DNA from: Zygnema cylindricum
Taxonomy: Eukaryota; Streptophyta; Zygnematophyceae; Zygnematales; Zygnemataceae
DNA length: 64,000 nucleotides
Assembly: GCA_037447655.1 (NCBI GenBank)
Contig: JBBHKE010003125.1
Coordinates: forward strand, 226,316-290,315
Direction: 5' to 3'
Of the stretch, positions 1-64,000 are shown one piece after another; the stretch's first letter is position 1; the number at the start of each line of letters is the position of its first letter. A program made the position numbers and the translations under genes. The notes beneath the pieces are model-generated. The model made no database searches, was not told the origin of the DNA, and saw only the letters and a list, made by a program, of their open reading frames with translations.

Positions 1-1740
1 GCACATCGATCGATAGAGAATTAAATGTCATGTCTAAATTTTGAAAAAAAATCGAACAAAAAAAACAATTTCTGTGAGATTTGAGGTAAAACTTATGTAA
101 ACCGTTAGATTCAGACGATCGGACGGTCTGTGATCAAAGTAGTGATCTAAGAAGATCACATGAAAAGCCCATAATACAACTTACGATAGGACTATCTGTC
201 ATATTAATGTCTGCAATTTTGAACGTCCGCGTGTTTTAGTTCGCTAAAAAAATTCGTCCGTCGGCGTGCGCTGAACTATGATCATAAGTCAGATTCGTAC
301 GTCCGTACAAGAGTGTCCACAACGAACACCCATACAGTATGCCTACTCTACGCGAGTTTAGTGCCAAGTTTTGTGCGCCTACCACAGGCCTACAATAAAA
401 ACGCCTACTTTTGAACTATGGTCAAAACGCATCTTCTTCAACCATGAAACGGCACAGGCAGGAGGGCGGTAGGTCTACAATGTCATGAAAAGTCACACGA
501 CGTCACAAGCGGTTACGAAAAATTACGTGCGTCATCACAGATTGTAGACGTTGACAGCCGCCACGGGCATTGTCAACGTATACAATCGTCACGCCCTAAG
601 GGGCAATTTCGTTTGGTACATATAAGGACACCCGAAATCCGGGTCCGCCGGATCTGCGCTAAAAAATAAAAAAAAATCTCTAAGTTTGAAGTACATAGAG
701 ACGCACCCTTAGGGCTTGTCCCCATGTGTTCAAGTAAGGGTTTTTTCCCGTCGTTTACACAGAAAATGGGACTTCCTACTTGAAAACATAATGCCGTACA
801 AAAAATGGGCAAAAACTCAAATACATTTTGCGTCATCTTGGAACTTGAAAGGTACGGCGATTTGACAGTATTATCATCGCGACCCACTTCCAGCTCATCT
901 TCACACTTGCACTGAAATCAAATCGCGATCTGCTTTTAATCAAAATACTACCCTATTGACAAATAGAAAGCCTAGTTTGCACGCGTCAAAAGTTTTCATT
1001 TGTTTTTTTGCAGTTGGGAGAATACACGAAAAAAAATTGTTTGTCCGTTTGCTTATGTTGTCCATTTGTGGGCGTCTACAAATGTCATTTTGTAGACGTA
1101 GGCGATTGCTTATGTCGTTCACGTGTGGGCGTCAACAAATGACAGCTGACGTCGACAATTGTCCTAGTATGTCAGGGGCTCTTTGCGGCGTACAAATATC
1201 TGGACAAGTGTACTTTATTTGCGAGAGGCATATTTATTGCAAAGGACGCAAGTTCGGTACGGTTTAATTTCGGCAAGTAGTCCGTGGTACATTTGGAGGG
1301 CGAACGGCGTTGCCGATATTTCCAAAAGATTGTATTTTGATAATGTGGTATCAAGTGGACTGTACGTATGTGATGTCGGTTCATGACGTGGTTTCGTCCT
1401 CAAATGACTAATCAAGTTGATACTCAGTACGCGGATTTTACGGAAGCGTGGATGTAAATATTTGGTTGAACATTGATGTGTCTTTTTGTGAATTAATTAT
1501 TAGTGTAGATTTACTCACTTTGACATACCTTGAAGTATTCGGGTATACCGACATTAATAGAGGTAGCTGGTAGATAGCGTACGGCTGATATGCCTCCGTA
1601 CATTCAGCAATATGTAGGACTTCGTCATTTTAGGACATAGGAACTTTTTGGACCAAAATCTGTTTATGGTTATTTTTGGTAGTTTCAGCTTGTTTTGTTA
1701 ATTTTGTTGAATTCTCTGTGTATCCTAATACGTTGTTTTT
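1..1740. other. Intergenic sequence, no gene seen
   Basis: I see no open frame with a recognisable domain on either strand. The only clear structure is a degenerate direct repeat (1050-1084 and 1107-1141, period 57 bp, each copy containing TGTGGGCGTC), which overlaps a short hairpin at about 1074-1098 (GTCTACAAATG against CATTTTGTAGAC). Short runs such as aaaaaa are scattered. This may be old transposon sequence that I cannot classify. Confidence 0.5.
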
Positions 1741-1802
1741 AGGGTATTGTGTGGTGCTTCCTAGGGTGAATCCATGGCTAGAAATGGCTATGGACAACAT
1801 TT

Positions 1803-2586
1803 GCTAAGGCTTAGCCACTCTTTCCTCCCTTTCAGATCTCAATCGTATTTTTCCGAACGAGAATCATCCCTACCATTGAGTTCCATATCCATCTTGAGTC
1901 GAGCAAGTCCAACACACGGTTAACTATGTTCTCGAACTCATTGGGTAACTTCATCAATAAACAGTTAACCTTTCTTTATCACCGAAATCTTTTCCCGCAC
2001 TCTCTAGCTCCGTGAAAGGTGTAGCAAGCTCATTGCAAAAATCCAACATCTTCCCCCCTTTGTATACATACTCCTTAACTTTCTGATCAGCCAACTGTTG
2101 TTGCAGAATCGTATCACTTTGGTACATCTCTATGAGAGCCATCCAAAGATCGGATGCCCTTTCTACCTGCAAATGAGGACATGCAAGACCTTGAGTGAGA
2201 TGGCGTAGGATGAAGTGCTTTGCCGCCATATTGTTGAAGTCCCACGTTTCAGTATCATTCTCCTCGTTCCTCCGAATACGTGACATGAATCCCGAACCAG
2301 TTGCTATTGGTGTGGTCGTCTCCATCTCCTACCTTTTGTCCACCACCTCTCTTTCCTTCGTTTCCTTCGTTAAAGGTGGATCCTCTTTCTTGGTGAATCT
2401 GCTTCCTCCAAACCCTGGAGGAATTCCAAGACTTGATCGACGCCCAAACCTTCCACTCACTATCCCCCAAAACCTTTTTTCGCATATAGCTCTTATCATC
2501 ATACTTTCCCAGTGTATGAAGCAAGTTCCATTAAAGATTGGTAACCTAGAGGGTAGGCCCATAACCTGAAACTCTGAGACCTCCAT
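1803..2586 (-). pseudogene. Copia element D: gag, 5' part only
   Basis: This is a capsid (gag) fragment of a Ty1/copia retrotransposon, reading leftwards. The frame opens with ATG at 2586-2584, which lies inside the LTR, and runs MEVSEFQVMG through the primer-binding site. It then continues as a hydrophilic stretch and, after a frameshift near 2326, as the typical gag core with QLADQKVKEYVYKGG and ELATPFTELESAG. The same order of motifs occurs in copia A at 26.5-27.3 kb. Similarity can be followed to about 1803, where it stops before the zinc knuckle, so protease and pol are missing. It is non-functional. The identification as copia gag rests on direct comparison with copies A and C in this window. 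Confidence 0.75.
2552..2566 (-). promoter_or_regulatory. Primer-binding site of copia D (half-tRNA type)
   Basis: On the minus strand this reads GGTTATGGGCCTACC, directly after the LTR end TTTCA. It differs by one base from the complement of nucleotides 25-39 of plant initiator tRNA-Met (tRNA sequence recalled from memory). Reverse transcription would be primed here by a tRNA fragment cut in the anticodon loop, as known for Drosophila copia. The site is also translated as part of gag (residues VMGL). Confidence 0.7.
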
Positions 2587-3624
2587 AAGTCCTCAGAGTG
2601 GACTGCTTCCAAGAAGCCTCTAGGATAACCCTGACCCCTTTGTGTTTCAACAAAAACAATTGCCACCATGGCAAACAATAACTCTGACCACCTTCACCCT
2701 TATAAAGGCAAGACTCCCCCGAGTCGATAGCAAAAGGAATCTGTGAATTTGCTCCCCAGAGCACTAAGTTATGGAGGGTCATAGTTGACCTTTTGTACAG
2801 AAGCTCTCTGGAAAAGAGGATCCTATCTCCTAATTTTTTCTAAGTCCTATCTCTCTCACAGACTTTATCTACTGATGTACGGAGCCAATCATATTCCACT
2901 TTTGTACACAAAAGTACAGCTGTCCGTGTCCTTTTTGTAAGGACATTGTACGACATGGCCTAAATGTCGACAGATGTCATATCCGGATTCGGTGTCGTAA
3001 TCTCCGGAGATACCACGATCTAATGTAATTTTGCCACGTGTCATCCAATGTGGCGATGACCATAAACCGCCGAAATTCTCTTCGGTGATCATGGGTGTTT
3101 ATTTCGGCCGTCCGATTAAATTTACATTTAATCGTAGCCATAATAAATACCTGCGCGGTATTCATTTCGCTAAAGAAACAAATGCGTGGTATTTGTTTCT
3201 TTATCCGTACCACAATCCGTACTTTACATTACTGATTCTATGTATATCGCAAATAATATCAGTTAAATGAATTGTCGTACTTGTTAATGTATAACTAACA
3301 ATCAAACCATATAGTACGTAACACTAGCTAAAGACTTAACGGTTAAGGCTACCGGCTACTGACAGCTTGCCGCCCGGTAGGTACTAGGATGAAATACTGT
3401 GGCCAGCACATATCGTTTTAGAAATTAAACCCCTAACTAATATATATTTCCCGTAAACCTCTGGATAGCCTAGGTAGCCATGGCTCTAACTCCCTTTCCA
3501 AAATCTCAGTGACTGTGACCAGTTTGAGAGTTGGAGAGAGAAGTTAGAGGTAGACTGCCTCAGCTTCTTTCTATATTTCTATTTAGACCTAGAAAACACT
3601 TTAAACGGACCATTAATTTCTACA
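2567..3624 (-). repeat. 5' LTR of copia D
   Basis: A 1058-bp LTR, in minus orientation starting TGTAGAAATTAATGG and ending GAGTTTCA. It is closely similar to the LTRs of copia A (25517, 30914) and B (19767). It contains a CACGTG box at 3035-3040, repeated TGTAC motifs, and on the plus strand a tRNA-like cassette at 3333-3408. It adjoins gypsy gag sequence on its right, so the element inserted into the gypsy-1 element. Confidence 0.85.
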
Positions 3625-3639
3625 GTAATATATGAAGAG

Positions 3640-4210
3640 TATCATTCCATCGGAATTCCCTGATTCCAACACGTAACCGCGGAGTGCGATGAGTATTGGA
3701 CAGTGAAATTTCGTTTACCAATTATACAGATTAACAATCTTTCAGCACCACGAGAGGAAGTTTGAGCCTTTTCATCGTCGCCTTTTTGATGAAGTTTCCC
3801 GATGCTCCGCACTCCACCATGAAGCTAGTTGAACTTACTCCAAATTGACCCTGAAATACCATAAGGTCTTCTCCATCATCGGCTAACCTCATGACGTTAA
3901 GTTTTCCCTTCGTGGGACCTTTCCGTTTTGGAAATTCTCGGGCCATATGGTCTAAGAAACCGCATTGGAAGCATAAGCCATTTTACCTCCTCCATTTGAG
4001 CTCCTCGGGAGACAAGTTGTTGGTCTTGGTCTTGATAGTCTTCTTCTTTTTCAGCTGTACATTGACCACCTCCTTATCCTCATCAATTGCTCGAAGCTCC
4101 ATGAGAGTCGGACCATTGTTTCGTCGACCTCCTCTGTCGCTGCTCGACACATGAAATTCTATGAGCTCCATTGCCACACAGAATTCGCAGATCCAAAGAA
4201 GCAAATCTAG
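3640..4210 (-). pseudogene. Gypsy-1: gag C-terminus with zinc knuckle, and protease start
   Basis: This is the second half of a Ty3/gypsy gag and the beginning of its aspartic protease, read leftwards. A charged linker (SSSDRGGRRNNGPT) leads to a CCHC-like knuckle CFQCGFLDHMAREF, in which the last Cys has become Phe. Next is a retropepsin-like segment in which the usual D-T/S-G-A is ECGAS, so the catalytic Asp is lost. A stop separates linker and knuckle. The upstream gag half lies at 5576-6260, and the two halves are separated by a copia LTR (about 4290-5575). It cannot make an active product. Confidence 0.65.
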
Positions 4211-4289
4211 ATAGTGGAGAATCCAAGTTTATATAAACCCAAATGATTGACCCCTTGACAATCAGAACCCCATTAGAGCTTCACCCCTG

Positions 4290-5575
4290 TGAAATAAGAC
4301 TTTCTGTGTGCTCAGTTCCACCAGAGAATGCAAAGTTAGAATATGAGTTTTGGATAATATTCCCGACTTTGACTTTCCCTTAGAAATGCAGCCACCCTGG
4401 CAGGCAAACACTCTGACCAACTACACCATTGTGTAGCCTAGACTCGGTTGAGTCTGTAGCAAAAAAAAATGACTGAAAATGGTCAAGTAAATTGATAGTT
4501 ATGGATGGTCAAAGTTTGCCTTTTATACAAGATGCTCTCTGGAAGAGGCGGCTATCTACCAAAAATATTCTAAGTCCTAAAACCTACTCACAACCCCTCT
4601 AGACCAATCAAAATGTAGCACAGTACATAATGTACATAGAAAGTACAGTAGCCGCCGTACTTTATGTACGAAAGTATTGGTCACCACTCTCAGTCTACCA
4701 CGTGGCATACAAGTCATCGTCATCCTGTCTTTTTCTTCTCCGGCATCCAATAGGATGATGCCACGTGTCAGTTTGACTTGCCGAATGGATCTTTGTTGAC
4801 TGTTAAATTTCAACGGTCGTCATTCCGTGTTGACCGTTGAAATTCTCGTCAACATGGAACTTGTTAGGGTACGGACCAATCACATGATTGTACCGTGCAG
4901 AAAGTACAGGTGCCGGAGTACCTTCTGTACCGTCCATGTATGACATCGTAATAATGTGACATTTGTCACATCTTGACTCGTCATCTCGTGTTCCGGATTT
5001 CCCGCAACCCTCTAGGATATTGCCACGTGTCATCCGGAATGGCGGCGCCCGAAAACGCCAAGGCGGCCAATCCGGAATCCCGGCTCGCACCACGGCGGTC
5101 GATTAAAATATCCTCTTTGTCCAGACCGTCGAAACAAATGTTCGTAACATTTGTCTTGTGCGGCATATAAGGTACAGTGGGTTCTATGCCTTAAGATTCC
5201 GTTGTATGAGTTAAATGGAATCTTTGACGTGTACCTGTTTAAGTGCATATCGTTCCCCAAACATGCTAACATCGGTATTAGACTTGATGGACTAAGATAC
5301 CTGTTAATCTGACCGACGGCAGGTACCAGGTTCAAATCCTGGGTCCGTCAAATGTTTGTTTTTAGTTAACCTGCCATTATCTACTGCTGTTCTCTAGAGA
5401 GCTTAGGCTGCCAAAGCTCTAGCTCCGTATCCAGCCTCCGGTGACTACAACAAGTATGGGGGCTTGGAGAAGGGAGTCACTACAACAAGTATGGGGGCTT
5501 GGAGAAGGGAGTCAGAGGGAGACTGCCTCTACTCTTTTTCTATCCTTAAAAAGACCTAGAAAATACTAAAATATG
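4290..5575 (-). repeat. Decayed solo-like copia LTR (I)
   Basis: A diverged member of the same LTR family as D and B. The segment around 4385-4450 aligns with the LTR D/B segment that follows their last 100 bp, and 5400-5560 aligns with their start. No internal region adjoins it, and gypsy gag lies on both sides, so it looks like a solo LTR inside gypsy-1. It is about 230 bp longer than its relatives because the TGTAC-rich middle seems duplicated (around 4610-4760 and 4860-5030). A perfect 35-bp direct duplication (ACTACAACAAGTATGGG unit) lies at 5443-5512. The tRNA-like cassette at 5281-5350 has a perfect B-box-like GGTTCAAATCC. Both ends are approximate. Confidence 0.65.
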
Positions 5576-6260
5576 AACAACCCATAATGATTAGGTCTAC
5601 GGAATGTGATGTTGACTAAATAGGTTCGCTTAGAAAACTGAATGATTGCCAAGAGACTAGGAATTGTACTTTCCCGAGCAAGCCATTGTTCCACATCCCT
5701 ACAAATGGATGATTTAAGCCCCTTCACGTAGCGATCCACAGCTTCATCCTCCGTCATCGTAGGTATTTGAACCTTCCACTCCAAAAACCGTTGTGTGAAC
5801 TCCAACACCGAGGTTCGTTTCTTCAACAATGCGATCCTATCTCTTGCAGCCTTAACCAAATTGACGAGTTGCCAAGCGTCACGGAGGAGTTGAATGAAGA
5901 CAGCCCACACGGTCGGTATCTCATCATTCTCTACCAATGTCCTCCACCATGCTCCCGTTGCCCCATTAAGTAGACCACCCGCGGAGTGAATCTTCTCACG
6001 GTCTGATAAACTAGGAAAATTTTGGAGATAATTCGCAACGGAGAATAACCATGTGTCAAGGTTCTTGTGTCTTGCAGGGTCAAATTCGTCAGGAAGTCTT
6101 AACTTCGGTCTCCTTAAGTCTCTCTCCGCCCCTCCATGCGGTCGTTCACCAGACGAGCTTCCAATATTGCGACGGTGTTGCTGAGTTGTGCATTCTGTAA
6201 TCTAACATTTTCTAACTCCCGGAGAACTTGCGCTAACATTTCTCCAGTTGATACACCGTG
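5576..6260 (-). pseudogene. Gypsy-1: gag N-terminal and capsid part
   Basis: This is a Ty3/gypsy gag capsid region on the minus strand. The best frame (5566-5937) contains FTQRFLEWKVQIPTMTED and DRYVKGLKSSICRDVEQW. That is the standard retrotransposon-gag pattern, with an aromatic-rich helix region, then E-A-V-D-R-Y-V-K-G-L and an R-x-V-E-x-W segment. The part up to 6260, next to the primer-binding site, is more decayed and I could only follow it loosely. The frame continues beyond the inserted LTR at about 4210. It has no intact start and is a remnant. Confidence 0.6.
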
Positions 6261-6288
6261 GTCGGCTTTGGTGTGGAGTCAGAAGGAG

Positions 6289-6302
6289 TGGCTTTGATAC
6301 CA
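6289..6302 (-). promoter_or_regulatory. Gypsy-1 primer-binding site
   Basis: The minus strand reads TGGTATCAAAGCCA one base after the LTR end. It matches the usual plant primer site TGGTATCAGAGC (complement of the 3' end of initiator tRNA-Met) except for one G-to-A change. It fixes the LTR boundary and shows that the LTR at 6304-6804 is the 5' LTR of the gag fragment to its left. Confidence 0.7.
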
Positions 6303-6303
6303 A

Positions 6304-6804
6304 TATAAAAGGGACAAAATACTAGAGTGCACAACGGAAGAAACCAAGGACCTCCTCGTAGCAACAGCAAGATTCACACCACAGGAACACGTAAAGTTTG
6401 CGCTTTATTAATCGGGAGAAGATTAGAATATCCAGCGCTCGCTGCAAAGGTCTACTCAAAGAGTGTCTTGCTGACTAAGCCTACTTCACTATATAAACTA
6501 ACTAGCTAGTAGTCAGCCTAGTATTGTACAACTATACACGTGGACCGTCACGGTCAGCCGAGATAGATCTAAAATATACTTCTAGAATTCTATCGTTCTA
6601 TCTACATTTCGCGGCGTTGCTATATTGCTATGCTGCGCTGCTATACTGCGTTGCTATGCTGCTACACTACTTAGTTGCGACGCCGCTAAGTAGCTACGTT
6701 GCTATGTTGCGCTGATCTGGAATCGCAGTTGCGCTGCTCTGACACCGCAACTATGGCAGCCTTGTTGCTATTAACTAAGTACCCAACTCTCTAACCCTGT
6801 TACA
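6304..6804 (-). repeat. Gypsy-1 LTR
   Basis: A 501-bp LTR, minus orientation, starting TGTAACAGGGTTA and ending CCCTTTTATA (expected ...TTTTACA as in the copy at 23500). The first half carries a GC-skewed minisatellite of TTGCTATGCTGC-type units (about 6610-6720). It is preceded in the same orientation by integrase sequence and followed by a primer-binding site and gag, so it sits between two internal regions. Confidence 0.75.
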
Positions 6805-7500
6805 CAAACCTTGTCACTTGTGCTTACCACCCAATCACCAAGTCTGCGGTTAGCATTTAATTCTTGCCTTATTTGTGCCTCCACAAATGCATCCCGGACT
6901 GTTTTCCAAACTTTTTGAATGTATTCCCAAAACTCTGTTCCAAAACCGATATTCTCTTGAGTGACCCTTGTTATTAAATCTAATGCTTCTCTTCGTTGGT
7001 ATCCATATGCAACTTGAAACGGTGAGAATCCGGTTCTAGCATGTATACAAGAATTGTATGCAAATTCTATTAATAACAGTTTAGATTCCCATGTGTTTAG
7101 AATTCCATTGCAAACAGTCCTAAGCATCATCTTTTTTGTCAATCCTAAGCATTTCTTCTAGTGTACGGTTCATCCATTTTGTCTGTCCATCTGTTTGAGG
7201 ATGATAATAGATACTATTTCTTAGTTCAGTGTCGAGCTTTTGTTGCAATTTTTTCCAAAATGCAGACGTAAATTTAGAATCATTATTATTGACTATATAC
7301 AGAGAGACTCCATGATGTCTGACCACGTTGTTAAAATATAGCTTTGCCATATCCACAACTAAATGAGTAGTTTTGCATGTTATAAAGATTGCCATTTAAC
7401 TGAATCTATCGACTACGACCATGATACTGTCATTTTTTTTGGTTGTAGCTAGCAATCTGACAATTAAATCCATATTGACAGATTCCCATGTTCTTTCGAG
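6805..7500 (-). pseudogene. Gypsy integrase fragment upstream of the gypsy-1 LTR
   Basis: This is the integrase core and C-terminal part of a Ty3/gypsy pol, minus strand. Visible landmarks are VVRHHGVSLYIVNNNDSKFT (the position of the second catalytic Asp), YYHPQTDGQTKWMNRTLEEM (the conserved P-Q-T-D-G-Q-T with the catalytic Glu), and AYNSCIHARTGFSPFQVAYG. The usual SDRD is NNDS. A stop and a frameshift split it near 7130. It is broken on the left by the gypsy-1 LTR within a G-D-W-V-V-S-T motif, and on the right by copia C at 7506. Confidence 0.75.
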
Positions 7501-7505
7501 AATAT

Positions 7506-8509
7506 TGTAGAAACAAATGGTTTTTAAGTATTTTCTAGGTTTGTAAAGAAATATAGAAGCCGAGGCAGTCTATCTCTAACTTCTCTCTCCAACTCTCAAA
7601 CTTGTTGCAATCACTGAGAAATTGGAGAGGAAGCTAGAGCCATGGCTACCTTGGCTATCCTGAGGTTTACGGGAAATTTATATTAGTTAGGGTTTATTTA
7701 TTTAAAAGGTATGTGCCGGCGACACGAATTGATCCTTGTACCTACCGGCCGGCAGACAGGAAATAGCCGGTGGCCTTAGCAGTTAAGTTTAGGATTCATG
7801 TTACGTAGTATATAGTTTGATAATTAACTAAATATGTATACGTACGATTATTCATTTAACTATAATAGACTACGGGATACATAGATCCGGTAATATATAA
7901 AGTACGGATTACGGTACGGACTAAAAATCAATACCGCGCATTTGTTTCGTAAGTGAAACAAATACCGCACATGTATTTATTACGGCTACGATTAAATGAG
8001 CTTTTGGCGGCATACGGAGATATCGTCACGCGGTGCCACGTGGCGCCACATTATTTGATACCGGAGAAGATGAGAGGAGGAACCATGGCTTCCGATTTGA
8101 GAGTTGTCACCTTGTAGACCTTGTCGTACAATAGTCGTACAATAAGTACATCGTCCATTGTACCTTCTTGTACTATATAGTATTCCTATTGGACTAGGGT
8201 TTATTATTAGGTAGTCGTGAGTAGGCAGACCAAGACTTAGTAAAATTTAGGTACCTCTCTCTCTAAGAGAGCTTGTAACTATAAAGGTCATCTTTGACCA
8301 GCCATAACTTACTGCTCAGGTGAGCAAATTCAGTGATTCTTTTTGCGTTTGACTTTGGGGAGTCTTGTCCTCACATGGGTGAGAGTGGTCAGGATATTTG
8401 TGTGCTTGGGTGGCGCTTATTCAGCGGGAAAGTAGAAGGGGCAAATATTATCCTAGAGGCTTTACATAGGCTGCTAATTATAAAGGTCAATGGAGACCAA
8501 AGAATTTCA
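7506..8509 (+). repeat. Copia C 5' LTR (chimeric)
   Basis: 1004 bp, starting TGTAGAAACAAATGG and ending AATTTCA. Up to about 7997 it follows the LTR pattern of copia A, including the antisense tRNA-like cassette at 7712-7790. From GAGCTTTTGGCGG (about 7998) onward it matches instead the copia C 3' LTR at 13310-13826. It contains CACGTG at 8037-8042. The gag ATG is at 8490-8492, inside the LTR. Confidence 0.8.
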
Positions 8510-10077
8510 AGTTATGGGCCCACCCTCTAGGGTGCCCATATTTGATAGATCAAACTTTCTTTATTAGGAAATGATGATGGAGGGAGAACTATTTGAGAAG
8601 TATCTATGGGGCATAGTGTCTGGACAAATTCGATGCCCACCTCCACCTGGGTTTGGAGGGACACGTTTTTCTAGCACCTCCGCCTCTACAGTTGGTAGAA
8701 CAGCTGCCACCATCATCGAGGATGAAGATGAGGAAGGAGAAAAGATTGTCATGGAAGGAGAAAAGGAAGGAGTTGCAACTCAAGTGACACCATTGCCGAA
8801 GGCGATACCGGCAGCAACACCACCAAAAAACGGCGACAAGGGTTCAGACCGAAAGATCAAAGTATGAAAAGTGGAACTACAAAGACAAGGTTGCTAAGCT
8901 CTTAATTCTTAAAAGTGTAGAAAAGGGCATTGCCATTCCCCTTATGCATGTCAAATCTTCATCTCAGATTTGGATATCACTAGTTAACAAATATACGAGT
9001 GGATCATTGCAGCAACAACAGTTGGCCAAAAATAAGATTATAGCTTATACTTATAAAGCAGGAAGTATGAATAATTATTGCAATGATTTAGGAGCATTAT
9101 TTGGAGAGTTAGAGAGTGCAGGTAACTCATGGTCCGAGAGAGAAAGAGTGAACACATTAATGATGAAACTACCTGAAGAGTATGAGAATATCATTAACTG
9201 ATTGCAAGACATAGGAGATAGCAATTGGAATTGGGATGACACAGTGGGAATGATTTTAGTGAAAGAAAGCACCATAGAACTTAGGAGAGGGAGTCCAAGT
9301 GTTGAAGCATTGTCTGCAGGAGCTGATTGGCGGAAGCGTGATGAGGAGAGAGGGAAAGATCCCTATCGAAACTTTGGTGGAAGAGGACAAGGAGGTGGCA
9401 GATTTGATAGACAGGGGAGAGGAACTTCTCGAGGAGGATTATGTCACTTTTGCAAGAAACCGGGACACTATATGGCAAATTGTATCAAACTTGCAGATCT
9501 TCGACTGAAAGATGGCCAAGGAACCTCAAAGGATGGAGGAAAGAAAAAGGCTTTCGTGACTCAAGTTCATGATGAGGAAGTGGAAGAAAAATCTGAACCA
9601 AAAGAGGAACTTGAGGAGCTTCTTCTTAATTCGAAAAACACTGAAAAACATGTCGACATTCCACGGAGACAAAAGTGTGCTTTTGGAGGTAAGAGGGATC
9701 CACTCGAGGATGGGTGGATCATAGACTCAAGGGCTTCAATGCATATGTGCAAAGATAAGCGGTTGTTCACTAAACTAAGAAAGATCCCAACAGTTGAGAT
9801 ATTGTACGAAGATGGTAGAGTAGAAACCACAAGTCTTGTTGGAACTGTTGACTTGAAGGTTCTAGTTGATGGAAATGCCTCAATTGTAACACTCTCAGAC
9901 GTTCTTTACATTCCACAGCTTAGCAAGAACCAAGTCTCAACAGCTGTCCTAGATGAAAAGGAGTTTGAAATAGGAACTAGGAAAGGAATCTTCACAGCAA
10001 ACTTTGATAATGAGGTTTATTTCATAGCTAAGAAGGGCAGTCAAGGAATGTTCAGAATTGTTCTTTGCAATGAATAG
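8490..10077 (+). pseudogene. Copia C gag and protease
   Basis: This encodes the copia capsid followed by the aspartic protease. The frame opens at ATG 8490 in the LTR (METKEFQVMGPPSR) and meets a TAG at 8565-8567 where relatives have Trp. The gag core (QQQQLAKNKIIAYTYKAG, ELESAGNS) ends at a TGA at 9199-9201 where Arg is expected. The zinc knuckle CHFCKKPGHYMANC lies at 9442-9483 and is intact. The protease motif is WIIDSRASMHMC, with Gly of DSGA replaced by Arg, so activity is doubtful. A further stop ends the frame at 10077. Domain order and spacing match copia A. Confidence 0.85.
8510..8524 (+). promoter_or_regulatory. Copia C primer-binding site (half-tRNA type)
   Basis: AGTTATGGGCCCACC directly after the LTR end: 14 of 15 bases match the complement of plant initiator tRNA-Met positions 25-39. 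It lies in frame inside gag and encodes VMGPP. Confidence 0.75.
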
Positions 10078-10099
10078 AGTGTTCTCTACTCGTGTGCAA

Positions 10100-10913
10100 G
10101 TGAGATGATGCTTTGACATAAAAGGTTGGGGCATGTGCATCTAGATAGATTAAAGAAAATGAAGAAAAAGGGAATAGTGAGGGTATTACTTTTGAGGATG
10201 ATGAGACCTTTGATGATTGTAGTGGATGTGCCCAAGGGAAGATTCATAGACTTCCATTTCCAAAGGCAACCACATTAAGAAGAGAGAAATTATTAGATCT
10301 AGTTCACACTGATGTTTGGGGACCTGCTAGGTATGCTTCACATGGGGGGAAGAGATGGATGTTAACCATCACAGATGATTGGTCTAGATACACCAAGGTA
10401 TACTTTCTTAGACATAAGTCAGAGGTATTAAGATGTTTCAAAGAGTATAAAGTATAGAGTGAAAAACTACATGAAACCTCAATAAAAGAGATAAGAAGTG
10501 ATAATGGGAAAGAATACACCTCAAGGGAATTTGAAGAATATCTTAAAGAAGAAGGAATTCATCATGAGAAAACTGTTTCCTATAATCCGGAACAAAATGG
10601 AGTGGCAGAAAGAGTGAATAGAACTTTAGGAGATATGTCTAGAAGTATTTTAACTGATAAGAGGATAGGGTTGCAGTTTTGGGCGGAGTCTATGAACTAT
10701 GCTAATTTCATCAAAAATAGAGTCCTAACTTCAGCAAATAAGGAGGAAACTCCGTATGAGAGGTGGACAGGAAGAAAGCTTGATTTGTCTATTTTGAGAG
10801 TGTTCGCAAGTCAAGTCTACAGTTTGGATTCCGATAAGACTATATAGAAGTTAGAGGGGAGAGGGAAGCCAGGATATCTTGTAGGATATGATGAGAGCAC
10901 AAAAGGAAACCGA
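10100..10913 (+). pseudogene. Copia C integrase
   Basis: This would insert the cDNA into the host genome. The pre-integrase segment HKRLGHVHLDRLKKMKKKG starts just after a TGA at 10114-10116 (Trp expected). The core shows HTDVWGP, RSDNGKEY and NPEQNGVAER, i.e. all three acidic residues of the D,D35E triad. Stops at 10455-10457 and 10845-10847 replace Trp codons (TGG to TAG). The segment after the core (GYDESTKGNRVYDLKKRDII) continues into the long frame starting at 10914. It is inactive because of the stops. Confidence 0.85.
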
Positions 10914-12203
10914 GTGTATGACCTTAAAAAGAGAGATATAATTTTAGTAAAACACATAGTGGTGATGAATGAAGAGAAGTCCATTGATCCATTCAAATAT
11001 AATAAGGAAGTCAAAATCAGATTTGAAACGGATCAGTTTTCTGACTTTGATTTTGAAAATGAAGAGAAGGAAGAGGGGGAAAAAGAAAAATCTGCAGATC
11101 TACCAAAGGAGAAGGAGGAAAGGACAACATCCGAGGCAACGCCACAATACGAAGTGGAAACCGATGAGGAACTTGATGAGACACCGGAATTGGAAGATAG
11201 GGGAGCTGAAAATCTCCCTCAACGAAACCCAAGGATGCCTTCCATACCGGCGTCCGATTTTGAAGGGGGAAGAAGAAGTAGTAAACAACTTCAAGAAAGA
11301 CAAGTAAATAACCAACTCACAAAGATGTCTCACCCAGATGAACCTCAAACATACTTAGAGGCCATAAACACTCTAGAAAGTAGCCGGTGGATCACAGCTA
11401 TAAATGAACAAATGGCCTCTATCATGGAAGCCAATACATGCCAGTTGGTAGATTGTCCACCGGACCGAAAACCGATTGGATGTAAGTGGGATTTTAAACT
11501 TAAATTAAACCCGGATAATACCATTGAGATGTACAAAGCTAGGTTAGTTGCAAAAGGTTATACTCAGAAAGAGGGGATAGACTACGAAAAAACCTTTACA
11601 CTTGTAGTCAGATTTCCTTCTGTTAGAATCCTTTTAAGTATAGCGGCAGCGGAGGATATGGAAATCCACCAGATGGATATTAAAACGGCCTTTTTGCACG
11701 AGGAGTTGGAAGAAGAAATTTACATGAGGCAACCGGAAGGATTCGTGGAAAGTGGGGAAGAAAATAAAGTTTGCAATCTGATAAAATCACTCTATGGAAT
11801 TAAGCAAGCCTCGCGACAGTGGAATATAAAGCTCGACGAATTTCTGACCGGTTTGGGGTATATCAGAATTAGTTCAGATCACTCTATATATTTATTTGAG
11901 GATGAGAATGGAGTGATATTTATTGCTATTTATGTGGATAATTTGTTGGTCTTAAGCAAGTCCTTAGATAAAATTAACAAACTAAAACGGGATCTTAGAA
12001 GCAGTTTTGATATGAAAGATCTTGGGGAAGCAAAGTACATTTTGGGAATTCAGATGGAGAGAGATAGAGGGAATAAAATTATAAGACTCACTCAAAAAGA
12101 AGCAATCGGTAATATGCTAGAAAAATTTCAGATGGAAAAAGCAAACGGATATACTACTCCTATAGATTTGAAGAAAGTGTTTGAGGGAAGTGAAGAGAAT
12201 TGA
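10914..12203 (+). pseudogene. Copia C integrase tail and reverse transcriptase
   Basis: A 429-codon open stretch. Residues 1-130 are the acidic integrase-to-RT linker. From about residue 145 it is the copia reverse transcriptase, with [58 protein letters not shown] and the catalytic region IAIYVDNLLVLS (11931-11942). The catalytic YVDD is YVDN, so one of the two aspartates is lost. A TGA ends the frame at 12203 where relatives have Gly. RNase H follows in the next frame start at 12225. Confidence 0.9.
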
Positions 12204-12224
12204 ATATTTATCATTAATGATGAG

Positions 12225-12926
12225 ATGGATGAGATAGAAAGAAAATTTATGGAAAATATTCCTTATCGGCAAATTGTAGGTAGTTTAATTTATTTTATGA
12301 ATTGTACCCGTCCGGATATAGCTGCAGCTGTAGGTGTCCTTAGTAGAAATCTAAATGAACCAAGAAAGAGAGACTGGGAGGCTGCCAAAAGGGTGATGAG
12401 GTATCTTGTGGGGACAAGGGAATTATGGTTCCATTTGGAAGGGGAGCATACTGACATTGCCACTTGGAGTGATGCCAGTTATGGAGATGTGCCTTTAAGA
12501 AGGTGTACGATTGGATATGTGTTGCAAATTGAATCCGGTGCATGTTGTTGGAGTAGGAAGCAACAAAAAGTAGTTGCTCTGTCTACAATGGAGGCTGAAT
12601 ACATGGCTTCCTGTGCTGCCACCAAAGAATTAATGTGGGTTAAATCTCTTCTTGAAGAACTTGGGTTCATGAAGTCTGGAACTCAAAATGTTTTTTGTGA
12701 TAATCAAGCTGCTATCTCTATTGCAGCTAATCCGAAACATCACTTCAAAGCGAAGCATATGGATATTAGACTAAGCTTTGTCAGAGAGAAGGTAGAAAAT
12801 GCAATTATTAAACTGGTTCATAAAACTGATAGAGAAATGATTGCAGACATGCTGACAAAACTAGTGCCTTCCCCTAAGTTGATTTATTGCAGAGAAAACT
12901 GTGGATTAAAATTGAAAAGTGACTAG
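12225..12926 (+). pseudogene. Copia C RNase H
   Basis: This is the C-terminal RNase H of the copia polyprotein, which degrades the RNA strand during cDNA synthesis. Typical segments are YRQIVGSLIYFMNCTRPDIA, TWSDASYGDVPLRRCTIGYV, STMEAEYMASCAATKELMW and FCDNQAAISIAANPKHHFKA. The acidic residues of the RNase H fold (SDAS, MEAEY, CDNQA) are all present. The frame is open to its natural stop at 12924-12926, 13 bp before the LTR, and is the best preserved part of the element. Confidence 0.9.
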
Positions 12927-12939
12927 GAATTAAGGGGAG

Positions 12940-13826
12940 TGTTGAAAAGAGGTAATTAATATTTCACTTCCCTTTTTTACTTTTGCTTCAAAGAAAGAGA
13001 GTGAGGATCAAAGGCGCGCCATGGCTGCCGCAATATTTAGAAAGTGGCAGTTTTTGAAGTAAAGGGTATTTTGCTAAAATGGTGCCTAAGCCTAGATTTT
13101 AACCTACTACCTCTAGACTCTCCATAACCTGACCTTAACCATTAAGGCGTTACGAAACAATACACTTGACGGGTTTCATAAATATATAAACATTAACGCA
13201 ACAGCTAATTAACAGCAGACTAACCAAAAAGAGCAATTTCTGCATGTACGCGAATCTGAATCGTGTAAAATATGTTTTGATCAGACGGCCGGCATTATAG
13301 CCGCCACGCGAAGTGAGCTTTTGGCGGCATACGGAGATATCGTCACGCGGTGCCACGTGGTGCCACATTATTTGATACCGGAGAAGATGAGAGGAGGAAC
13401 CATGGCTTCCGATTTGACAGGTGTCACCTTGTAGAGCTTGTCGTACAATAGTCGTACAATAAGTACATCGTCCATTGTACCTTCTTGTACTATATAGTGT
13501 TCCTATTGGAATAGGGTTTAGTAGTAGGTAGTCGTGAGTAGGCAGACCAAGACTTAGTAAAATTTAGGTACCTCTCTCGCTAAGAGAGCTTGTAACTATA
13601 AAGGTCATCTTTGACCAGCCATAACTTACTGCTCAGGTGAGCAAATTCAGTGATTCTTTTTGCATTTGACTCAGGGGAGTCTTGTCCTCACAAGGGTGAG
13701 AGTGGTCAGAATATTTTTGTGCCTGGGCGGCGCTTATTCAGCGGGAAAGTAGAAGGGGAAAATATTATCCTAGAGGCTTTACATAGGCTGCTCTTTCTGT
13801 AGGTCAATGGAGACCACAGATTTTCA
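12940..13826 (+). repeat. Copia C 3' LTR
   Basis: 887 bp, starting TGTTGAAAAGAGG after the polypurine tract TAAGGGGAG (12931-12939) and ending GATTTTCA. The first 370 bp are unlike the 5' LTR of the same element, while 13310-13826 match it well. It contains CACGTG (in gccacgtggtgcc) and repeated TTGTAC motifs. It has an A-box-like CCTTAATGGTTAAGG in antisense but no convincing B-box. Confidence 0.75.
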
Positions 13827-15240
13827 CTTTCAATCTTTGTCTCTTATTCTGTTGCCAATATATATCTTGGATTTAGTGCTAAACCTAAAATTTGCATCAA
13901 ATTTAGGGTTAATCTGCGGAATTAGGGATTGGCGGCAGAATGAGGGTTTTGTTTGCAGAATATGGTTGCAGCAGATTTAGAGTTTATTCCTTTTTTATTC
14001 GAGTCCTTAGGTCGATACCCTTCTATTCCTTGGCTTGAGATTTGGAGTTTTGGCCGTCTAGAATTAGGGTTTCACATTGGAATTAGGGCTTTTTAAGTGG
14101 AATTAGGGTTGGCGATTGACTTTGGATTATTGTGGTCACAAGTTTCGCTATATATTTGAAGTTTGAGCGGCCTCCGACTTTATTCTAACACACTTTTCCT
14201 ATCTATCACATTTGTGTGTCTTATTGGTTAATTTTCTTTCACCAAACGCTTTATTTTTTCCCTTCCATTGGTTCCCAAACATTCCACTGCATACATCCTT
14301 ACGGTATGGAGGGTCTCGCGGAGGGTTGTTTTGAAAACGCTGCTCATAGCGGATTTCGTGGAGCGAATTTTATCCCAGGGAGCTATGCGAAACCTAATTT
14401 GCTTCGAACAAGTACTGTTCACCCTTAGTGCTCACCAGGGTACTAAAGGTGTATGTAAGTAGCCAATGCCTTGCGGGTGCAGGAGCAATCCCATTTAGTG
14501 TGGACACTCGTGTAAGGGATCGGTGTGGAGTGGTTCCGTCGTGAACCTCTCTAATTAAGCATTAGCATTTTCTTGCTTTCCTTGCATGCTATCTGACCCT
14601 AAGTGGCCTTAGAATTTCGTATGACAATCAGGAGTGGGATTTCTTGCTAGATCTTGCCGTGGGTGGCACTGTGTTGACCTCTTTCCGGCTCTGTTGTTGT
14701 AGATCTGCACCCAAGGGTGCCTGGATAGCAATTTTCTTGTTTTTATAGATGTGGCCTTTTGGCCTTGCCAACTGTTTGCAGGGTAGAGGTTTTGGTAAAC
14801 AAGCTTTTTGCTATATATGACCATCGGGTCTTGATAGTGACTGAGTGTGTTGACTGGACGAGTGGATTCGTCTGACACATGTTGCATCTCGTTTAGGTCA
14901 TGCGAAACATTTCAGTATTGTAGTCAGGGTTTTCCCCTTGGTTTATGCCCACAGATTGGGATAACCTTCCTTATTTATCCTGGTCCACCCGAGGTGGTAC
15001 ACTGTATTTTCCTTGGCATTTAAATCCTTCGGATTTTTCCGAATCGTTGACCACATCCGATCCAATTGCGGATCGCAGATCGACGTTAGTGCGGTCTGGT
15101 CTCACACCTACGTTATCATTGTCCTCAGTTTCATCTAGGTCATAACCAGAGAGGAAAGAATAAGACTTTCGGAGGAAACCTTTCCTACTCCTCACACTCA
15201 TAGGTTCCTTGCTAGCCAAGCTTCAACACAACCGGCTCAT
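13827..15240 (+). other. Unassigned region before gypsy-3 gag (possible LTR and leader)
   Basis: No protein domain seen. The position directly before gypsy-3 gag suggests that its 5' LTR and leader lie here, but I could not define LTR ends or a primer-binding site. The part from 13840 to 14200 is rich in TTAGGGTT-like motifs. Several short open frames exist, none with recognisable content. Confidence 0.35.
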
Positions 15241-15255
15241 CCTCCTCTTTACGAC

Positions 15256-16285
15256 ATGGCTTTCTTTTCAGAGGGATCTATGTGTAGGATGCAATTCTCC
15301 TTTTTCGGATTAAAGGACACCATGTCGTTATCGCATTTCAGGATATTATACGACACGGAAATGAGGGATTTAGCATTTAGATATGAGGATTGGTTTGACC
15401 TCATTGTCGTCTTTTTCCCTTCTCGGTCCATACCTCCGTGGTACGGCCCTCACTCTCTACACTCGCAAGTACGAGGATGTTCTTGCGATGACGGAGTATG
15501 CGGCTCCCTTTGCTGGGTTACAAGAAGTCCTTAGCCAAGTGGATATCCCATATCAGGCACCAAGAGCAACGCTATTAGATGCTAATGGGGATGAGTTGTA
15601 TCCAGCTATCTCCAAGGTTCCTCGTCAGTATGCCGTGGCTGCCCGAGCGGCGGTCCCACCTAGAGCAAGGGGAACCATTCTTTTACGTGATCTTGTGTCT
15701 GTCATGTTTGGCATCCTCGAAGACGAGTACCGGATGCAAAATCCGGATCAGATCAAAGAGTTGATGAACTTCGAGCGTAAGCGAGGTGAAACTGCTCATG
15801 CGTTGCGAGCTCGGATAGAAACTCCGCGAGAGGTATTAGCGGACCTCATGTCTGATGCGGAGGCTATCCAAAAATTTGTGGGACAATTTCCAGGTCCATC
15901 AAAGAGGTTTATCCAAAACCACCTAAGCCAGATGTATGAACTGAAATTCACCTTTAAGCAAGCAGCTCAATATGCGGTAGAGTATCAGATGAATACATCG
16001 TGGTGGGACGCCCATGAGCGGTCTAAACCTCCTCATAGGGAACCGGCTAATCCATCTCCTCCTACACCTAAAAACCAATGGCCTCTTAATAGGCCCCAAA
16101 GGACGCCAGCCATGGGAACTCCACTTGTTAGTCCCGGAAACCGAATGTGTTTTCGATGTGGAAAATCTGGGCACGATGGCCACATGTGTCTTGACAAGGC
16201 GGCCACTTGCACTCATTTCCACGAAAAAGGACGTTACGTTCATAGGTGCCACATCATGGACCTTAATTTCACTTATCAAAATTAG
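15256..16285 (+). pseudogene. Gypsy-3 gag
   Basis: Capsid and nucleocapsid of the gypsy-3 element. A first frame from 15256 passes into the main 300-codon frame (15383-16285) through a frameshift around 15410. The main frame has a helical capsid part, including LMNFERKRGETAHALRARIE and LADLMSDAEAIQKFVGQF, and a proline-rich linker. It ends with a CCHC zinc knuckle CFRCGKSGHDGHMC (16148-16189) followed by a second Cys/His cluster CTHFHEKGRYVHRC. The final TAG follows TYQN. Tandem knuckles are usual in gypsy gag. Confidence 0.75.
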
Positions 16286-16315
16286 ATAAAGAATGGCGGA
16301 ATTCCGGCCTGTTCT

Positions 16316-17330
16316 GTGAAACTAGTCACTCTACCTAAAGAGACCGGTAAAGAGGAAGCTCCTCCTAAGATCTCTCGTAGAGAGAGAGAGAAGGCAGAGC
16401 TGAAAGCCACAATGGCGACCATGATGAAAGAGCAATTTGTAGCTTTCGTGGCAGAAATGAAACCCCAGTTTACTGGGATGGCTAGGACCGTTGTTCACAT
16501 GTCGTCGTTGGCCGGGCGAACCTTTGGGGATTCCACCGTTGAACAACAGGTGGCCACATTTGAAAAGGGCTCACCAGACAATAAACGAGTGGGAAAATTA
16601 CAAAATTCTGGTGTCCCACTCTCATTTGCACAAGAGCCTCTGCCTTCCCTACCGAAAACCGCTTTTATATCGCGGCAGAGGCCCTTACTATATTGGATGG
16701 CACTATTCATGAGGCTCATCGGGTGAAGAAGCGCTTAAGTATTCTTTCAGCGATGTTGGAGGATGTACCTAAAGCCCTTCCCCTCGTTGATGAGGTCGCA
16801 GCTGCAGCCGCTTTGAGGGCTCTGCAGTTAAACTGCAGTCTCTCAGCGGTTCAACTGGTAACTACGGAAGAGCGTCGTAATCTTGATCCCCACATCAATT
16901 TCCTTTATAACTCTAGGCGATCATTCTCAGTGAACGGTGTTCACCACACTCTTCCTCTCATGGATACCGGGGCCAAACTCGTGATCCTCAGATCTGGATT
17001 TGCGCTCAAGCTTGGTCTCAGAGGAGATAAGTTTCAAGCGACAGCTACCCCCCTTCTTACTTCGGTTAGGACCACGGAGCCGGTCCTCGGAATTACAAAG
17101 GACCCGCTCAGCTTTCGGTTTCAGACAAGAACCGAAAATAAGTCCGTTGAAATTGTTGCAGAGCATTAGTCACTAAATGTGACGATTATGAGTGTTTGGT
17201 GGGTGAAGACGTTATATTCCGAATTGGCGTTGGTGTGGATATGCACGACCAAAAATTTTCTTACCGACTGACACACTTTCGGGGCGCAAAATCTGCCTCC
17301 CTCTCATTTCAGCCCGTCGACCTTTGCCTA
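16316..17330 (+). pseudogene. Gypsy-3 linker and aspartic protease
   Basis: After a charged helical linker (16316-16700, SRREREKAELKATMATMMKE), the frame starting at 16693 enters a retropepsin. It has the substrate-loop region VNGVHHTLPLMDTGAKLVIL with an intact catalytic D-T-G (Asp at 16963), followed by SGFALKLGL. The frame stops at 17169, but protease-like sequence continues past it (DDYECLVGEDVIFRIGVGVD, about 17178-17240), matching the second conserved region of gypsy proteases. The methyltransferase domain follows directly. Confidence 0.7.
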
Positions 17331-17364
17331 TTATGGCTCACTCGGCTACACAATTCCCGCATTT

Positions 17365-18537
17365 TTGGGGAAATTCGTTGGGGAGGAAATTTTCCACTCT
17401 CTTTTGGCCGAAGAAATTATACCGGATAGTTTTCCTTTACCCGAGCTTTTTGCAAAACCGGGTTTTCTTATAAATACTCACACATTTGACAATATTTATA
17501 AGGCCACATTATCTATTCCATTAACGACTAACCCTCATATACCTAGAGTTGCAACCGATCCTTTGGGTTTTTTTCCTATCAGTTGGAAGCCCGTACAGTT
17601 GAGTCCTCATACGGACGGGGTCATTATTTTAGATCTATTCGCTGGGATCGAAACTTCACTATTGTCATATTTACGGAATGGTATCCTCATCTGTCACTAC
17701 TATGCAGTAGAAATTGGTGCATTAGCTAGAAAAGCACAATTGCACCACAATAATCTCATACTTTCACAGTATCCACAATTGTTTCCAAAGTCAGCCTTTC
17801 TACACCTACACACTGCTTTTCCACAAGACATCCGCATCCTTAGTAATCATCATCTACGGGATGTCAAACTGATATTCTTTGTTTTTGAGTGGTGGGAGTG
17901 TCAAGGCATGTCTCAGGCCGACAATGGTCTTGGTTCGGCAGATCCGCGTACCAAATTGTTTTTTGAGCTTTTGAGGGTCCTTCATTTTCTTCAAACCATG
18001 GCCAAGCTTGTCTGATACATTTTAGAGAACGTTGCCGCTTATAATGATCCTCGTCCTAGAGTTCTAGCTAACTATAAGCGCATAGAACACCTTATCGGAC
18101 CCTCGCTAATTATTGATGCCGCTCGGCATGGGTTTTTGGCACATTGTGTTCGTTCCAAATGGACGAACCTAATCGATGTTTGTCGTCTTCGTGAGGCTAA
18201 TTTGTTTATAAGTCCTCCCACTACAGACATTATGACCGCTTTGCTTCCCTTTCACAAAGTCGAATCATGTGTCCAAATTGACTACCTTCCGAATTACAAC
18301 ATTAATGTATCTGGCTTGCCACTCAAGGTCCTTTGTACTTTAGTGGCTTACACCAATTCCCATGCATACTCTCATAACGGTGTAGGCATGCTCCGGAATA
18401 ATGTCACTGGAGAGTTAGAGGAGCCTACGGCCACAAAACAGGAGCATCTCATGCATTTTATTCCAGGCACGACTGCGGCCCCCGGCCTTACAGATAGACA
18501 CTGTTGCACTTTGTTGGGTAGGGTCGAGGATCCTTAG
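17365..18537 (+). pseudogene. Cytosine-5 DNA methyltransferase domain inside gypsy-3
   Basis: This would transfer a methyl group from S-adenosylmethionine to cytosine in DNA. Conserved C5-methyltransferase motifs appear in order. Motif I is DLFAGIETSLLSYLRNG (17632), where the usual FAGIG has become FAGIE. The motif II acidic residue is in YYAVEIGALARK. Motif IV is WECQGMSQADNG with the catalytic Cys at 17899, Glu replacing the usual Pro. Motif VI is ENV at 18025-18033. A motif VIII-like RSKWTNL lies at 18151. The C-terminal GELEEPT and PGTTAAPGLTDR resemble motif IX. A TGA at 18013-18015 splits it just before motif VI. No motif X was found. It sits between protease and RT, so it would be made as part of the polyprotein. 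I identify the family with good confidence; the sequence is now defective. Confidence 0.8.
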
Positions 18538-18749
18538 TCATTATCATTTTTCTTAGGTCTCGGCCTTGCAGCTGGTCGCTACGCACAGAATCACCCCGTG
18601 TAACCCGGGAATCTGGCTCTCCTTCACGTCTTGTTTCCTCTCGCATCTCTCCTAGTCTCAAGGGAAATCCATTTCATATTTTTCTCTTCCCTTCTCTCAC
18701 ACCTGCTGTTAACGACATCTCCATCAATGATTTCCTCAACCCCAGTCAT

Positions 18750-19766
18750 ATGTCTTTGGAAATCCCGGCCTATACAGCCGTTCAATCCACAATAACATCG
18801 TTTCCCGGTCTAGCACCACACTGGACAACTTCATTTCCGACGCGTAATTCCCACCATTGGGTGAACTCCGTGCTGCATACCCCGGTAAAATACAGGTTAG
18901 GCCACTCCTTTATCGCCGATGAGCAAATTGCATTTGCTCAGGCCATGGAAGCTTTCACTATCAAGAGCCTTGAGACGCCGAAGTGGAAGTTCGGTTCCAA
19001 TCTCATAAAGGTAGAACATGCACTATTAAGTGACACAGTCACCCGTCATATAGATGCGTTTGCTTTCCGAATGAATGACCTTGGACGTCATTCTAATTAC
19101 AAATTATCAATCGACCTTGAAGATGATCGACCTATATTTAAGCCGAAACTGCATCTCTCCGAAATGGAGTGGGAGATGGTGGACAAAAGGTGCGCAGAAT
19201 TGAAAGAAGCCGGTCTAATCTATTGGTCCGATTCCACCTTTGCCATCCCCACAGTCATGCCTAGGAAGAAAGATTCCGACGGAAATTTTACTTAGCGAAG
19301 AATGTGTGGGGACTACCAAGAGCTCAATGCTCGGACCGTTCAAGACCGCCACCCTATGCCTCTAGTGGAGGAAATATTTGACCATGTAGGTGGTGCGAAG
19401 TTCTTTAGCATTCTTGACTTACGTCAAAGGATTAACCAGATTGAAATCAAGGAAAGGGATCGACATAAAACTGCATTTTGGGGCAGTGATGGTCGGTGGG
19501 AATGGGCAGTCATGCCTTTTGGTCCTAAGAACGCACCCGCCGTGTTTTAAAAAGTCATGGATTCGATGCTGGGTGGATGTAAATTTGCCCGGTGTTACAT
19601 CGATGACTTGATATTCGCTTCCGCAATGGTTGAGGAGCACGCCTGCCATGTTGAGTGGGTTCTCACCGAGTTAAAGAAGGTCAGGCTGAAGTGTCACCCA
19701 GCCAAGTGTACTTTCGGTGCGTAGAGAGTGCCCTATCTCGGCCATTTTATTTCGGCTGAGGTCATC
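18750..19766 (+). pseudogene. Gypsy-3 reverse transcriptase, truncated
   Basis: Ty3/gypsy reverse transcriptase. Landmarks in order are KRCAELKEAGLIYWSDST, MCGDYQELNARTVQDRHPMP, FFSILDLRQRINQIEIKERD, KTAFWGSDGRWEWAVMPFG, and the catalytic CYIDDLIFAS (19596-19607), which is intact. Stops at 19293-19295, 19548-19550 and 19722-19724 each fall where Gln is expected, consistent with C-to-T changes. The usual Y-x-G-Y-H-Q is RQRINQ. Sequence ends at YLGHFISAEV where the copia LTR begins. Confidence 0.9.
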
Positions 19767-20821
19767 TGAAACTTTGAGACCTCCATAAGTCCTCAAAGTG
19801 GATAGCTTCCAAGAAGCCTCTAGGATAACCCTGACCCCTTTGTGTTTCAGCAAAAATAACTGCCACCCTCGCAGACAAAAACTCTGACCAACTTCACCCC
19901 TGTGAAAACAAGACTCCCCTGAGTCAATAGCAATAAGAATCTCTGAATTTGCTCCCTGAGCATTAAGTTATGGAGGGTCAAAGTTGACCTTTTGTTCAGA
20001 AGCTCTCTGGTAGAGAGGGTCCTATCTTCTAATTTTTCTAAGTCCTATCTCTCTCACAGACTCTATCTACTGATGTACGGAGCCAATCAGATTTCAGTTT
20101 CGTACACAAAAATACAGCTGCCGGTGTACTTTATGTACGGCCATTGTACGACATGGCCTAAATGTCGAGAAATGGTATGTCCAGATTCGCTCCCTTAATC
20201 CTCGGAGATGCCGCGATCCAATGTCATTCCGCCACGTGTCATCCGATGTGGCGATGACCACAAACGGCTGAAATCCTCTTCCGCGATCTCGGCGTTAATT
20301 CTGGCCGTCCGATTAAATTCATATTTAATCGTAGCCGTAATAAATACATGCGCGGTATTCGTTTCACTAAAGAAATAAATGCGCGGTATTGGTTTCTTAT
20401 CCGTACTGAAATCCGTACTTTTACATTTACTGGATATATGTCTCCCGTAAGCAGTTATAGTTAAATGAACTTTTCTATGTATAAATATTTAAATAATTAT
20501 CAAACCCCATAATACGTAACACTACTTCTAGACTTAACGGCTAAGGCAACCGGCTACTGGCTGTCTGCCGGCCGGTAGGTACCAGGATCAAATCCTGTCG
20601 CCGGCAATATCTTTTAGTAAATTAAACTCCTAACTAAAATATATTTTCCCGTAAACCTCTAGATAGCCTAGGTAGCCATGGCTCTAGCTCCCTCTCCAAT
20701 TTCTCAGTGACTGCGACAAGTTTGAGAAGTTGGAGAGAGAAGTTAGTGGTTGACTACCTCGGCTTCTTTCTTTTTTCTATTCAGACCTATAAAATACTTT
20801 AAAAAACCATTAATTTCTACA
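19767..20821 (-). repeat. Copia B 3' LTR
   Basis: 1055 bp, minus orientation, starting TGTAGAAATTAATGG (right end) and ending CAAAGTTTCA (left end at 19767), inserted in gypsy-3 RT. It is closely similar to the D and A LTRs. The tRNA-like cassette is at 20531-20606 on the plus strand and CACGTG at 20233-20238. A polypurine tract (minus AATAATGGGAG) abuts it at 20822, confirming that it is the 3' LTR of the RNase H fragment to the right. Confidence 0.85.
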
Positions 20822-20834
20822 CTCCCATTATTTT

Positions 20835-21202
20835 CTAGTCAATCTTTAATTTCCGACCACACTTTTCCCTGCAGAAAATTAGCTTAGGGGAAGGCAGAGA
20901 TTTGGTCATCATATATGCTACCATCTCACTATCTGGTCGATACTCTAAGATGATTATTATGTTTTCTACTTTCTCTCTAACAAACCTGAGTCTAATGTCC
21001 ATGTGTTTAGCTTTAAAATGATGTTTAGGATTGGCAGAAATAGCGATTGCTGCCTGATTATCACAAAAAAAATTATGCACACCACTCTTAAGGTGACCAA
21101 GCTCACCAAGCAAAGACTTGACCCGCATCAATTCTTTTACAGCAGAGCAAGAGGCCATATACTCAGCCTCCATGGTGGACTGAGCAATAACCTTTTGCTG
21201 TT
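20835..21202 (-). pseudogene. Copia B RNase H, partial
   Basis: This is the end of a copia RNase H on the minus strand: QQKVIAQSTMEAEYMASCSA, KELMRVKSLLGELGHLKSG, FCDNQAAIAISANPKHHFKA, ending KLKID before the stop. It is nearly identical to the corresponding part of copia A (30540-30900) and open as far as visible. The upstream part is lost in the assembly gap, so the state of the rest of the element is unknown. Confidence 0.9.
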
Positions 21203-21500
21203 NNNNNNNNNNNNNNNNNNNNNNNNNNNNNNNNNNNNNNNNNNNNNNNNNNNNNNNNNNNNNNNNNNNNNNNNNNNNNNNNNNNNNNNNNNNNNNNNNN
21301 NNNNNNNNNNNNNNNNNNNNNNNNNNNNNNNNNNNNNNNNNNNNNNNNNNNNNNNNNNNNNNNNNNNNNNNNNNNNNNNNNNNNNNNNNNNNNNNNNNNN
21401 NNNNNNNNNNNNNNNNNNNNNNNNNNNNNNNNNNNNNNNNNNNNNNNNNNNNNNNNNNNNNNNNNNNNNNNNNNNNNNNNNNNNNNNNNNNNNNNNNNNN
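21203..21500. other. Assembly gap (298 N)
   Basis: A run of unknown bases. The left flank is a minus-strand copia element and the right flank is a plus-strand copia LTR. The true gap size and even the adjacency of the two sides are uncertain. Confidence 0.99.
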
Positions 21501-21539
21501 CAGTCGGGAGGCCATACATGTTCCTAGTTAAGAACAGCG

Positions 21540-22426
21540 TACGGGAAATTTATATTAGTTAGGGTTTATTTATTTAAAAGGTATGTGCCGGCGACAGGAA
21601 TTGATCCTTGTACATACCGGAGGGCAGACAGGAAATAGCCAGTAGTCTTAGCCGTTAAGTCTAGGATTCGTGTTACGTAGTATATAGTTTGATAATTAAT
21701 TAAATATGTATACGTACGATTATTCATTTAACTATAATAGACTACGGGATACATAGATCCGGTAATTTATAAAGTACGGATTACGGTACGGACTAAAAAT
21801 CAATACCGCGCATTTGTTTCGTAAGTGAAACAAATACCGCACATGTATTTATTACGGCTACGATTAAATTAGATTCTAATCGGACGGCCGCAATTAGCGC
21901 CGAGATCGCTGAGGAAGATTTCGGCGGTTTGTGGCCATCGCCACATCGGATGACGCGTGGCGAAATTACGTTGGATCGTGGAATCTCCGGAGATTAACGC
22001 ACCCAATCCGGATATGACATGTGTCGACATTTAGGCCATGTCGTACAATGTCCGTACCTAAAGTACACCGGCAGCTGTACTTTTGCGTACGGAACTCAAT
22101 TCTGATTCGTTCCGTACATTAGTAGATAGAGTCTGTGAGAGAGATAGGACTTAGAAAAATTAGAAGATAGGACCCCCTCTCCCAGAGAGCTTCTGTACAA
22201 AAGGTCAACTTTGACCCTCCATAACTTACTGCTCAGGGGAGCAAATTCAGAGATTCTCTTTGCTACCGACTCAGAGGAGTCTTGCCTTCACGGGGGTGCA
22301 GGTGGTCAGGGTTTTTGTCTGCCAGGGTGGCAGTTATTTTTGCTAAAACACAAAGGGGTCAGGATTATCCTTGAGGCTTCTTGGAAGCTGTCTACTCTGA
22401 GGACTTATGGAGGTCTCAGAGTTTCA
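21540..22426 (+). repeat. Copia LTR, 5' truncated, plus orientation
   Basis: This matches the copia A/D LTR from ACGGGAAATTTATATTAG onward and ends CAGAGTTTCA at 22426. The first 150 bp or so are absent. The antisense tRNA-like cassette is at 21584-21662. The usual CACGTG is mutated to CGCGTG here. No primer site follows; instead minus-strand gypsy integrase sequence begins, so this is the 3' end of a plus-strand copy. Confidence 0.8.
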
Positions 22427-22429
22427 AAT

Positions 22430-23499
22430 ATCTAAAGGTTTTAAGAGCACTCTAGGTTTTTGGTTACTAGGTGTACTGTGTTGGCAAGGGACACAATTTT
22501 CCACGTGTTTCGACAGCTTTTTTGTCATTTTGATCCAAAACAATCTACAATGCATTAGACTAAGAGTTTTATCTCGACCTAGATGTCCTAAATGCTCATG
22601 GGTTTCTTGCAAAACTTGTTTTCTTAAGTGTCCCATATCACGAATGCATAATCTATCCCCTGTTTGCAAATAGAGTAAACCATCCTATATTCGAAAGTTT
22701 TTGACATGCCTCTCATTCAATGTTTCAGAATTACCTTCCGAAATATTCTTATAAATCATAACAAATATTGATCTTTATCAAAACCATTTCTAACAACATT
22801 TAAAAACAATTCACCTTGAACCACCACACTTATTTCAAAACATGAACTTATAAGACTTGCAACTACATTTGTCTTTCTAGGAATATGTTTGACATTAAAT
22901 TTGAAATACGCCAATTTTGCATCAACTTAGCTTGTCTGCTAGTCATAATTTGTGCATCACTTAATCTTTGTAGATAGTAGAGTGCCTTATTATCACAGTG
23001 AACTGTAAATTATTTACTATGCAAATAACAACGCCATTTCACCAATGCACGAACTATTGCGAGTAATTCCTTTTCCTATGCTTTATAATTCTTTTCAGCA
23101 TCATTGAATTCCCTAGACTCAAAAGCAAGAGGGTGAAAATGTTCGCCAACTTTTTGAATTATGACTGCTCCGAGACCAATATCCGATGCATCAATAGTGA
23201 TTAGAACTTCAAATTCCCGAGCAGGATTAGGATACACCAATGTAGGGGCAAAGGTCAACTTCCCTTTAAGTGCTTCAAAAGCTCTCTCCTGATCGGTTCG
23301 CCACACAAACGTCTTCTTCTCCCGAAGTAAATCCATCAAAGGTGCGGCAATCATACGGAAGTTATTGATAAATTTCGTGTAATAAGTGGCCAATCCAAAA
23401 ATGATCTAACTTCTGTGACATTAGTGGGTTGCTTCCAATTTTTTATTGCAGTAATTTTGGATGGATGTGTTTTATCACCTTCCCCACTGACTATATGTC
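22430..23499 (-). pseudogene. Gypsy-2 RT end, RNase H and integrase zinc-binding domain
   Basis: Minus-strand gypsy pol fragment. From right to left it has the RT thumb (HIVSGEG, THPSKITAIKNWKQPTNVTE), then FVWRTDQERAFEALKGKLTF and the RNase H start TIDASDIGLGAVIIQ with HPLAFESREFNDAEKNY. After an eroded stretch (22670-23075) comes the integrase HHCC zinc finger with HEHLGHLGRDKTLSLMHCRL and CVPCQHS. It is cut on the left by the copia LTR at 22426 and on the right by a gypsy LTR at 23500. Non-functional. Confidence 0.85.
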
Positions 23500-24034
23500 T
23501 GTAAAAGGAGGCAATGTACACCACAACTCACAGTGGAAAACTTTAAAGAATTCCTCGTAGCAACAGCAAGGCACACAACATTCACAGAAAAAAGTTGCAC
23601 TTTATTAACCAGTAGGAGATTACAAGATGGTGCGCTCACTGCGAAGGTCTACTACAAGAGTCTGTTCTTTGGCTAAGTCTATTCTGCTATTTAAACTATC
23701 CATCCACAAGTCAACTAAATACTTTACAGATGTACACGTAGACCCACACGGTCAACCTAGATCTATCCAAACTATCTTTCTACAACTTTGCAATTCGATC
23801 TACATTATGCCACGTTGCTATGCTGCTACGCTGCACTGCTATACTATACTGCTAAGTTGCTACGTTGCTCTGTTGCGCTACTCTAGCGTCCCAACTGCGC
23901 TGCTTTAAAACCGCAACTACCGTAGCCTCACTTCTAACAATATAGTACACCTTTTAGTAACCCTGCCTCACTTTTTACAATATAATACACCTTACTTTTT
24001 ACAATATAATACACCTTTTTGTAACCCTGTTACA
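23500..24034 (-). repeat. Gypsy LTR (same family as 6304-6804)
   Basis: 535 bp, minus orientation, starting TGTAACAGGGTTAC and ending CTCCTTTTACA. It shares with the 6304 copy the GCTGC/TTGCTATG minisatellite and the sequence around CCTCGTAGCAACAGCAAG. It additionally has tandem copies of ACTTTTTACAATATAATACA at 23970-24020. Flanking pentamers ATGTC (left) and GTGTC (right) agree in four of five bases, a possible target duplication. Confidence 0.75.
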
Positions 24035-24044
24035 GTGTCTCCCA

Positions 24045-25130
24045 CTAGGGATTCAACAACCCGCTGAACCTTACTTCCTCAAGGAAACTGAAGTCCATGG
24101 AGTATGCCGTAAGTCTCCTCGCGATACTCGTCAAATTCTTGTCGAAGAGTGTCCAGTTGACTTTGGAGCTGCTCACATCGAGCCTCCAACAGCGCAATAT
24201 GATGGTCCGCCGCTGCCAAGCGTCTCCGAGTGATTCGCTCCCAAACTTGGTCTTCCCCTTCCTCCGATACCTCCACTGGTGCCCCAAGTTTGTGCCTCAG
24301 GTTGCGGCGAAATGGCCGCCTAGGCCGGTTTTTTAGATGCCGGAACTTGGGGAGCTTCGGGTTCTTCGGCTTGTTGTGCCTCTTCCGTCACCTCATCTGC
24401 TGGTTCCCACCGAGGTACTTTCCGTAATTTAAAGGAAACGTGTTTTCTTGCAGCTCGGGCCCGCATTAGAGCGTTCATCCGGGCCAGCTTGAGTCTCGTA
24501 CCTCAGGTGTGACATCCGCCAAAGAGATGATGTCATGCAGACTGACATCCCATAGGTGGTAACGGGGGAGTAACCCAGGATCATGCACCCTGTATCGATA
24601 GTGTTCTTCGATGACTTCCACAAATGGCAAGGCATAAGGGTTTAGTTGCACGTAACCCTTATGGTTATTCCCAAGGTCCTTTTTCCTCATAAAATTCTAA
24701 GTCGGGTGTGACGGCACGTCACCGGTGATATAGATAGGATCCCTAGGTTTTTCTTGTGCGCCACTCTGTTAGCGAGTCCGAAGGATCCCAATAATAGCGA
24801 TTGGCGAAATTGAAGGTAGGGTCCGGATGTTGGGTATTGATAGGGGATAGGAAGAGGTAATCGGGAATTTCCTTCCCCTGCTCACCTTCCCCGTCCGTGT
24901 GCCCTATTTCCCCTCGAAGGCGAAACACATCGTCTCCACTAGGGTATTGTGCTTCTGCCTTCTTATCGAGATTTCTGAGGACTGCTCGTCTGCGGTGCTC
25001 TCTTTATTGGAGTCCCTCATAACCTCCAGATCACACGCATGCTCCTCAATTGGCGGGGGTGTCGGTTCCCATTACGGCTCCTCCCCATCCGAGATCTCAT
25101 GATCTCCCTCATCTTCTTGATCTCCTTCCT
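24045..25130 (-). pseudogene. Region upstream of the gypsy LTR: possible extra 3' ORF
   Basis: A minus-strand coding-like stretch broken by several stops, ending 10 bp before the LTR start. Readable parts are DYLFLSPINTQHPDPTFNFA, EEHYRYRVHDPGLLPRYHLW and VSLHDIISLADVTPEV. The last part is strongly charged, LEARCEQLQSQLDTLRQEFD, with a heptad-like spacing suggesting a coiled coil. I do not recognise a family. Its place between pol and the 3' LTR would be that of an additional third ORF, but it could also be a diverged gag. No function is assigned. Confidence 0.4.
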
Positions 25131-25398
25131 ATGTTTGCATGGCATTGTTTCTTAGTTGTGGTTTAGGGGGATACTATGAGCGAGAGAGAGAGGAAAAACT
25201 GGTTGGGTACATAACCTTCGGCCAATGCTTCACTCTCATGTCTATGTTATTGTGAACGCTTATACTATCCTACTAAAACATATGCGGGAGTGACAAAATT
25301 CAGCCTAATACAATTGTATTTGGTTGAATTGTGTTGTCTTTTGGTGATGGAATGGATTTATCCTTCCTATTGTGTGGTGGATATGGATGTATCGATCG

Positions 25399-25516
25399 TA
25401 TCATCCCTCTCTCTCTGCCTCCCTCTTCGGACTCTCTCTTTTCCTCTCTCTGTGTCTCCCTCTCGGGACTCTCACTCTTCCTTTATCTCTGCCCCCTTCT
25501 CTCTCCCTCTCTCTCT
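25399..25516. repeat. CT-rich microsatellite, left part
   Basis: A pyrimidine tract (CTCTCTCT with occasional changes) that continues at 31961-32170. Copia A lies between the two parts with a TCTCT duplication at each edge, so this was one tract before insertion. Confidence 0.8.
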
Positions 25517-26563
25517 TGTAGAAACTAATGGTTTTTAAGTATTTTCTAGGTCTGAAAAGAAATAAAGAAGTCAAGGCAATCTATCTCTAACTTCTCTCTC
25601 GAACTCTCAAACTTGTCGCAGTCACTGAGAAATTGGAGAGGAAGCTAGAGCCATGGCTACCTTGGCTATCCTGAGGTTTACGGGAAATTTATACTAGTTA
25701 AGGGATTATTAACTAAAAATAGTATGCCGGCCACAGGATTTGATCCTGGTACCTGCCGGCCGACAACCAGAAATAGCCGGTAGCCTTAGCCGTTAAGTCT
25801 AGCAGTAGTGTTACGTACTATATAGTTTGATATTTATTTAAATATGTATACGTACGATAAATCATTTAACTGTAATGGATTACGGGATACATAGATCCAG
25901 TAATATATAATGTACGAATTACGGTACGGACGAAAATCAGTACCGCGCATTTGTTTCGTAATTAAAACAAATACCACGCATGTATTTATTACGGCTACGA
26001 TTAAATCCGAATTTAATCGGACGGCCGGGATTGGCGCTGAGATCCCGGAAGAAGATTTCGGAGTTTTGTGGCCATCGCCACATTGGATGACACGTGGCGA
26101 AATTACATTCGATCGTGGAATCTCTGGAGATTATGGCACCGAATACGAATATGACATGTGTCGACATTTGGGCCATGTCGTACAATGTTCGTACATAAAG
26201 TACACCGGCAGCTGTACTTTTACGTACGGAACTGTATTTTGATTGGTTCCGTACATTAGTTGATAGAGTCTGTGAGAGAGATAGGACTTAGGAAAATTAG
26301 GAGATAGGACCCTCTCTCCCAAAGAGCTTCTGTGCAAATGGTCAACTTTGACCCTCCATAACTTTTTGCTCAAGGGAGCAAATTCAGAGATTCTTTTTGC
26401 TATTGACTCAGGGGAGTCTTGCCTTCACAAGGGTGCAGGTGGTCAGGGTTTTTGTCTGTCAAGGTGGCAGTTATTTTTGCTGAAACACAAAGGGGTCAGG
26501 ATTATCTTAGAGGCTTCATGGAAGCTGTCTACTCTGAGGACTTATGGAGGTCTCAAAGTTTTA
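25517..26563 (+). repeat. Copia A 5' LTR
   Basis: 1047 bp, starting TGTAGAAACTAATGG and ending GTTTTA (expected GTTTCA; the terminal C has become T). It contains the antisense tRNA-like cassette at 25724-25800, CACGTGGC at 26091-26098 and paired TGTAC motifs near 26180-26230. The gag ATG is at 26544-26546; the terminal CA-to-TA change creates a TAG in that frame. Confidence 0.93.
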
Positions 26564-28090
26564 GGTTATGGGCCCACCCTCTAGGGTACCAATCTTTCAT
26601 GGAACTAGCTTCATATACTGGTAAGTATGATGATAGGAGCTCTATGCGAAAAAAGGTTTTGGGGACTAGTGAGTGCACGGTTAGGGCGTCCATCAAGTCT
26701 TGGAATTCCTCCAGGGTTTGGAGGAACCAGATTCACCAGGAAAAAGGATCCACCTTCAACAGAGGAAACAAAAGAAGGAGAGGTGGTGGACAAAAGAAAG
26801 TAGAAGGAGACGACCACACTAATAGCAACTGGTTCGACATTCATGTCACCTATTCCGAGGAATGAGGAGAATGATACTGAAACCTGGGACTTGAACAATA
26901 TGGCGACAAAGCACTTCATCCTACGCCATCTCACTTAAGGACTTGCTTGTCCTCATTTGCGGGTAGAAAGGGCATCCGATCTTTGGATGGCTCTCATAGA
27001 GATGTACCGAAGTGGTACGATTCAGCAACAACAGTTGGCTGATCAGAAAGTTAAGGAGTACCTATACAAAGGGGGAAATATAATGGATTTTTGCAATGAG
27101 CTTGCTACACTCTTCAGGGAGCTAGAGAGTGCAAGAAAAGATTTTAGTGAAAAAGAAAAGGTTAACTGTTTACTGATGAAGTTACCTGATGAGTTTGTGA
27201 ACATAGTTTACCGTGTGCAGGACTTGCCTGACTCAAGGTGGATATGGAACTCAGTGGTAGGAATGATTCTCGTTCAAGAGAATACAATTGAGATCCGAAG
27301 GGGAGGAAAGAGTGGCCAAGCCTTAGCAACAGCGACTGATTGGAGGAACAGGGATTCCCGAAAACCGGTCGGAAACTATGGGGGTAGGGAGCAGAAAAAA
27401 CAGGCCGACGAGTTCGAACCAAGGGCTCCCAAAGGTTTATGTCATTTTTGTAAGAAACCGGGGCACTATATGGCAGAGTGCACTAAGCTAACCGAGCTTC
27501 GGTTAAAGGAGGGGCAGACCGGTGGTACCCCGAGAGGAAAGAAAAAGGCCCTTGTCACACAGGTACTTGAGGTGGAATCCGAGGACGAGGACGATGAGCT
27601 CCTTTTGGATGAGGAATTGGAGGCGAAAAATGAGGTCAAAATTCCACGAAGGCAGAAATGTGCTTACGGTGGATTGAAAGGTGAAGCAGGCTGGATTGTA
27701 CATTCAAGTGCCTCCATGCATATGTGTAAGGATAGACACCTGTTCACTAAGATAAGAAAGATTCCCACCGTAGAGATAGAGTACGGGGATGGGAGGATAG
27801 TCACCACTACTCTTGTAGGATCGGTAGATCTGAAAGTGTTAGTAGAAGGAAAAACATCCATATTAACATTCTCCGATGTATTGTTTATTCCGGAGCTGAA
27901 CAAAAATCATATCTCTACATCAGTATTAGATGATAAGGGTTTTTTCACTAGCATTAGGGAAGGAGTCTTTACTGCTAGTTTTGAGGAGGATGTCTATTTC
28001 ATTGCTGAGAAAGGTATTCATGGGATGTTTAGGCTGATCTTAAGTAATGAAAAGATAAACTTTATTATGCTGTTGTTCATGATATTATGA
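26544..28090 (+). pseudogene. Copia A gag and protease
   Basis: Capsid plus aspartic protease. The frame starts in the LTR (MEVSKF) and is closed at once by the mutated LTR end. Gag sequence continues through 26580-26940 in shifting frames. A TAA at 26936-26938 replaces the Gln seen in copy D (HLTQGLA). The open part (26957-28090) holds the gag core (QQQQLADQKVKEYLYKGG), an intact zinc knuckle CHFCKKPGHYMAEC (27440-27481) and an acidic stretch. Its protease motif is GWIVHSSASMHMC, so the catalytic Asp is His. A frameshift near 28085 leads into integrase. Confidence 0.88.
26564..26578 (+). promoter_or_regulatory. Copia A primer-binding site (half-tRNA type)
   Basis: GGTTATGGGCCCACC starts at the base after the LTR. 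It is the exact 15-nt complement of plant initiator tRNA-Met nucleotides 25-39 (tRNA recalled from memory). The primer would therefore be a 5' tRNA half ending in the anticodon loop rather than the intact 3' end. Confidence 0.85.
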
Positions 28091-29211
28091 TGTGGCATAA
28101 GAGGCTTGGGCATGTGAATCTAGATAAGTTAAGAGAGATGAAAAAGATGGGAGTGGTGGAAGGGATTCAGTTCAGTGAGAGTGATGATATAAGTGATTCT
28201 AGTGGATGTGCTCAAGGTAAAGCACAAAGATTACCCTTTCCTAAGTCAGCCACCTATAAGGGAGAAAAAATTCTAGATCTAGTACACACAGATATTTGGG
28301 GACCGGCTAAAGTGCCCTCACCGGGGGGGAAGAGATTTATGATGACTATAACTGATGATTGGTATCGGTATTCCCGGGTATATTTTTTGAAAAACAAGTC
28401 CAAAGCTGAGGATTGTTTTAGACAATATAAAGCGTGGAGCGAAAAACTCCATGAAACTCCAATCAAGAGAGTAAGGAGTGACAATGGTGGAGAGTATACT
28501 TCTAACCAGTTTGAGGATTTTTTGAGGGAAGATGGTGTTCAACACCAAAAGACAGTTCCAGAAAATCCAGAACAGAATGGGGTAGCTGAAAGGTTAAATA
28601 GAACACTAAGTGATAGTAATAGAAGTATGTTGTCAAATAAAAAGATAGGAAAAAGGTTTTGGGCAGAAGCAATGAACTGTGCTAATTACCTCAAGAATAG
28701 AGTTCTTACTTCAGCTATAAAAGATCAAACACCTTATGAGAGATGGACAGGCCGGAAACCCGACATATCTCACTTAAAGGTTTTCAGCAGTCAAGTGTTC
28801 AGTCTAGATACTGATCGGTCCAATTGGAAGCTAGATCCTAAAGGAAAACCGGGATACTTATTAGGATATGATGAGGATGTTAAAGGATATAGAGTTTATG
28901 ATCTAAAAAGGGAAGATATAATCCTAGTAAAGCATCTAGTAGTTATGGATGAAAGAAAGTCTGTGGATCCGTTCAAATATACGAAGTCAGTAAAAATCAG
29001 ATTTGAGTCAGAAAATTCCGATGACTTTGAGCTTCCTAACTATCCAGGTTTTAGAGAAGATAACATTCTTGTAGGTACAAATCTGACCGAAAAGGACTCG
29101 GCTGTGGAAACTCCAGTGACAACTCTACTCGAAGCGGAAGACGTGGTGGAAATTGATTCGGAATCAAGGGATAGGGGAGAAGTCGAGTTTGTTCGTAAGA
29201 ATCCACGATAA
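28087..29211 (+). pseudogene. Copia A integrase
   Basis: Integrase with an open 374-codon frame. It begins with the zinc-binding pre-integrase part (WHKRLGHVNLDKLREMKKMG and SSGCAQGKAQRLPFPK). The catalytic triad is complete: Asp of HTDIWGP at 28291, Asp of RSDNGGEY at 28480 and Glu of NGVAER at 28588, the last two 35 residues apart as in D,D35E enzymes. The C-terminal part contains GYDEDVKGYRVYDLKREDII and the acidic linker before RT. A TAA at 29209-29211 ends it. This is the one enzymatic domain of the element that looks intact at the motif level. Confidence 0.9.
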
Positions 29212-29337
29212 CCATCTATTCCAGCCTCAGATTTTGAGGGGGGGAGGAGAAGTAGCAAAAGACTGCAAGAAAAACAGGTTAATAACAAGGTAACTAAACT
29301 ATCTCATCAAGATGAACCTTAAACTTATGGAGAGGCG

Positions 29338-30087
29338 ATGACTTGTCCAGAAAGAAACCGGTGGAAGACAGCCATCAATGAGGAGATGGCTTCAATCATG
29401 GCAGCCGATACTTGGGAGCTGGTGGACTGTCCACCTAACCGAAAACCAATTGGTTGTAAGTGGATTTTCAAACTAAAACTGAATCCAGATAACAGAATCG
29501 AGCGCTACAAGGCCAGATTAGTGGCAAAGGGATTTACACAAAAGGAAGGAATTGACTACGAGGAAACCTTTGCCCAGGTGGTCAGATTTCCCTCCGTCCG
29601 CATACTTCTCATTTTAGCAGCGGCGGAAGACATGGAAGTGCATCAGATGGACATCAAGACAGGCTTTTTGCATGGAGAATTGGAAGAGGAGATCTTCATG
29701 CGACAACCCGAAGGTTTTGTGGAGGAAGGAGAGGAGAGTAAGGTATGCCGGCTGATTAAATCTCTTTATGGTTTGAAACATGCACCTTGACAATGGAATA
29801 AGGAGCTTGATGAGTTTCTTACCAGTCTGGGATATATTCGGATCAGCTCAGATCACTCAATCTATGTTTTCGAATATGAGGAAGGTTTTATATTTATTGC
29901 AATTTATGTTGATGGTTTGTTTGTTTTAAGTAAATCAATGGAAAAAATTAACAAACTGAAAACCAATCTTAAGGGGAGATTTGAAATGAAGGATATGGGA
30001 GAAGCAAGATATATTTTGTGAATTCAAGTAGAGAGAGACCGAAAAAGGAAAATTATAAGACTGACTCAAAAGGAAGCAATAGGGAAC
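29338..30087 (+). pseudogene. Copia A reverse transcriptase
   Basis: Copia RT with [58 protein letters not shown] and QMDIKTGFLHGELEEEIFMR. A TGA at 29788-29790 replaces Arg in the HAPRQW motif (CGA to TGA), and a second TGA lies at 30019-30021 where Gly is expected. Upstream, a TAA at 29320-29322 replaces Gln of DEPQTY. The catalytic box is YVDG (29905-29916) instead of YVDD. The enzyme is dead as encoded. Confidence 0.9.
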
Positions 30088-30900
30088 ATGCTTGAAAAAT
30101 TTCAAATGGATAAAGGTAATAGTTGTACAACTCTAATAGAGTTGAAGAAGGGAAGTGAGGGGAGTGAGGAAGAAGGAGTCATAGTCTTAGACGAGGAATT
30201 ATCTTCTGATGAACAGAAGTTCATGCAGACTATTCCTTACAGGGAAGTAGTGGGAAGTCTAATCTATTTTATGAACTATACCCGGCCGGATTTAGCTGTA
30301 GCTGTAGGAGTGCTGAGTAGAAGTCTAAATGCTCCCACTAAGAAGGATTGGGAGGCAGCTAAGAGAGTCCTTAGATATTTGGTAGGAACTAGGGATCTAT
30401 GGTTGCATTTGGGTGGGGACAATACTGACATCACTACTTGGAGTGATGCCAGTTATGGTGATGCTCCGATGAGGAGATGCACTTCTGGATATGTATTATA
30501 TGTGGGTGATGGGGCTTGCTGTTGGAGTAGCAAACAGCAAAAGGTTATTGCTCAGTCCACCATGGAGGCTGAGTATATGGCCTCTTGCTCTGCTGTAAAA
30601 GAATTGATGTGGGTCAAGTCTTTGCTTGGTGAGCTTGGTCACCTTAAGAGTGGTGTGCAGAAAATATTTTGTGATAATCAGGCAGCAATCGCTATTTCTG
30701 CCAATCCTAAACATCATTTTAAAGCCAAACACATGGACATCAGACTCATCTTTGTTAGAGAAAAAGTAGAAAACAAAATAATCAGTTTAGAGTACAGACC
30801 AGATAGTGAGATGGTAGCAGATATGATGACCAAACCTGTGCCTTCCCCTAAGCTAATTTTTTGCAGGGAGAAGTGTGGTCTGAAATTAAAGATTGACTAG
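30088..30900 (+). CDS. Copia A RNase H (open reading frame to natural stop)
   Basis: An open frame of 270 codons covering the end of RT and the whole RNase H: EVVGSLIYFMNYTRPDLAVA, TTWSDASYGDAPMRRCTSGY, STMEAEYMASCSAVKELMWV and FCDNQAAIAISANPKHHFKA. The acidic catalytic positions are all kept. It ends KLKID then TAG at 30898-30900, just before the polypurine tract. It is marked as coding because this segment is unbroken. In the element it would only be made as the end of a polyprotein that is now interrupted upstream. Confidence 0.85.
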   Translation: MLEKFQMDKGNSCTTLIELKKGSEGSEEEGVIVLDEELSSDEQKFMQTIPYREVVGSLIYFMNYTRPDLAVAVGVLSRSLNAPTKKDWEAAKRVLRYLVGTRDLWLHLGGDNTDITTWSDASYGDAPMRRCTSGYVLYVGDGACCWSSKQQKVIAQSTMEAEYMASCSAVKELMWVKSLLGELGHLKSGVQKIFCDNQAAIAISANPKHHFKAKHMDIRLIFVREKVENKIISLEYRPDSEMVADMMTKPVPSPKLIFCREKCGLKLKID

Positions 30901-30913
30901 AAAATAAGGGGAG
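30901..30913 (+). other. Copia A polypurine tract
   Basis: AAAATAAGGGGAG directly before the 3' LTR. It is the plus-strand primer for second-strand DNA synthesis. The same motif (with AATGGGAG or AAGGGGAG) precedes the LTRs of copies B, C and E. Confidence 0.85.
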
Positions 30914-31960
30914 TAAAGAAACTAATGGTTTTTAAGTATTTTCTAGGTCTTAAAAGAAATAAAGAAGGTGAGGTAGTCTATCTCTAACTTCTCTCTCCAA
31001 CTCTCAAACTTGTCGCAGTCACTGAGAAATTGGAGAGGAAGCTAGAGCCATGGCTACCTTGGCTATCCTGAGGTTTACGGGAAATTTATACTAGTTAAGG
31101 GATTATTAACTAAAAGGTGTATGCCGGCCACAGGATTTGATCCTGGTACCTGCCGGCCGACAACCAGAAATAGCCTGTAGCCTTAGCCGTTAAGTCTAGC
31201 AGTAGTGTTACATAGTATATAGTTTGATATTTATTTAAATATGTATACGTACAATAAATCATTTAACTGTAATCGATTACGGGATACATAGATCCAGTAA
31301 TATATAATGTACGAATTACAGTACGGACGAAAATCAGTACCGCGCATTTGTTTCGTAATTAAATCAAATACCGCGCATGTATTTATTACGGCTACGATTA
31401 AATCCGAATTTAATCGGACGGCCAGGATTAGCGCCGAGATCTCGAAAGAAGATTTCGGCGGTTTGTGGCCATCGCCACATCGGATGACACGTGGGGAAAT
31501 TACATTCGATCGTGGAATCTCCAGAGATTATGGCACCGAATCCGGATGTGACATGTGTCGACATTTGGGCCATGTCGTACAATGTTCGTACATAAAGTAC
31601 ACCAGCAGCTGTACTTTTACGTACGGAACTGTATTTTGATTGGTTCCGTACATTAGTAGATAGAGTCTGTGAGAGAGATAGGACTTAGAAAAATTAGGAG
31701 ATACGACCCTCTCTCCCAGAGAGCTTCTGTACAAAAGGTCATATTTGACCTTCCATAACTTACTGCTCAGAGGAGCAAATTCAGAGATTCTTTTTGTTAT
31801 CGACTCAGGGGAGTCTTGCCTTCACAGGGGTGCAGGTGGTCAAGGTTTTTGTGTGCCAGGGTGGCAGTCATTTTTGCTGAAACACAAAGGGGTCAGGATT
31901 ATCCTAGAGGCTTCTTATAAGCTGTCTACTCTGAGGACTTATGGAGGTCTCAAAGTTTCA
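30914..31960 (+). repeat. Copia A 3' LTR
   Basis: 1047 bp, starting TAAAGAAACTAATGG (first bases changed from TGTAGAAA) and ending CAAAGTTTCA. It aligns without length change to the 5' LTR. The antisense tRNA-like cassette is at 31121-31197 and CACGTG at 31488-31493. It is followed by TCTCT, the target duplication. Confidence 0.93.
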
Positions 31961-32170
31961 TCTCTCTCTCGCTCTCTCTCTCTCTCTCATTCCTCTCTTT
32001 CTCTCTCTCCCCCCTCTCCCCCTCTCTCCCTCTCCCCTTCTCTCCATCTCCCCTGCTCCCCCTCACTCTCTCAACCGCTCTAACTCTCTCTCTCGCCTTA
32101 CCTCAACCCCTCCCTCCCTCCCTCCCCCTCTCTTCCCTTTCCTTCTTCCCAACTCTATCTTCTCTCTCCC
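31961..32170. repeat. CT-rich microsatellite, right part
   Basis: Continuation of the pyrimidine tract broken by copia A: CT dinucleotides, then CCCTCTCC-like blocks and CCTCCCTCCC. Between it and 32707 I see no gene. The sequence is AT-rich, with a pyrimidine stretch and TTACAG just before the first LysM exon. Confidence 0.8.
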
Positions 32171-32707
32171 AAATTATATAATGTGGAATCTTAAGTTTCC
32201 AAGATACGGAAAAACATACTATTAAGGTACAGTTTAATGTCCAAGTCTTGATAATTTGGCTCCTTATGTTACTCATACGGTTGATAGGATATGGTGTCAT
32301 ACGTTATGTAATGCAACAACATGCGTTGTTCTTACTCTTGAGTTATTCAATGATTAAGTGGATATTAAAGGGTTTTCAGGTTACATGAGGATAATTGATA
32401 TTAAATGACCTCATGTGTTTGTTTTGTTTTTGAATTGACAGGGTATTCCAAATTGTAGCATTAGTATTTTAAGATAAACAAATCATTCTCAGATAAATAA
32501 ATCATTGTCTAAAACATCAAGGTACTGCCAAAAAAAAACATATAATATGTTGAATTAATGCCACATGTAAACGCATGACTTGACCTTGTAGGATGCTAAC
32601 ATGAGATGTTGTCTTGGTTATTAATATGGTTTAAAAAATTCTAATTGATGTCCAGCAATATCTTCACTTCAACCCCTAGTTTTTTTCATGGTTTATTTTT
32701 GTTACAG

Positions 32708-34403
32708 CCATCTCAACGTTTGGGGCAAAGGAGTATGTTGTGCCAGTTAGTGGAACTATTAATTGCTCGACTATCTACACCACATATGGCATCTCAAAAA
32801 CACAGTTTTTTGAACAAAACAAGGTTTCATTTCTACCACTTTCAAATTCCCCGTTGTTTGACGTTTCTGAATTCAAACTTGTGGTTCTTTTTTCAATGAC
32901 TGCTCAAAAGAAATTGTCATATTTTTTGGGAAGGGAATAATGTGATGACAGTAGTCTTTTTCTGCATATATGTATTGTATGTGAATGTTGGCCTAATACT
33001 AATGGAAAAGTACATTTTGGCTGAGTTCAGAAATTGAATTGCAACCAAAGTCTCACAAAAGGTGCCAAAGTTAATGTCACCAACAGCATGCAATGTTCTT
33101 TAACTTATGCAGTGCAAGAGGTAAGAATCTCTTCTTGTGAACCATGCATATTTTTTTTTAATCCATTTAAATTACCTTTCCTTAGACCATTGGAGCTTTG
33201 ATGTAACCCTCTTTCTTTTCCTATCATGGTTCCAGACGCTGGCTCCATTATAGTGGTATAATAATAATAGCAATTCCATTTAAGTATCTAATTACCTTAG
33301 ATAGCTGATCTATACAAAATCGGACTTTGCAGGGTGATACATGTGATTTCATAAAAATTATTTTTAAACTCGATGACAAGGTGGATCTCGGTGGGCCAAA
33401 TTCTCTGAATCCGGACTTGGATTGCTCAAATTTGAAACCTTTTCAACAGGTGATTTTGGAACACTTTAGTCCTACATTTTGTTATCTTTTTGCATAAATG
33501 GACAAAAATGGGAAGTGCGATGTAAGTTTTCCTACTATTTAACGAGTTTGTGTACTATTCTGTCAGCAGCACGTCACTTTGACATCAAATATTGCGGATG
33601 ACTGTTTTTTATGTGTCTGTAAATAAATTTATTTTTTGTCAGATATGCATTACGACCGGGAAAATATCATTTCGTGGACCTTGTACCCGGCCATACATCG
33701 TTAAGAGAGGGGAAACATGTCCAAATATTATTCGTAATTATATGGGTGGAAACGTGACAAAATTCTACACTATAAACCCTGGTGTTTATTGTGGTCGTAT
33801 CCTGTTATATTCTGACGATGACAGCACCTTTAAGCAAGAGGTGAGAGTAATTCCAGCCCATCAATCTTTATAGCCAATAGTCATTCTTCCTAAACAAAAA
33901 TTACATTTTTTCCCTTTTTGAAGTTTAGTGGAACAAGGATTTCCTCATTCATTGTACATGTTTTTAATATCACTTTTCGTAATTAGGCTTCACAGATCTA
34001 TACAATTTCCTATACTAATAATGTGTGCCTTTGTGGTTGCCTTTTGTCTTTAAACTAGTTTTTACAACACAACGTCTATCCACATAAGTGCTCAATAACT
34101 ACATATGGCACATAATGTTTGTGGTTGTTGTATCTCTTTTTCCTCCAGGTTTGCTTAGACAGTGTGGACCTTGGGGGCGCAGTACAAAACTGTCGAGGAA
34201 CAGCTGTTACATTGGCAACCTCGGACACGTGTACTAGTTTGAATAGCAAATTATTCAAAGATAATCCTCTTACAAAAATAAAACCTGCATCCTTCCTCAC
34301 TTTGAATAACTTCGCATGTAGTAAGACTGCACTTGCTACTGTTCTTGCGGTGGCCAAAACAAAGGGTACAACAGCCAAAATTTGTACTCCAAAATTGAGA
34401 TGA
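32708..34403 (+). CDS. Multi-LysM domain protein, five exons seen, 5' end missing
   Basis: This probably encodes a secreted or surface protein that binds chitin or peptidoglycan-like sugars. Exons by GT/AG borders are 32708-32823, 33031-33120, 33333-33449, 33643-33840 and 34149-34403 (TGA at 34401). After the first, all are phase 0, so the joined frame stays open. LysM-like units are AKEYVVPVSGTINCSTIYTT with LNCNQSLTKGAKVNV; CSLTYAVQE joined to GDTCDFIKII and SLNPDLDC; CTRPYIVKRGETCPNIIRNY with YTINPGVYCGR; and a weaker last unit with TSDTCTSLNS. Each unit carries the Y-x-V-x-x-G-D/E-T-C and N-P-x-x-x-C pattern. The first exon seen needs one base from an upstream exon. No signal peptide is found up to copia A, so the gene may be split or truncated by transposons. 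Splice sites are inferred. Confidence 0.6.
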
Positions 34404-35580
34404 GACAGTGTATTACATGTTCGGATCAAATGCGACAAAAACGAAGTTTTTCCATATTCTCTCAAAGTTTGTAGTAAAGCATAGGTGCTTTTTGGTTTCA
34501 AGGTCACTTGCTCATTTGTGAACTTGGGTACCTTATTTATTTCAAGCATAGAAGTGTTTTTAAATATTCACTATTTAAAATATTTAAAACAGTTTATTTT
34601 TCTTCTTCATAATTTTGGAGTCGATTACCATTTTCCGAACTTTGATACCTAGCTGTCTTCAATTTGAGTTTGCTGAAGAACGCGAAGAGTTTGAAATCTA
34701 TTTTAGAAACGGCTTCACATATTGAGTACTTACTATTTTGTGAACAAAGGTACCTTATTCCTTTGAAGTCTAATGTTTAGAACTACAAAGAGAATCTTAT
34801 GACTGTTACTATTGCTTCTGCATATTTTTCGAGCAGCAACCTCTTTGCAAGATTTGGGATTTTATTTATTTCAATCATGAACGGATAAAACAAAGCTAAA
34901 ACTCTTAAGACTCATTTTAGGGCTTTTCACTTTTAATTATGCAAATTTTACATTATCCACATCAAGCATGAACATGTAGAACAATGCTAGGGACTTTGAA
35001 TTCATTTTTTATTGTTTCTTATGATTTTCCAAAAAGTGATAAGAAATTTGACCTTTACTTTTAATGTTTATTATTAATTTCTTCAAAGTGCTCACAGATA
35101 TTTATTGGTTTTTCTAACAATCCGATAACTGCTGAAAAATCTGAAATCTATTTTTATTACATATAATTTTCCGCATAATGTTATATAATTGTATGCCATA
35201 TTTGTAGATTTTTAGTTTAATCATCGGTTGCTCGGATGCATACTATTAAATAATATAAGAATTAACAAATAAAATAGATAGAAAAATCATGAAAAAAAAA
35301 ATTCAACTGATAACAAATACTTTAGTATTCAAAAGGTATTCAAAAGGTAAAGCTAAAAAAAGAAAAAATATCAAGAATCAAAATTTTTCCAGTGGATCTA
35401 AAGAAATCAACCCAAACATAGTCTTTTACATTAAAAGATTAAAATTTCAAACTTGACCAAAACAAAATCATGGGAAATAAAAATAAATAAATAAACAATT
35501 AACATGCAAACCGCTTTAAATTTCTAACCATTAGATTCCATCAGAAAAAGTGAAGTTACGGGAGGGATCCGAGGGATGGT
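34404..35580. other. AT-rich sequence after the LysM gene
   Basis: No gene seen. Loose repeats of a segment like TTATTTATTTCAA.CATG...AACAAAGCTA occur at about 34530, 34750, 34865 and 34965, suggesting a degenerate tandem repeat of about 110-bp spacing. The 3' end of the LysM transcript presumably lies in the first part; no clear polyadenylation signal was picked out. Confidence 0.4.
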
Positions 35581-35582
35581 AT

Positions 35583-36003
35583 TAACCAAAAGACGGGAGG
35601 AGAGGGGAAAGGAGGGGAGGGGAGAGGAGTGGAGGGGAGTGGAAGGGAGAGGACGGAGGGGAGGGGAGAGGAGGGGTAGGAGAGAGAGGGGTAGGGGAGG
35701 GAAGGAAAAGGATGGTAAGGGAAGACTGGTTACCCCCCACAATGCATAATAACTGTATGGAAAACATTATAAAAAGGATAAAAGAAAAGGTTAAAGAAAT
35801 GATTAAAAAGAAATAAAAAATAAGAGTTAAACAAATGTAAAAAAAACGGTGTAAAAGAAAGGCTGAAAAAAAAACAAAAAAAATACCAATGTAAAAGGGG
35901 AATAAAGAGCACGCAGGGGGAAAGGGGAGAGAAAGAGTGGAGAAGGACATGAGGAGAGAAAGAGGGGGATAGAGAGAGAGAGAGCGAGAGGGGGGGGAAG
36001 GGG
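35583..36003. repeat. Polypurine tracts (GGGGAGG-rich)
   Basis: 35595-35730 and 35895-36003 are nearly pure purine on the plus strand (GGAGGGGAGGGGAGAGG blocks), separated by an A-rich stretch. Open frames here on the minus strand are low-complexity Pro/Ser/Leu and not genes. Confidence 0.75.
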
Positions 36004-36074
36004 GAATAGACAACCATTTTTTGGCTCTATTTTTTGCATACTCTCTTTCTTTTTTTATAAACGTTTTTTCCTCG

Positions 36075-36426
36075 TCTTTTTGTCTTTTCCCTCCTATTTC
36101 TGTCCTTTTCATCCGTTTTTTCTGCCCACCACCCCCCAATCTCTCTCTCAAATACTCTCCCCACCAGACATTCTTCACCCTCCCACCTTTCCCCTCCACC
36201 CCCAAAACATACCATCCCACCCTGTACTCCCTCTTCTTCTGTTTTTGTCTCTCTCTCTTCCCTTTCTCTTTCCCATTCCATCCATCGCTTCCATATCCAT
36301 TCCATTCTTCTGCATTCTACCCCTCGATTCAACCCTCCCACCTCCTTCCACTGATTCCCCCCTTCTTCCTTCCCTTTCTCCTTCCTCCACTCCTCAACGT
36401 CCACTCCCCCCCCCCCCCCCCCCCCC
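36075..36426. repeat. Polypyrimidine tract ending in a run of 21 C
   Basis: The plus strand is CT-rich over about 350 bp and ends in 21 consecutive C at 36406-36426. With the purine tracts just to the left, the strand bias flips sign near 36010. Such sequence can form triplex or quadruplex structure in vitro; nothing indicates coding. Confidence 0.75.
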
Positions 36427-36502
36427 TCTGTTAACTTTCCCCTAAATTCCTAGGCCCAAAAAAACAGTCGTGAAAACACGGTCGTATCGCTATCAGTTTT
36501 AA

Positions 36503-36725
36503 CTACACCGTGTATCGCTATTAGTGGTGATAATTTTTCGGCCACTTAAAACATCTTTTCTCCGTACACACTTGTCCGATTTTCAATTTGAGGCCGCCAG
36601 TCAGAAGCTGATAATCTTACCGTTCAATCACAACCGTCAGATCCACTATCCGACAAGTTTGTACGGAGAAAAGACGTTTTAGTGGCATATAAAAACACTA
36701 ACACTAATAGCGATTCACGGTGTAG
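36503..36725. mobile_element. MITE copy 1 (223 bp)
   Basis: Terminal inverted repeats of about 78 bp start CTACACCGTGTATCGCTATT and end AATAGCGATTCACGGTGTAG. They also share CTTTTCTCCGTACA at the inner ends. There is no coding capacity. A second copy of the same length lies at 37151. The target duplication is unclear. Confidence 0.75.
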
Positions 36726-37150
36726 TGGTGTATCGAGGGCCCTTTGCCGATATGCAATCTTACATAATTTTGGGTACTGTACTTGAAAATTGATACACCG
36801 CCTCGATATATTGAGAAGCTCAATATCGCAATGTTTGCCGATATATCGGTTCAATGTGCGGATACTTTTATGACGCGATATATCAAAGCGACGTCGGGTT
36901 TCAAAAAAAAATTCAAAACACACCTCCCCACGTGGCAAGCCCCTTACTGTGGGGGAAGGGGGTGGGTCTTCCCTACGATTTACCGTACAATGTTTCCGTA
37001 CTAAATTTGTGGACGCCCACGTCCAAACCAAATATATTGCGATAGTCTTTTGTTGGTCCCGGATCGATATATCGAGCATTCTGACCGTTCGATATTCGAT
37101 ATATCAAAAATTGAATTTATGGCGAGAAGTTTTTTTCCCGATACACAACA

Positions 37151-37373
37151 CTACACGGTGAATCTCTATTAGTGCTGATATTTTTTTCGCCACTTACAAC
37201 ATCTTTTCTTTGTACACACTTGTCGAATTTTCAATTTGAATCGCAGTTTGGAAGATGAAAATCCTACCTTTCAATCGCAACCGTCAGATTCACTATCTGA
37301 CAAGTTTGTACGGAGAAAAGGTGTTTTAAGCAACTAAAAAAAACATTAACACTTATAGCAATTCACGGTGTAC
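37151..37373. mobile_element. MITE copy 2 (223 bp)
   Basis: Same family and length as the copy at 36503: left end CTACACGGTGAATCTCTATT, right end ATTCACGGTGTAC, inner segment with CAACCGTCAGAT in both copies. The region between the copies (36726-37150) shows TCGATATATCG-type palindromes but no gene. Confidence 0.72.
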
Positions 37374-37555
37374 AATAATATTTATCCGTGCACACTTTGT
37401 TAAATTGTTGATCCGACGGTTGTGATTTAAAAGTATGTTTCTCACCTGATTTGCAGTCTCCAATCGAAAATCGGACGATTCTGCGCGGAGAATCGATCGT
37501 TTAAGTGACGGAAAAAGCAATAACAGTAATAGCGGTTCACGGTGAACTGCATTGT
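37374..37555. mobile_element. Decayed MITE-related copy
   Basis: The right end (GTAATAGCGGTTCACGGTG) and an inner segment (CCGACGGTTGTGA) resemble the two MITEs before it. It seems to share the end of copy 2 as its left end. Boundaries are approximate. Confidence 0.45.
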
Positions 37556-37559
37556 AGTC

Positions 37560-38600
37560 ACAGGTCGCAAAAGTCAAAATTTTAGGTGACTGAAACCGAC
37601 AATTTTTTTTTTTTTAAATCTGAACACCCGACACCCGACCGGGTTATGTCACGCTCCTAAATTGTTACCCGTTACCCAATACGCGTTTACGAAAATAAAA
37701 GTTAACCGAAACTCGATTTCCCGCGATTACCCAAACCTGCGATTTCCCGCGACTACCCGAACCTGCCAGTACCCGAATAAGAACAAAATTACAACGCTCG
37801 TTGTTATTAGCATTAAATATTCATTAATGTTGATTAAAAATTATAATTAATATTATTTAATAGAAGGAGGCGTGGTAGGCTGTAGTCCACGTCTTGAAAT
37901 AACATTGTTAACTCTATTTTGTGATTTTTTGCTATAAATAGTAGCAACTTATTAACACTAATAACAATGAGCTTTGTAGTGGTACAACTCCCTTTGCAAA
38001 AAAACAGTTCGTGTACCTCATATTTTAAATATTTTGTCTTTTTGTAATCTCTCTTGACGAATAGTTTTTTTCCTCGACAGTCACCTCCTTCAAGGATTTT
38101 TCCTAATTTTGCATGTAACTCTTATATTAATGTTAAGACTCTTTTATTAATGTTTATTCTTTCACAAATCTAAATTTTTCGCTACATCTTTTGGACGGTT
38201 TTTCTTTCGACTACAATACTATGTTATGAATTATGCAAAAAAGGTAAAACTTTTATTATGTATGCTTAAAAAAAATATCTTAGTTTTTCACATGGAAAAT
38301 CAGTTAGCAAAAAACACATTGCCATAGGCAAAATAAACAAAAATTCTTTTGTAATATCAAATATATAAATAAACAAATCACAACAAAGAAATCCTCGTTC
38401 TATTTTCGACTCTACTATACAAATTCTCAACCTCAAACTACAAAATTAAACAAAATCTATAAATCTATATTTGGTGTAAATACTACGCTTTTAAAAATAA
38501 GCATTCCGGTTTAACAAAAAAAAAGACAAACACTAGAAATTTTGTGAAATACAACAAAAAATTCAAAGAAAAAAAATATATAACTAACACTAAAAAAATA
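37560..38600. other. AT-rich intergenic sequence
   Basis: No gene seen. A 26-bp tandem pair (GATTTCCCGCGATTACCCAA type) lies at 37715-37766. A segment like the MITE end (ACACTAATAACAATGAG) lies near 37955. The rest is A/T-rich with short poly-A runs. Confidence 0.45.
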
Positions 38601-38607
38601 ACAATAA

Positions 38608-40256
38608 TTAGAAAACAAAACAAATTAAAAAACTATGCGTTATAATATCTCGGTTGGATCTAACACACAAAAGATCACAAACAATTGAAGCCGCTAGTGA
38701 GCTCCTCTTTTTTGTGATCGTGTTCCCGGCATCTAGAAAATTGCATTCGGACATGGAGCTAGAAGCCAGAATAGCTAGAAAGGATCTGGCGACACAAGCT
38801 AGAATAGGAAATCCTCCATCTTTTGCACGTACACTTTGTTTTTTTTTCCACCATTCAAGTATGTTAAAGTTCAATCTTTCTTCGCTAGCTAATTTTAAAA
38901 CAAAGTAACATTTCAATCCATCATTAACTAGCGTTTTTTTGTCGGTGGTAATAAGAACCTCATTTTCGTCATCGCTCTCGCTAAAAAAATTGTGGAAACC
39001 GTCCATACTTTGCAATGTTTTTCTTTTTTATGTTAAACGTTGAGGACTACCCAAATTAACGTCATCATCGAGGTCATTTGCGAGTTTTCAAAGTTTGACC
39101 CTCTCGCTCTCAAGTTCGGTTTTCGATACCCCAATTTTTTAAAGCCTTTGTTTGGGTCGGGTATCTAAAAGATTCGCCACAATATGATACTCGTGAAGGC
39201 CCCAATTCAGTAGTGCAAATTCAAAAAAAATCATTCAATTTTTGCAAGTTTAGGGAATCGGCGGGGCATTGTTTTTCACTGACATTGTAAGATGTTTTAC
39301 TTATCTTACAATGATTATGGAGAGACGATAGTTCAAACACAACCAAATGTAAAGTTGGTTCTTTGAGCTTTTCCAACTTTAGGGTCGCTTCTTGAAACCT
39401 TTCCAAAAATCCTATTAGTTCGGTAAGAAAAGTCTTATCGATACAAGCAAAAAGTATGAATTTAATTTTTGTTTGAGCGATTGATCCTATCTCATTCAAT
39501 GCATCCTAAATACTCTTAAGCGTTAGGAGCAAAGAATTCCACCGCTTTGCAACTTCTTGTTTTAAAGTGTTTTTCAAAAGCTTTTATAAATTGCTTTGTT
39601 TGAAAACGTAACCAAGGGTTTACAACCATCAATTAAATTAAAAAATTCAAGAACTTCCACATCGTATTTGAACTTTTTGAAAGTTCCGCTCTTATCCAAA
39701 ATGGTTGTCACAATTGTATCAATTTTATGGTCCGCGCAAGGTATCCAAGTAAAAATACTCGGTAAACCTTCAACCGCACACACGTTAGAGCCACTGTTGG
39801 TCACAACAACACAACGGTTTTCTAAAATATCAAAATCAAACATTTCCAATTTGGTCAAACAATTTTTGAAAGTCGTTAAAACATTTTCTGCGATATGTTT
39901 TTCCTCCGTAAAATGATCAACTTGAAGCGTCTGTGTATGAATTATAAATTCTCTGTCAATAAAATGAGCAGTTATTAGTATGAATGAGGTCCTTTTTATT
40001 GTCTTAGTCAAGAGATCGGTCGTAAATGCGACAAAAATATTGTTCTCAATATTTTCTCTAAGTTTTAAGATGATCAAACTACGAATATCTTAGGTAGAAG
40101 ACACAATATGTTGTTTTTAACGCTATTGACGAATGGGAGTGGTTTTTCAATGTCAACCTTTTTGATGGACATAATACCAATATCCAACAATGCTTGACAA
40201 AATGTTTGAAAACTTGGGAAAGATAAAACAATAAAAAAAATCATACAGTTACTCAA
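38608..40256 (-). pseudogene. hAT-type transposase remnant
   Basis: A cut-and-paste transposase of the hAT superfamily on the minus strand, in at least three frames. The N-terminal side of the catalytic core reads FVAFTTDLLTKTIKRTSFIL and TAHFIDREFIIHTQTLQVDH, resembling the hAT first-Asp region. Next is VVVTNSGSNVCAVEGLPSIF with CADHKIDTIV, where the second catalytic Asp appears as Asn. The C-terminal dimerisation domain is clear at 38608-39015: LNFNILEWWKKKQ, FPILACVARSFLAILASSSM and AGNTITKKRSSL. The middle (39020-39570) is eroded. Terminal inverted repeats were not identified. Confidence 0.75.
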
Positions 40257-40528
40257 TAAAGAAGGTTTCTATCAAAACATTTTTTTTTATGAATAGACAA
40301 ATAAACAAACAACATCATGACAAACCAAATAAAAATAAAATAATAAAAATAAACGTACGGATACAAATTAATGAAAAAAATAGTGACGAAGCTCATATAT
40401 ATAAATTCATTAACATAACAAGTTATAATGCCATATACATTAAAGCCATCCGTAATGGTATTCAAAATAAATCATACGTGAAACGTTGACCATAAAAATG
40501 GTTGAAGGTCCTCGCAATATATCAACGA

Positions 40529-41451
40529 TGTAACTCTGTGGCCTCCATTGGCCCATAGAGTATGCAGCTTATGTAAAGCCGCTAGGATGATATTAACCCT
40601 TTGACTTTCATACAAAAAATAAGCCACCCGATCAGATAAGTATTCTAACCAACCTCGCCCCTATGAGGGTCGGACTATCTTGAGTCAAACGCAAAAAGAA
40701 TCTTTGAATTTGCTCCCCTGAGTAGCTAGTTATGTTTGGCCAAAGATGGCCTACTTATACAAAAAGTCACCGCGAGAGAGGCGCCTTAAAAATAAATAAG
40801 TCCTTAAACATCTTACTCATAGCTACATACTACTAAACCCTGGACCAAAAAGAGGATTGTACAATACAAGAAAGTACAATGGTCGGTGTACTTCTTGTAC
40901 GACCATTTTACGACAGGCATTCAAGGTGATGTCTGTCATCTCGGAAGCCATGGTTCCTTCTCTCGTCTTCTCTGATGTCCAATGATATGACACCACGTGG
41001 CATTGTGTGACAGTGTTTTAAAATGCCGCCAAAATTTTATTCGGGGTTGGCGACTGCAACGGCGACCGTTCGATCAAGGTATTTTATACCGTTAGATTCG
41101 CGTCCGTGCATTTCATTGATTTACATGCGCCACTTCTTTAGTTAGTTTAGTTAAATGAATTCGCCGCCACCTTAATGTTTTAATAGTTATCACACCCCAT
41201 GTATGTAACAATATTTCTACGAATGGGTGGATAAGGTGGATGATTGTTTGATTGGTCGTGACTGTGGAGGACCAAGATCAAATTGTGGTCAGATCACAAA
41301 TCTCTTTGTCAAAGGCTAATTTGCTTCCTTCCTTTTTGTGTCTTTTTGAATGCGTGAAAGCTGCCATGGCTACATAAATTTAAGTGATTGCAACAAGTAT
41401 ATAACCTTAGAGTGGCATAAAGGACAAGAAACTAGAAAATACTTTTTGACA
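40529..41451 (-). repeat. Copia E 3' LTR
   Basis: 923 bp, minus orientation, starting TGTCAAAAAGTATTTTCTAG (right end) and ending CACAGAGTTACA. It is a diverged member of the A/C LTR family with CACGTG at 40994-40999 and GTAC repeats. A tRNA-like remnant with AAGATCAAATT lies at about 41225-41300. A polypurine tract (minus AATAATGGGAG) abuts it at 41452. Confidence 0.75.
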
Positions 41452-44270
41452 CTCCCATTATTTTCTAGTTTGTTTTTTTTTTTTACCCCTGTTTATTTTT
41501 ACAAAATATCAATTTTGGAGACGAACAGGTTTTGTCATCATATTAGCTACCATTTTTCCATCTAGTCTATATTTCGATTTTTTTATTTTATTCTCAACCT
41601 TTCTTCTTACAAAGATCTGTCTTATATCTATATGCTTTGCCTCAAAGTGATGTTTGGGATTGGTTGCAACAGCAATTGCAACATGATTATTACAAAACAC
41701 ATTTTTAACACCACATTTCATAAATCCAAGCTCTTAGAACAATGACTGATTAGAGCAAGGGGCCATGTACTCAACCTCCATTGTGGACTGAGCAACGACC
41801 TTTTGTTGCTTGCTGCTCCAATATCAAGCCCTATTATAAACTTACAACACATACTAAGATGTACACCTCCTCATTGGAGCATCCCCATAACTAGCATCAC
41901 TCTAAGTGGTAATATGAGTATTATCTCCCCCCAAATGCAACCACAGATCTCTCGTTCCTATTAAGTACCTCAATACCGTCTTGGATTTTTCCAAATCTCT
42001 TTCCATTAGATCATTCAAACTCCTACTCAATATTCCTATAGCTGCGGCTATATCGGTCCTGATATAGTTCATAAAATAGATTATGCTATCGACTACTTGT
42101 TTGTACAAAATATTTCTCATAAAAAATCTTTTCTCCAATCCTAACTTATCACCAAGAATTACAATACCCGTTTCTAAGCTCCATTCTTTTCCCTTCTTTA
42201 AATCCAATGGAGTCGTACAACTATTTTCTTGATCCATTTGAAAAATTTCAAGCATATTTTTGATTGCCTTTTTTCGAGTTAGTCTAACTATTTTCTTCAC
42301 TGAATCCCTCTCCATTTTAATTTCCAAAATGTATTTTGATTCCCCCAAATATTTCATTTCGAATGTACTCTTTATATCATTTTTGAGTCATTTATTTTGT
42401 GCATCAATTTACTTAAAAAAAAAAATCATCACTATAAATTGTAATGAAATTTATACCTTCCTCATCCTCGAATAGATAGATGGAATGATCCAAACGTATT
42501 CAAACATATCTTAATTTTGTCAAGATTTCGTCCAATTTCTTATTCCATTGGCGGGGAGCGGGGTTTTAGTCCATAAGAAGACTTTATCGGTTTGCACACG
42601 TTGTTTTTTTCTCATTTGTCCACAAACCCTTCCGGCTGTCGCATGAAGATCTCTTCTTTGAATTTTCCGTGTAAGAAGGTTCTTTTAACATCTATCTAGT
42701 GTACTTCCCTGTCTTTGTCTTATGCAGCCGCCAAACATAGTAAAATTTGCACGTAGAGAAATCTAACAACTGGAGCAAAGGTCTTCTTTTAATTGATCTT
42801 TTCTTTCTGTGTGAACCGGTATTCTCTTAATTGATCTTTTCTTTCTGTGTGAACCCTTTAGCCATTAATTTGGCCTTGTATCATGCGATGGTGTTGTTTA
42901 GATTGAGTTTCAACTTAAATTCCCACTTGCATTCAATCGGTTTTCTATCTAGTGGACAGTACACCAGCTCCCATGTATTTGCTTCCACAATTGAAGTCAT
43001 TTCGTCATTAATAGTTGTTACCCATTTACTATTGTCTGAACTATTTATTTCCTCTAAGTTAGTTTGAGGTTCACACAAATGTGACGGCTTAGTTACCTTA
43101 TTGTTAACTAGTCTCTCTTGAAGCCTCTTGTTGCTTCTTCTCCCTCTTTCACAATTTGATGTTGGAACGGAGGGTAATCATGGATTTTTCTAAATTATTT
43201 CATCTTCTCCCCTATCTATTGGTTTTATTTCCGTTCTTTCTTCCTTTATAGGTTGCGGTTTTTGAAAAATGCAATCGGTGGGTCTTACCTTGAACACATC
43301 CACTACAATCATCTTAAGTCTCATTATCACCAAACTGAATTCCCTCAACTACTCCCATCTTCTTCATTTTTTTTAGCTCATCTAGATGCACATGCCCCAA
43401 TCTTTTACACCATATCATCAAGTCATTTACACTAGCATAGTAAACTCCCTTCTTTCCATTTCTCAAATTCTGTCGAAGCATTCCTTGGCTACCCTTTTCA
43501 GCTGTGAAGTATGCTTGATCTTCATAGCTAGCTGTATAGACTCCTATTTTGATACTAGTCTCAAAACCTTTATCATCTAAAATTGATGTAGAGATAAGGT
43601 TTTTTTTCAGTTGTGGATTGAAAATAACATCAGAAAAATTGATTATTGATGTTTTACCTTCAACTTAGACTTTCAAATCCTCGGATCTTACTAAGCTAGT
43701 GGTTACTACTCTCCCATCCCCATACTTTATCTCTACAATAGGGATCTTTCTCATTTTAGTAAATATCTAATTCTCTCTACACATGTGTATAAAGGCACCT
43801 GAGTCAATAATCCAACCTTCTTTGGGAGATTCATTCACCCCGCCGATGGCTCACTTCTACTTCTTTGGAATCTTTATCTCAGCTTTCATCTCCAACTGCT
43901 TCTTGAGTAGAAGTTCTCTATCATCCTTGTCGAAATCCTCTTCATCCTCTCCATTGACTTGTGTTGTCACAAGTGCCTTCTTCTTTCCTCAGACAAATCC
44001 ACCAATCTCTCCCTCCTCAATTCTCAACTTTGTTAATCTAGTACACTCCGCCATGTGATGTCTCGGCTTCTTACAAAAGTGACAAAGCCCCTTGAGGCCT
44101 AGATTCATCAAATTGGTTTCCTTTGCCACCTCCACAAAAGTTGTCATAAGGTTTGTTAGAATCCTTAATCCTCCAGTAAGTTCCAGTTGCCAATGCTTGA
44201 AACTTCGGTTTCCAAAAAAAAAACACCGGAGGAGTTGTGGAGTGGAAGAAAATCGACAATTCATCATTTC
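41452..44270 (-). pseudogene. Copia E gag end, protease, RT and RNase H, with integrase core deleted
   Basis: Minus-strand copia internal region. From right to left it has the zinc knuckle CHFCKKPRHHMAEC (about 44050-44095) and the protease with an intact DSGA (GWIIDSGAF, about 43790-43830). The pre-integrase zinc part follows near 43300-43430. It then jumps directly to the integrase-RT linker near 43250. The roughly 0.9 kb that carries the D,D35E core in copia A is missing. RT landmarks are ANTWELVYCPLDRKPIECKW and a catalytic YSDD (42425-42436). RNase H ends at 41509. Many stops and frameshifts occur. Gag before the knuckle is missing. Confidence 0.8.
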
Positions 44271-44303
44271 AGAATTTGGGGATGTCAGGCTATGGTTTAT
44301 GTG

Positions 44304-44960
44304 GAATTAATTAAAAGAAAGGGGAAATTTGCGCCAAGGAGTTGACCCGAAGTTCTTGTTGGCTATAGTGCAAAGGGGAACTTATACCGAGTATATGATC
44401 CGGCTCGTCACACCGTGGAGTAATCTTGGAATGGCCATCTTCATGAGGATCTCAAATCGGTAATGAATTCCGTTGGAAAATTTAAAGAAAATTTGGATTT
44501 TTATGAGGAGGACGAAATTAAGAATTTTCAAAACATTAGGGATTCAGAATCCAATGAGGAACAAATCCTTAATTATCGGAAAAAAAAATTGGAAAACTCA
44601 AATGATGCTGAATTTGGAAAGAGGTGTCACGGAACTTCGGATTCTCGTGTGACTTCGGACATTCGAAAATCGCAAAGTTCTAAATCGAGTTCTAAATGAA
44701 GTGGGAAGGAAATTGAATCCGAGGAGAAGAAAGATGATGAGCCTATTTTAAGGAGGAGCTATTGGATTACGAGGGGGAAAAAACCGGAAAAACTTTCTTA
44801 TGATCGAAAAGGAGAAAATACATTAAAATCACATTATTTCCTTATCGATGCTAAGGATAACAAGTTTATTTTTTAACAATCACTTACGGAGAATATGAGC
44901 GGCGACCCTTATTGAAAAGTAGACTTTAGTAAGTCTTCGATATTGGAGTCTAAGACTTAG
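44304..44960 (+). pseudogene. Copia integrase-RT linker fragment
   Basis: A plus-strand fragment with VGYSAKGNLYRVYDPARHTV, the typical copia integrase C-terminal segment. It is followed by a long acidic and lysine-rich linker (44463-44699) and SYWITRGKKPEKLSYDRKGE. It is directly adjacent to the broken end of copia E in opposite orientation. RT does not follow, so it is a separate truncated copy rather than part of copia F. Confidence 0.55.
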
Positions 44961-45536
44961 AATGTTTTTGGAATACCAACTGTTCAACATTAACCTAATT
45001 TAGTGTGGATTTTTATAGTATCTACACGAATAGTTATCTTTAAGTAAATTAGTATGTTGGGCCGCCAATGAATGTGGACGTGATAAGTATCACCCGGATT
45101 TTTAGGGTATACATATTGTTAGTGGACAATTCAGGTCTAAACACTTAGATTTTTTTAGTAGATTGTCTGGTGAACCGTCTACATACGTTTTTAGATATTT
45201 TGATGATCTTTAGAGTATTTAATTCAATTAGGAATTATTAGTTTGATACAAAACTTACATTCTACACAGATTTTCATGAAACGAGAGCACTAAGTGCACT
45301 TTATGGTGTTTTTTGTTCTATTGTTTTTGATTTGGTTGTGGTATATGTTTGTCTGGTGGAAAGACCTCTCTCACTTAAAGCTACATATCTTACAACATAG
45401 ATCTAGTCAAATAAGTATTTTTCTTTGGGTTTGCTTCTGTTGTCATGTCTATTATTGGCTTTGTCCCTTAAGGTGCAAATGTGACCCCTACTTGGAGTGG
45501 AACACAGCCAAGTCAGAATGCCCATAATCTTCAACA
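44961..45536 (+). repeat. Possible 5' LTR of copia F
   Basis: No coding content. It ends TTCAACA immediately before AATTATGGGCCCACC, the likely primer site. By analogy with copies A and C this should be the LTR, but I could not find a second copy or a clear start. Confidence 0.35.
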
Positions 45537-46660
45537 AATTATGGGCCCACCGCCCAAATTGCCTATTTTTGATGGAGTTGAATTCTTTTATTGGGAATAT
45601 ATGCTAAGCTCATATTTCGAGGAGAGGGAATTGTCACCGATTGTGGAAGGAATTGCCAATGAGATGAAACCGGATTGGAGAAAGAAGAATCTCCACTGCC
45701 TCAATGTTTTAAACAGACAATGACAAAAGATTTGATAATGTCATATCTTCAGTTGAAGAAAGCTTGCGAAGTTTGGTTTTGCTTACATGCTATATTTGAT
45801 TAGCTACATGTTACAGTGCAGACTAACATAGCCACTCATACCTTTGAATTTAAGTATTCAAGAGGTGGTATGTCAGATCATTATCATGTTATGAAAATGT
45901 TGTTCATTCAGAGTCCAAGTGCAGGTGGAGAAATTTCACCACCTAAGCAGGCTATGTTATTGATGAGAACTTTACCCGAAGAGTATAAAGGAGCCATGGA
46001 TAGGTTTAGGGCTCTTCCACAACGTCACTGGAATATAGCATTAGAAATCTAGTATATTTTGAGCGAAGAAGCTAACCATTACTGAGATGAAAAATGCCAT
46101 GTTTTTAGGATGTGTCATGCCTATAAGAGAGCGAAAGCTACGCAAAAGTTTTGCTCTGGTTGGGACGAAAGTCGTGTTCCATCTATGTCAAATGGATGCC
46201 CAACAACATTTTCCAACGCACTTCGAGAGGAGGACATGAGCAGCTTTCGCGACAACAACGAAAAGAAATACTTTACTATGGCACAAGCAACAGAAAGCGT
46301 GGAGGAAAACAAATGGATTATGGACTCAGGTGCATCTGCACACATGTGCCGCAGTCGCCATCTCTTTGAGAGTCTTCAATCCACCTCTCCTTTCAAAATT
46401 TATTTTTGTGATGATACCTTTGTTTAGTCGAAAGCAAAGGGGAGGGTGTCACTTATGCTGAACGTAGAGGGAAAACCTTTGGAAAGGGTTTTGGAAGATG
46501 TGTTATATGTCCTAACTTTTAAAATAAACTCTTTCTTTGCGTCAGTGGTAAAAAAGAAAGGTTTTATGACTATATATGAGAATGGGAAGAAAACAATGAG
46601 TAAGAATGGGAAAATAGATGCAGAAGGATTTGCTACAGGAAACAATTTGTATTAATTGAG
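45481..46660 (+). pseudogene. Copia F gag and protease
   Basis: Gag begins upstream of, and reads through, the primer site (NLQQIMGPPPKLPIFDG), as in copies C and D. Capsid sequence follows: FFYWEYMLSSYFEERELSPI, then EFKYSRGGMSDHY and QAMLLMRTLPEEYKGAMDRF. No clear zinc knuckle is visible. The protease shows an intact WIMDSGASAHMC (about 46315-46350) and continues to 46655 (EGKPLERVLEDVLYVLTFKI). It is interrupted by stops at 45721, 46050 and 46425. This family is related to but distinct from A and C. Confidence 0.7.
45537..45551 (+). promoter_or_regulatory. Likely copia F primer-binding site
   Basis: AATTATGGGCCCACC, 13 of 15 bases matching the half-tRNA-type site of copia A. It forms a 9-bp perfect inverted repeat with GCCCATAAT at 45520-45528 (loop of 9 nt). 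It is translated as IMGPP within gag. Confidence 0.5.
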
Positions 46661-46689
46661 TCTTGCAAAGGATAATGACAATGATGTTA

Positions 46690-47640
46690 TGTACTCAAGT
46701 GTAATCAATGATTGTCATTTATGGCATAAATGTTTAGGACATGTGAATTATGATAGATTAGAAAAGATGGTTAATCAAAAAATGGTGGAAGGTGTAAAAA
46801 ACTAGCATCAAATGTATGTGATGGTTGTGCAATAGGAAATATTCATAAGTTACTTTTCCCTCAGCAAACTGATCATACAAGTAGCAAGGTGCTAGAACTA
46901 ATTTATTCAGATGTATGTGGACAATCTAGATATCCATCTTTGGGAGGTGTTAAGTTTATGCTTACCTTTACGGATAACTATAGTAGGTTTACTACAGTTT
47001 ATTTTTTGAAAAGTAAGGATGAAGTCTTTGCAAAATTTAAAGAGTTTAAGGCTTAGGTTGAAAATCTGCTTGAAAGAAAGCTAGCAAGATTAAGATATGA
47101 TAACGGAAGGGGGTACATTTCCAATGAGTTTGTCGAATTCATAAAATTGCATAGAATCTCACGTAAGCTAACTGTTTGTTATTCTCTTAAACTAAACGGT
47201 GTTTCAGATAAGACAAATATGACTATATCAGAGTGTGTTAGGAGAATGATGGTTGATATGAACAGAGATGACAAATTTTGGGAAGAGGGTATGAATTGTG
47301 CCGCTTATGTGAGAAACAGGTAAGAAATAAGGGCGGTTAAAAATAGAACTCCTTATGAAATGTGGACTGGACAAAATCCGGATGTAAGACACTTCAAAGA
47401 CTTTGGAAGTGAGATTTTTATGTAAGATAATGATCCGCATTAATGGAAGTTAGAGCCAAAAGGCATACTAGGGCTATTTATAGGGTATGATGATCATGAC
47501 AAAGGTTAAAGAGTGTATGACACTAAGAGAAATAGAGTTGTGGTAGCCAAAAATATCATAGTGAAGCATGATTGAAAAAGAGTAGATGTATTCAATGAGC
47601 GTACATAGAGAAGAAAGTTTAAATATTGATTATATATTTT
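46690..47640 (+). pseudogene. Copia F integrase
   Basis: The pre-integrase segment CHLWHKCLGHVNYDRLEKMV is followed by a core with YSDVCGQSRYPSLGG (first Asp) and RYDNGRGYISNEFVEF (second Asp). Where relatives have NGVAER it reads NGVSDK, so the catalytic Glu is replaced. The segment KFWEEGMNCAAYVRN, YEMWTGQNPDVRHFKDFGSE and GYDDHDKG keep the copia order. Stops occur throughout, for example near 46803, 47055 and 47321. Confidence 0.75.
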
Positions 47641-47999
47641 TGGAGGAAAATCCTATGTTTTTCAGAAAAAATGCAGAAAATGCATCTACACCAACGTAGA
47701 GTGAGTTGCAGCATACAAAACCATCTCCTCTACTAGAAACAAGACTTGTTATGCTTGAAAGAGTTTAAGACTCTCGACTGCCTAAAGCTAAAAGCGAATC
47801 ACAAATAGAATCACATGTATCGAGGAGGAGGACCCAACCATCTATACTAGCGACGAAATTTCTACGTGGAGTTAGGCGAAGTGCGCGACTCAAGGGAGAA
47901 AATGCACCTTTTGCTCACTCAGCACGCACCAAAGAGCCTCAAACGTTGACAATAGCTTTTTCGAGTGATGAAAAGGAACACGGGGTGGAAGCCGTCAAT

Positions 48000-49378
48000 G
48001 AAAAAATTAAGTAAATCATGTAGGCCCAAACATGGGATTTGGTGCGACTTCCTCTTGGAAGGAAGGCTATTGGGAGTAAATGGGTGTTTAAGTTAAAATT
48101 GAACCCAAATAATACCATAGACAGGTATAAGGCTTGTTTGGTTGCTAATGGATATAATCAAAAAGAGGGGATAGATTATGAAAAAACATTCTCACCTGCT
48201 GTAAGGTTTCCATCTGTCTGCATCTTACTTACACTAGATGCCATAGAGAATTTTGACATCCACCAAATGGATGTCAAAACTGCCTTTTTGCATGGTGATT
48301 TAGATGAGGTCATTTATATGAAACAGCCAGAGGGTTATGAGGAAGCAGGAAAAGAAAATATTGTGTGCAGACTTTTAAAATCTTTGTATGGCTTAAAGCA
48401 AGCCCTGCGGCAGTGGAACCGAAAGTAAGATGAGCTCTTGACAAGATTAAGATTTACAAGAATTAGTTCTAATAATTCAGTATATCTGATGTGTTGTGAT
48501 AATCCTGATCAGGTAATATTCATGGTTGTGTATGTTTATAATCTGCTACTAATCTGTAGGAACAAAGAAAGAATTGTTAGAGTAAAACACGCTCTCAATA
48601 CACAATTTGAAATGAAAGATTTGGGTGAGGCAAAAATTATTATTGGAATACAAGTTGAAAGAGATAGAGAAAAGAAAATAACAAGGCTAGCTCAGAAAAA
48701 AAAAACGATAGAAATTATATTGGAAAAATTTGGATTGGCTAATGCCAAAGGTATTGTAAAATCTATGGAGTATAAGCAGAAAACTTGAAGGAATGGAGCA
48801 TGAGTTTGAAGTCATGATAGATGAGAAACTCACCGCAGAAGAGAAAAAATTATGTCTCAAGTACCTTACAAACAAGTAGTAGGGAGTAAGATTTATTTCA
48901 TGAATTGTTCTAGGCTTGATATAGCTGCATCTTTTTGGTGTATTGAGTAGAAGTCTCCAAAATCCATGAAGGAGAGACAAGGAGGCTGCAAAAAGGGTCT
49001 TAGATATCTTGTTGGGACTAGAAATCTGTGGCTTACTTTGGGAGGGGATAAGGTTTGCATTAATGCTTGGAGTGATGCTAGCTATGGTGATGTGCCTCGT
49101 AGGAAGTCTATAACTGGGTATGTCATTCAAATTGGAAGTGGAACTTGTAGTTGGAGTAGTAAACTTCAAAATTCACGGCTCAATCTACTATGGAAGCCGA
49201 ATACATGGTTGCGAGTGCAGCATTGAAAGAGCTGCTTTGGATTAAGGCATTTTTTCAATAATTGGCTTTTACACAACATGGTACACAAATAATGTAGTGC
49301 GACAATCAGGCGGCCATTTCTGTGGCTACAAACCCAAGTCACCATTTTAAGAGTTAGCATATGGACATTTGACTAAAG
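48000..49378 (+). pseudogene. Copia F RT and RNase H, 3' truncated
   Basis: [62 protein letters not shown] and a catalytic YVYN (48531-48542) in place of YVDD. RNase H fragments are AWSDASYGDVPRRKSITGYV, TMEAEYM-like sequence at 49190, CDNQAAISVATNPSHHF near 49300, and LKS. Similarity ends at about 49378, just before a T-rich stretch and the repeat unit at 49408. No 3' LTR is seen. Confidence 0.8.
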
Positions 49379-49407
49379 TTAATTTTTTTTCTTTTTTTTT
49401 TGGTTGC

Positions 49408-52400
49408 TAACATAACCGTAGTGTCACGAGTCTTACAAGTATCGAAGGGATGCCAATTGACCAATGGACGATGGAATGTTTCCACTCAACTGGGTGTTAT
49501 ATAGCTCTCTGTGATACGGGGCATCCACAAAACAAACTAGGATATCATATCAATTTATAATATTCCCACACAAAATCACATTTGTTTGCATAAATCTTTG
49601 CGTGCCTCGTTCCTTTCCCTTCCTCTATCTCTCCCCTCCACCTATCCTCACCCAACCCGCCCGTTTTTTTTTGTACAAAATTTTTTTATTGTTGAATAAA
49701 AAAAGGCAAAAAATAAGCATAACCGATTTTCAATAGAACAAATATTGGTCTAACGGAAAAAATGACTAAATGAGATGATTATTTACAAAACATGTCAAAT
49801 TTCAAATGAAAAAGGATTTTTTTCCTTCCAATACTTTCCCCACATGTACATGCGCCTATGGATAATAAATGTATGCATTTGGGTATCTTATTTTTTGCGC
49901 ACGGTCTTTTAATTTTCCCCCTCTAGCTACAAACAAATTCTTTCATTTCATATTACTTAAACTTAAAATACACAACAAAAAGAAAATAGTAAAACAAGCA
50001 AAAAATAAAATAAATAAATAACTAAAGGAAAATTAAATTTGAAATATTGCTACATCACATAGATTTATTTACTCTCCTCATTCCCCTCCTTATATTGCAA
50101 AATAAAATAATCGCAAACTGAGAAAAATAAATCGTCAAAATATCAACGGAAAAATATGCAATAACTAAATGCAAGGTTTCCAATCCAAATCTATATTAAA
50201 CAAAATTCTCTCCCTTCGCCCCACCCCGTCACCAACCCCACCTGGTCTCACGTCTCCTCCCTCAACTTTCCCTTACGAGTTCACTTAAATTTGTACAATC
50301 AAAATTATAATATATAAATATCCACTCCCTCTCCCACTAACCCTCTTCATCCATCTTTTTCTCCCTCCCCCTCTCTCCTTTCCTGTCACTCCTATTTCCC
50401 TCTTTTCCTCTCCTGCTCACTGTCCTTCTCCCTCCCCTGTTCCCTTACTCTTGCTCTCCCCCTATCCTCCCCCCTAACCTCTTCCTCTATCTTCAGCTCC
50501 CCCACCGTACATTTCTCATCTCTCTACTTTCCCCACTCGCTCTACCCCTTCCCTCTCCGCTCCTTCTTCCTCCACGCCTCCATCTCAACCTCTCCGCCTC
50601 CTCGACTATCCCCTCCCCTTTCCCCTCTACCACCCCTGTCACCACTCCCTCTCCCACTTTTCCCTCGCACCCCTGCTCTTTCGCCTCCCACTCACTCTTA
50701 ACCTCGCCTTCTCCCTTTCCTCTCCCTATTTCCCTCCCTCTCCCTTTCCTTCTCCATCTCTCTCACCCCCTTCCTCTACCTTTTCCTTTTCCTCTTCTAC
50801 TTCCCTTTTTTCCTCCTTTCTATACCCCTCCACGCCTCCATCCACCTCACTCTTTCTTGTCTCTACCCTTCCCTGTTCTCCAACTTCTTTCTTCCTAGCT
50901 TATTGTTTCCCTCTAACTCTCTTTTCTCCCCACCCACCTTCTCCTTCCCGTCCACCCACCTCTCCTCCGCCCACTTGCTCTCCTACTACTTTTACCCTTG
51001 CCCCCTTTCCCCTTATCTCTCCCTGCACAACTTTAATCTTTGCAACAAATTATTTTTATTACAAATTATTTTTATTTCAAATTATTTTTATTACATATCA
51101 TTTTTATTACACGTCATTTTTTTTACAAATCATTTTTATAACAAATCATTTTTATTACAAATCATTTTTATTTTATTTTATTTTTGGTTTTTAACATAAC
51201 CATAGTGTGATGTGTCTTACAAGTTATGGAGGGATGCCAATTGACCAATGTACGATGGAATGCTTCCACTCAACTGGTTGTCATTTAGCCACCTGTGACA
51301 CGTGGCATCGGCAAAACAAACCAAAAAACTATACCAATTTACAATTTTCCCACACACAACCGCATTTGATTTCAATTTTAATTTGTTCGCATGCATCCTT
51401 ACCTACCTCGTCCCTTTCCCTACCACCAACTCCCCTCCCTCCCAACTCACCGCACACAACTCGCCTTTTTTTTTTTCAATATACTTTTCGTGTTAATTGA
51501 AAAAAAAGACAGAAAAGATAAACATAAGCTATTTTCGGCTGAATTTATTTTGATTTTGAAGAATAACCGACTTAACGAGATTTTGTACAAACCATGTCGA
51601 ATTTCAAATGAAAAAGGATTTCTTTTTCCAGCACCTCCCCCGTATGCACATGTGCCAATAGACAATGAGTATACGTACTTTTGTATCTTATCTCTTACAC
51701 ACCGTGCTTTTTCCTCTCTCGATTAAAACAAAATCTTCCACTTTAAATTACTTACATAAAATTACACAAAAAAAATGAAAGGTAAAACGAACAGAAAATA
51801 AAATAAAAAATAGTTGAGGGAAAAAAAATGAGACGCTTCCACATGTATTTATTCACTTCCCACACTCCTTTTCCTATGTTGTAAATCAAAAGAGTTGCAA
51901 ACCAAGAAAAAAAAATACACGCCAAAATATGAAAAGAAAAACATACATTAATGAAATGCATACCTCCTAACCCCTCTCCATCTCCCTCTACGTCTCCCAT
52001 TCCCACTAACTCTCCGACCCCCTTTGAACCTCGTCGCCCTCCTCCCTAACCCACTTCCGCTTTCAAACTAGCTTCCTCTCTGTCTACCTCTCTCACTTCA
52101 TCTCCCTCTCCATCTCCTCTCCCTCTATCTCTCTCTATCCACCTTTCCCCCCTTCCCTCCACCTCTCTCTTTCCTCTTTGTATCCAACTCCCTCTCTCTC
52201 TTCCTATCTATCTTTCAACCCTTTTTACTTTTCCTCCCTCTCACCCACTCGCTCTACCTTTTCCTTTATTCCTCAACCATATCGTCATGTGTCTTACAAT
52301 TGTTGGAGGGATGTTAGTTGACTATGGACGTTGGAATACTTCCTTTTAACAAGTTGTTAGATAGATCTCCGTGACATGGGGCATCCGCAAAAACAAACGA

Positions 52401-53100
52401 CAAAACAAAAAAAACATTAGTATACATATACCCACACCACAATTTCAATTATTCGCTCGTATCTATACCAGCCTCATACTTCTCCCTCCCTCCCCCCCCC
52501 CCCCCCCCTCCCCCCCAACCTCTCCGCATGTACCCGTCCGTTTTTTTGTACAATTTATTTTTAGCGTTTAAGAAAAAAAAACTCAACATAACTGATTTTC
52601 AACATCATATACTTTGGTTTTAAGAAAAAATGACTAAACGAGAAAAAAGTTACAAGTCATTCCAAATTTGAAATGACAAAATGGATGTTTTCTCAAAAAC
52701 CTCCCCCACCCATAAACATGTATAATTGTACTTTTGTGTCTTAACTCTTGCACACCATTTTTTTATCTTTCCCTCCTTTGCTTCAAACAAATTCTTATAT
52801 TTCAAATCACTTATATAAAAATACTTTACAATAAAAGAAAGGAACAAAAAATAAAATTGAAAAAAAATTGAAGGAAAATTAATATATATTGCAACGTTTG
52901 CACACCACATCGATTTATTCACTCTCCCCACTCCCCTCCCTAGGTTGCAAAATAAAATAATTACAAAGCAATAAAAAAATTAATCGTTAAAACATAAAAG
53001 GAAAATTATACATTGATTTCCAATCCAAATCTGTGTTAAACACAATTCCTTCCCTCACCCTCTCCCTTTCCACTTCTAGTTTAAAGCTTCTTACTCTGCT
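49408..53100 (+). repeat. Three direct copies of a 1-1.8 kb CT-rich repeat unit
   Basis: Units begin at 49408, 51192 and about 52274 with TAACATAACC.TAGTGT and GTCTTACAA. Each continues with GGAGGGATGCCAATTGACCA-like sequence, CCACTCAACT, GTGACA.GGGGCATC, a C/T-rich patch and a GTACAA-T(n) stretch. Next are AAATGAAAAAGGAT-type sequence and CAAACAAATTCT, ending in CCAATCCAAATCT. Unit 1 is longer because of an extra pyrimidine-rich block at 50200-51040. No coding capacity. The right end is approximate. Confidence 0.65.
51050..51180. repeat. 16-bp AT-rich minisatellite
   Basis: About eight copies of a TTTTTATTACAAATCA-like unit with substitutions, at the end of repeat unit 1. Non-coding. Confidence 0.75.
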
Positions 53101-53357
53101 TCCGCAACAAAATCGTAACAAATAATTTTCTGTTTTTTTCCTTTTCTATAACCGTGTATGTACCCATTTTTCTGATGTTTTTTTTTTGTAGAAGATGCGT
53201 TCCCCCACACACTTCACTCACAAAAATTTCAATCTTGTGAGGTTTTGAATCTCTGGAGCAATTATCCCCCCAAACTTAAAACCGTATAGAGCCCTGCACC
53301 ACCCAAAGACGGATAGGTTACTGCACAAAATCCCACTATTCTATTCCCGTTATCATG

Positions 53358-53744
53358 TACACCACGAATCGCTATTAGTGTCAAGGAATAAATAGCGTAA
53401 AAAAATTGATTAGAGTTATTAACGCTAATTGGGAATTTCAAACTTTAAAAAAAAAACATTTATTATAATTCTTCACTAATTCTAATTCGGGTTTTTCAAA
53501 AAACAAATACCCGCCGTAAACATACTTACAGTAAACCGCGAATCGTTATTAGCATAGAAGTTTTTTTAGCGTTTAATAAATTATTAACGCTAATTGGGAA
53601 TTTGGAAATTTTCAAAGAAATCAACTACTCTAATTAGAAATTAGGGTTTTTTTTAAACAGTATCGATAATTCTATTTGAGAATTTGGGAAAAATTTGGGG
53701 GAACCGAATTAACGCTCAATACGCTAATAACGATTCACGGTGTA
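53358..53744. mobile_element. MITE-related element, larger variant
   Basis: The left end TACACCACGAATCGCTATTA and right end AATAACGATTCACGGTGTA are inverted repeats of the family at 36503. An internal second left-end-like motif (AACCGCGAATCGTTATTAGC at about 53536) and a repeated TTAACGCTAATTGGGAATTT suggest an internal duplication of about 150-165 bp. Confidence 0.55.
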
Positions 53745-54462
53745 TTACACACAATCCCACTATTCTCTCTTCCCTCCCCATATTTTTCCCTACCTCATCA
53801 TCCACTTTCCATTTGTTGACTAGGAAGGTCCCTTTTTCTCACTCAACAAGTTTCCCTCTTTCTTTCTTATATAAACCAAAAGTAAAAAATCAACGAGTTG
53901 CCCAATGCATTTACAACGACCCTTCCCCCCCCCCCGTGCGAACCCTGTCCCCTCTCTTTATATATGCGTAAGATTTATGACACTTCCACTGTTGTCAAAC
54001 ACGTAATCTCTCTCCCTTCCTCCCCCCTCTCCCCCCTCCCTCTCCGCTCTCCCCCAAATGACCCTCTGTCATAGGTGGGTGGCAGGGTGAAGGGAATCTC
54101 TTCTAACCACTACCTCCCGGAAAAAAATCCTTTCCTTCAAACTCCTCTCACCCCACCCCCCTCAATCCCTCGGTCCCTAGGCTCCCATGTGCCCCCTTCT
54201 TCCCCGTCCTCTATACCCCTAAAAAGGACGATTTTTTCATCGAGGTATAAATTTTACACTGTCATTTGTTCCTCTTTTCCCCCTCCCCTCTCTCCCCATC
54301 TATCTTCCCCCACTACCCCAAAAACCACAACCGACTATGAAAAAAAATTCGGTGCGAAACTTAGTGAAACATATACAGTGACGGACAAAAAAGAGGGGAG
54401 GGAGAGCAAGGGAAGGAGCGCATTTGTAACGGGTTACATAGAGTGCACGCAGCGATAATCAC
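53745..54462. other. Pyrimidine-rich intergenic sequence
   Basis: No gene seen. CT-rich patches at 53755-53800, 53870-53960, 54005-54060 and 54150-54310 resemble the other pyrimidine tracts of the window. This stretch lies downstream of the minus-strand gene at 54463-54856. Confidence 0.45.
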
Positions 54463-54856
54463 TCACATTAAATACACGCGACCAGAATCATCGCAGCTAA
54501 AGGGCACACTACTCCAATCTCCTTTGTTTTTATAACACTTGATTTCGGGAAAGTTGTTTTTGTTCACGACGACCGCCTTCACCGCCTTGAGAGTCGACTC
54601 TGCGGCACAAATGCGCCAAAACAAGTACGAAAAGACACGTACGGACAGACGCAGTGTACGAACAGACGCGTCAGAGGAGAAGATTGGAAACACTTTTCGC
54701 ATGTGTCAACATAAATAGGCTGCATATATAAAAAAAGGGGGAATCCAAGGTCAAAGCAGGGGAGAACTTACTGTCTGGCTCCGGTATGGGTCCAACGTAG
54801 TCTCCCATTACAAGTGCCACGTGGCACGCTAAGATCAACAATGTCACCGTGACCAT
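54463..54856 (-). CDS. Possible secreted or LRR-N-terminal protein, two exons
   Basis: The minus strand ATG at 54856 sits in GCCACCATGG, a good initiation context. Exon 1 (54772-54856) codes a likely signal peptide, MVTVTLLILACHVALVMG, then DYVGPIPEPD, and ends at a strong donor GTAAGT. Exon 2 (54463-54599) follows an acceptor GCCGCAG; the codon split across the 172-bp intron keeps the frame. It codes STLKAVKAVV, then CYKNKGDWSSVPFSC and DDSGRVYLM with a stop. The GDW...C-D-x-x-G-R-V pattern resembles the N-terminal cap of plant leucine-rich-repeat proteins. A GTGAGT overlaps the stop, so another exon could follow, but no repeats are seen to the left. It may be a gene fragment. The family call is tentative. 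Confidence 0.45.
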
Positions 54857-54905
54857 GGTGGCAGCCACGACTAAGAGCTTGCCACTTCACACGTGCAGAT
54901 CGATT

Positions 54906-55135
54906 TAAAGAATGGCGGTTCTGGTTCTGGAAATTGATTGCGGTTTAGGTTTAAGAAAATCCTCTGTCAGGTCAATTAGGGTTTTGACTTTTGACAGCAT
55001 AAAATTGCTAAAATAGTTGCACTTTTGGTTATAAAAAATAAGTTGTGAGGTCCATTAGGTTTTTGACCGCAAAAAACAGCTACAAGAATGGCAATTTTGG
55101 TTAATGAAAACCGACTGTGAGGTCAATCTCTAAAA
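54906..55135 (+). repeat. Degenerate tandem repeat, about 85-95 bp unit
   Basis: Three diverged units, each with a segment like AAGAATGGC..TT.TGGTT, a middle GTGAGGTC.ATTAGG and GTTTTGAC. It ends in a poly-A run at 55132-55152. Non-coding, upstream of the minus-strand gene. Confidence 0.5.
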
Positions 55136-55351
55136 AAAAAAAAAAAAAAAAATTAGTTTAGTTTTAGTTTGAAATAAGATCGCTATTAGGTTAATTTATC
55201 AATTAGGGTTTTCAAAGTGGAAAACAAAAATTGTTTATTCATTCAAATGTGCGTACGGACCAACGCGTCTCTAATAAAAACGCGTCTCGAATAAAACCTT
55301 CGTAACAGTTTTTATTCTTCAGTTTACAATTTCAAATTAACGTTGTCAACG

Positions 55352-55440
55352 TGGACGGTTACACCGTATATCGTTATTAGTGTTTAATGTTTTTTAAAGT
55401 CTTTTAAAACATCTTTTCTCCGTACACAAAAATCGGATTG
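55352..55440 (+). mobile_element. MITE half (left end only)
   Basis: TACACCGTATATCGTTATTAG followed by CTTTTAAAACATCTTTTCTC and CGTACACAAAAATCGGA matches the left half of the MITE at 36503. The right half is missing. From here to 56040 I see no gene; a short repeated GACTTTTTGGAGCGTAG motif occurs near 55760-55805. Confidence 0.6.
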
Positions 55441-56156
55441 CCGAAAATGCAAAGCTAATGTTTGTGAGCCGAAACGACAAAAACCGTCAAAAAACTGAAA
55501 CTAAAACGGCGAATGAAAAATCGAAATCTTAAAATGTCGAAAAAACTCGGAAACAGCGTCGGAATGTCGAAATCGAAAACCTCAAAAAAATGATGTTTGC
55601 TAATCTGCAAAGGAAACAATTATTAAGACATAATATATGCCGGATTCACACTAGAAACGGATGGTGAATGAGATGACAAATGAATGCTCCCGTACCATTC
55701 ATTTTGCATACAAACAAAAAACAGAGGCGCCAAAGAGCTCGACCGCTCGGTTGTCAACCTTTTTGGAGTGTAGCGCCAGAAAAAATAGACTTTTTGGAGC
55801 GTAGCCGCGGACAAAACATACGGTCAAGTACGTCAAAATTGGACAACTGTGGTAAGTCATCTTCTTTTCCACAAACCCTTTTCGGAATGCAAAATTCCAA
55901 TTTAGAAGAAAAATGAAGTCCTATCCCGAATGAATGATCTGTACTGTAACAATTTTTTTTTTAAATGATGACCCTCAATCAAAGAACCAAACAAAATCAT
56001 CTAGAACTATATGTAAAAAAATTCCATTTTTTTTTTTAAACGTTGTAAAAACGACCTCCCCCTTTTTAACCTCCTGCAGGCAAAACTAACTTTGCTCGCC
56101 CACCTCCTAATGCCGCCCATCTCCCATCTGATTACCATCCAAAACATCTGCCCGCC

Positions 56157-56937
56157 CACCCTCCCTTCCTCCCTCCCTCCCTCCCTCCCTCCCTCTCTCC
56201 CTCCCTCCCAATTTGTCCTCCCTCCCTTCATCCCAAACTCACCTCTATCCCTCCCAATCTGCTCACCTTCCCTCGCAATCTACCCTTCCCTCATACTCTT
56301 TCTCCCTCTAACCTTCCTTTCATCCCTCCCTCCCTCCCTCTCAATCTGCAATTCCTCCCTCCCTCTCAATCTGCACTTCCTCCCTCCCTCTCTCCCTCCC
56401 TCATTTTATCCCTCCCTATCATTTTTTATCCCAAACTTCCTCCTTCTATCCCTTTCTCCTCTCTCGTTCCCAATTTGCCACCGCCCCCTCCTAATTAGCC
56501 CACCCTCCCTCCCTCACTCCTATCACTTTCTCCCTTCTTTTATCCCTCCCTCCCTCCCTCTCTCCCTCCCTCCCAATCTGCCCATCCTCCCTCCCTCCTT
56601 CCCACCTTCCCTCTCTCCCTCCCTCCCTCCCTCCCTCTCTCCCTCCCTCCAATCCTCTTCCCCTCTCTCCCTCTCCCACTTCCTCCATCCCTCAGTCCCA
56701 ATCCTCCCCTTTTCCCTCTCTCCCTCTCTCATTTCCTCCGTCCCTCGCACCAAATCCTCCCTCCTTTTCTCCCTCCTTCCCTCCCTCCCTCCCTCCCTCC
56801 TTCCCTTCCTCCCTCCCTCCGAATATATCCTCACTCCCTCCCAATCTACCCTCCTTCCCTCCTAATCTTCCCCCCCTCTCTCCCTCCCTCCCTCTCAACC
56901 TCCCTCCCTCCCTCCCTCTCTCCCACCGTCCCCCTAT
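56157..56937. repeat. CCCT-type pyrimidine array 1
   Basis: Nearly continuous CCCTCCCTCC on the plus strand broken by short words such as AATCTGC and ATTTGTCC. Long open frames (Leu-Pro-Pro-Ser repeats on one strand, Glu/Gly/Arg on the other) are products of the repeat and not genes. The order of the interrupting words partly repeats in the array at 60233. Confidence 0.85.
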
Positions 56938-56950
56938 CCTAATCTGCACC

Positions 56951-57804
56951 TGAAGGATCGTTAAAATTCTGAGCTCACTTACAAACAAATTATGTAAGAG
57001 CATTCACATTACAAAACATTAAATCAACATTGAGACATTGCGGAAATTTTCTCATATTAATAAAATCAAATTACAAATTTTGCTCTTTTATCTCTTTGTC
57101 TCTATTCCTTCTTGTGTTCCTTGCTTGATTAATTGATTACACCATTTCATGGTGTCCCTTAAACCTAATACCCATGGCGTGACACGTGTGACGTGCGCCG
57201 CCAAGAAGCCTCTAAAAATCTGCCACTTGTCCGCATATTAAATTAGAACACGCTAAATTTCAATAAGGACTCAAACATAGCAAAACGACAAACCAAAACG
57301 AAAGTACTAGACAAATCTATAAGTGCTATCGTACTAAACTAAACGTATGACAACTCTAGACGCGAAATGAATTTGTCGTTTCGTTTCGTCTAGAGTTGAT
57401 CATTCGTTAGTTAGATACGATAGCACTATAGGTATCTATACTCGTTTGGTTTGTTTTGCTATGTTTGAGTCCTTATTGAAATTTAGCGTGTTCTAGCTTA
57501 ATCTGCGGACAGGTGCCAGATTTCTAGAGGCTTCTTGGCGGAGCACGCTCACACGTGTCACGCTATGGATGGTATTGTATTTAAGGGACACCATGAAATG
57601 GTGTAATCAATTAATCAAGCAAGGAACACAAGAAGGAATAGAGACAAAGAGATAAAAGAGCAAAATTTGTAATTTCGGATTTTTATTAATATGAGAAATT
57701 TCCGCAATGTCTCTTCAATGTTGATTTAATGTTTTGTAATCGGAATGCTTCTGCTGCTATAATTTGTTTGCAAGTGAGCTCAAAATTTATTAACGATCCT
57801 TTCA
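56951..57804. repeat. Head-to-head pair of copia G LTRs forming a large palindrome
   Basis: The right arm (about 57379-57804) is the 5' LTR of copia G, ending CCTTTCA before the primer site. The left arm (56951-57372) is the same sequence inverted, starting TGAAGGATCG. The arms meet at about 57376 with almost no spacer, and the inner ends ACTCTAGACG and CGTCTAGAGT are also paired. Arms differ by scattered substitutions and small indels, so the structure is old. The LTR start is probably TGATCATTCG at 57397. The left arm is not followed by a primer site. Confidence 0.85.
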
Positions 57805-57806
57805 TT

Positions 57807-57818
57807 TGGTATCAGAGC
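57807..57818 (+). promoter_or_regulatory. Copia G primer-binding site
   Basis: TGGTATCAGAGC, two bases after the LTR end. It is the standard complement of the 3' end of plant initiator tRNA-Met. This is a different priming type from copies A, C, D and F. Confidence 0.9.
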
Positions 57819-57861
57819 GGGTAGAGTTCCATTGTGGTATCTCGTTGTCTAGTGTTGGCGC

Positions 57862-60232
57862 ATGGGGGGAAAGAACAAAAATAAGTCCCCTTTCACTCCC
57901 TCTTCAGCTACCCCCGTTTCTAATTTTTGGGAAAATTTGCCGACTCCCGAGGATCCTCTTAAAGAAGAAAAAGAGTTCAGTTTTACCGGAGCCGCATTTG
58001 AGTCATCATTCCCCACAGAATCATTTGATAAAAATAGAGGTGTCGGTGGCTGTATGTTCGACAATCAAATGCGAGAGTATTTGGAGAATTTCATGCGTCG
58101 GATTGATGAGAAATTCTCAGCCGTGGATAGGAGGTTTGATGAATTAACTCACGGTGATCCGGATCCCGATCCGGATGGAGATGATTCCGATGATAGTGAT
58201 GAGGAGGCAAAGAAAGTGAAAGATAAGAGGGGGAAATTTAAGCTTGATGACGATTCCGATTTAGAAGAAGATAGTCAAGGAGGAGTGGAAATGTTTCAGA
58301 TGCCCAGAAAGACCGTCGTATTCAATGGATCGAATTACCTTTCGTGGAATAATTATATTCGAGCTCAATTGATTTTTAGAGGCTTTTGGAAAGTTGTCAA
58401 TGGAGAATAGAAAATGCCGGTTGGAGATGTGAAGGCTCGTCGGTTGTGGAAGCGAAAGAATCTTGCGGCCATCACCGGATTAATGCAAACTTGTTCGGTG
58501 TCCGTGCATGATCATTTCCTCACGCATAGCACTGCACACGGATGTTGGAAGGCGTTGGAATCCCAATTTGAGAGGGGGATCCTAAACAAGGGCCAATATA
58601 TGTTTGCCGATTTTATGCAATTCAAGATGATATCCAACGAATCCTTTGACGATGCCGTGAAGAGATTCAATATCATTGTGGAGCAACTTCTCAACAATGG
58701 GAGAGTGATCACGGAGGAGGACAAAGCAACCAGATTTTTGAATGCATTACCGGATAAGTGGATCCACCTCAAGGAGATTTTACTCGCGAGGGAAAATAAC
58801 ACCTACCAGTTTATTGTGAATTATTTAAAGATAGTGGAGAGTAATCGTGTTAGCTCTTCAAAGGGCTCTTTGAGCCCGGGATCCTTGAATGTGACCGCTC
58901 CCGAATTCGCGGACTTACATTATTTCCGTGGAAGAGGGGGTGGAAAAGAAGGAGGTCTGAGAGGCCGTGGAAAATGGCTTGATAGGGGCGGAAATTGGAG
59001 ACCTCGGTCCGCCCAAAATGATAATAGCAACGTCTTGTGTTTCCGTTGCAACCGGCCCATTCATTTTTCATCTTCTTTTCCGGAAAAGGAGAGAGAATGC
59101 TTCAATTGTGGGAAACTAGGCCACACGAACCAACAATGCTACTCTAAATTTAGTAGCGGAGGAGTAAGAGGCGGTTGCAGTTTCGGTGGTCGCGGTCGCG
59201 GACGTGATTGTGGTCGTGGTTGTGGACGCTATGGCGGCCAAGGCGGCAACCATGGAAATTTTGTTGACTTGGGAAATTTTGAAGGTGGAGAAGGAGGACA
59301 AACGTTCACTTGTCTTCATCTCACTATTGATTCTTTAAGTGACGCACGCGATAACGCACACGAAAAGGAATGGATTATTGACACGGGAGCGTCTCACCAC
59401 GTGTGTACAGACGCTACATTGTTTGCCGACATGCGTTCACTTACCGTACCAAAATTAATTACGGTCGCAAGTGGACAAACTATTACGGTTGGTACCGTAG
59501 GTACCGTTCGATTGAATTTACCTATGTGGGACTGTTTTGGAAATGAAACGATATCCGAAGCACGTTTATTGAACGTCCTATATATTGCGGATGGTTCAGT
59601 GAATCTATTAAGTGTACCTCAAATTCAGCGAGCCGGTGGGAGCGTAGTCGCTAGAGGTGATTCGGCGATTCGCATATATCGCGCCGACGGCAAATTGAAA
59701 AGCGAAGGCGAATTCACCAATTCGATGCATAGTCGACTTCAATGGAGGCGACCTAGGAAGAATGATTGTTCCACGGGCATTCTAAATCAAATCTCGGAAT
59801 TAAAAGGAGATTTAATGTTATGGCACCATCGAATGTGTCACACATCCGAAGGAAATTTGAGGAGAATGATAAAAACGGCATGTGTGAGAGGAGTAGATCT
59901 TGCTACCGGTGAAAAAGTAAATGGTTGCGATGGATGTAGCCAAAGACGACAAATTCGAAAACCACATCCAACTAAGGATGTGAAACATCTATTGGAGCTT
60001 GTACACGTCGATCTATGTGGACAAATTAAGTCGGAGAGCCTCGGTGGAAATCGATATAATATGGTCATCGTTGATGATTATTCAAGATTTTCGTGGGTTC
60101 GATTATTGAACAGGAAATCAGATGCTCTAGAAACTTTTACTGAGTGGCATTCATTTGCCGAAAGACAATGCAAACGGAAATTGAAAGCCATCCGTTCGGA
60201 TAATGGAGGCGAATTTATTAACGATCCTTTCA
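57862..60232 (+). pseudogene. Copia G gag, protease and partial integrase
   Basis: Retrotransposon polyprotein start. ATG 57862 opens a frame with an acidic region (DPDPDPDGDDSDDSDEEAKK). A TAG at 58408-58410 follows, then a long open frame from 58414. Gag includes FNGSNYLSWNNYIRAQLIFR and QFERGILNKGQYMFADFMQF. Two zinc knuckles follow, the first degenerate (CFRCNRPIHF) and the second intact (CFNCGKLGHTNQQC). Next come an Arg/Gly-rich stretch (GGRGRGRDCGRGCGRYGG) and a protease with intact EWIIDTGASHHVC. The integrase starts with the zinc-binding HHRMCHTS and CDGCSQRR and keeps VHVDLCGQ and RSDNGGEFIN. It is cut at 60232, where the frame runs into CCCT repeats. RT and RNase H are absent. Confidence 0.85.
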
Positions 60233-60772
60233 TCTTCCTACCTCCCTCCCTCCCTCCCTCCCTCCCTTCTTCCCTCCCTCCTTCCCAATCTACCCTCCCT
60301 TCCTCCCACTCTGCCTGCCCTCCCTCCCTCCCTCCCTCCCTCCCTCCTTCCCTCTCAATCTGTCCTCCCTACCTTCCTCCCTCCGTTCATCCCACACTCA
60401 CCTCTCTCCCTCCCAATCTGCTCACTTTCTCTCGCAATCTACACTTCCCTCGCACTCTTTCTCCCCCCTCCCTTCCTCCCTCCCCCCCTCTCCATCCCTC
60501 CCAATCTACCCTCCTTCCCTCCTAATCTTCCCCCCCTCTCTCCTTCCCTCCCTCTCAATATCCCTCCCTCCCTCCCTCTCTCCCTCTCTCACTTCCTCCG
60601 TCCTTCCATCCAAATTTGAACTCTCTTCCTACCTACCTCCCTCCCTCCCTCCCTCCCGCCCTCCCCCCTTTCCTCCTCACCCTCTCCCAATATATTCCTC
60701 CCAACTGCCTGCCCTTCTTTTCTCCCTGCCTCTCTCCTCCTTCCATTCTCTCCCTCCCTCCCTCCCTCTAAT
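60233..60772. repeat. CCCT-type pyrimidine array 2
   Basis: Same composition as array 1, beginning TCTTCCTACCTCCC right after the broken copia G end. A segment around 60385-60465 resembles 56225-56310 word by word (CTCACCTCT.TCCCTCCC, CTCGCAATCTAC, CTCTTTCTCCC). The open frame entering from copia G is not a gene here. Confidence 0.85.
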
Positions 60773-60779
60773 GCGTTGA

Positions 60780-61627
60780 CCTTCTTTGAATTCATACAAG
60801 AATTAAAAATCACAAAATATTATAACATTTAATCAATAACTAAAAATACGACGACAACTGAATCAAAATTTCAAAGGTTCTAAATGAAAACTAGCGACAA
60901 CATTTTGTCTTTGCTAGAAGTTGAACCAGCTAGCAGCGATCAAATTGTTTCGTCGCCAGCGACCAGACTTCCTTGGTGCTGAACTTGCCGCCAGCGCCGG
61001 GGTGCTGAACTCACTGCCAGCGCTGGGCGGCGAAAGCCCTGTAAACACCGTCGTCATCCCGGCGCCATGTCGGCGCTTGCCCCTATTACAACATGTCCAC
61101 ATTCAAAAATTTACAATTGAAGAAAAAATAACTATTTTTTAATGTCAAAAATGAATAATGATAAAATCACAATTAAAAAAAAAAAAAATCCATTTCTGTG
61201 TGTCAACATTTAACAATGATAATTATCAGAATTGAAGCAAAAAAAAGACAATACAGTAAATACAAATGCACGATTTGTTGTCCTCAAGCTGTCCACCCTT
61301 CGGAGCCTTAATATGGTCTTACTCTCATCCTCGAGGCGTGGGCATGGCTAATTGTGAAAAAATTTGTGGAAGCTTGAAGCGCGGCTTTAATCAAGCTTTC
61401 AATGGCGGATTCAAACGTGAAATCGATGAACCGTACAAATTTCATTCAAAACTTTGCGCGGGGAAATGAAACATCTATTTTTTTTAAATTTTCGTACATT
61501 ATATCTATACGTTTTATTTTAACGTTTTATCCATACGAAAAGTATTTGCATTTAAAGAAAGATTCAAAATCTTTAAAAGATAACAAAATTTCATAAAAAT
61601 GTCAAAATCCGTACTCATGAGACATCT
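60780..61627. other. Intergenic sequence with a small GC-rich island
   Basis: No gene recognised. 60930-61090 is GC-rich within AT-rich surroundings and holds a 26-28 bp tandem pair (TGCTGAACTTGCCGCCAGCG type). An open stretch at 61266-61469 (ends GGFKREIDEPYKFHSKLCAG) has no family I know. The rest is A/T-rich. Confidence 0.4.
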
Positions 61628-62219
61628 ATGCTCTCTTCCTCCCTCCACCTCTCCCTTTATCTCTCTTTTCCACTCTCCCTCCCTCCCTTTATCTCTCGCT
61701 CCCAAACTATCTATCCTCTTTGTGTCTCCCCTTGCATCCCTCCCCCCTCCCTCCCTCCCTCTTTACTTCCCTCCCTCTATACTTCCCTCCCTCCCTCTCC
61801 TCCAATCTGCCCTCTCTCCTTTCTTGTATTCTTCCTAATATGCTGTCCCTCTCTCCCTCCCTCCTTGCCCTCCCTTCCTCCCTCCCTCTCTTCCTCCCTC
61901 CCTCTCTCTCATTATCCAAATATTTTTCCCTCTCTTTTCTCCCGCCTTACCTCTCTCCTTCTTTCCATCCCTTCCTCCGCCCTCTCTCTCCCTCCCTCTC
62001 TCTCTCCCTCTCTTTTCCCTCTCCCCTTCCCTCCCTCTCTCCCTCCCTCCCCCACTCTCACCCAATCTATCTTCCCTCTATCATTTTATCCCTTCCTCCC
62101 TCCCTCCCAACCCTCTTGCTCTCCCTCTCTCCCTCCCTCCTTCCCAACCCACTTTCTCTCCCTCCGTCCCTCCCTCCCTCCCTTCATCGCTTCTTTTATC
62201 CCTCATTCCCTCCATTTAA
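61628..62219. repeat. CCCT/CTCT pyrimidine array 3
   Basis: CT-rich tract similar to arrays 1 and 2, with more CTCTCT content. The Leu/Pro/Ser open frames on the plus strand are repeat artefacts. Confidence 0.85.
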
Positions 62220-62289
62220 TGTAACCTACCATGATTCTTTGTGGTTGTGTAGTTTTTCATGGTTATTAGCATTAACTATTTTTTAAGAG

Positions 62290-62600
62290 ACCCCATTTCA
62301 TCCCGGGAATGCCATCGATATTTCCAAAGGAGGAAACTTCTTACTTATCATATCGTCATACTACAATTGGTGCTTTCTGCAAAAACGGTGGAGAAAATAT
62401 ATTAACAACCGCATATGTTCACGCTCAAAGGGAAGAAGATGGTGGATTTTTCCTAGATCTACAAGCTTTTGGGAACATATTTGTAACACTATATGGTTGA
62501 ATATCAGCCATAAAGATTGTGACAAACAATGGAAAAGGCATTTTCGTATGGGGTTACTTACAAAAAGTTTGTGCTCATGTTAACACCGTTTATTAAAAAA
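62290..62600 (+). other. Unclassified sequence between array 3 and the transposase
   Basis: A short open stretch (62309-62500) reads FCKNGGENILTTAYVHAQRE and FLDLQAFGNIFVTLYG, ending in TGA. I do not recognise it. A following phrase KIVTNNGKGIFVWGYLQKVC suggests that coding-like sequence continues past the stop. It could be a host gene fragment or extra transposon sequence. Confidence 0.25.
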
Positions 62601-63540
62601 AAAACACACGAGCTATCGAGATGCTATACACGTCAATAAAGCATGTGCTGTAGTGCTTCACCGTTTGGCTCACAACAAGCCTTTAATGGCTTTATCGAAA
62701 ATGTTTTGCATAGGAATTTCAACAATTACTAATTACACTGAAGATATTTGTTCTGCATTGGCGGGTCCCCTTCACAACACTTTTATTCAACGGCCACATG
62801 TACCAAAGTTACAATAAATCATTAATGGTTTCAATGAGTTAACAAGAATATCTCAAATTGGCGGGGTAATTGATGGGACGCACGTCTATTTTTCTAAGCA
62901 ACCAGTAGAAAACACATCTGAGTATTTCTATCGTTTTAGAAGACACAGTGTGACTCTTTAGGTAATCTGCGATCACCGTCTTCTATTTTGGGATGTTTTT
63001 GGTGACCGTCCAGGCTCGACACATGACTCTACAGTATTCCAAGCCTCCTAAATCTACACTAGTCTACGTAACCGCCAAATTCTAAAAGAGTCGGTTGATG
63101 AAATTTGTGGCACTTCAGTTCGGCGCGTGATCATTAGGGATGCCGCGTATCCATTGTCCAATTTTTTGATCAAAGGATATAGAGCAAGAGCTAGTGGAGA
63201 TGCAAGGAAAAAAGCTTTCGATAAAGCATTATCAATTGGGCGGGTTCGTTTAGAAACGGCGTTCGGCATTTTGAAGGGGAGGTTCGAAATGTTGAGGCGT
63301 ATAGCGGTTAAGGAGGAAATGGTTCCTACTGTTGCTGTGGCATGTTGTGTTTTACACAACTTCATCATTCGCAATAGGAAGACATTACCTACACGGTGGA
63401 GGCAATTTCGGATGCCGGATGCAAAAAATGGTGTGACACCACCTTCTCGAGGTGGGAGGAGCACGGCGAGAGACGCGTTATTTCGAAAATTTTGTAACGA
63501 CGATAATGTTGTGGCCGAAGATGATGAAGTGGATGAATGA
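62600..63540 (+). pseudogene. PIF/Harbinger-type transposase
   Basis: DDE transposase of the PIF/Harbinger superfamily (HARBI1-like nuclease). N-terminal helix-turn-helix-like part: VVLHRLAHNKPLMALSKMFC, STITNY. The catalytic acids are Asp in GVIDGTHV, Asp in FGDRPGSTHDSTVFQ and Glu in GRVRLETAFGILKGRFEMLR, all kept. The last open frame (63127-63540) runs to TGA and includes AVACCVLHNFIIRN, typical of the family end. Stops at about 62815, 62959-62961 (TAG where Gln is usual) and 63048 break it. No terminal inverted repeats were identified, and the usual Myb-like partner gene is not seen. Confidence 0.85.
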
Positions 63541-64000
63541 TATTCCTTGAACTGCTACGATTTTGAAAATTTGATTTTTTGTTTTACAATTGGAAACATT
63601 TAAATATTACCAAACACAAAAAAATGGAAAGAAACTTTTGAGGGTAAGTTGCTTGATTTATTTATTCAGCGACATATAATTCTATTTTTAAAGGAATTTA
63701 CATTGTCTCATTGTTCCTTTGTCATGCATTGTTTGTTCCTTTTTGTTCTGTGTTGTTTTTATTCAGAGGAATCTTGAAAGAGTCATTAATTTTTATTATT
63801 ATAATTTATACCAATTAAGTTAATTAATACATGGGTATTTTGTACTTAACTCGGCATTTTGAAGTTTGGTTACAATTAACAAACAATTGCCAACTCCATA
63901 CCATATAATTATCTACATAAAATATTAAAATATCAATAATGTAATAGATGCACGCATTTCTATGCTATAACATAAAGCAACTATCAACGTGCTCCGAACA
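63541..64000. other. AT-rich sequence after the transposase
   Basis: No gene or repeat recognised. It may hold the 3' end of the Harbinger element. Confidence 0.4.

Follow-up and report, generated by a model that had tools for sequence, protein, structure and literature searches.

The kind of element to which the present locus belongs has already been described in Klebsormidium nitens, where the Pol of KnitGypsy-Dnmt3, a Gypsy element, includes an enzyme of DNMT3 type (PMC5890265, 2018); according to the legend of Fig. 4 of that work, its repeats are as in DIRS elements and its domains as in Gypsy elements. The same source gives a Ka/Ks below 0.2 for the DNMT domain of the K. nitens element, fewer element copies in K. 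nitens than in Symbiodinium, and no methylation by the K. nitens gypsy-type enzyme in yeast, a result that its authors call inconclusive. For SymbioDIRS-Dnmt3 of Symbiodinium, it describes repeats of the A-coding-B-A type and de novo CG methylation shown in yeast, and it proposes self-marking of cDNA for DIRS elements. The 2018 work on retrotransposon methyltransferases is cited in PMC6338049, while PMC12344493 mentions DNMT3 in LTR elements (called Copia there) and in DIRS elements of streptophytes and dinoflagellates. An earlier note made from the present locus had mentioned methyltransferases of charophyte retrotransposons, and PMC5890265 indeed contains the same kind of element.

With KnitGypsy-Dnmt3, as presented in PMC5890265, the elements analysed here share a DNMT3-like domain in a Gypsy Pol, unpermuted motifs, purifying selection and DIRS-like repeats; they differ from it in the ECQ form of motif IV in one of their families (family B), perhaps in the PHD finger that follows the integrase, and in the host genome and the high copy number. 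SymbioDIRS-Dnmt3 and SymbioLINE-Dnmt, described in the same source, are likewise retrotransposons with a captured C5-methyltransferase, but they have dinoflagellate hosts and use a tyrosine recombinase (DIRS) or an endonuclease (LINE), whereas the integrase found here is of the DDE type. Chromoviruses, as far as the sources available to us describe them, resemble our elements in having a module of chromatin-reading type at the integrase C-terminus; there it is a chromodomain, here a PHD finger with no chromodomain match. The uptake of an enzyme of nucleic acid modification is also known, according to the accessible text of PMC9289625, from an orchid Ty3/gypsy element with an m6A demethylase domain, which differs in that the domain is an RNA demethylase and the host a seed plant, while the enzyme here is a DNA methyltransferase.

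The fragment in the window

Within the 64-kb window, by which we mean the whole stretch of DNA that was analysed, there is almost certainly a dead fragment of a Ty3/gypsy-type retrotransposon with its own C5-methyltransferase (MTase). The fragment comprises a leader, gag, protease (PR), MTase and a part of reverse transcriptase (RT), and extends over 13827..19766 of the plus strand as a single unbroken match to the copies L013 (88.5%) and L030 (88.3%). The former, with 89.3% identity across 14500-19766, is the closest of the fetched copies. Elsewhere in the window no additional match to L013 or L030 was found, and terminal repeats, RNase H, integrase and PHD finger of a family B element were found nowhere within its 64 kb. 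Both cuts of the fragment are touched by dispersed repeats: the 5' cut by a plus-strand repeat of the direct-repeat family D1 (13600..13824; more copies at 22200 and 26337), and the 3' cut by the inverted-repeat arms I1, I5 and I7 (19764..20649, minus strand). Frames at 9202-12923, 26939-30897 and 48024-48785, which, by their motifs only, look like decayed Copia-like gag, integrase and RT frames, point to a possible origin of these repeats, as the latter may be parts of such elements.

A tblastn search with the 2,395-aa open frame of the intact copy L010 as a query placed gag, PR with MTase, and RT collinearly on the plus strand at 15253-19787, in agreement with the earlier reading of a C5-methyltransferase between protease and RT on one strand. 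The gag region, with its CCHC knuckles, is split over two frames (15253..16663), and PR and MTase together match at 16654-18597 with 54% identity. Queried with the respective pieces of L010, the aspartic protease region lies at 16879..17160 (56%) and the MTase domain of family B at 17593..18597 (67%), while a linker and the N-terminal two thirds of RT occupy 18618..19787 (70%), all on the plus strand; the unbroken match to L013 and L030 stops at 19766, inside this last stretch. The positions given in the earlier note for the protease Asp (16963) and the RT motif YIDD (19596) fall inside the matched protease and RT stretches. Its limits for the MTase domain, 17365..18537, were right as to the presence of the enzyme and too short on the right, where the domain reaches 18597.

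Motif IV of the window MTase reads W-E-C-Q-G (17893..17907, plus strand), which puts the catalytic Cys codon at 17899-17901, exactly where it had been predicted, and both motif VI (ENV) and motif VIII are kept. The domain contains an in-frame stop at 18013-18015, and the alignment of the window copy to L013 consists of three main pieces in three frames with 10 stops in total. Because of this decay the fragment scores weakly against Pfam: PF00145 gives 16.7 bits (E 0.0053), under the 22-bit cut-off, the protease profile PF13650 an E of 0.0064, also under its cut-off, and RVT_1 an E of 1.5e-7 (19296-19547), over its cut-off. The assignment to the C5-methyltransferase family thus stands for the relatives L010, L009 and L044, which PF00145 detects over the cut-off (E-values of 2e-11, 8e-13 and 5e-12), and falls short for the window copy taken alone.

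Copies, architecture and terminal repeats

The host assembly (352.8 Mb) was searched with the PF00145 profile, with the family B MTase, and with MTase and RT jointly, which yielded at least 123, 98 and 61 scored places among 782, 2,132 and 4,270 candidates, respectively; the joint query ranked full matches first and therefore cannot reveal gypsy relatives devoid of MTase. Merging of the three lists, with the omission of 9 of the 70 joint-query rows as extra pieces of elements already listed, gave at least 224 loci on 196 contigs. This is a rough lower figure, which includes a host exon, L007 (at least one such), excludes the window copy, and covers loci of which a part were inspected in sequence. 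The loci form two families, A with a PCQ and B (that of the window) with an ECQ in motif IV. Family A is divided into the subfamilies A1 and A2, the MTases of which are about 57% alike.

All 26 tabulated loci (L009-L034) were chosen for an MTase match, and most of them for a long open frame, so that the presence of MTase in them is given by construction and intact copies are favoured. The protease, identified by similarity within families (with weak Pfam matches in L006, L011 and L013), lies upstream of MTase in 26 of 26 loci (weak in L023), and RT follows MTase on that strand in 24; L018 and L023 are the exceptions, their RT match being a part of another element. A PHD match is present in 19 of the 26. 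The earlier note had named an intact frame in other copies as a check of its reading, and L010 provides it: gag, PR, MTase, RT, RNase H, integrase and PHD finger follow each other in its single open frame, in which PF00145, RT, RNase H, H2C2, rve and PHD score above their cut-offs and CCHC is sub-threshold. This frame is bounded by repeats that are 100% identical over 931 bp, and the open frame and the identical repeats indicate that the L010-type element was recently active. Long open frames covering PR, MTase and RT are found also in L011 and in L013, where the frame of 1,643 aa includes RNase H.

The affiliation of these elements to Ty3/gypsy follows from the best PDB match of the relatives, the Ty3 RT-RNase H (1e-79), and from the order RT, RNase H, H2C2, rve in L010, L009, L012 and L124. 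We rejected an assignment to the DIRS order, as the integrase is of the rve (DDE) type and no tyrosine-recombinase family appeared among the Pfam matches of the Pol frames. Yet the repeats follow the split-direct-repeat plan of DIRS elements. The layout of L010 is A (931 bp), body, B (242 bp), GC, A (100%) and B (99.6%). The B-A-B arrangement at the 3' end was seen in all five family B copies examined for it (L010, L011, L024, L030 and L013), and a 5' copy of A was found in L010 and, partially, in L024, L030 and L013. An ACA-GC-TGT join occurs in 7 of 11 family B loci examined (three others end at B and one is patternless) and in 3 of 7 family A loci, the remaining four ending at B. This join might be the untrimmed form of two cDNA ends, from which GC would be cut off by the integrase. 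Such a combination of split direct repeats with a DDE integrase raises the question of how reverse transcription proceeds. L010, the only long-form copy with both ends available, is flanked on both sides by the 4-bp TTGG, a single case of a possible target-site duplication; L009 and L026, the short-form copies with an available 5' end, gave no match. A short form, ending at the first B without the second A and B, was observed in L009, L012, L019, L029, L025, L026 and L031.

A scan of GTDB with the MTase alignment gave 239 relatives, the best 80 of which were examined further. The top relative, L044, lies on a contig of the cyanobacterial assembly AVDCRST_MAG81, and this contig (L044/L124) encodes PR, MTase, RT, RNase H, integrase and PHD finger, representing a third lineage, C, the MTase of which is 42-43% alike to those of families B and A. 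In lineage C, the ACA-GC-TGT join is present and no second B was found within the available stretch. As to how this gypsy element came to be binned with a cyanobacterium, the simplest reading is that it probably comes from a contaminating eukaryote. The same bin contains a further gypsy Pol, L125, with PF00145 absent from the 807 aa of it that were examined.

The methyltransferase and the PHD finger

Motifs I, IV, VI, VIII, IX and X follow in order in the alignment of the element MTases, and this order is the standard one, not permuted; DRM methyltransferases have a permuted motif order. In PDB, chains of DNMT3A are the best matches for either family (1e-10 and 3e-14), and bacterial enzymes come next; family A also matches DRM2 at 0.002-0.005, and a DNMT1 chain is in neither family's match list. 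Compared with solved structures, phages and prokaryotes, the enzyme appears DNMT3-like, DNMT3A being its nearest relative among the solved structures.

The MTases of A, B and C form one group (100/99) in a tree whose outgroups, a fragment of DNMT3A, four enzymes of prokaryotes and two of phages, are few and distant, lack plant DNMT3 and DRM, and have long branches flagged by treekit. One group of A, B and C (100/99) is seen also in the RT-RNase H-integrase tree, set against the Ty3 fragment and L125 and likewise given a long-branch warning. Moreover, the enzymes of the three lineages have a common insert between motifs II and III that is missing from the aligned phage enzymes. The agreement of both trees fits one old capture, of which, with outgroups so few and distant, it is no proof; judging from these sequence comparisons, it is likely that MTase was captured once, before the split of A, B and C.

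The enzyme is under purifying selection, yet it is less constrained than RT. The dN/dS of stop-free MTase domains ranges from 0.12 to 0.45, with a median of 0.25 (20 usable of 105 pairs, which are not independent; 81 saturated pairs were set aside, as were 4 whose dS does not exceed 0.03, among them one with a dN/dS of 1.26). The medians for RT and PHD are 0.13 (11 of 78 pairs usable) and 0.23 (17 of 120), again from pairs that are not independent. The dN of MTase, 0.12-0.16 within B and 0.38-0.41 between A1 and A2, where synonymous sites are saturated, as between subfamilies generally, exceeds that of RT in 42 of 45 shared pairs.

Motif IV of C5-cytosine methyltransferases contains Pro next to the catalytic Cys, and this Pro-Cys pair is present in family A (PCQ in 13 of 13 rows) and lineage C and absent from family B, where all 13 readable rows have ECQ (there are 14 with the window, L033 being unreadable); the rows are partly dependent, as L010 and L011 are nearly identical. 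Whether the Glu seen in the window is ancestral or a product of decay had been left open; its presence throughout family B rules out decay, and the PCQ of A and C indicates that ECQ was derived in B and kept. Within GTDB, viral_contigs and three aligned phage enzymes we saw nothing from which the ECQ form could have come, whether prokaryotic, phage or viral: among the best 80 of the 239 GTDB relatives, P occupies this position in 79 of 79 motif matches, although the search pattern allowed E; one scan of viral_contigs was without any relative and another gave two weak ones; and the three enzymes aligned of the 417 records of the phage search have PCQ. As the accessible text of the literature on retrotransposon methyltransferases contained no report of an ECQ lineage, the fixed ECQ motif appears new. 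The copy number and the third lineage appear so as well, and perhaps also the PHD finger; the main text of PMC5890265 nowhere uses the word PHD, and the finger may be known to its authors.

The PHD finger (PF00628) is located at the integrase C-terminus in L010, L012 and L124 and scores under the cut-off in L009; since it stands in place of a chromodomain, membership in the chromoviruses was rejected. That of family B is nearest to fingers of PHF12, BAZ2B, KDM5-type proteins, WSTF and PHF21A, with UHRF1 and AIRE lower, and the match of family A is weaker (4e-4). Several fingers of this group read histone H3 lacking K4 methylation, and the similarity suggests that the finger of the elements is a histone-reading type of domain.

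Host methylation and possible roles of the element enzyme

Retrotransposons are a classic target of DNA methylation, and an element in which a methyltransferase of its own has outlasted a long divergence is a natural experiment on the use of methylation to a parasite. The host itself probably carries a chromomethylase-like gene: L007 (1498-1740) is an exon-sized open stretch with the best match to chain 4fsx, presumably the maize chromomethylase, and alike (3e-28, vs. 2e-12 for the DNMT1 group), from which we conclude that the host probably belongs to the green algae or plants. At sites where two relatives agree, C-to-T changes in the window copy amount to 59 of 487 in CG, 45 of 412 in CHG and 80 of 1,537 in CHH context (p 9e-7 and 9e-5 vs. 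CHH). L031 is similar (32/483, 24/410 and 29/1,524, respectively), while in L033 there is an excess in CHG (43/505 vs. 53/1,627 in CHH) and the result for CG is unclear (25/550, p 0.18). In L013, the frame of which is open over a long stretch, there is no excess (3/419 CG, 4/334 CHG and 14/1,462 CHH). Old copies thus look as if they had been methylated at CG and CHG, and host methylation apparently reached them; this footprint neither shows nor excludes a role of the element's own enzyme. Since one genome contains PCQ and ECQ lineages, young and dead copies and a chromomethylase-like gene of the host, self-marking, silencing and catalytic change can be compared in it.

The explanation that we moderately favour joins the identity of the element with one old capture and with the retention of the enzyme for the element's own cycle. 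A DNMT3-like C5-methyltransferase would have been captured between protease and RT before the split of A, B and C. The protease would release it from the polyprotein, and, packaged with RT and integrase, it would methylate freshly made cDNA at cytosines; the PHD finger might direct the integrase to particular nucleosomes, and new copies would in this way enter pre-marked, in quiet chromatin. The self-marking role itself, put forward also in the earlier note, we regard as plausible but tentative, and rather doubtful when taken alone. The explanation as a whole is supported by the PR-MTase-RT order common to A, B and the unrelated assembly, by the number of loci, the recent activity of L010, the purifying selection, the two trees and the DNMT3A chains as best PDB matches, and by the CG methylation that published DIRS-type relatives perform in yeast (PMC5890265). 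Against it count the lack of methylation in yeast by the K. nitens gypsy-type enzyme in the same source, the lack of the usual Pro beside the catalytic Cys in family B, the weaker constraint on MTase than on RT, and the plant-like CG and CHG decay of dead copies, which marking did not protect.

That decay would also fit a different use of the enzyme, namely, that it restrains the element, self-methylation lowering copy number and damage to the host and thereby favouring persistence, an idea raised also in the discussion of PMC5890265. We consider it improbable, as the copy number is high and the probable chromomethylase of the host would account for the CHG decay without the element. A separate gain of MTases by the families, or their exchange by recombination, seems about equally improbable in place of one inherited capture. 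In its favour, neither tree settles the branching order of A, B and C, and between A1 and A2 the dN of MTase, given above, and of PHD (0.45-0.51) is far above that of RT (0.11-0.14); but the enzymes form one clade with the common insert, and the position of MTase in Pol and its PHD partner are identical in all three lineages. It is somewhat less unlikely, though still doubtful, that the family B enzyme lost or changed its cytosine methylation and was kept for another purpose, such as binding of cDNA or RNA or interference with host methyltransferases. Its fixed ECQ, set against the PCQ of A, C and the aligned phage enzymes and against the absence of E from the GTDB motif matches, speaks for such a change, whereas the Cys, Gln, ENV and the Arg residues of motif VIII are all retained, the domain is under purifying selection, as expected for a working enzyme, and the 13 ECQ rows represent fewer independent cases. 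A more elaborate and unlikely variant would make B a writer-reader element, in which an ECQ enzyme whose preference as to base, sequence or nucleic acid had changed would be combined with placement of new copies by the PHD finger according to the state of the H3 tail, and in which, with split repeats and a DDE integrase, the integrase would remove GC from the ACA-GC-TGT ends. Finally, it is exceedingly improbable that the domain is there through a chance insertion or has been misread out of decayed DNA. The score of the window copy under the Pfam cut-off might be a sign of this, but we rejected it because the loci number in the hundreds, one frame is intact and another assembly repeats the order; the domain is a captured, family-wide feature (26 tabulated and about 224 merged loci), as the earlier note had held.

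Apart from the family B fragment, the window contains on its minus strand an integrase H2C2 domain (22427-22684, E 5e-16) and an RNase H (23079-23405, E 7e-19) of another gypsy-type element, the RNase H being only 32% like that of family B. Positions 21203-21500 consist of 298 N, where sequence is masked or missing, and an open frame at 63052-63537 looks, by its motif only, like a PIF/Harbinger-type transposase.
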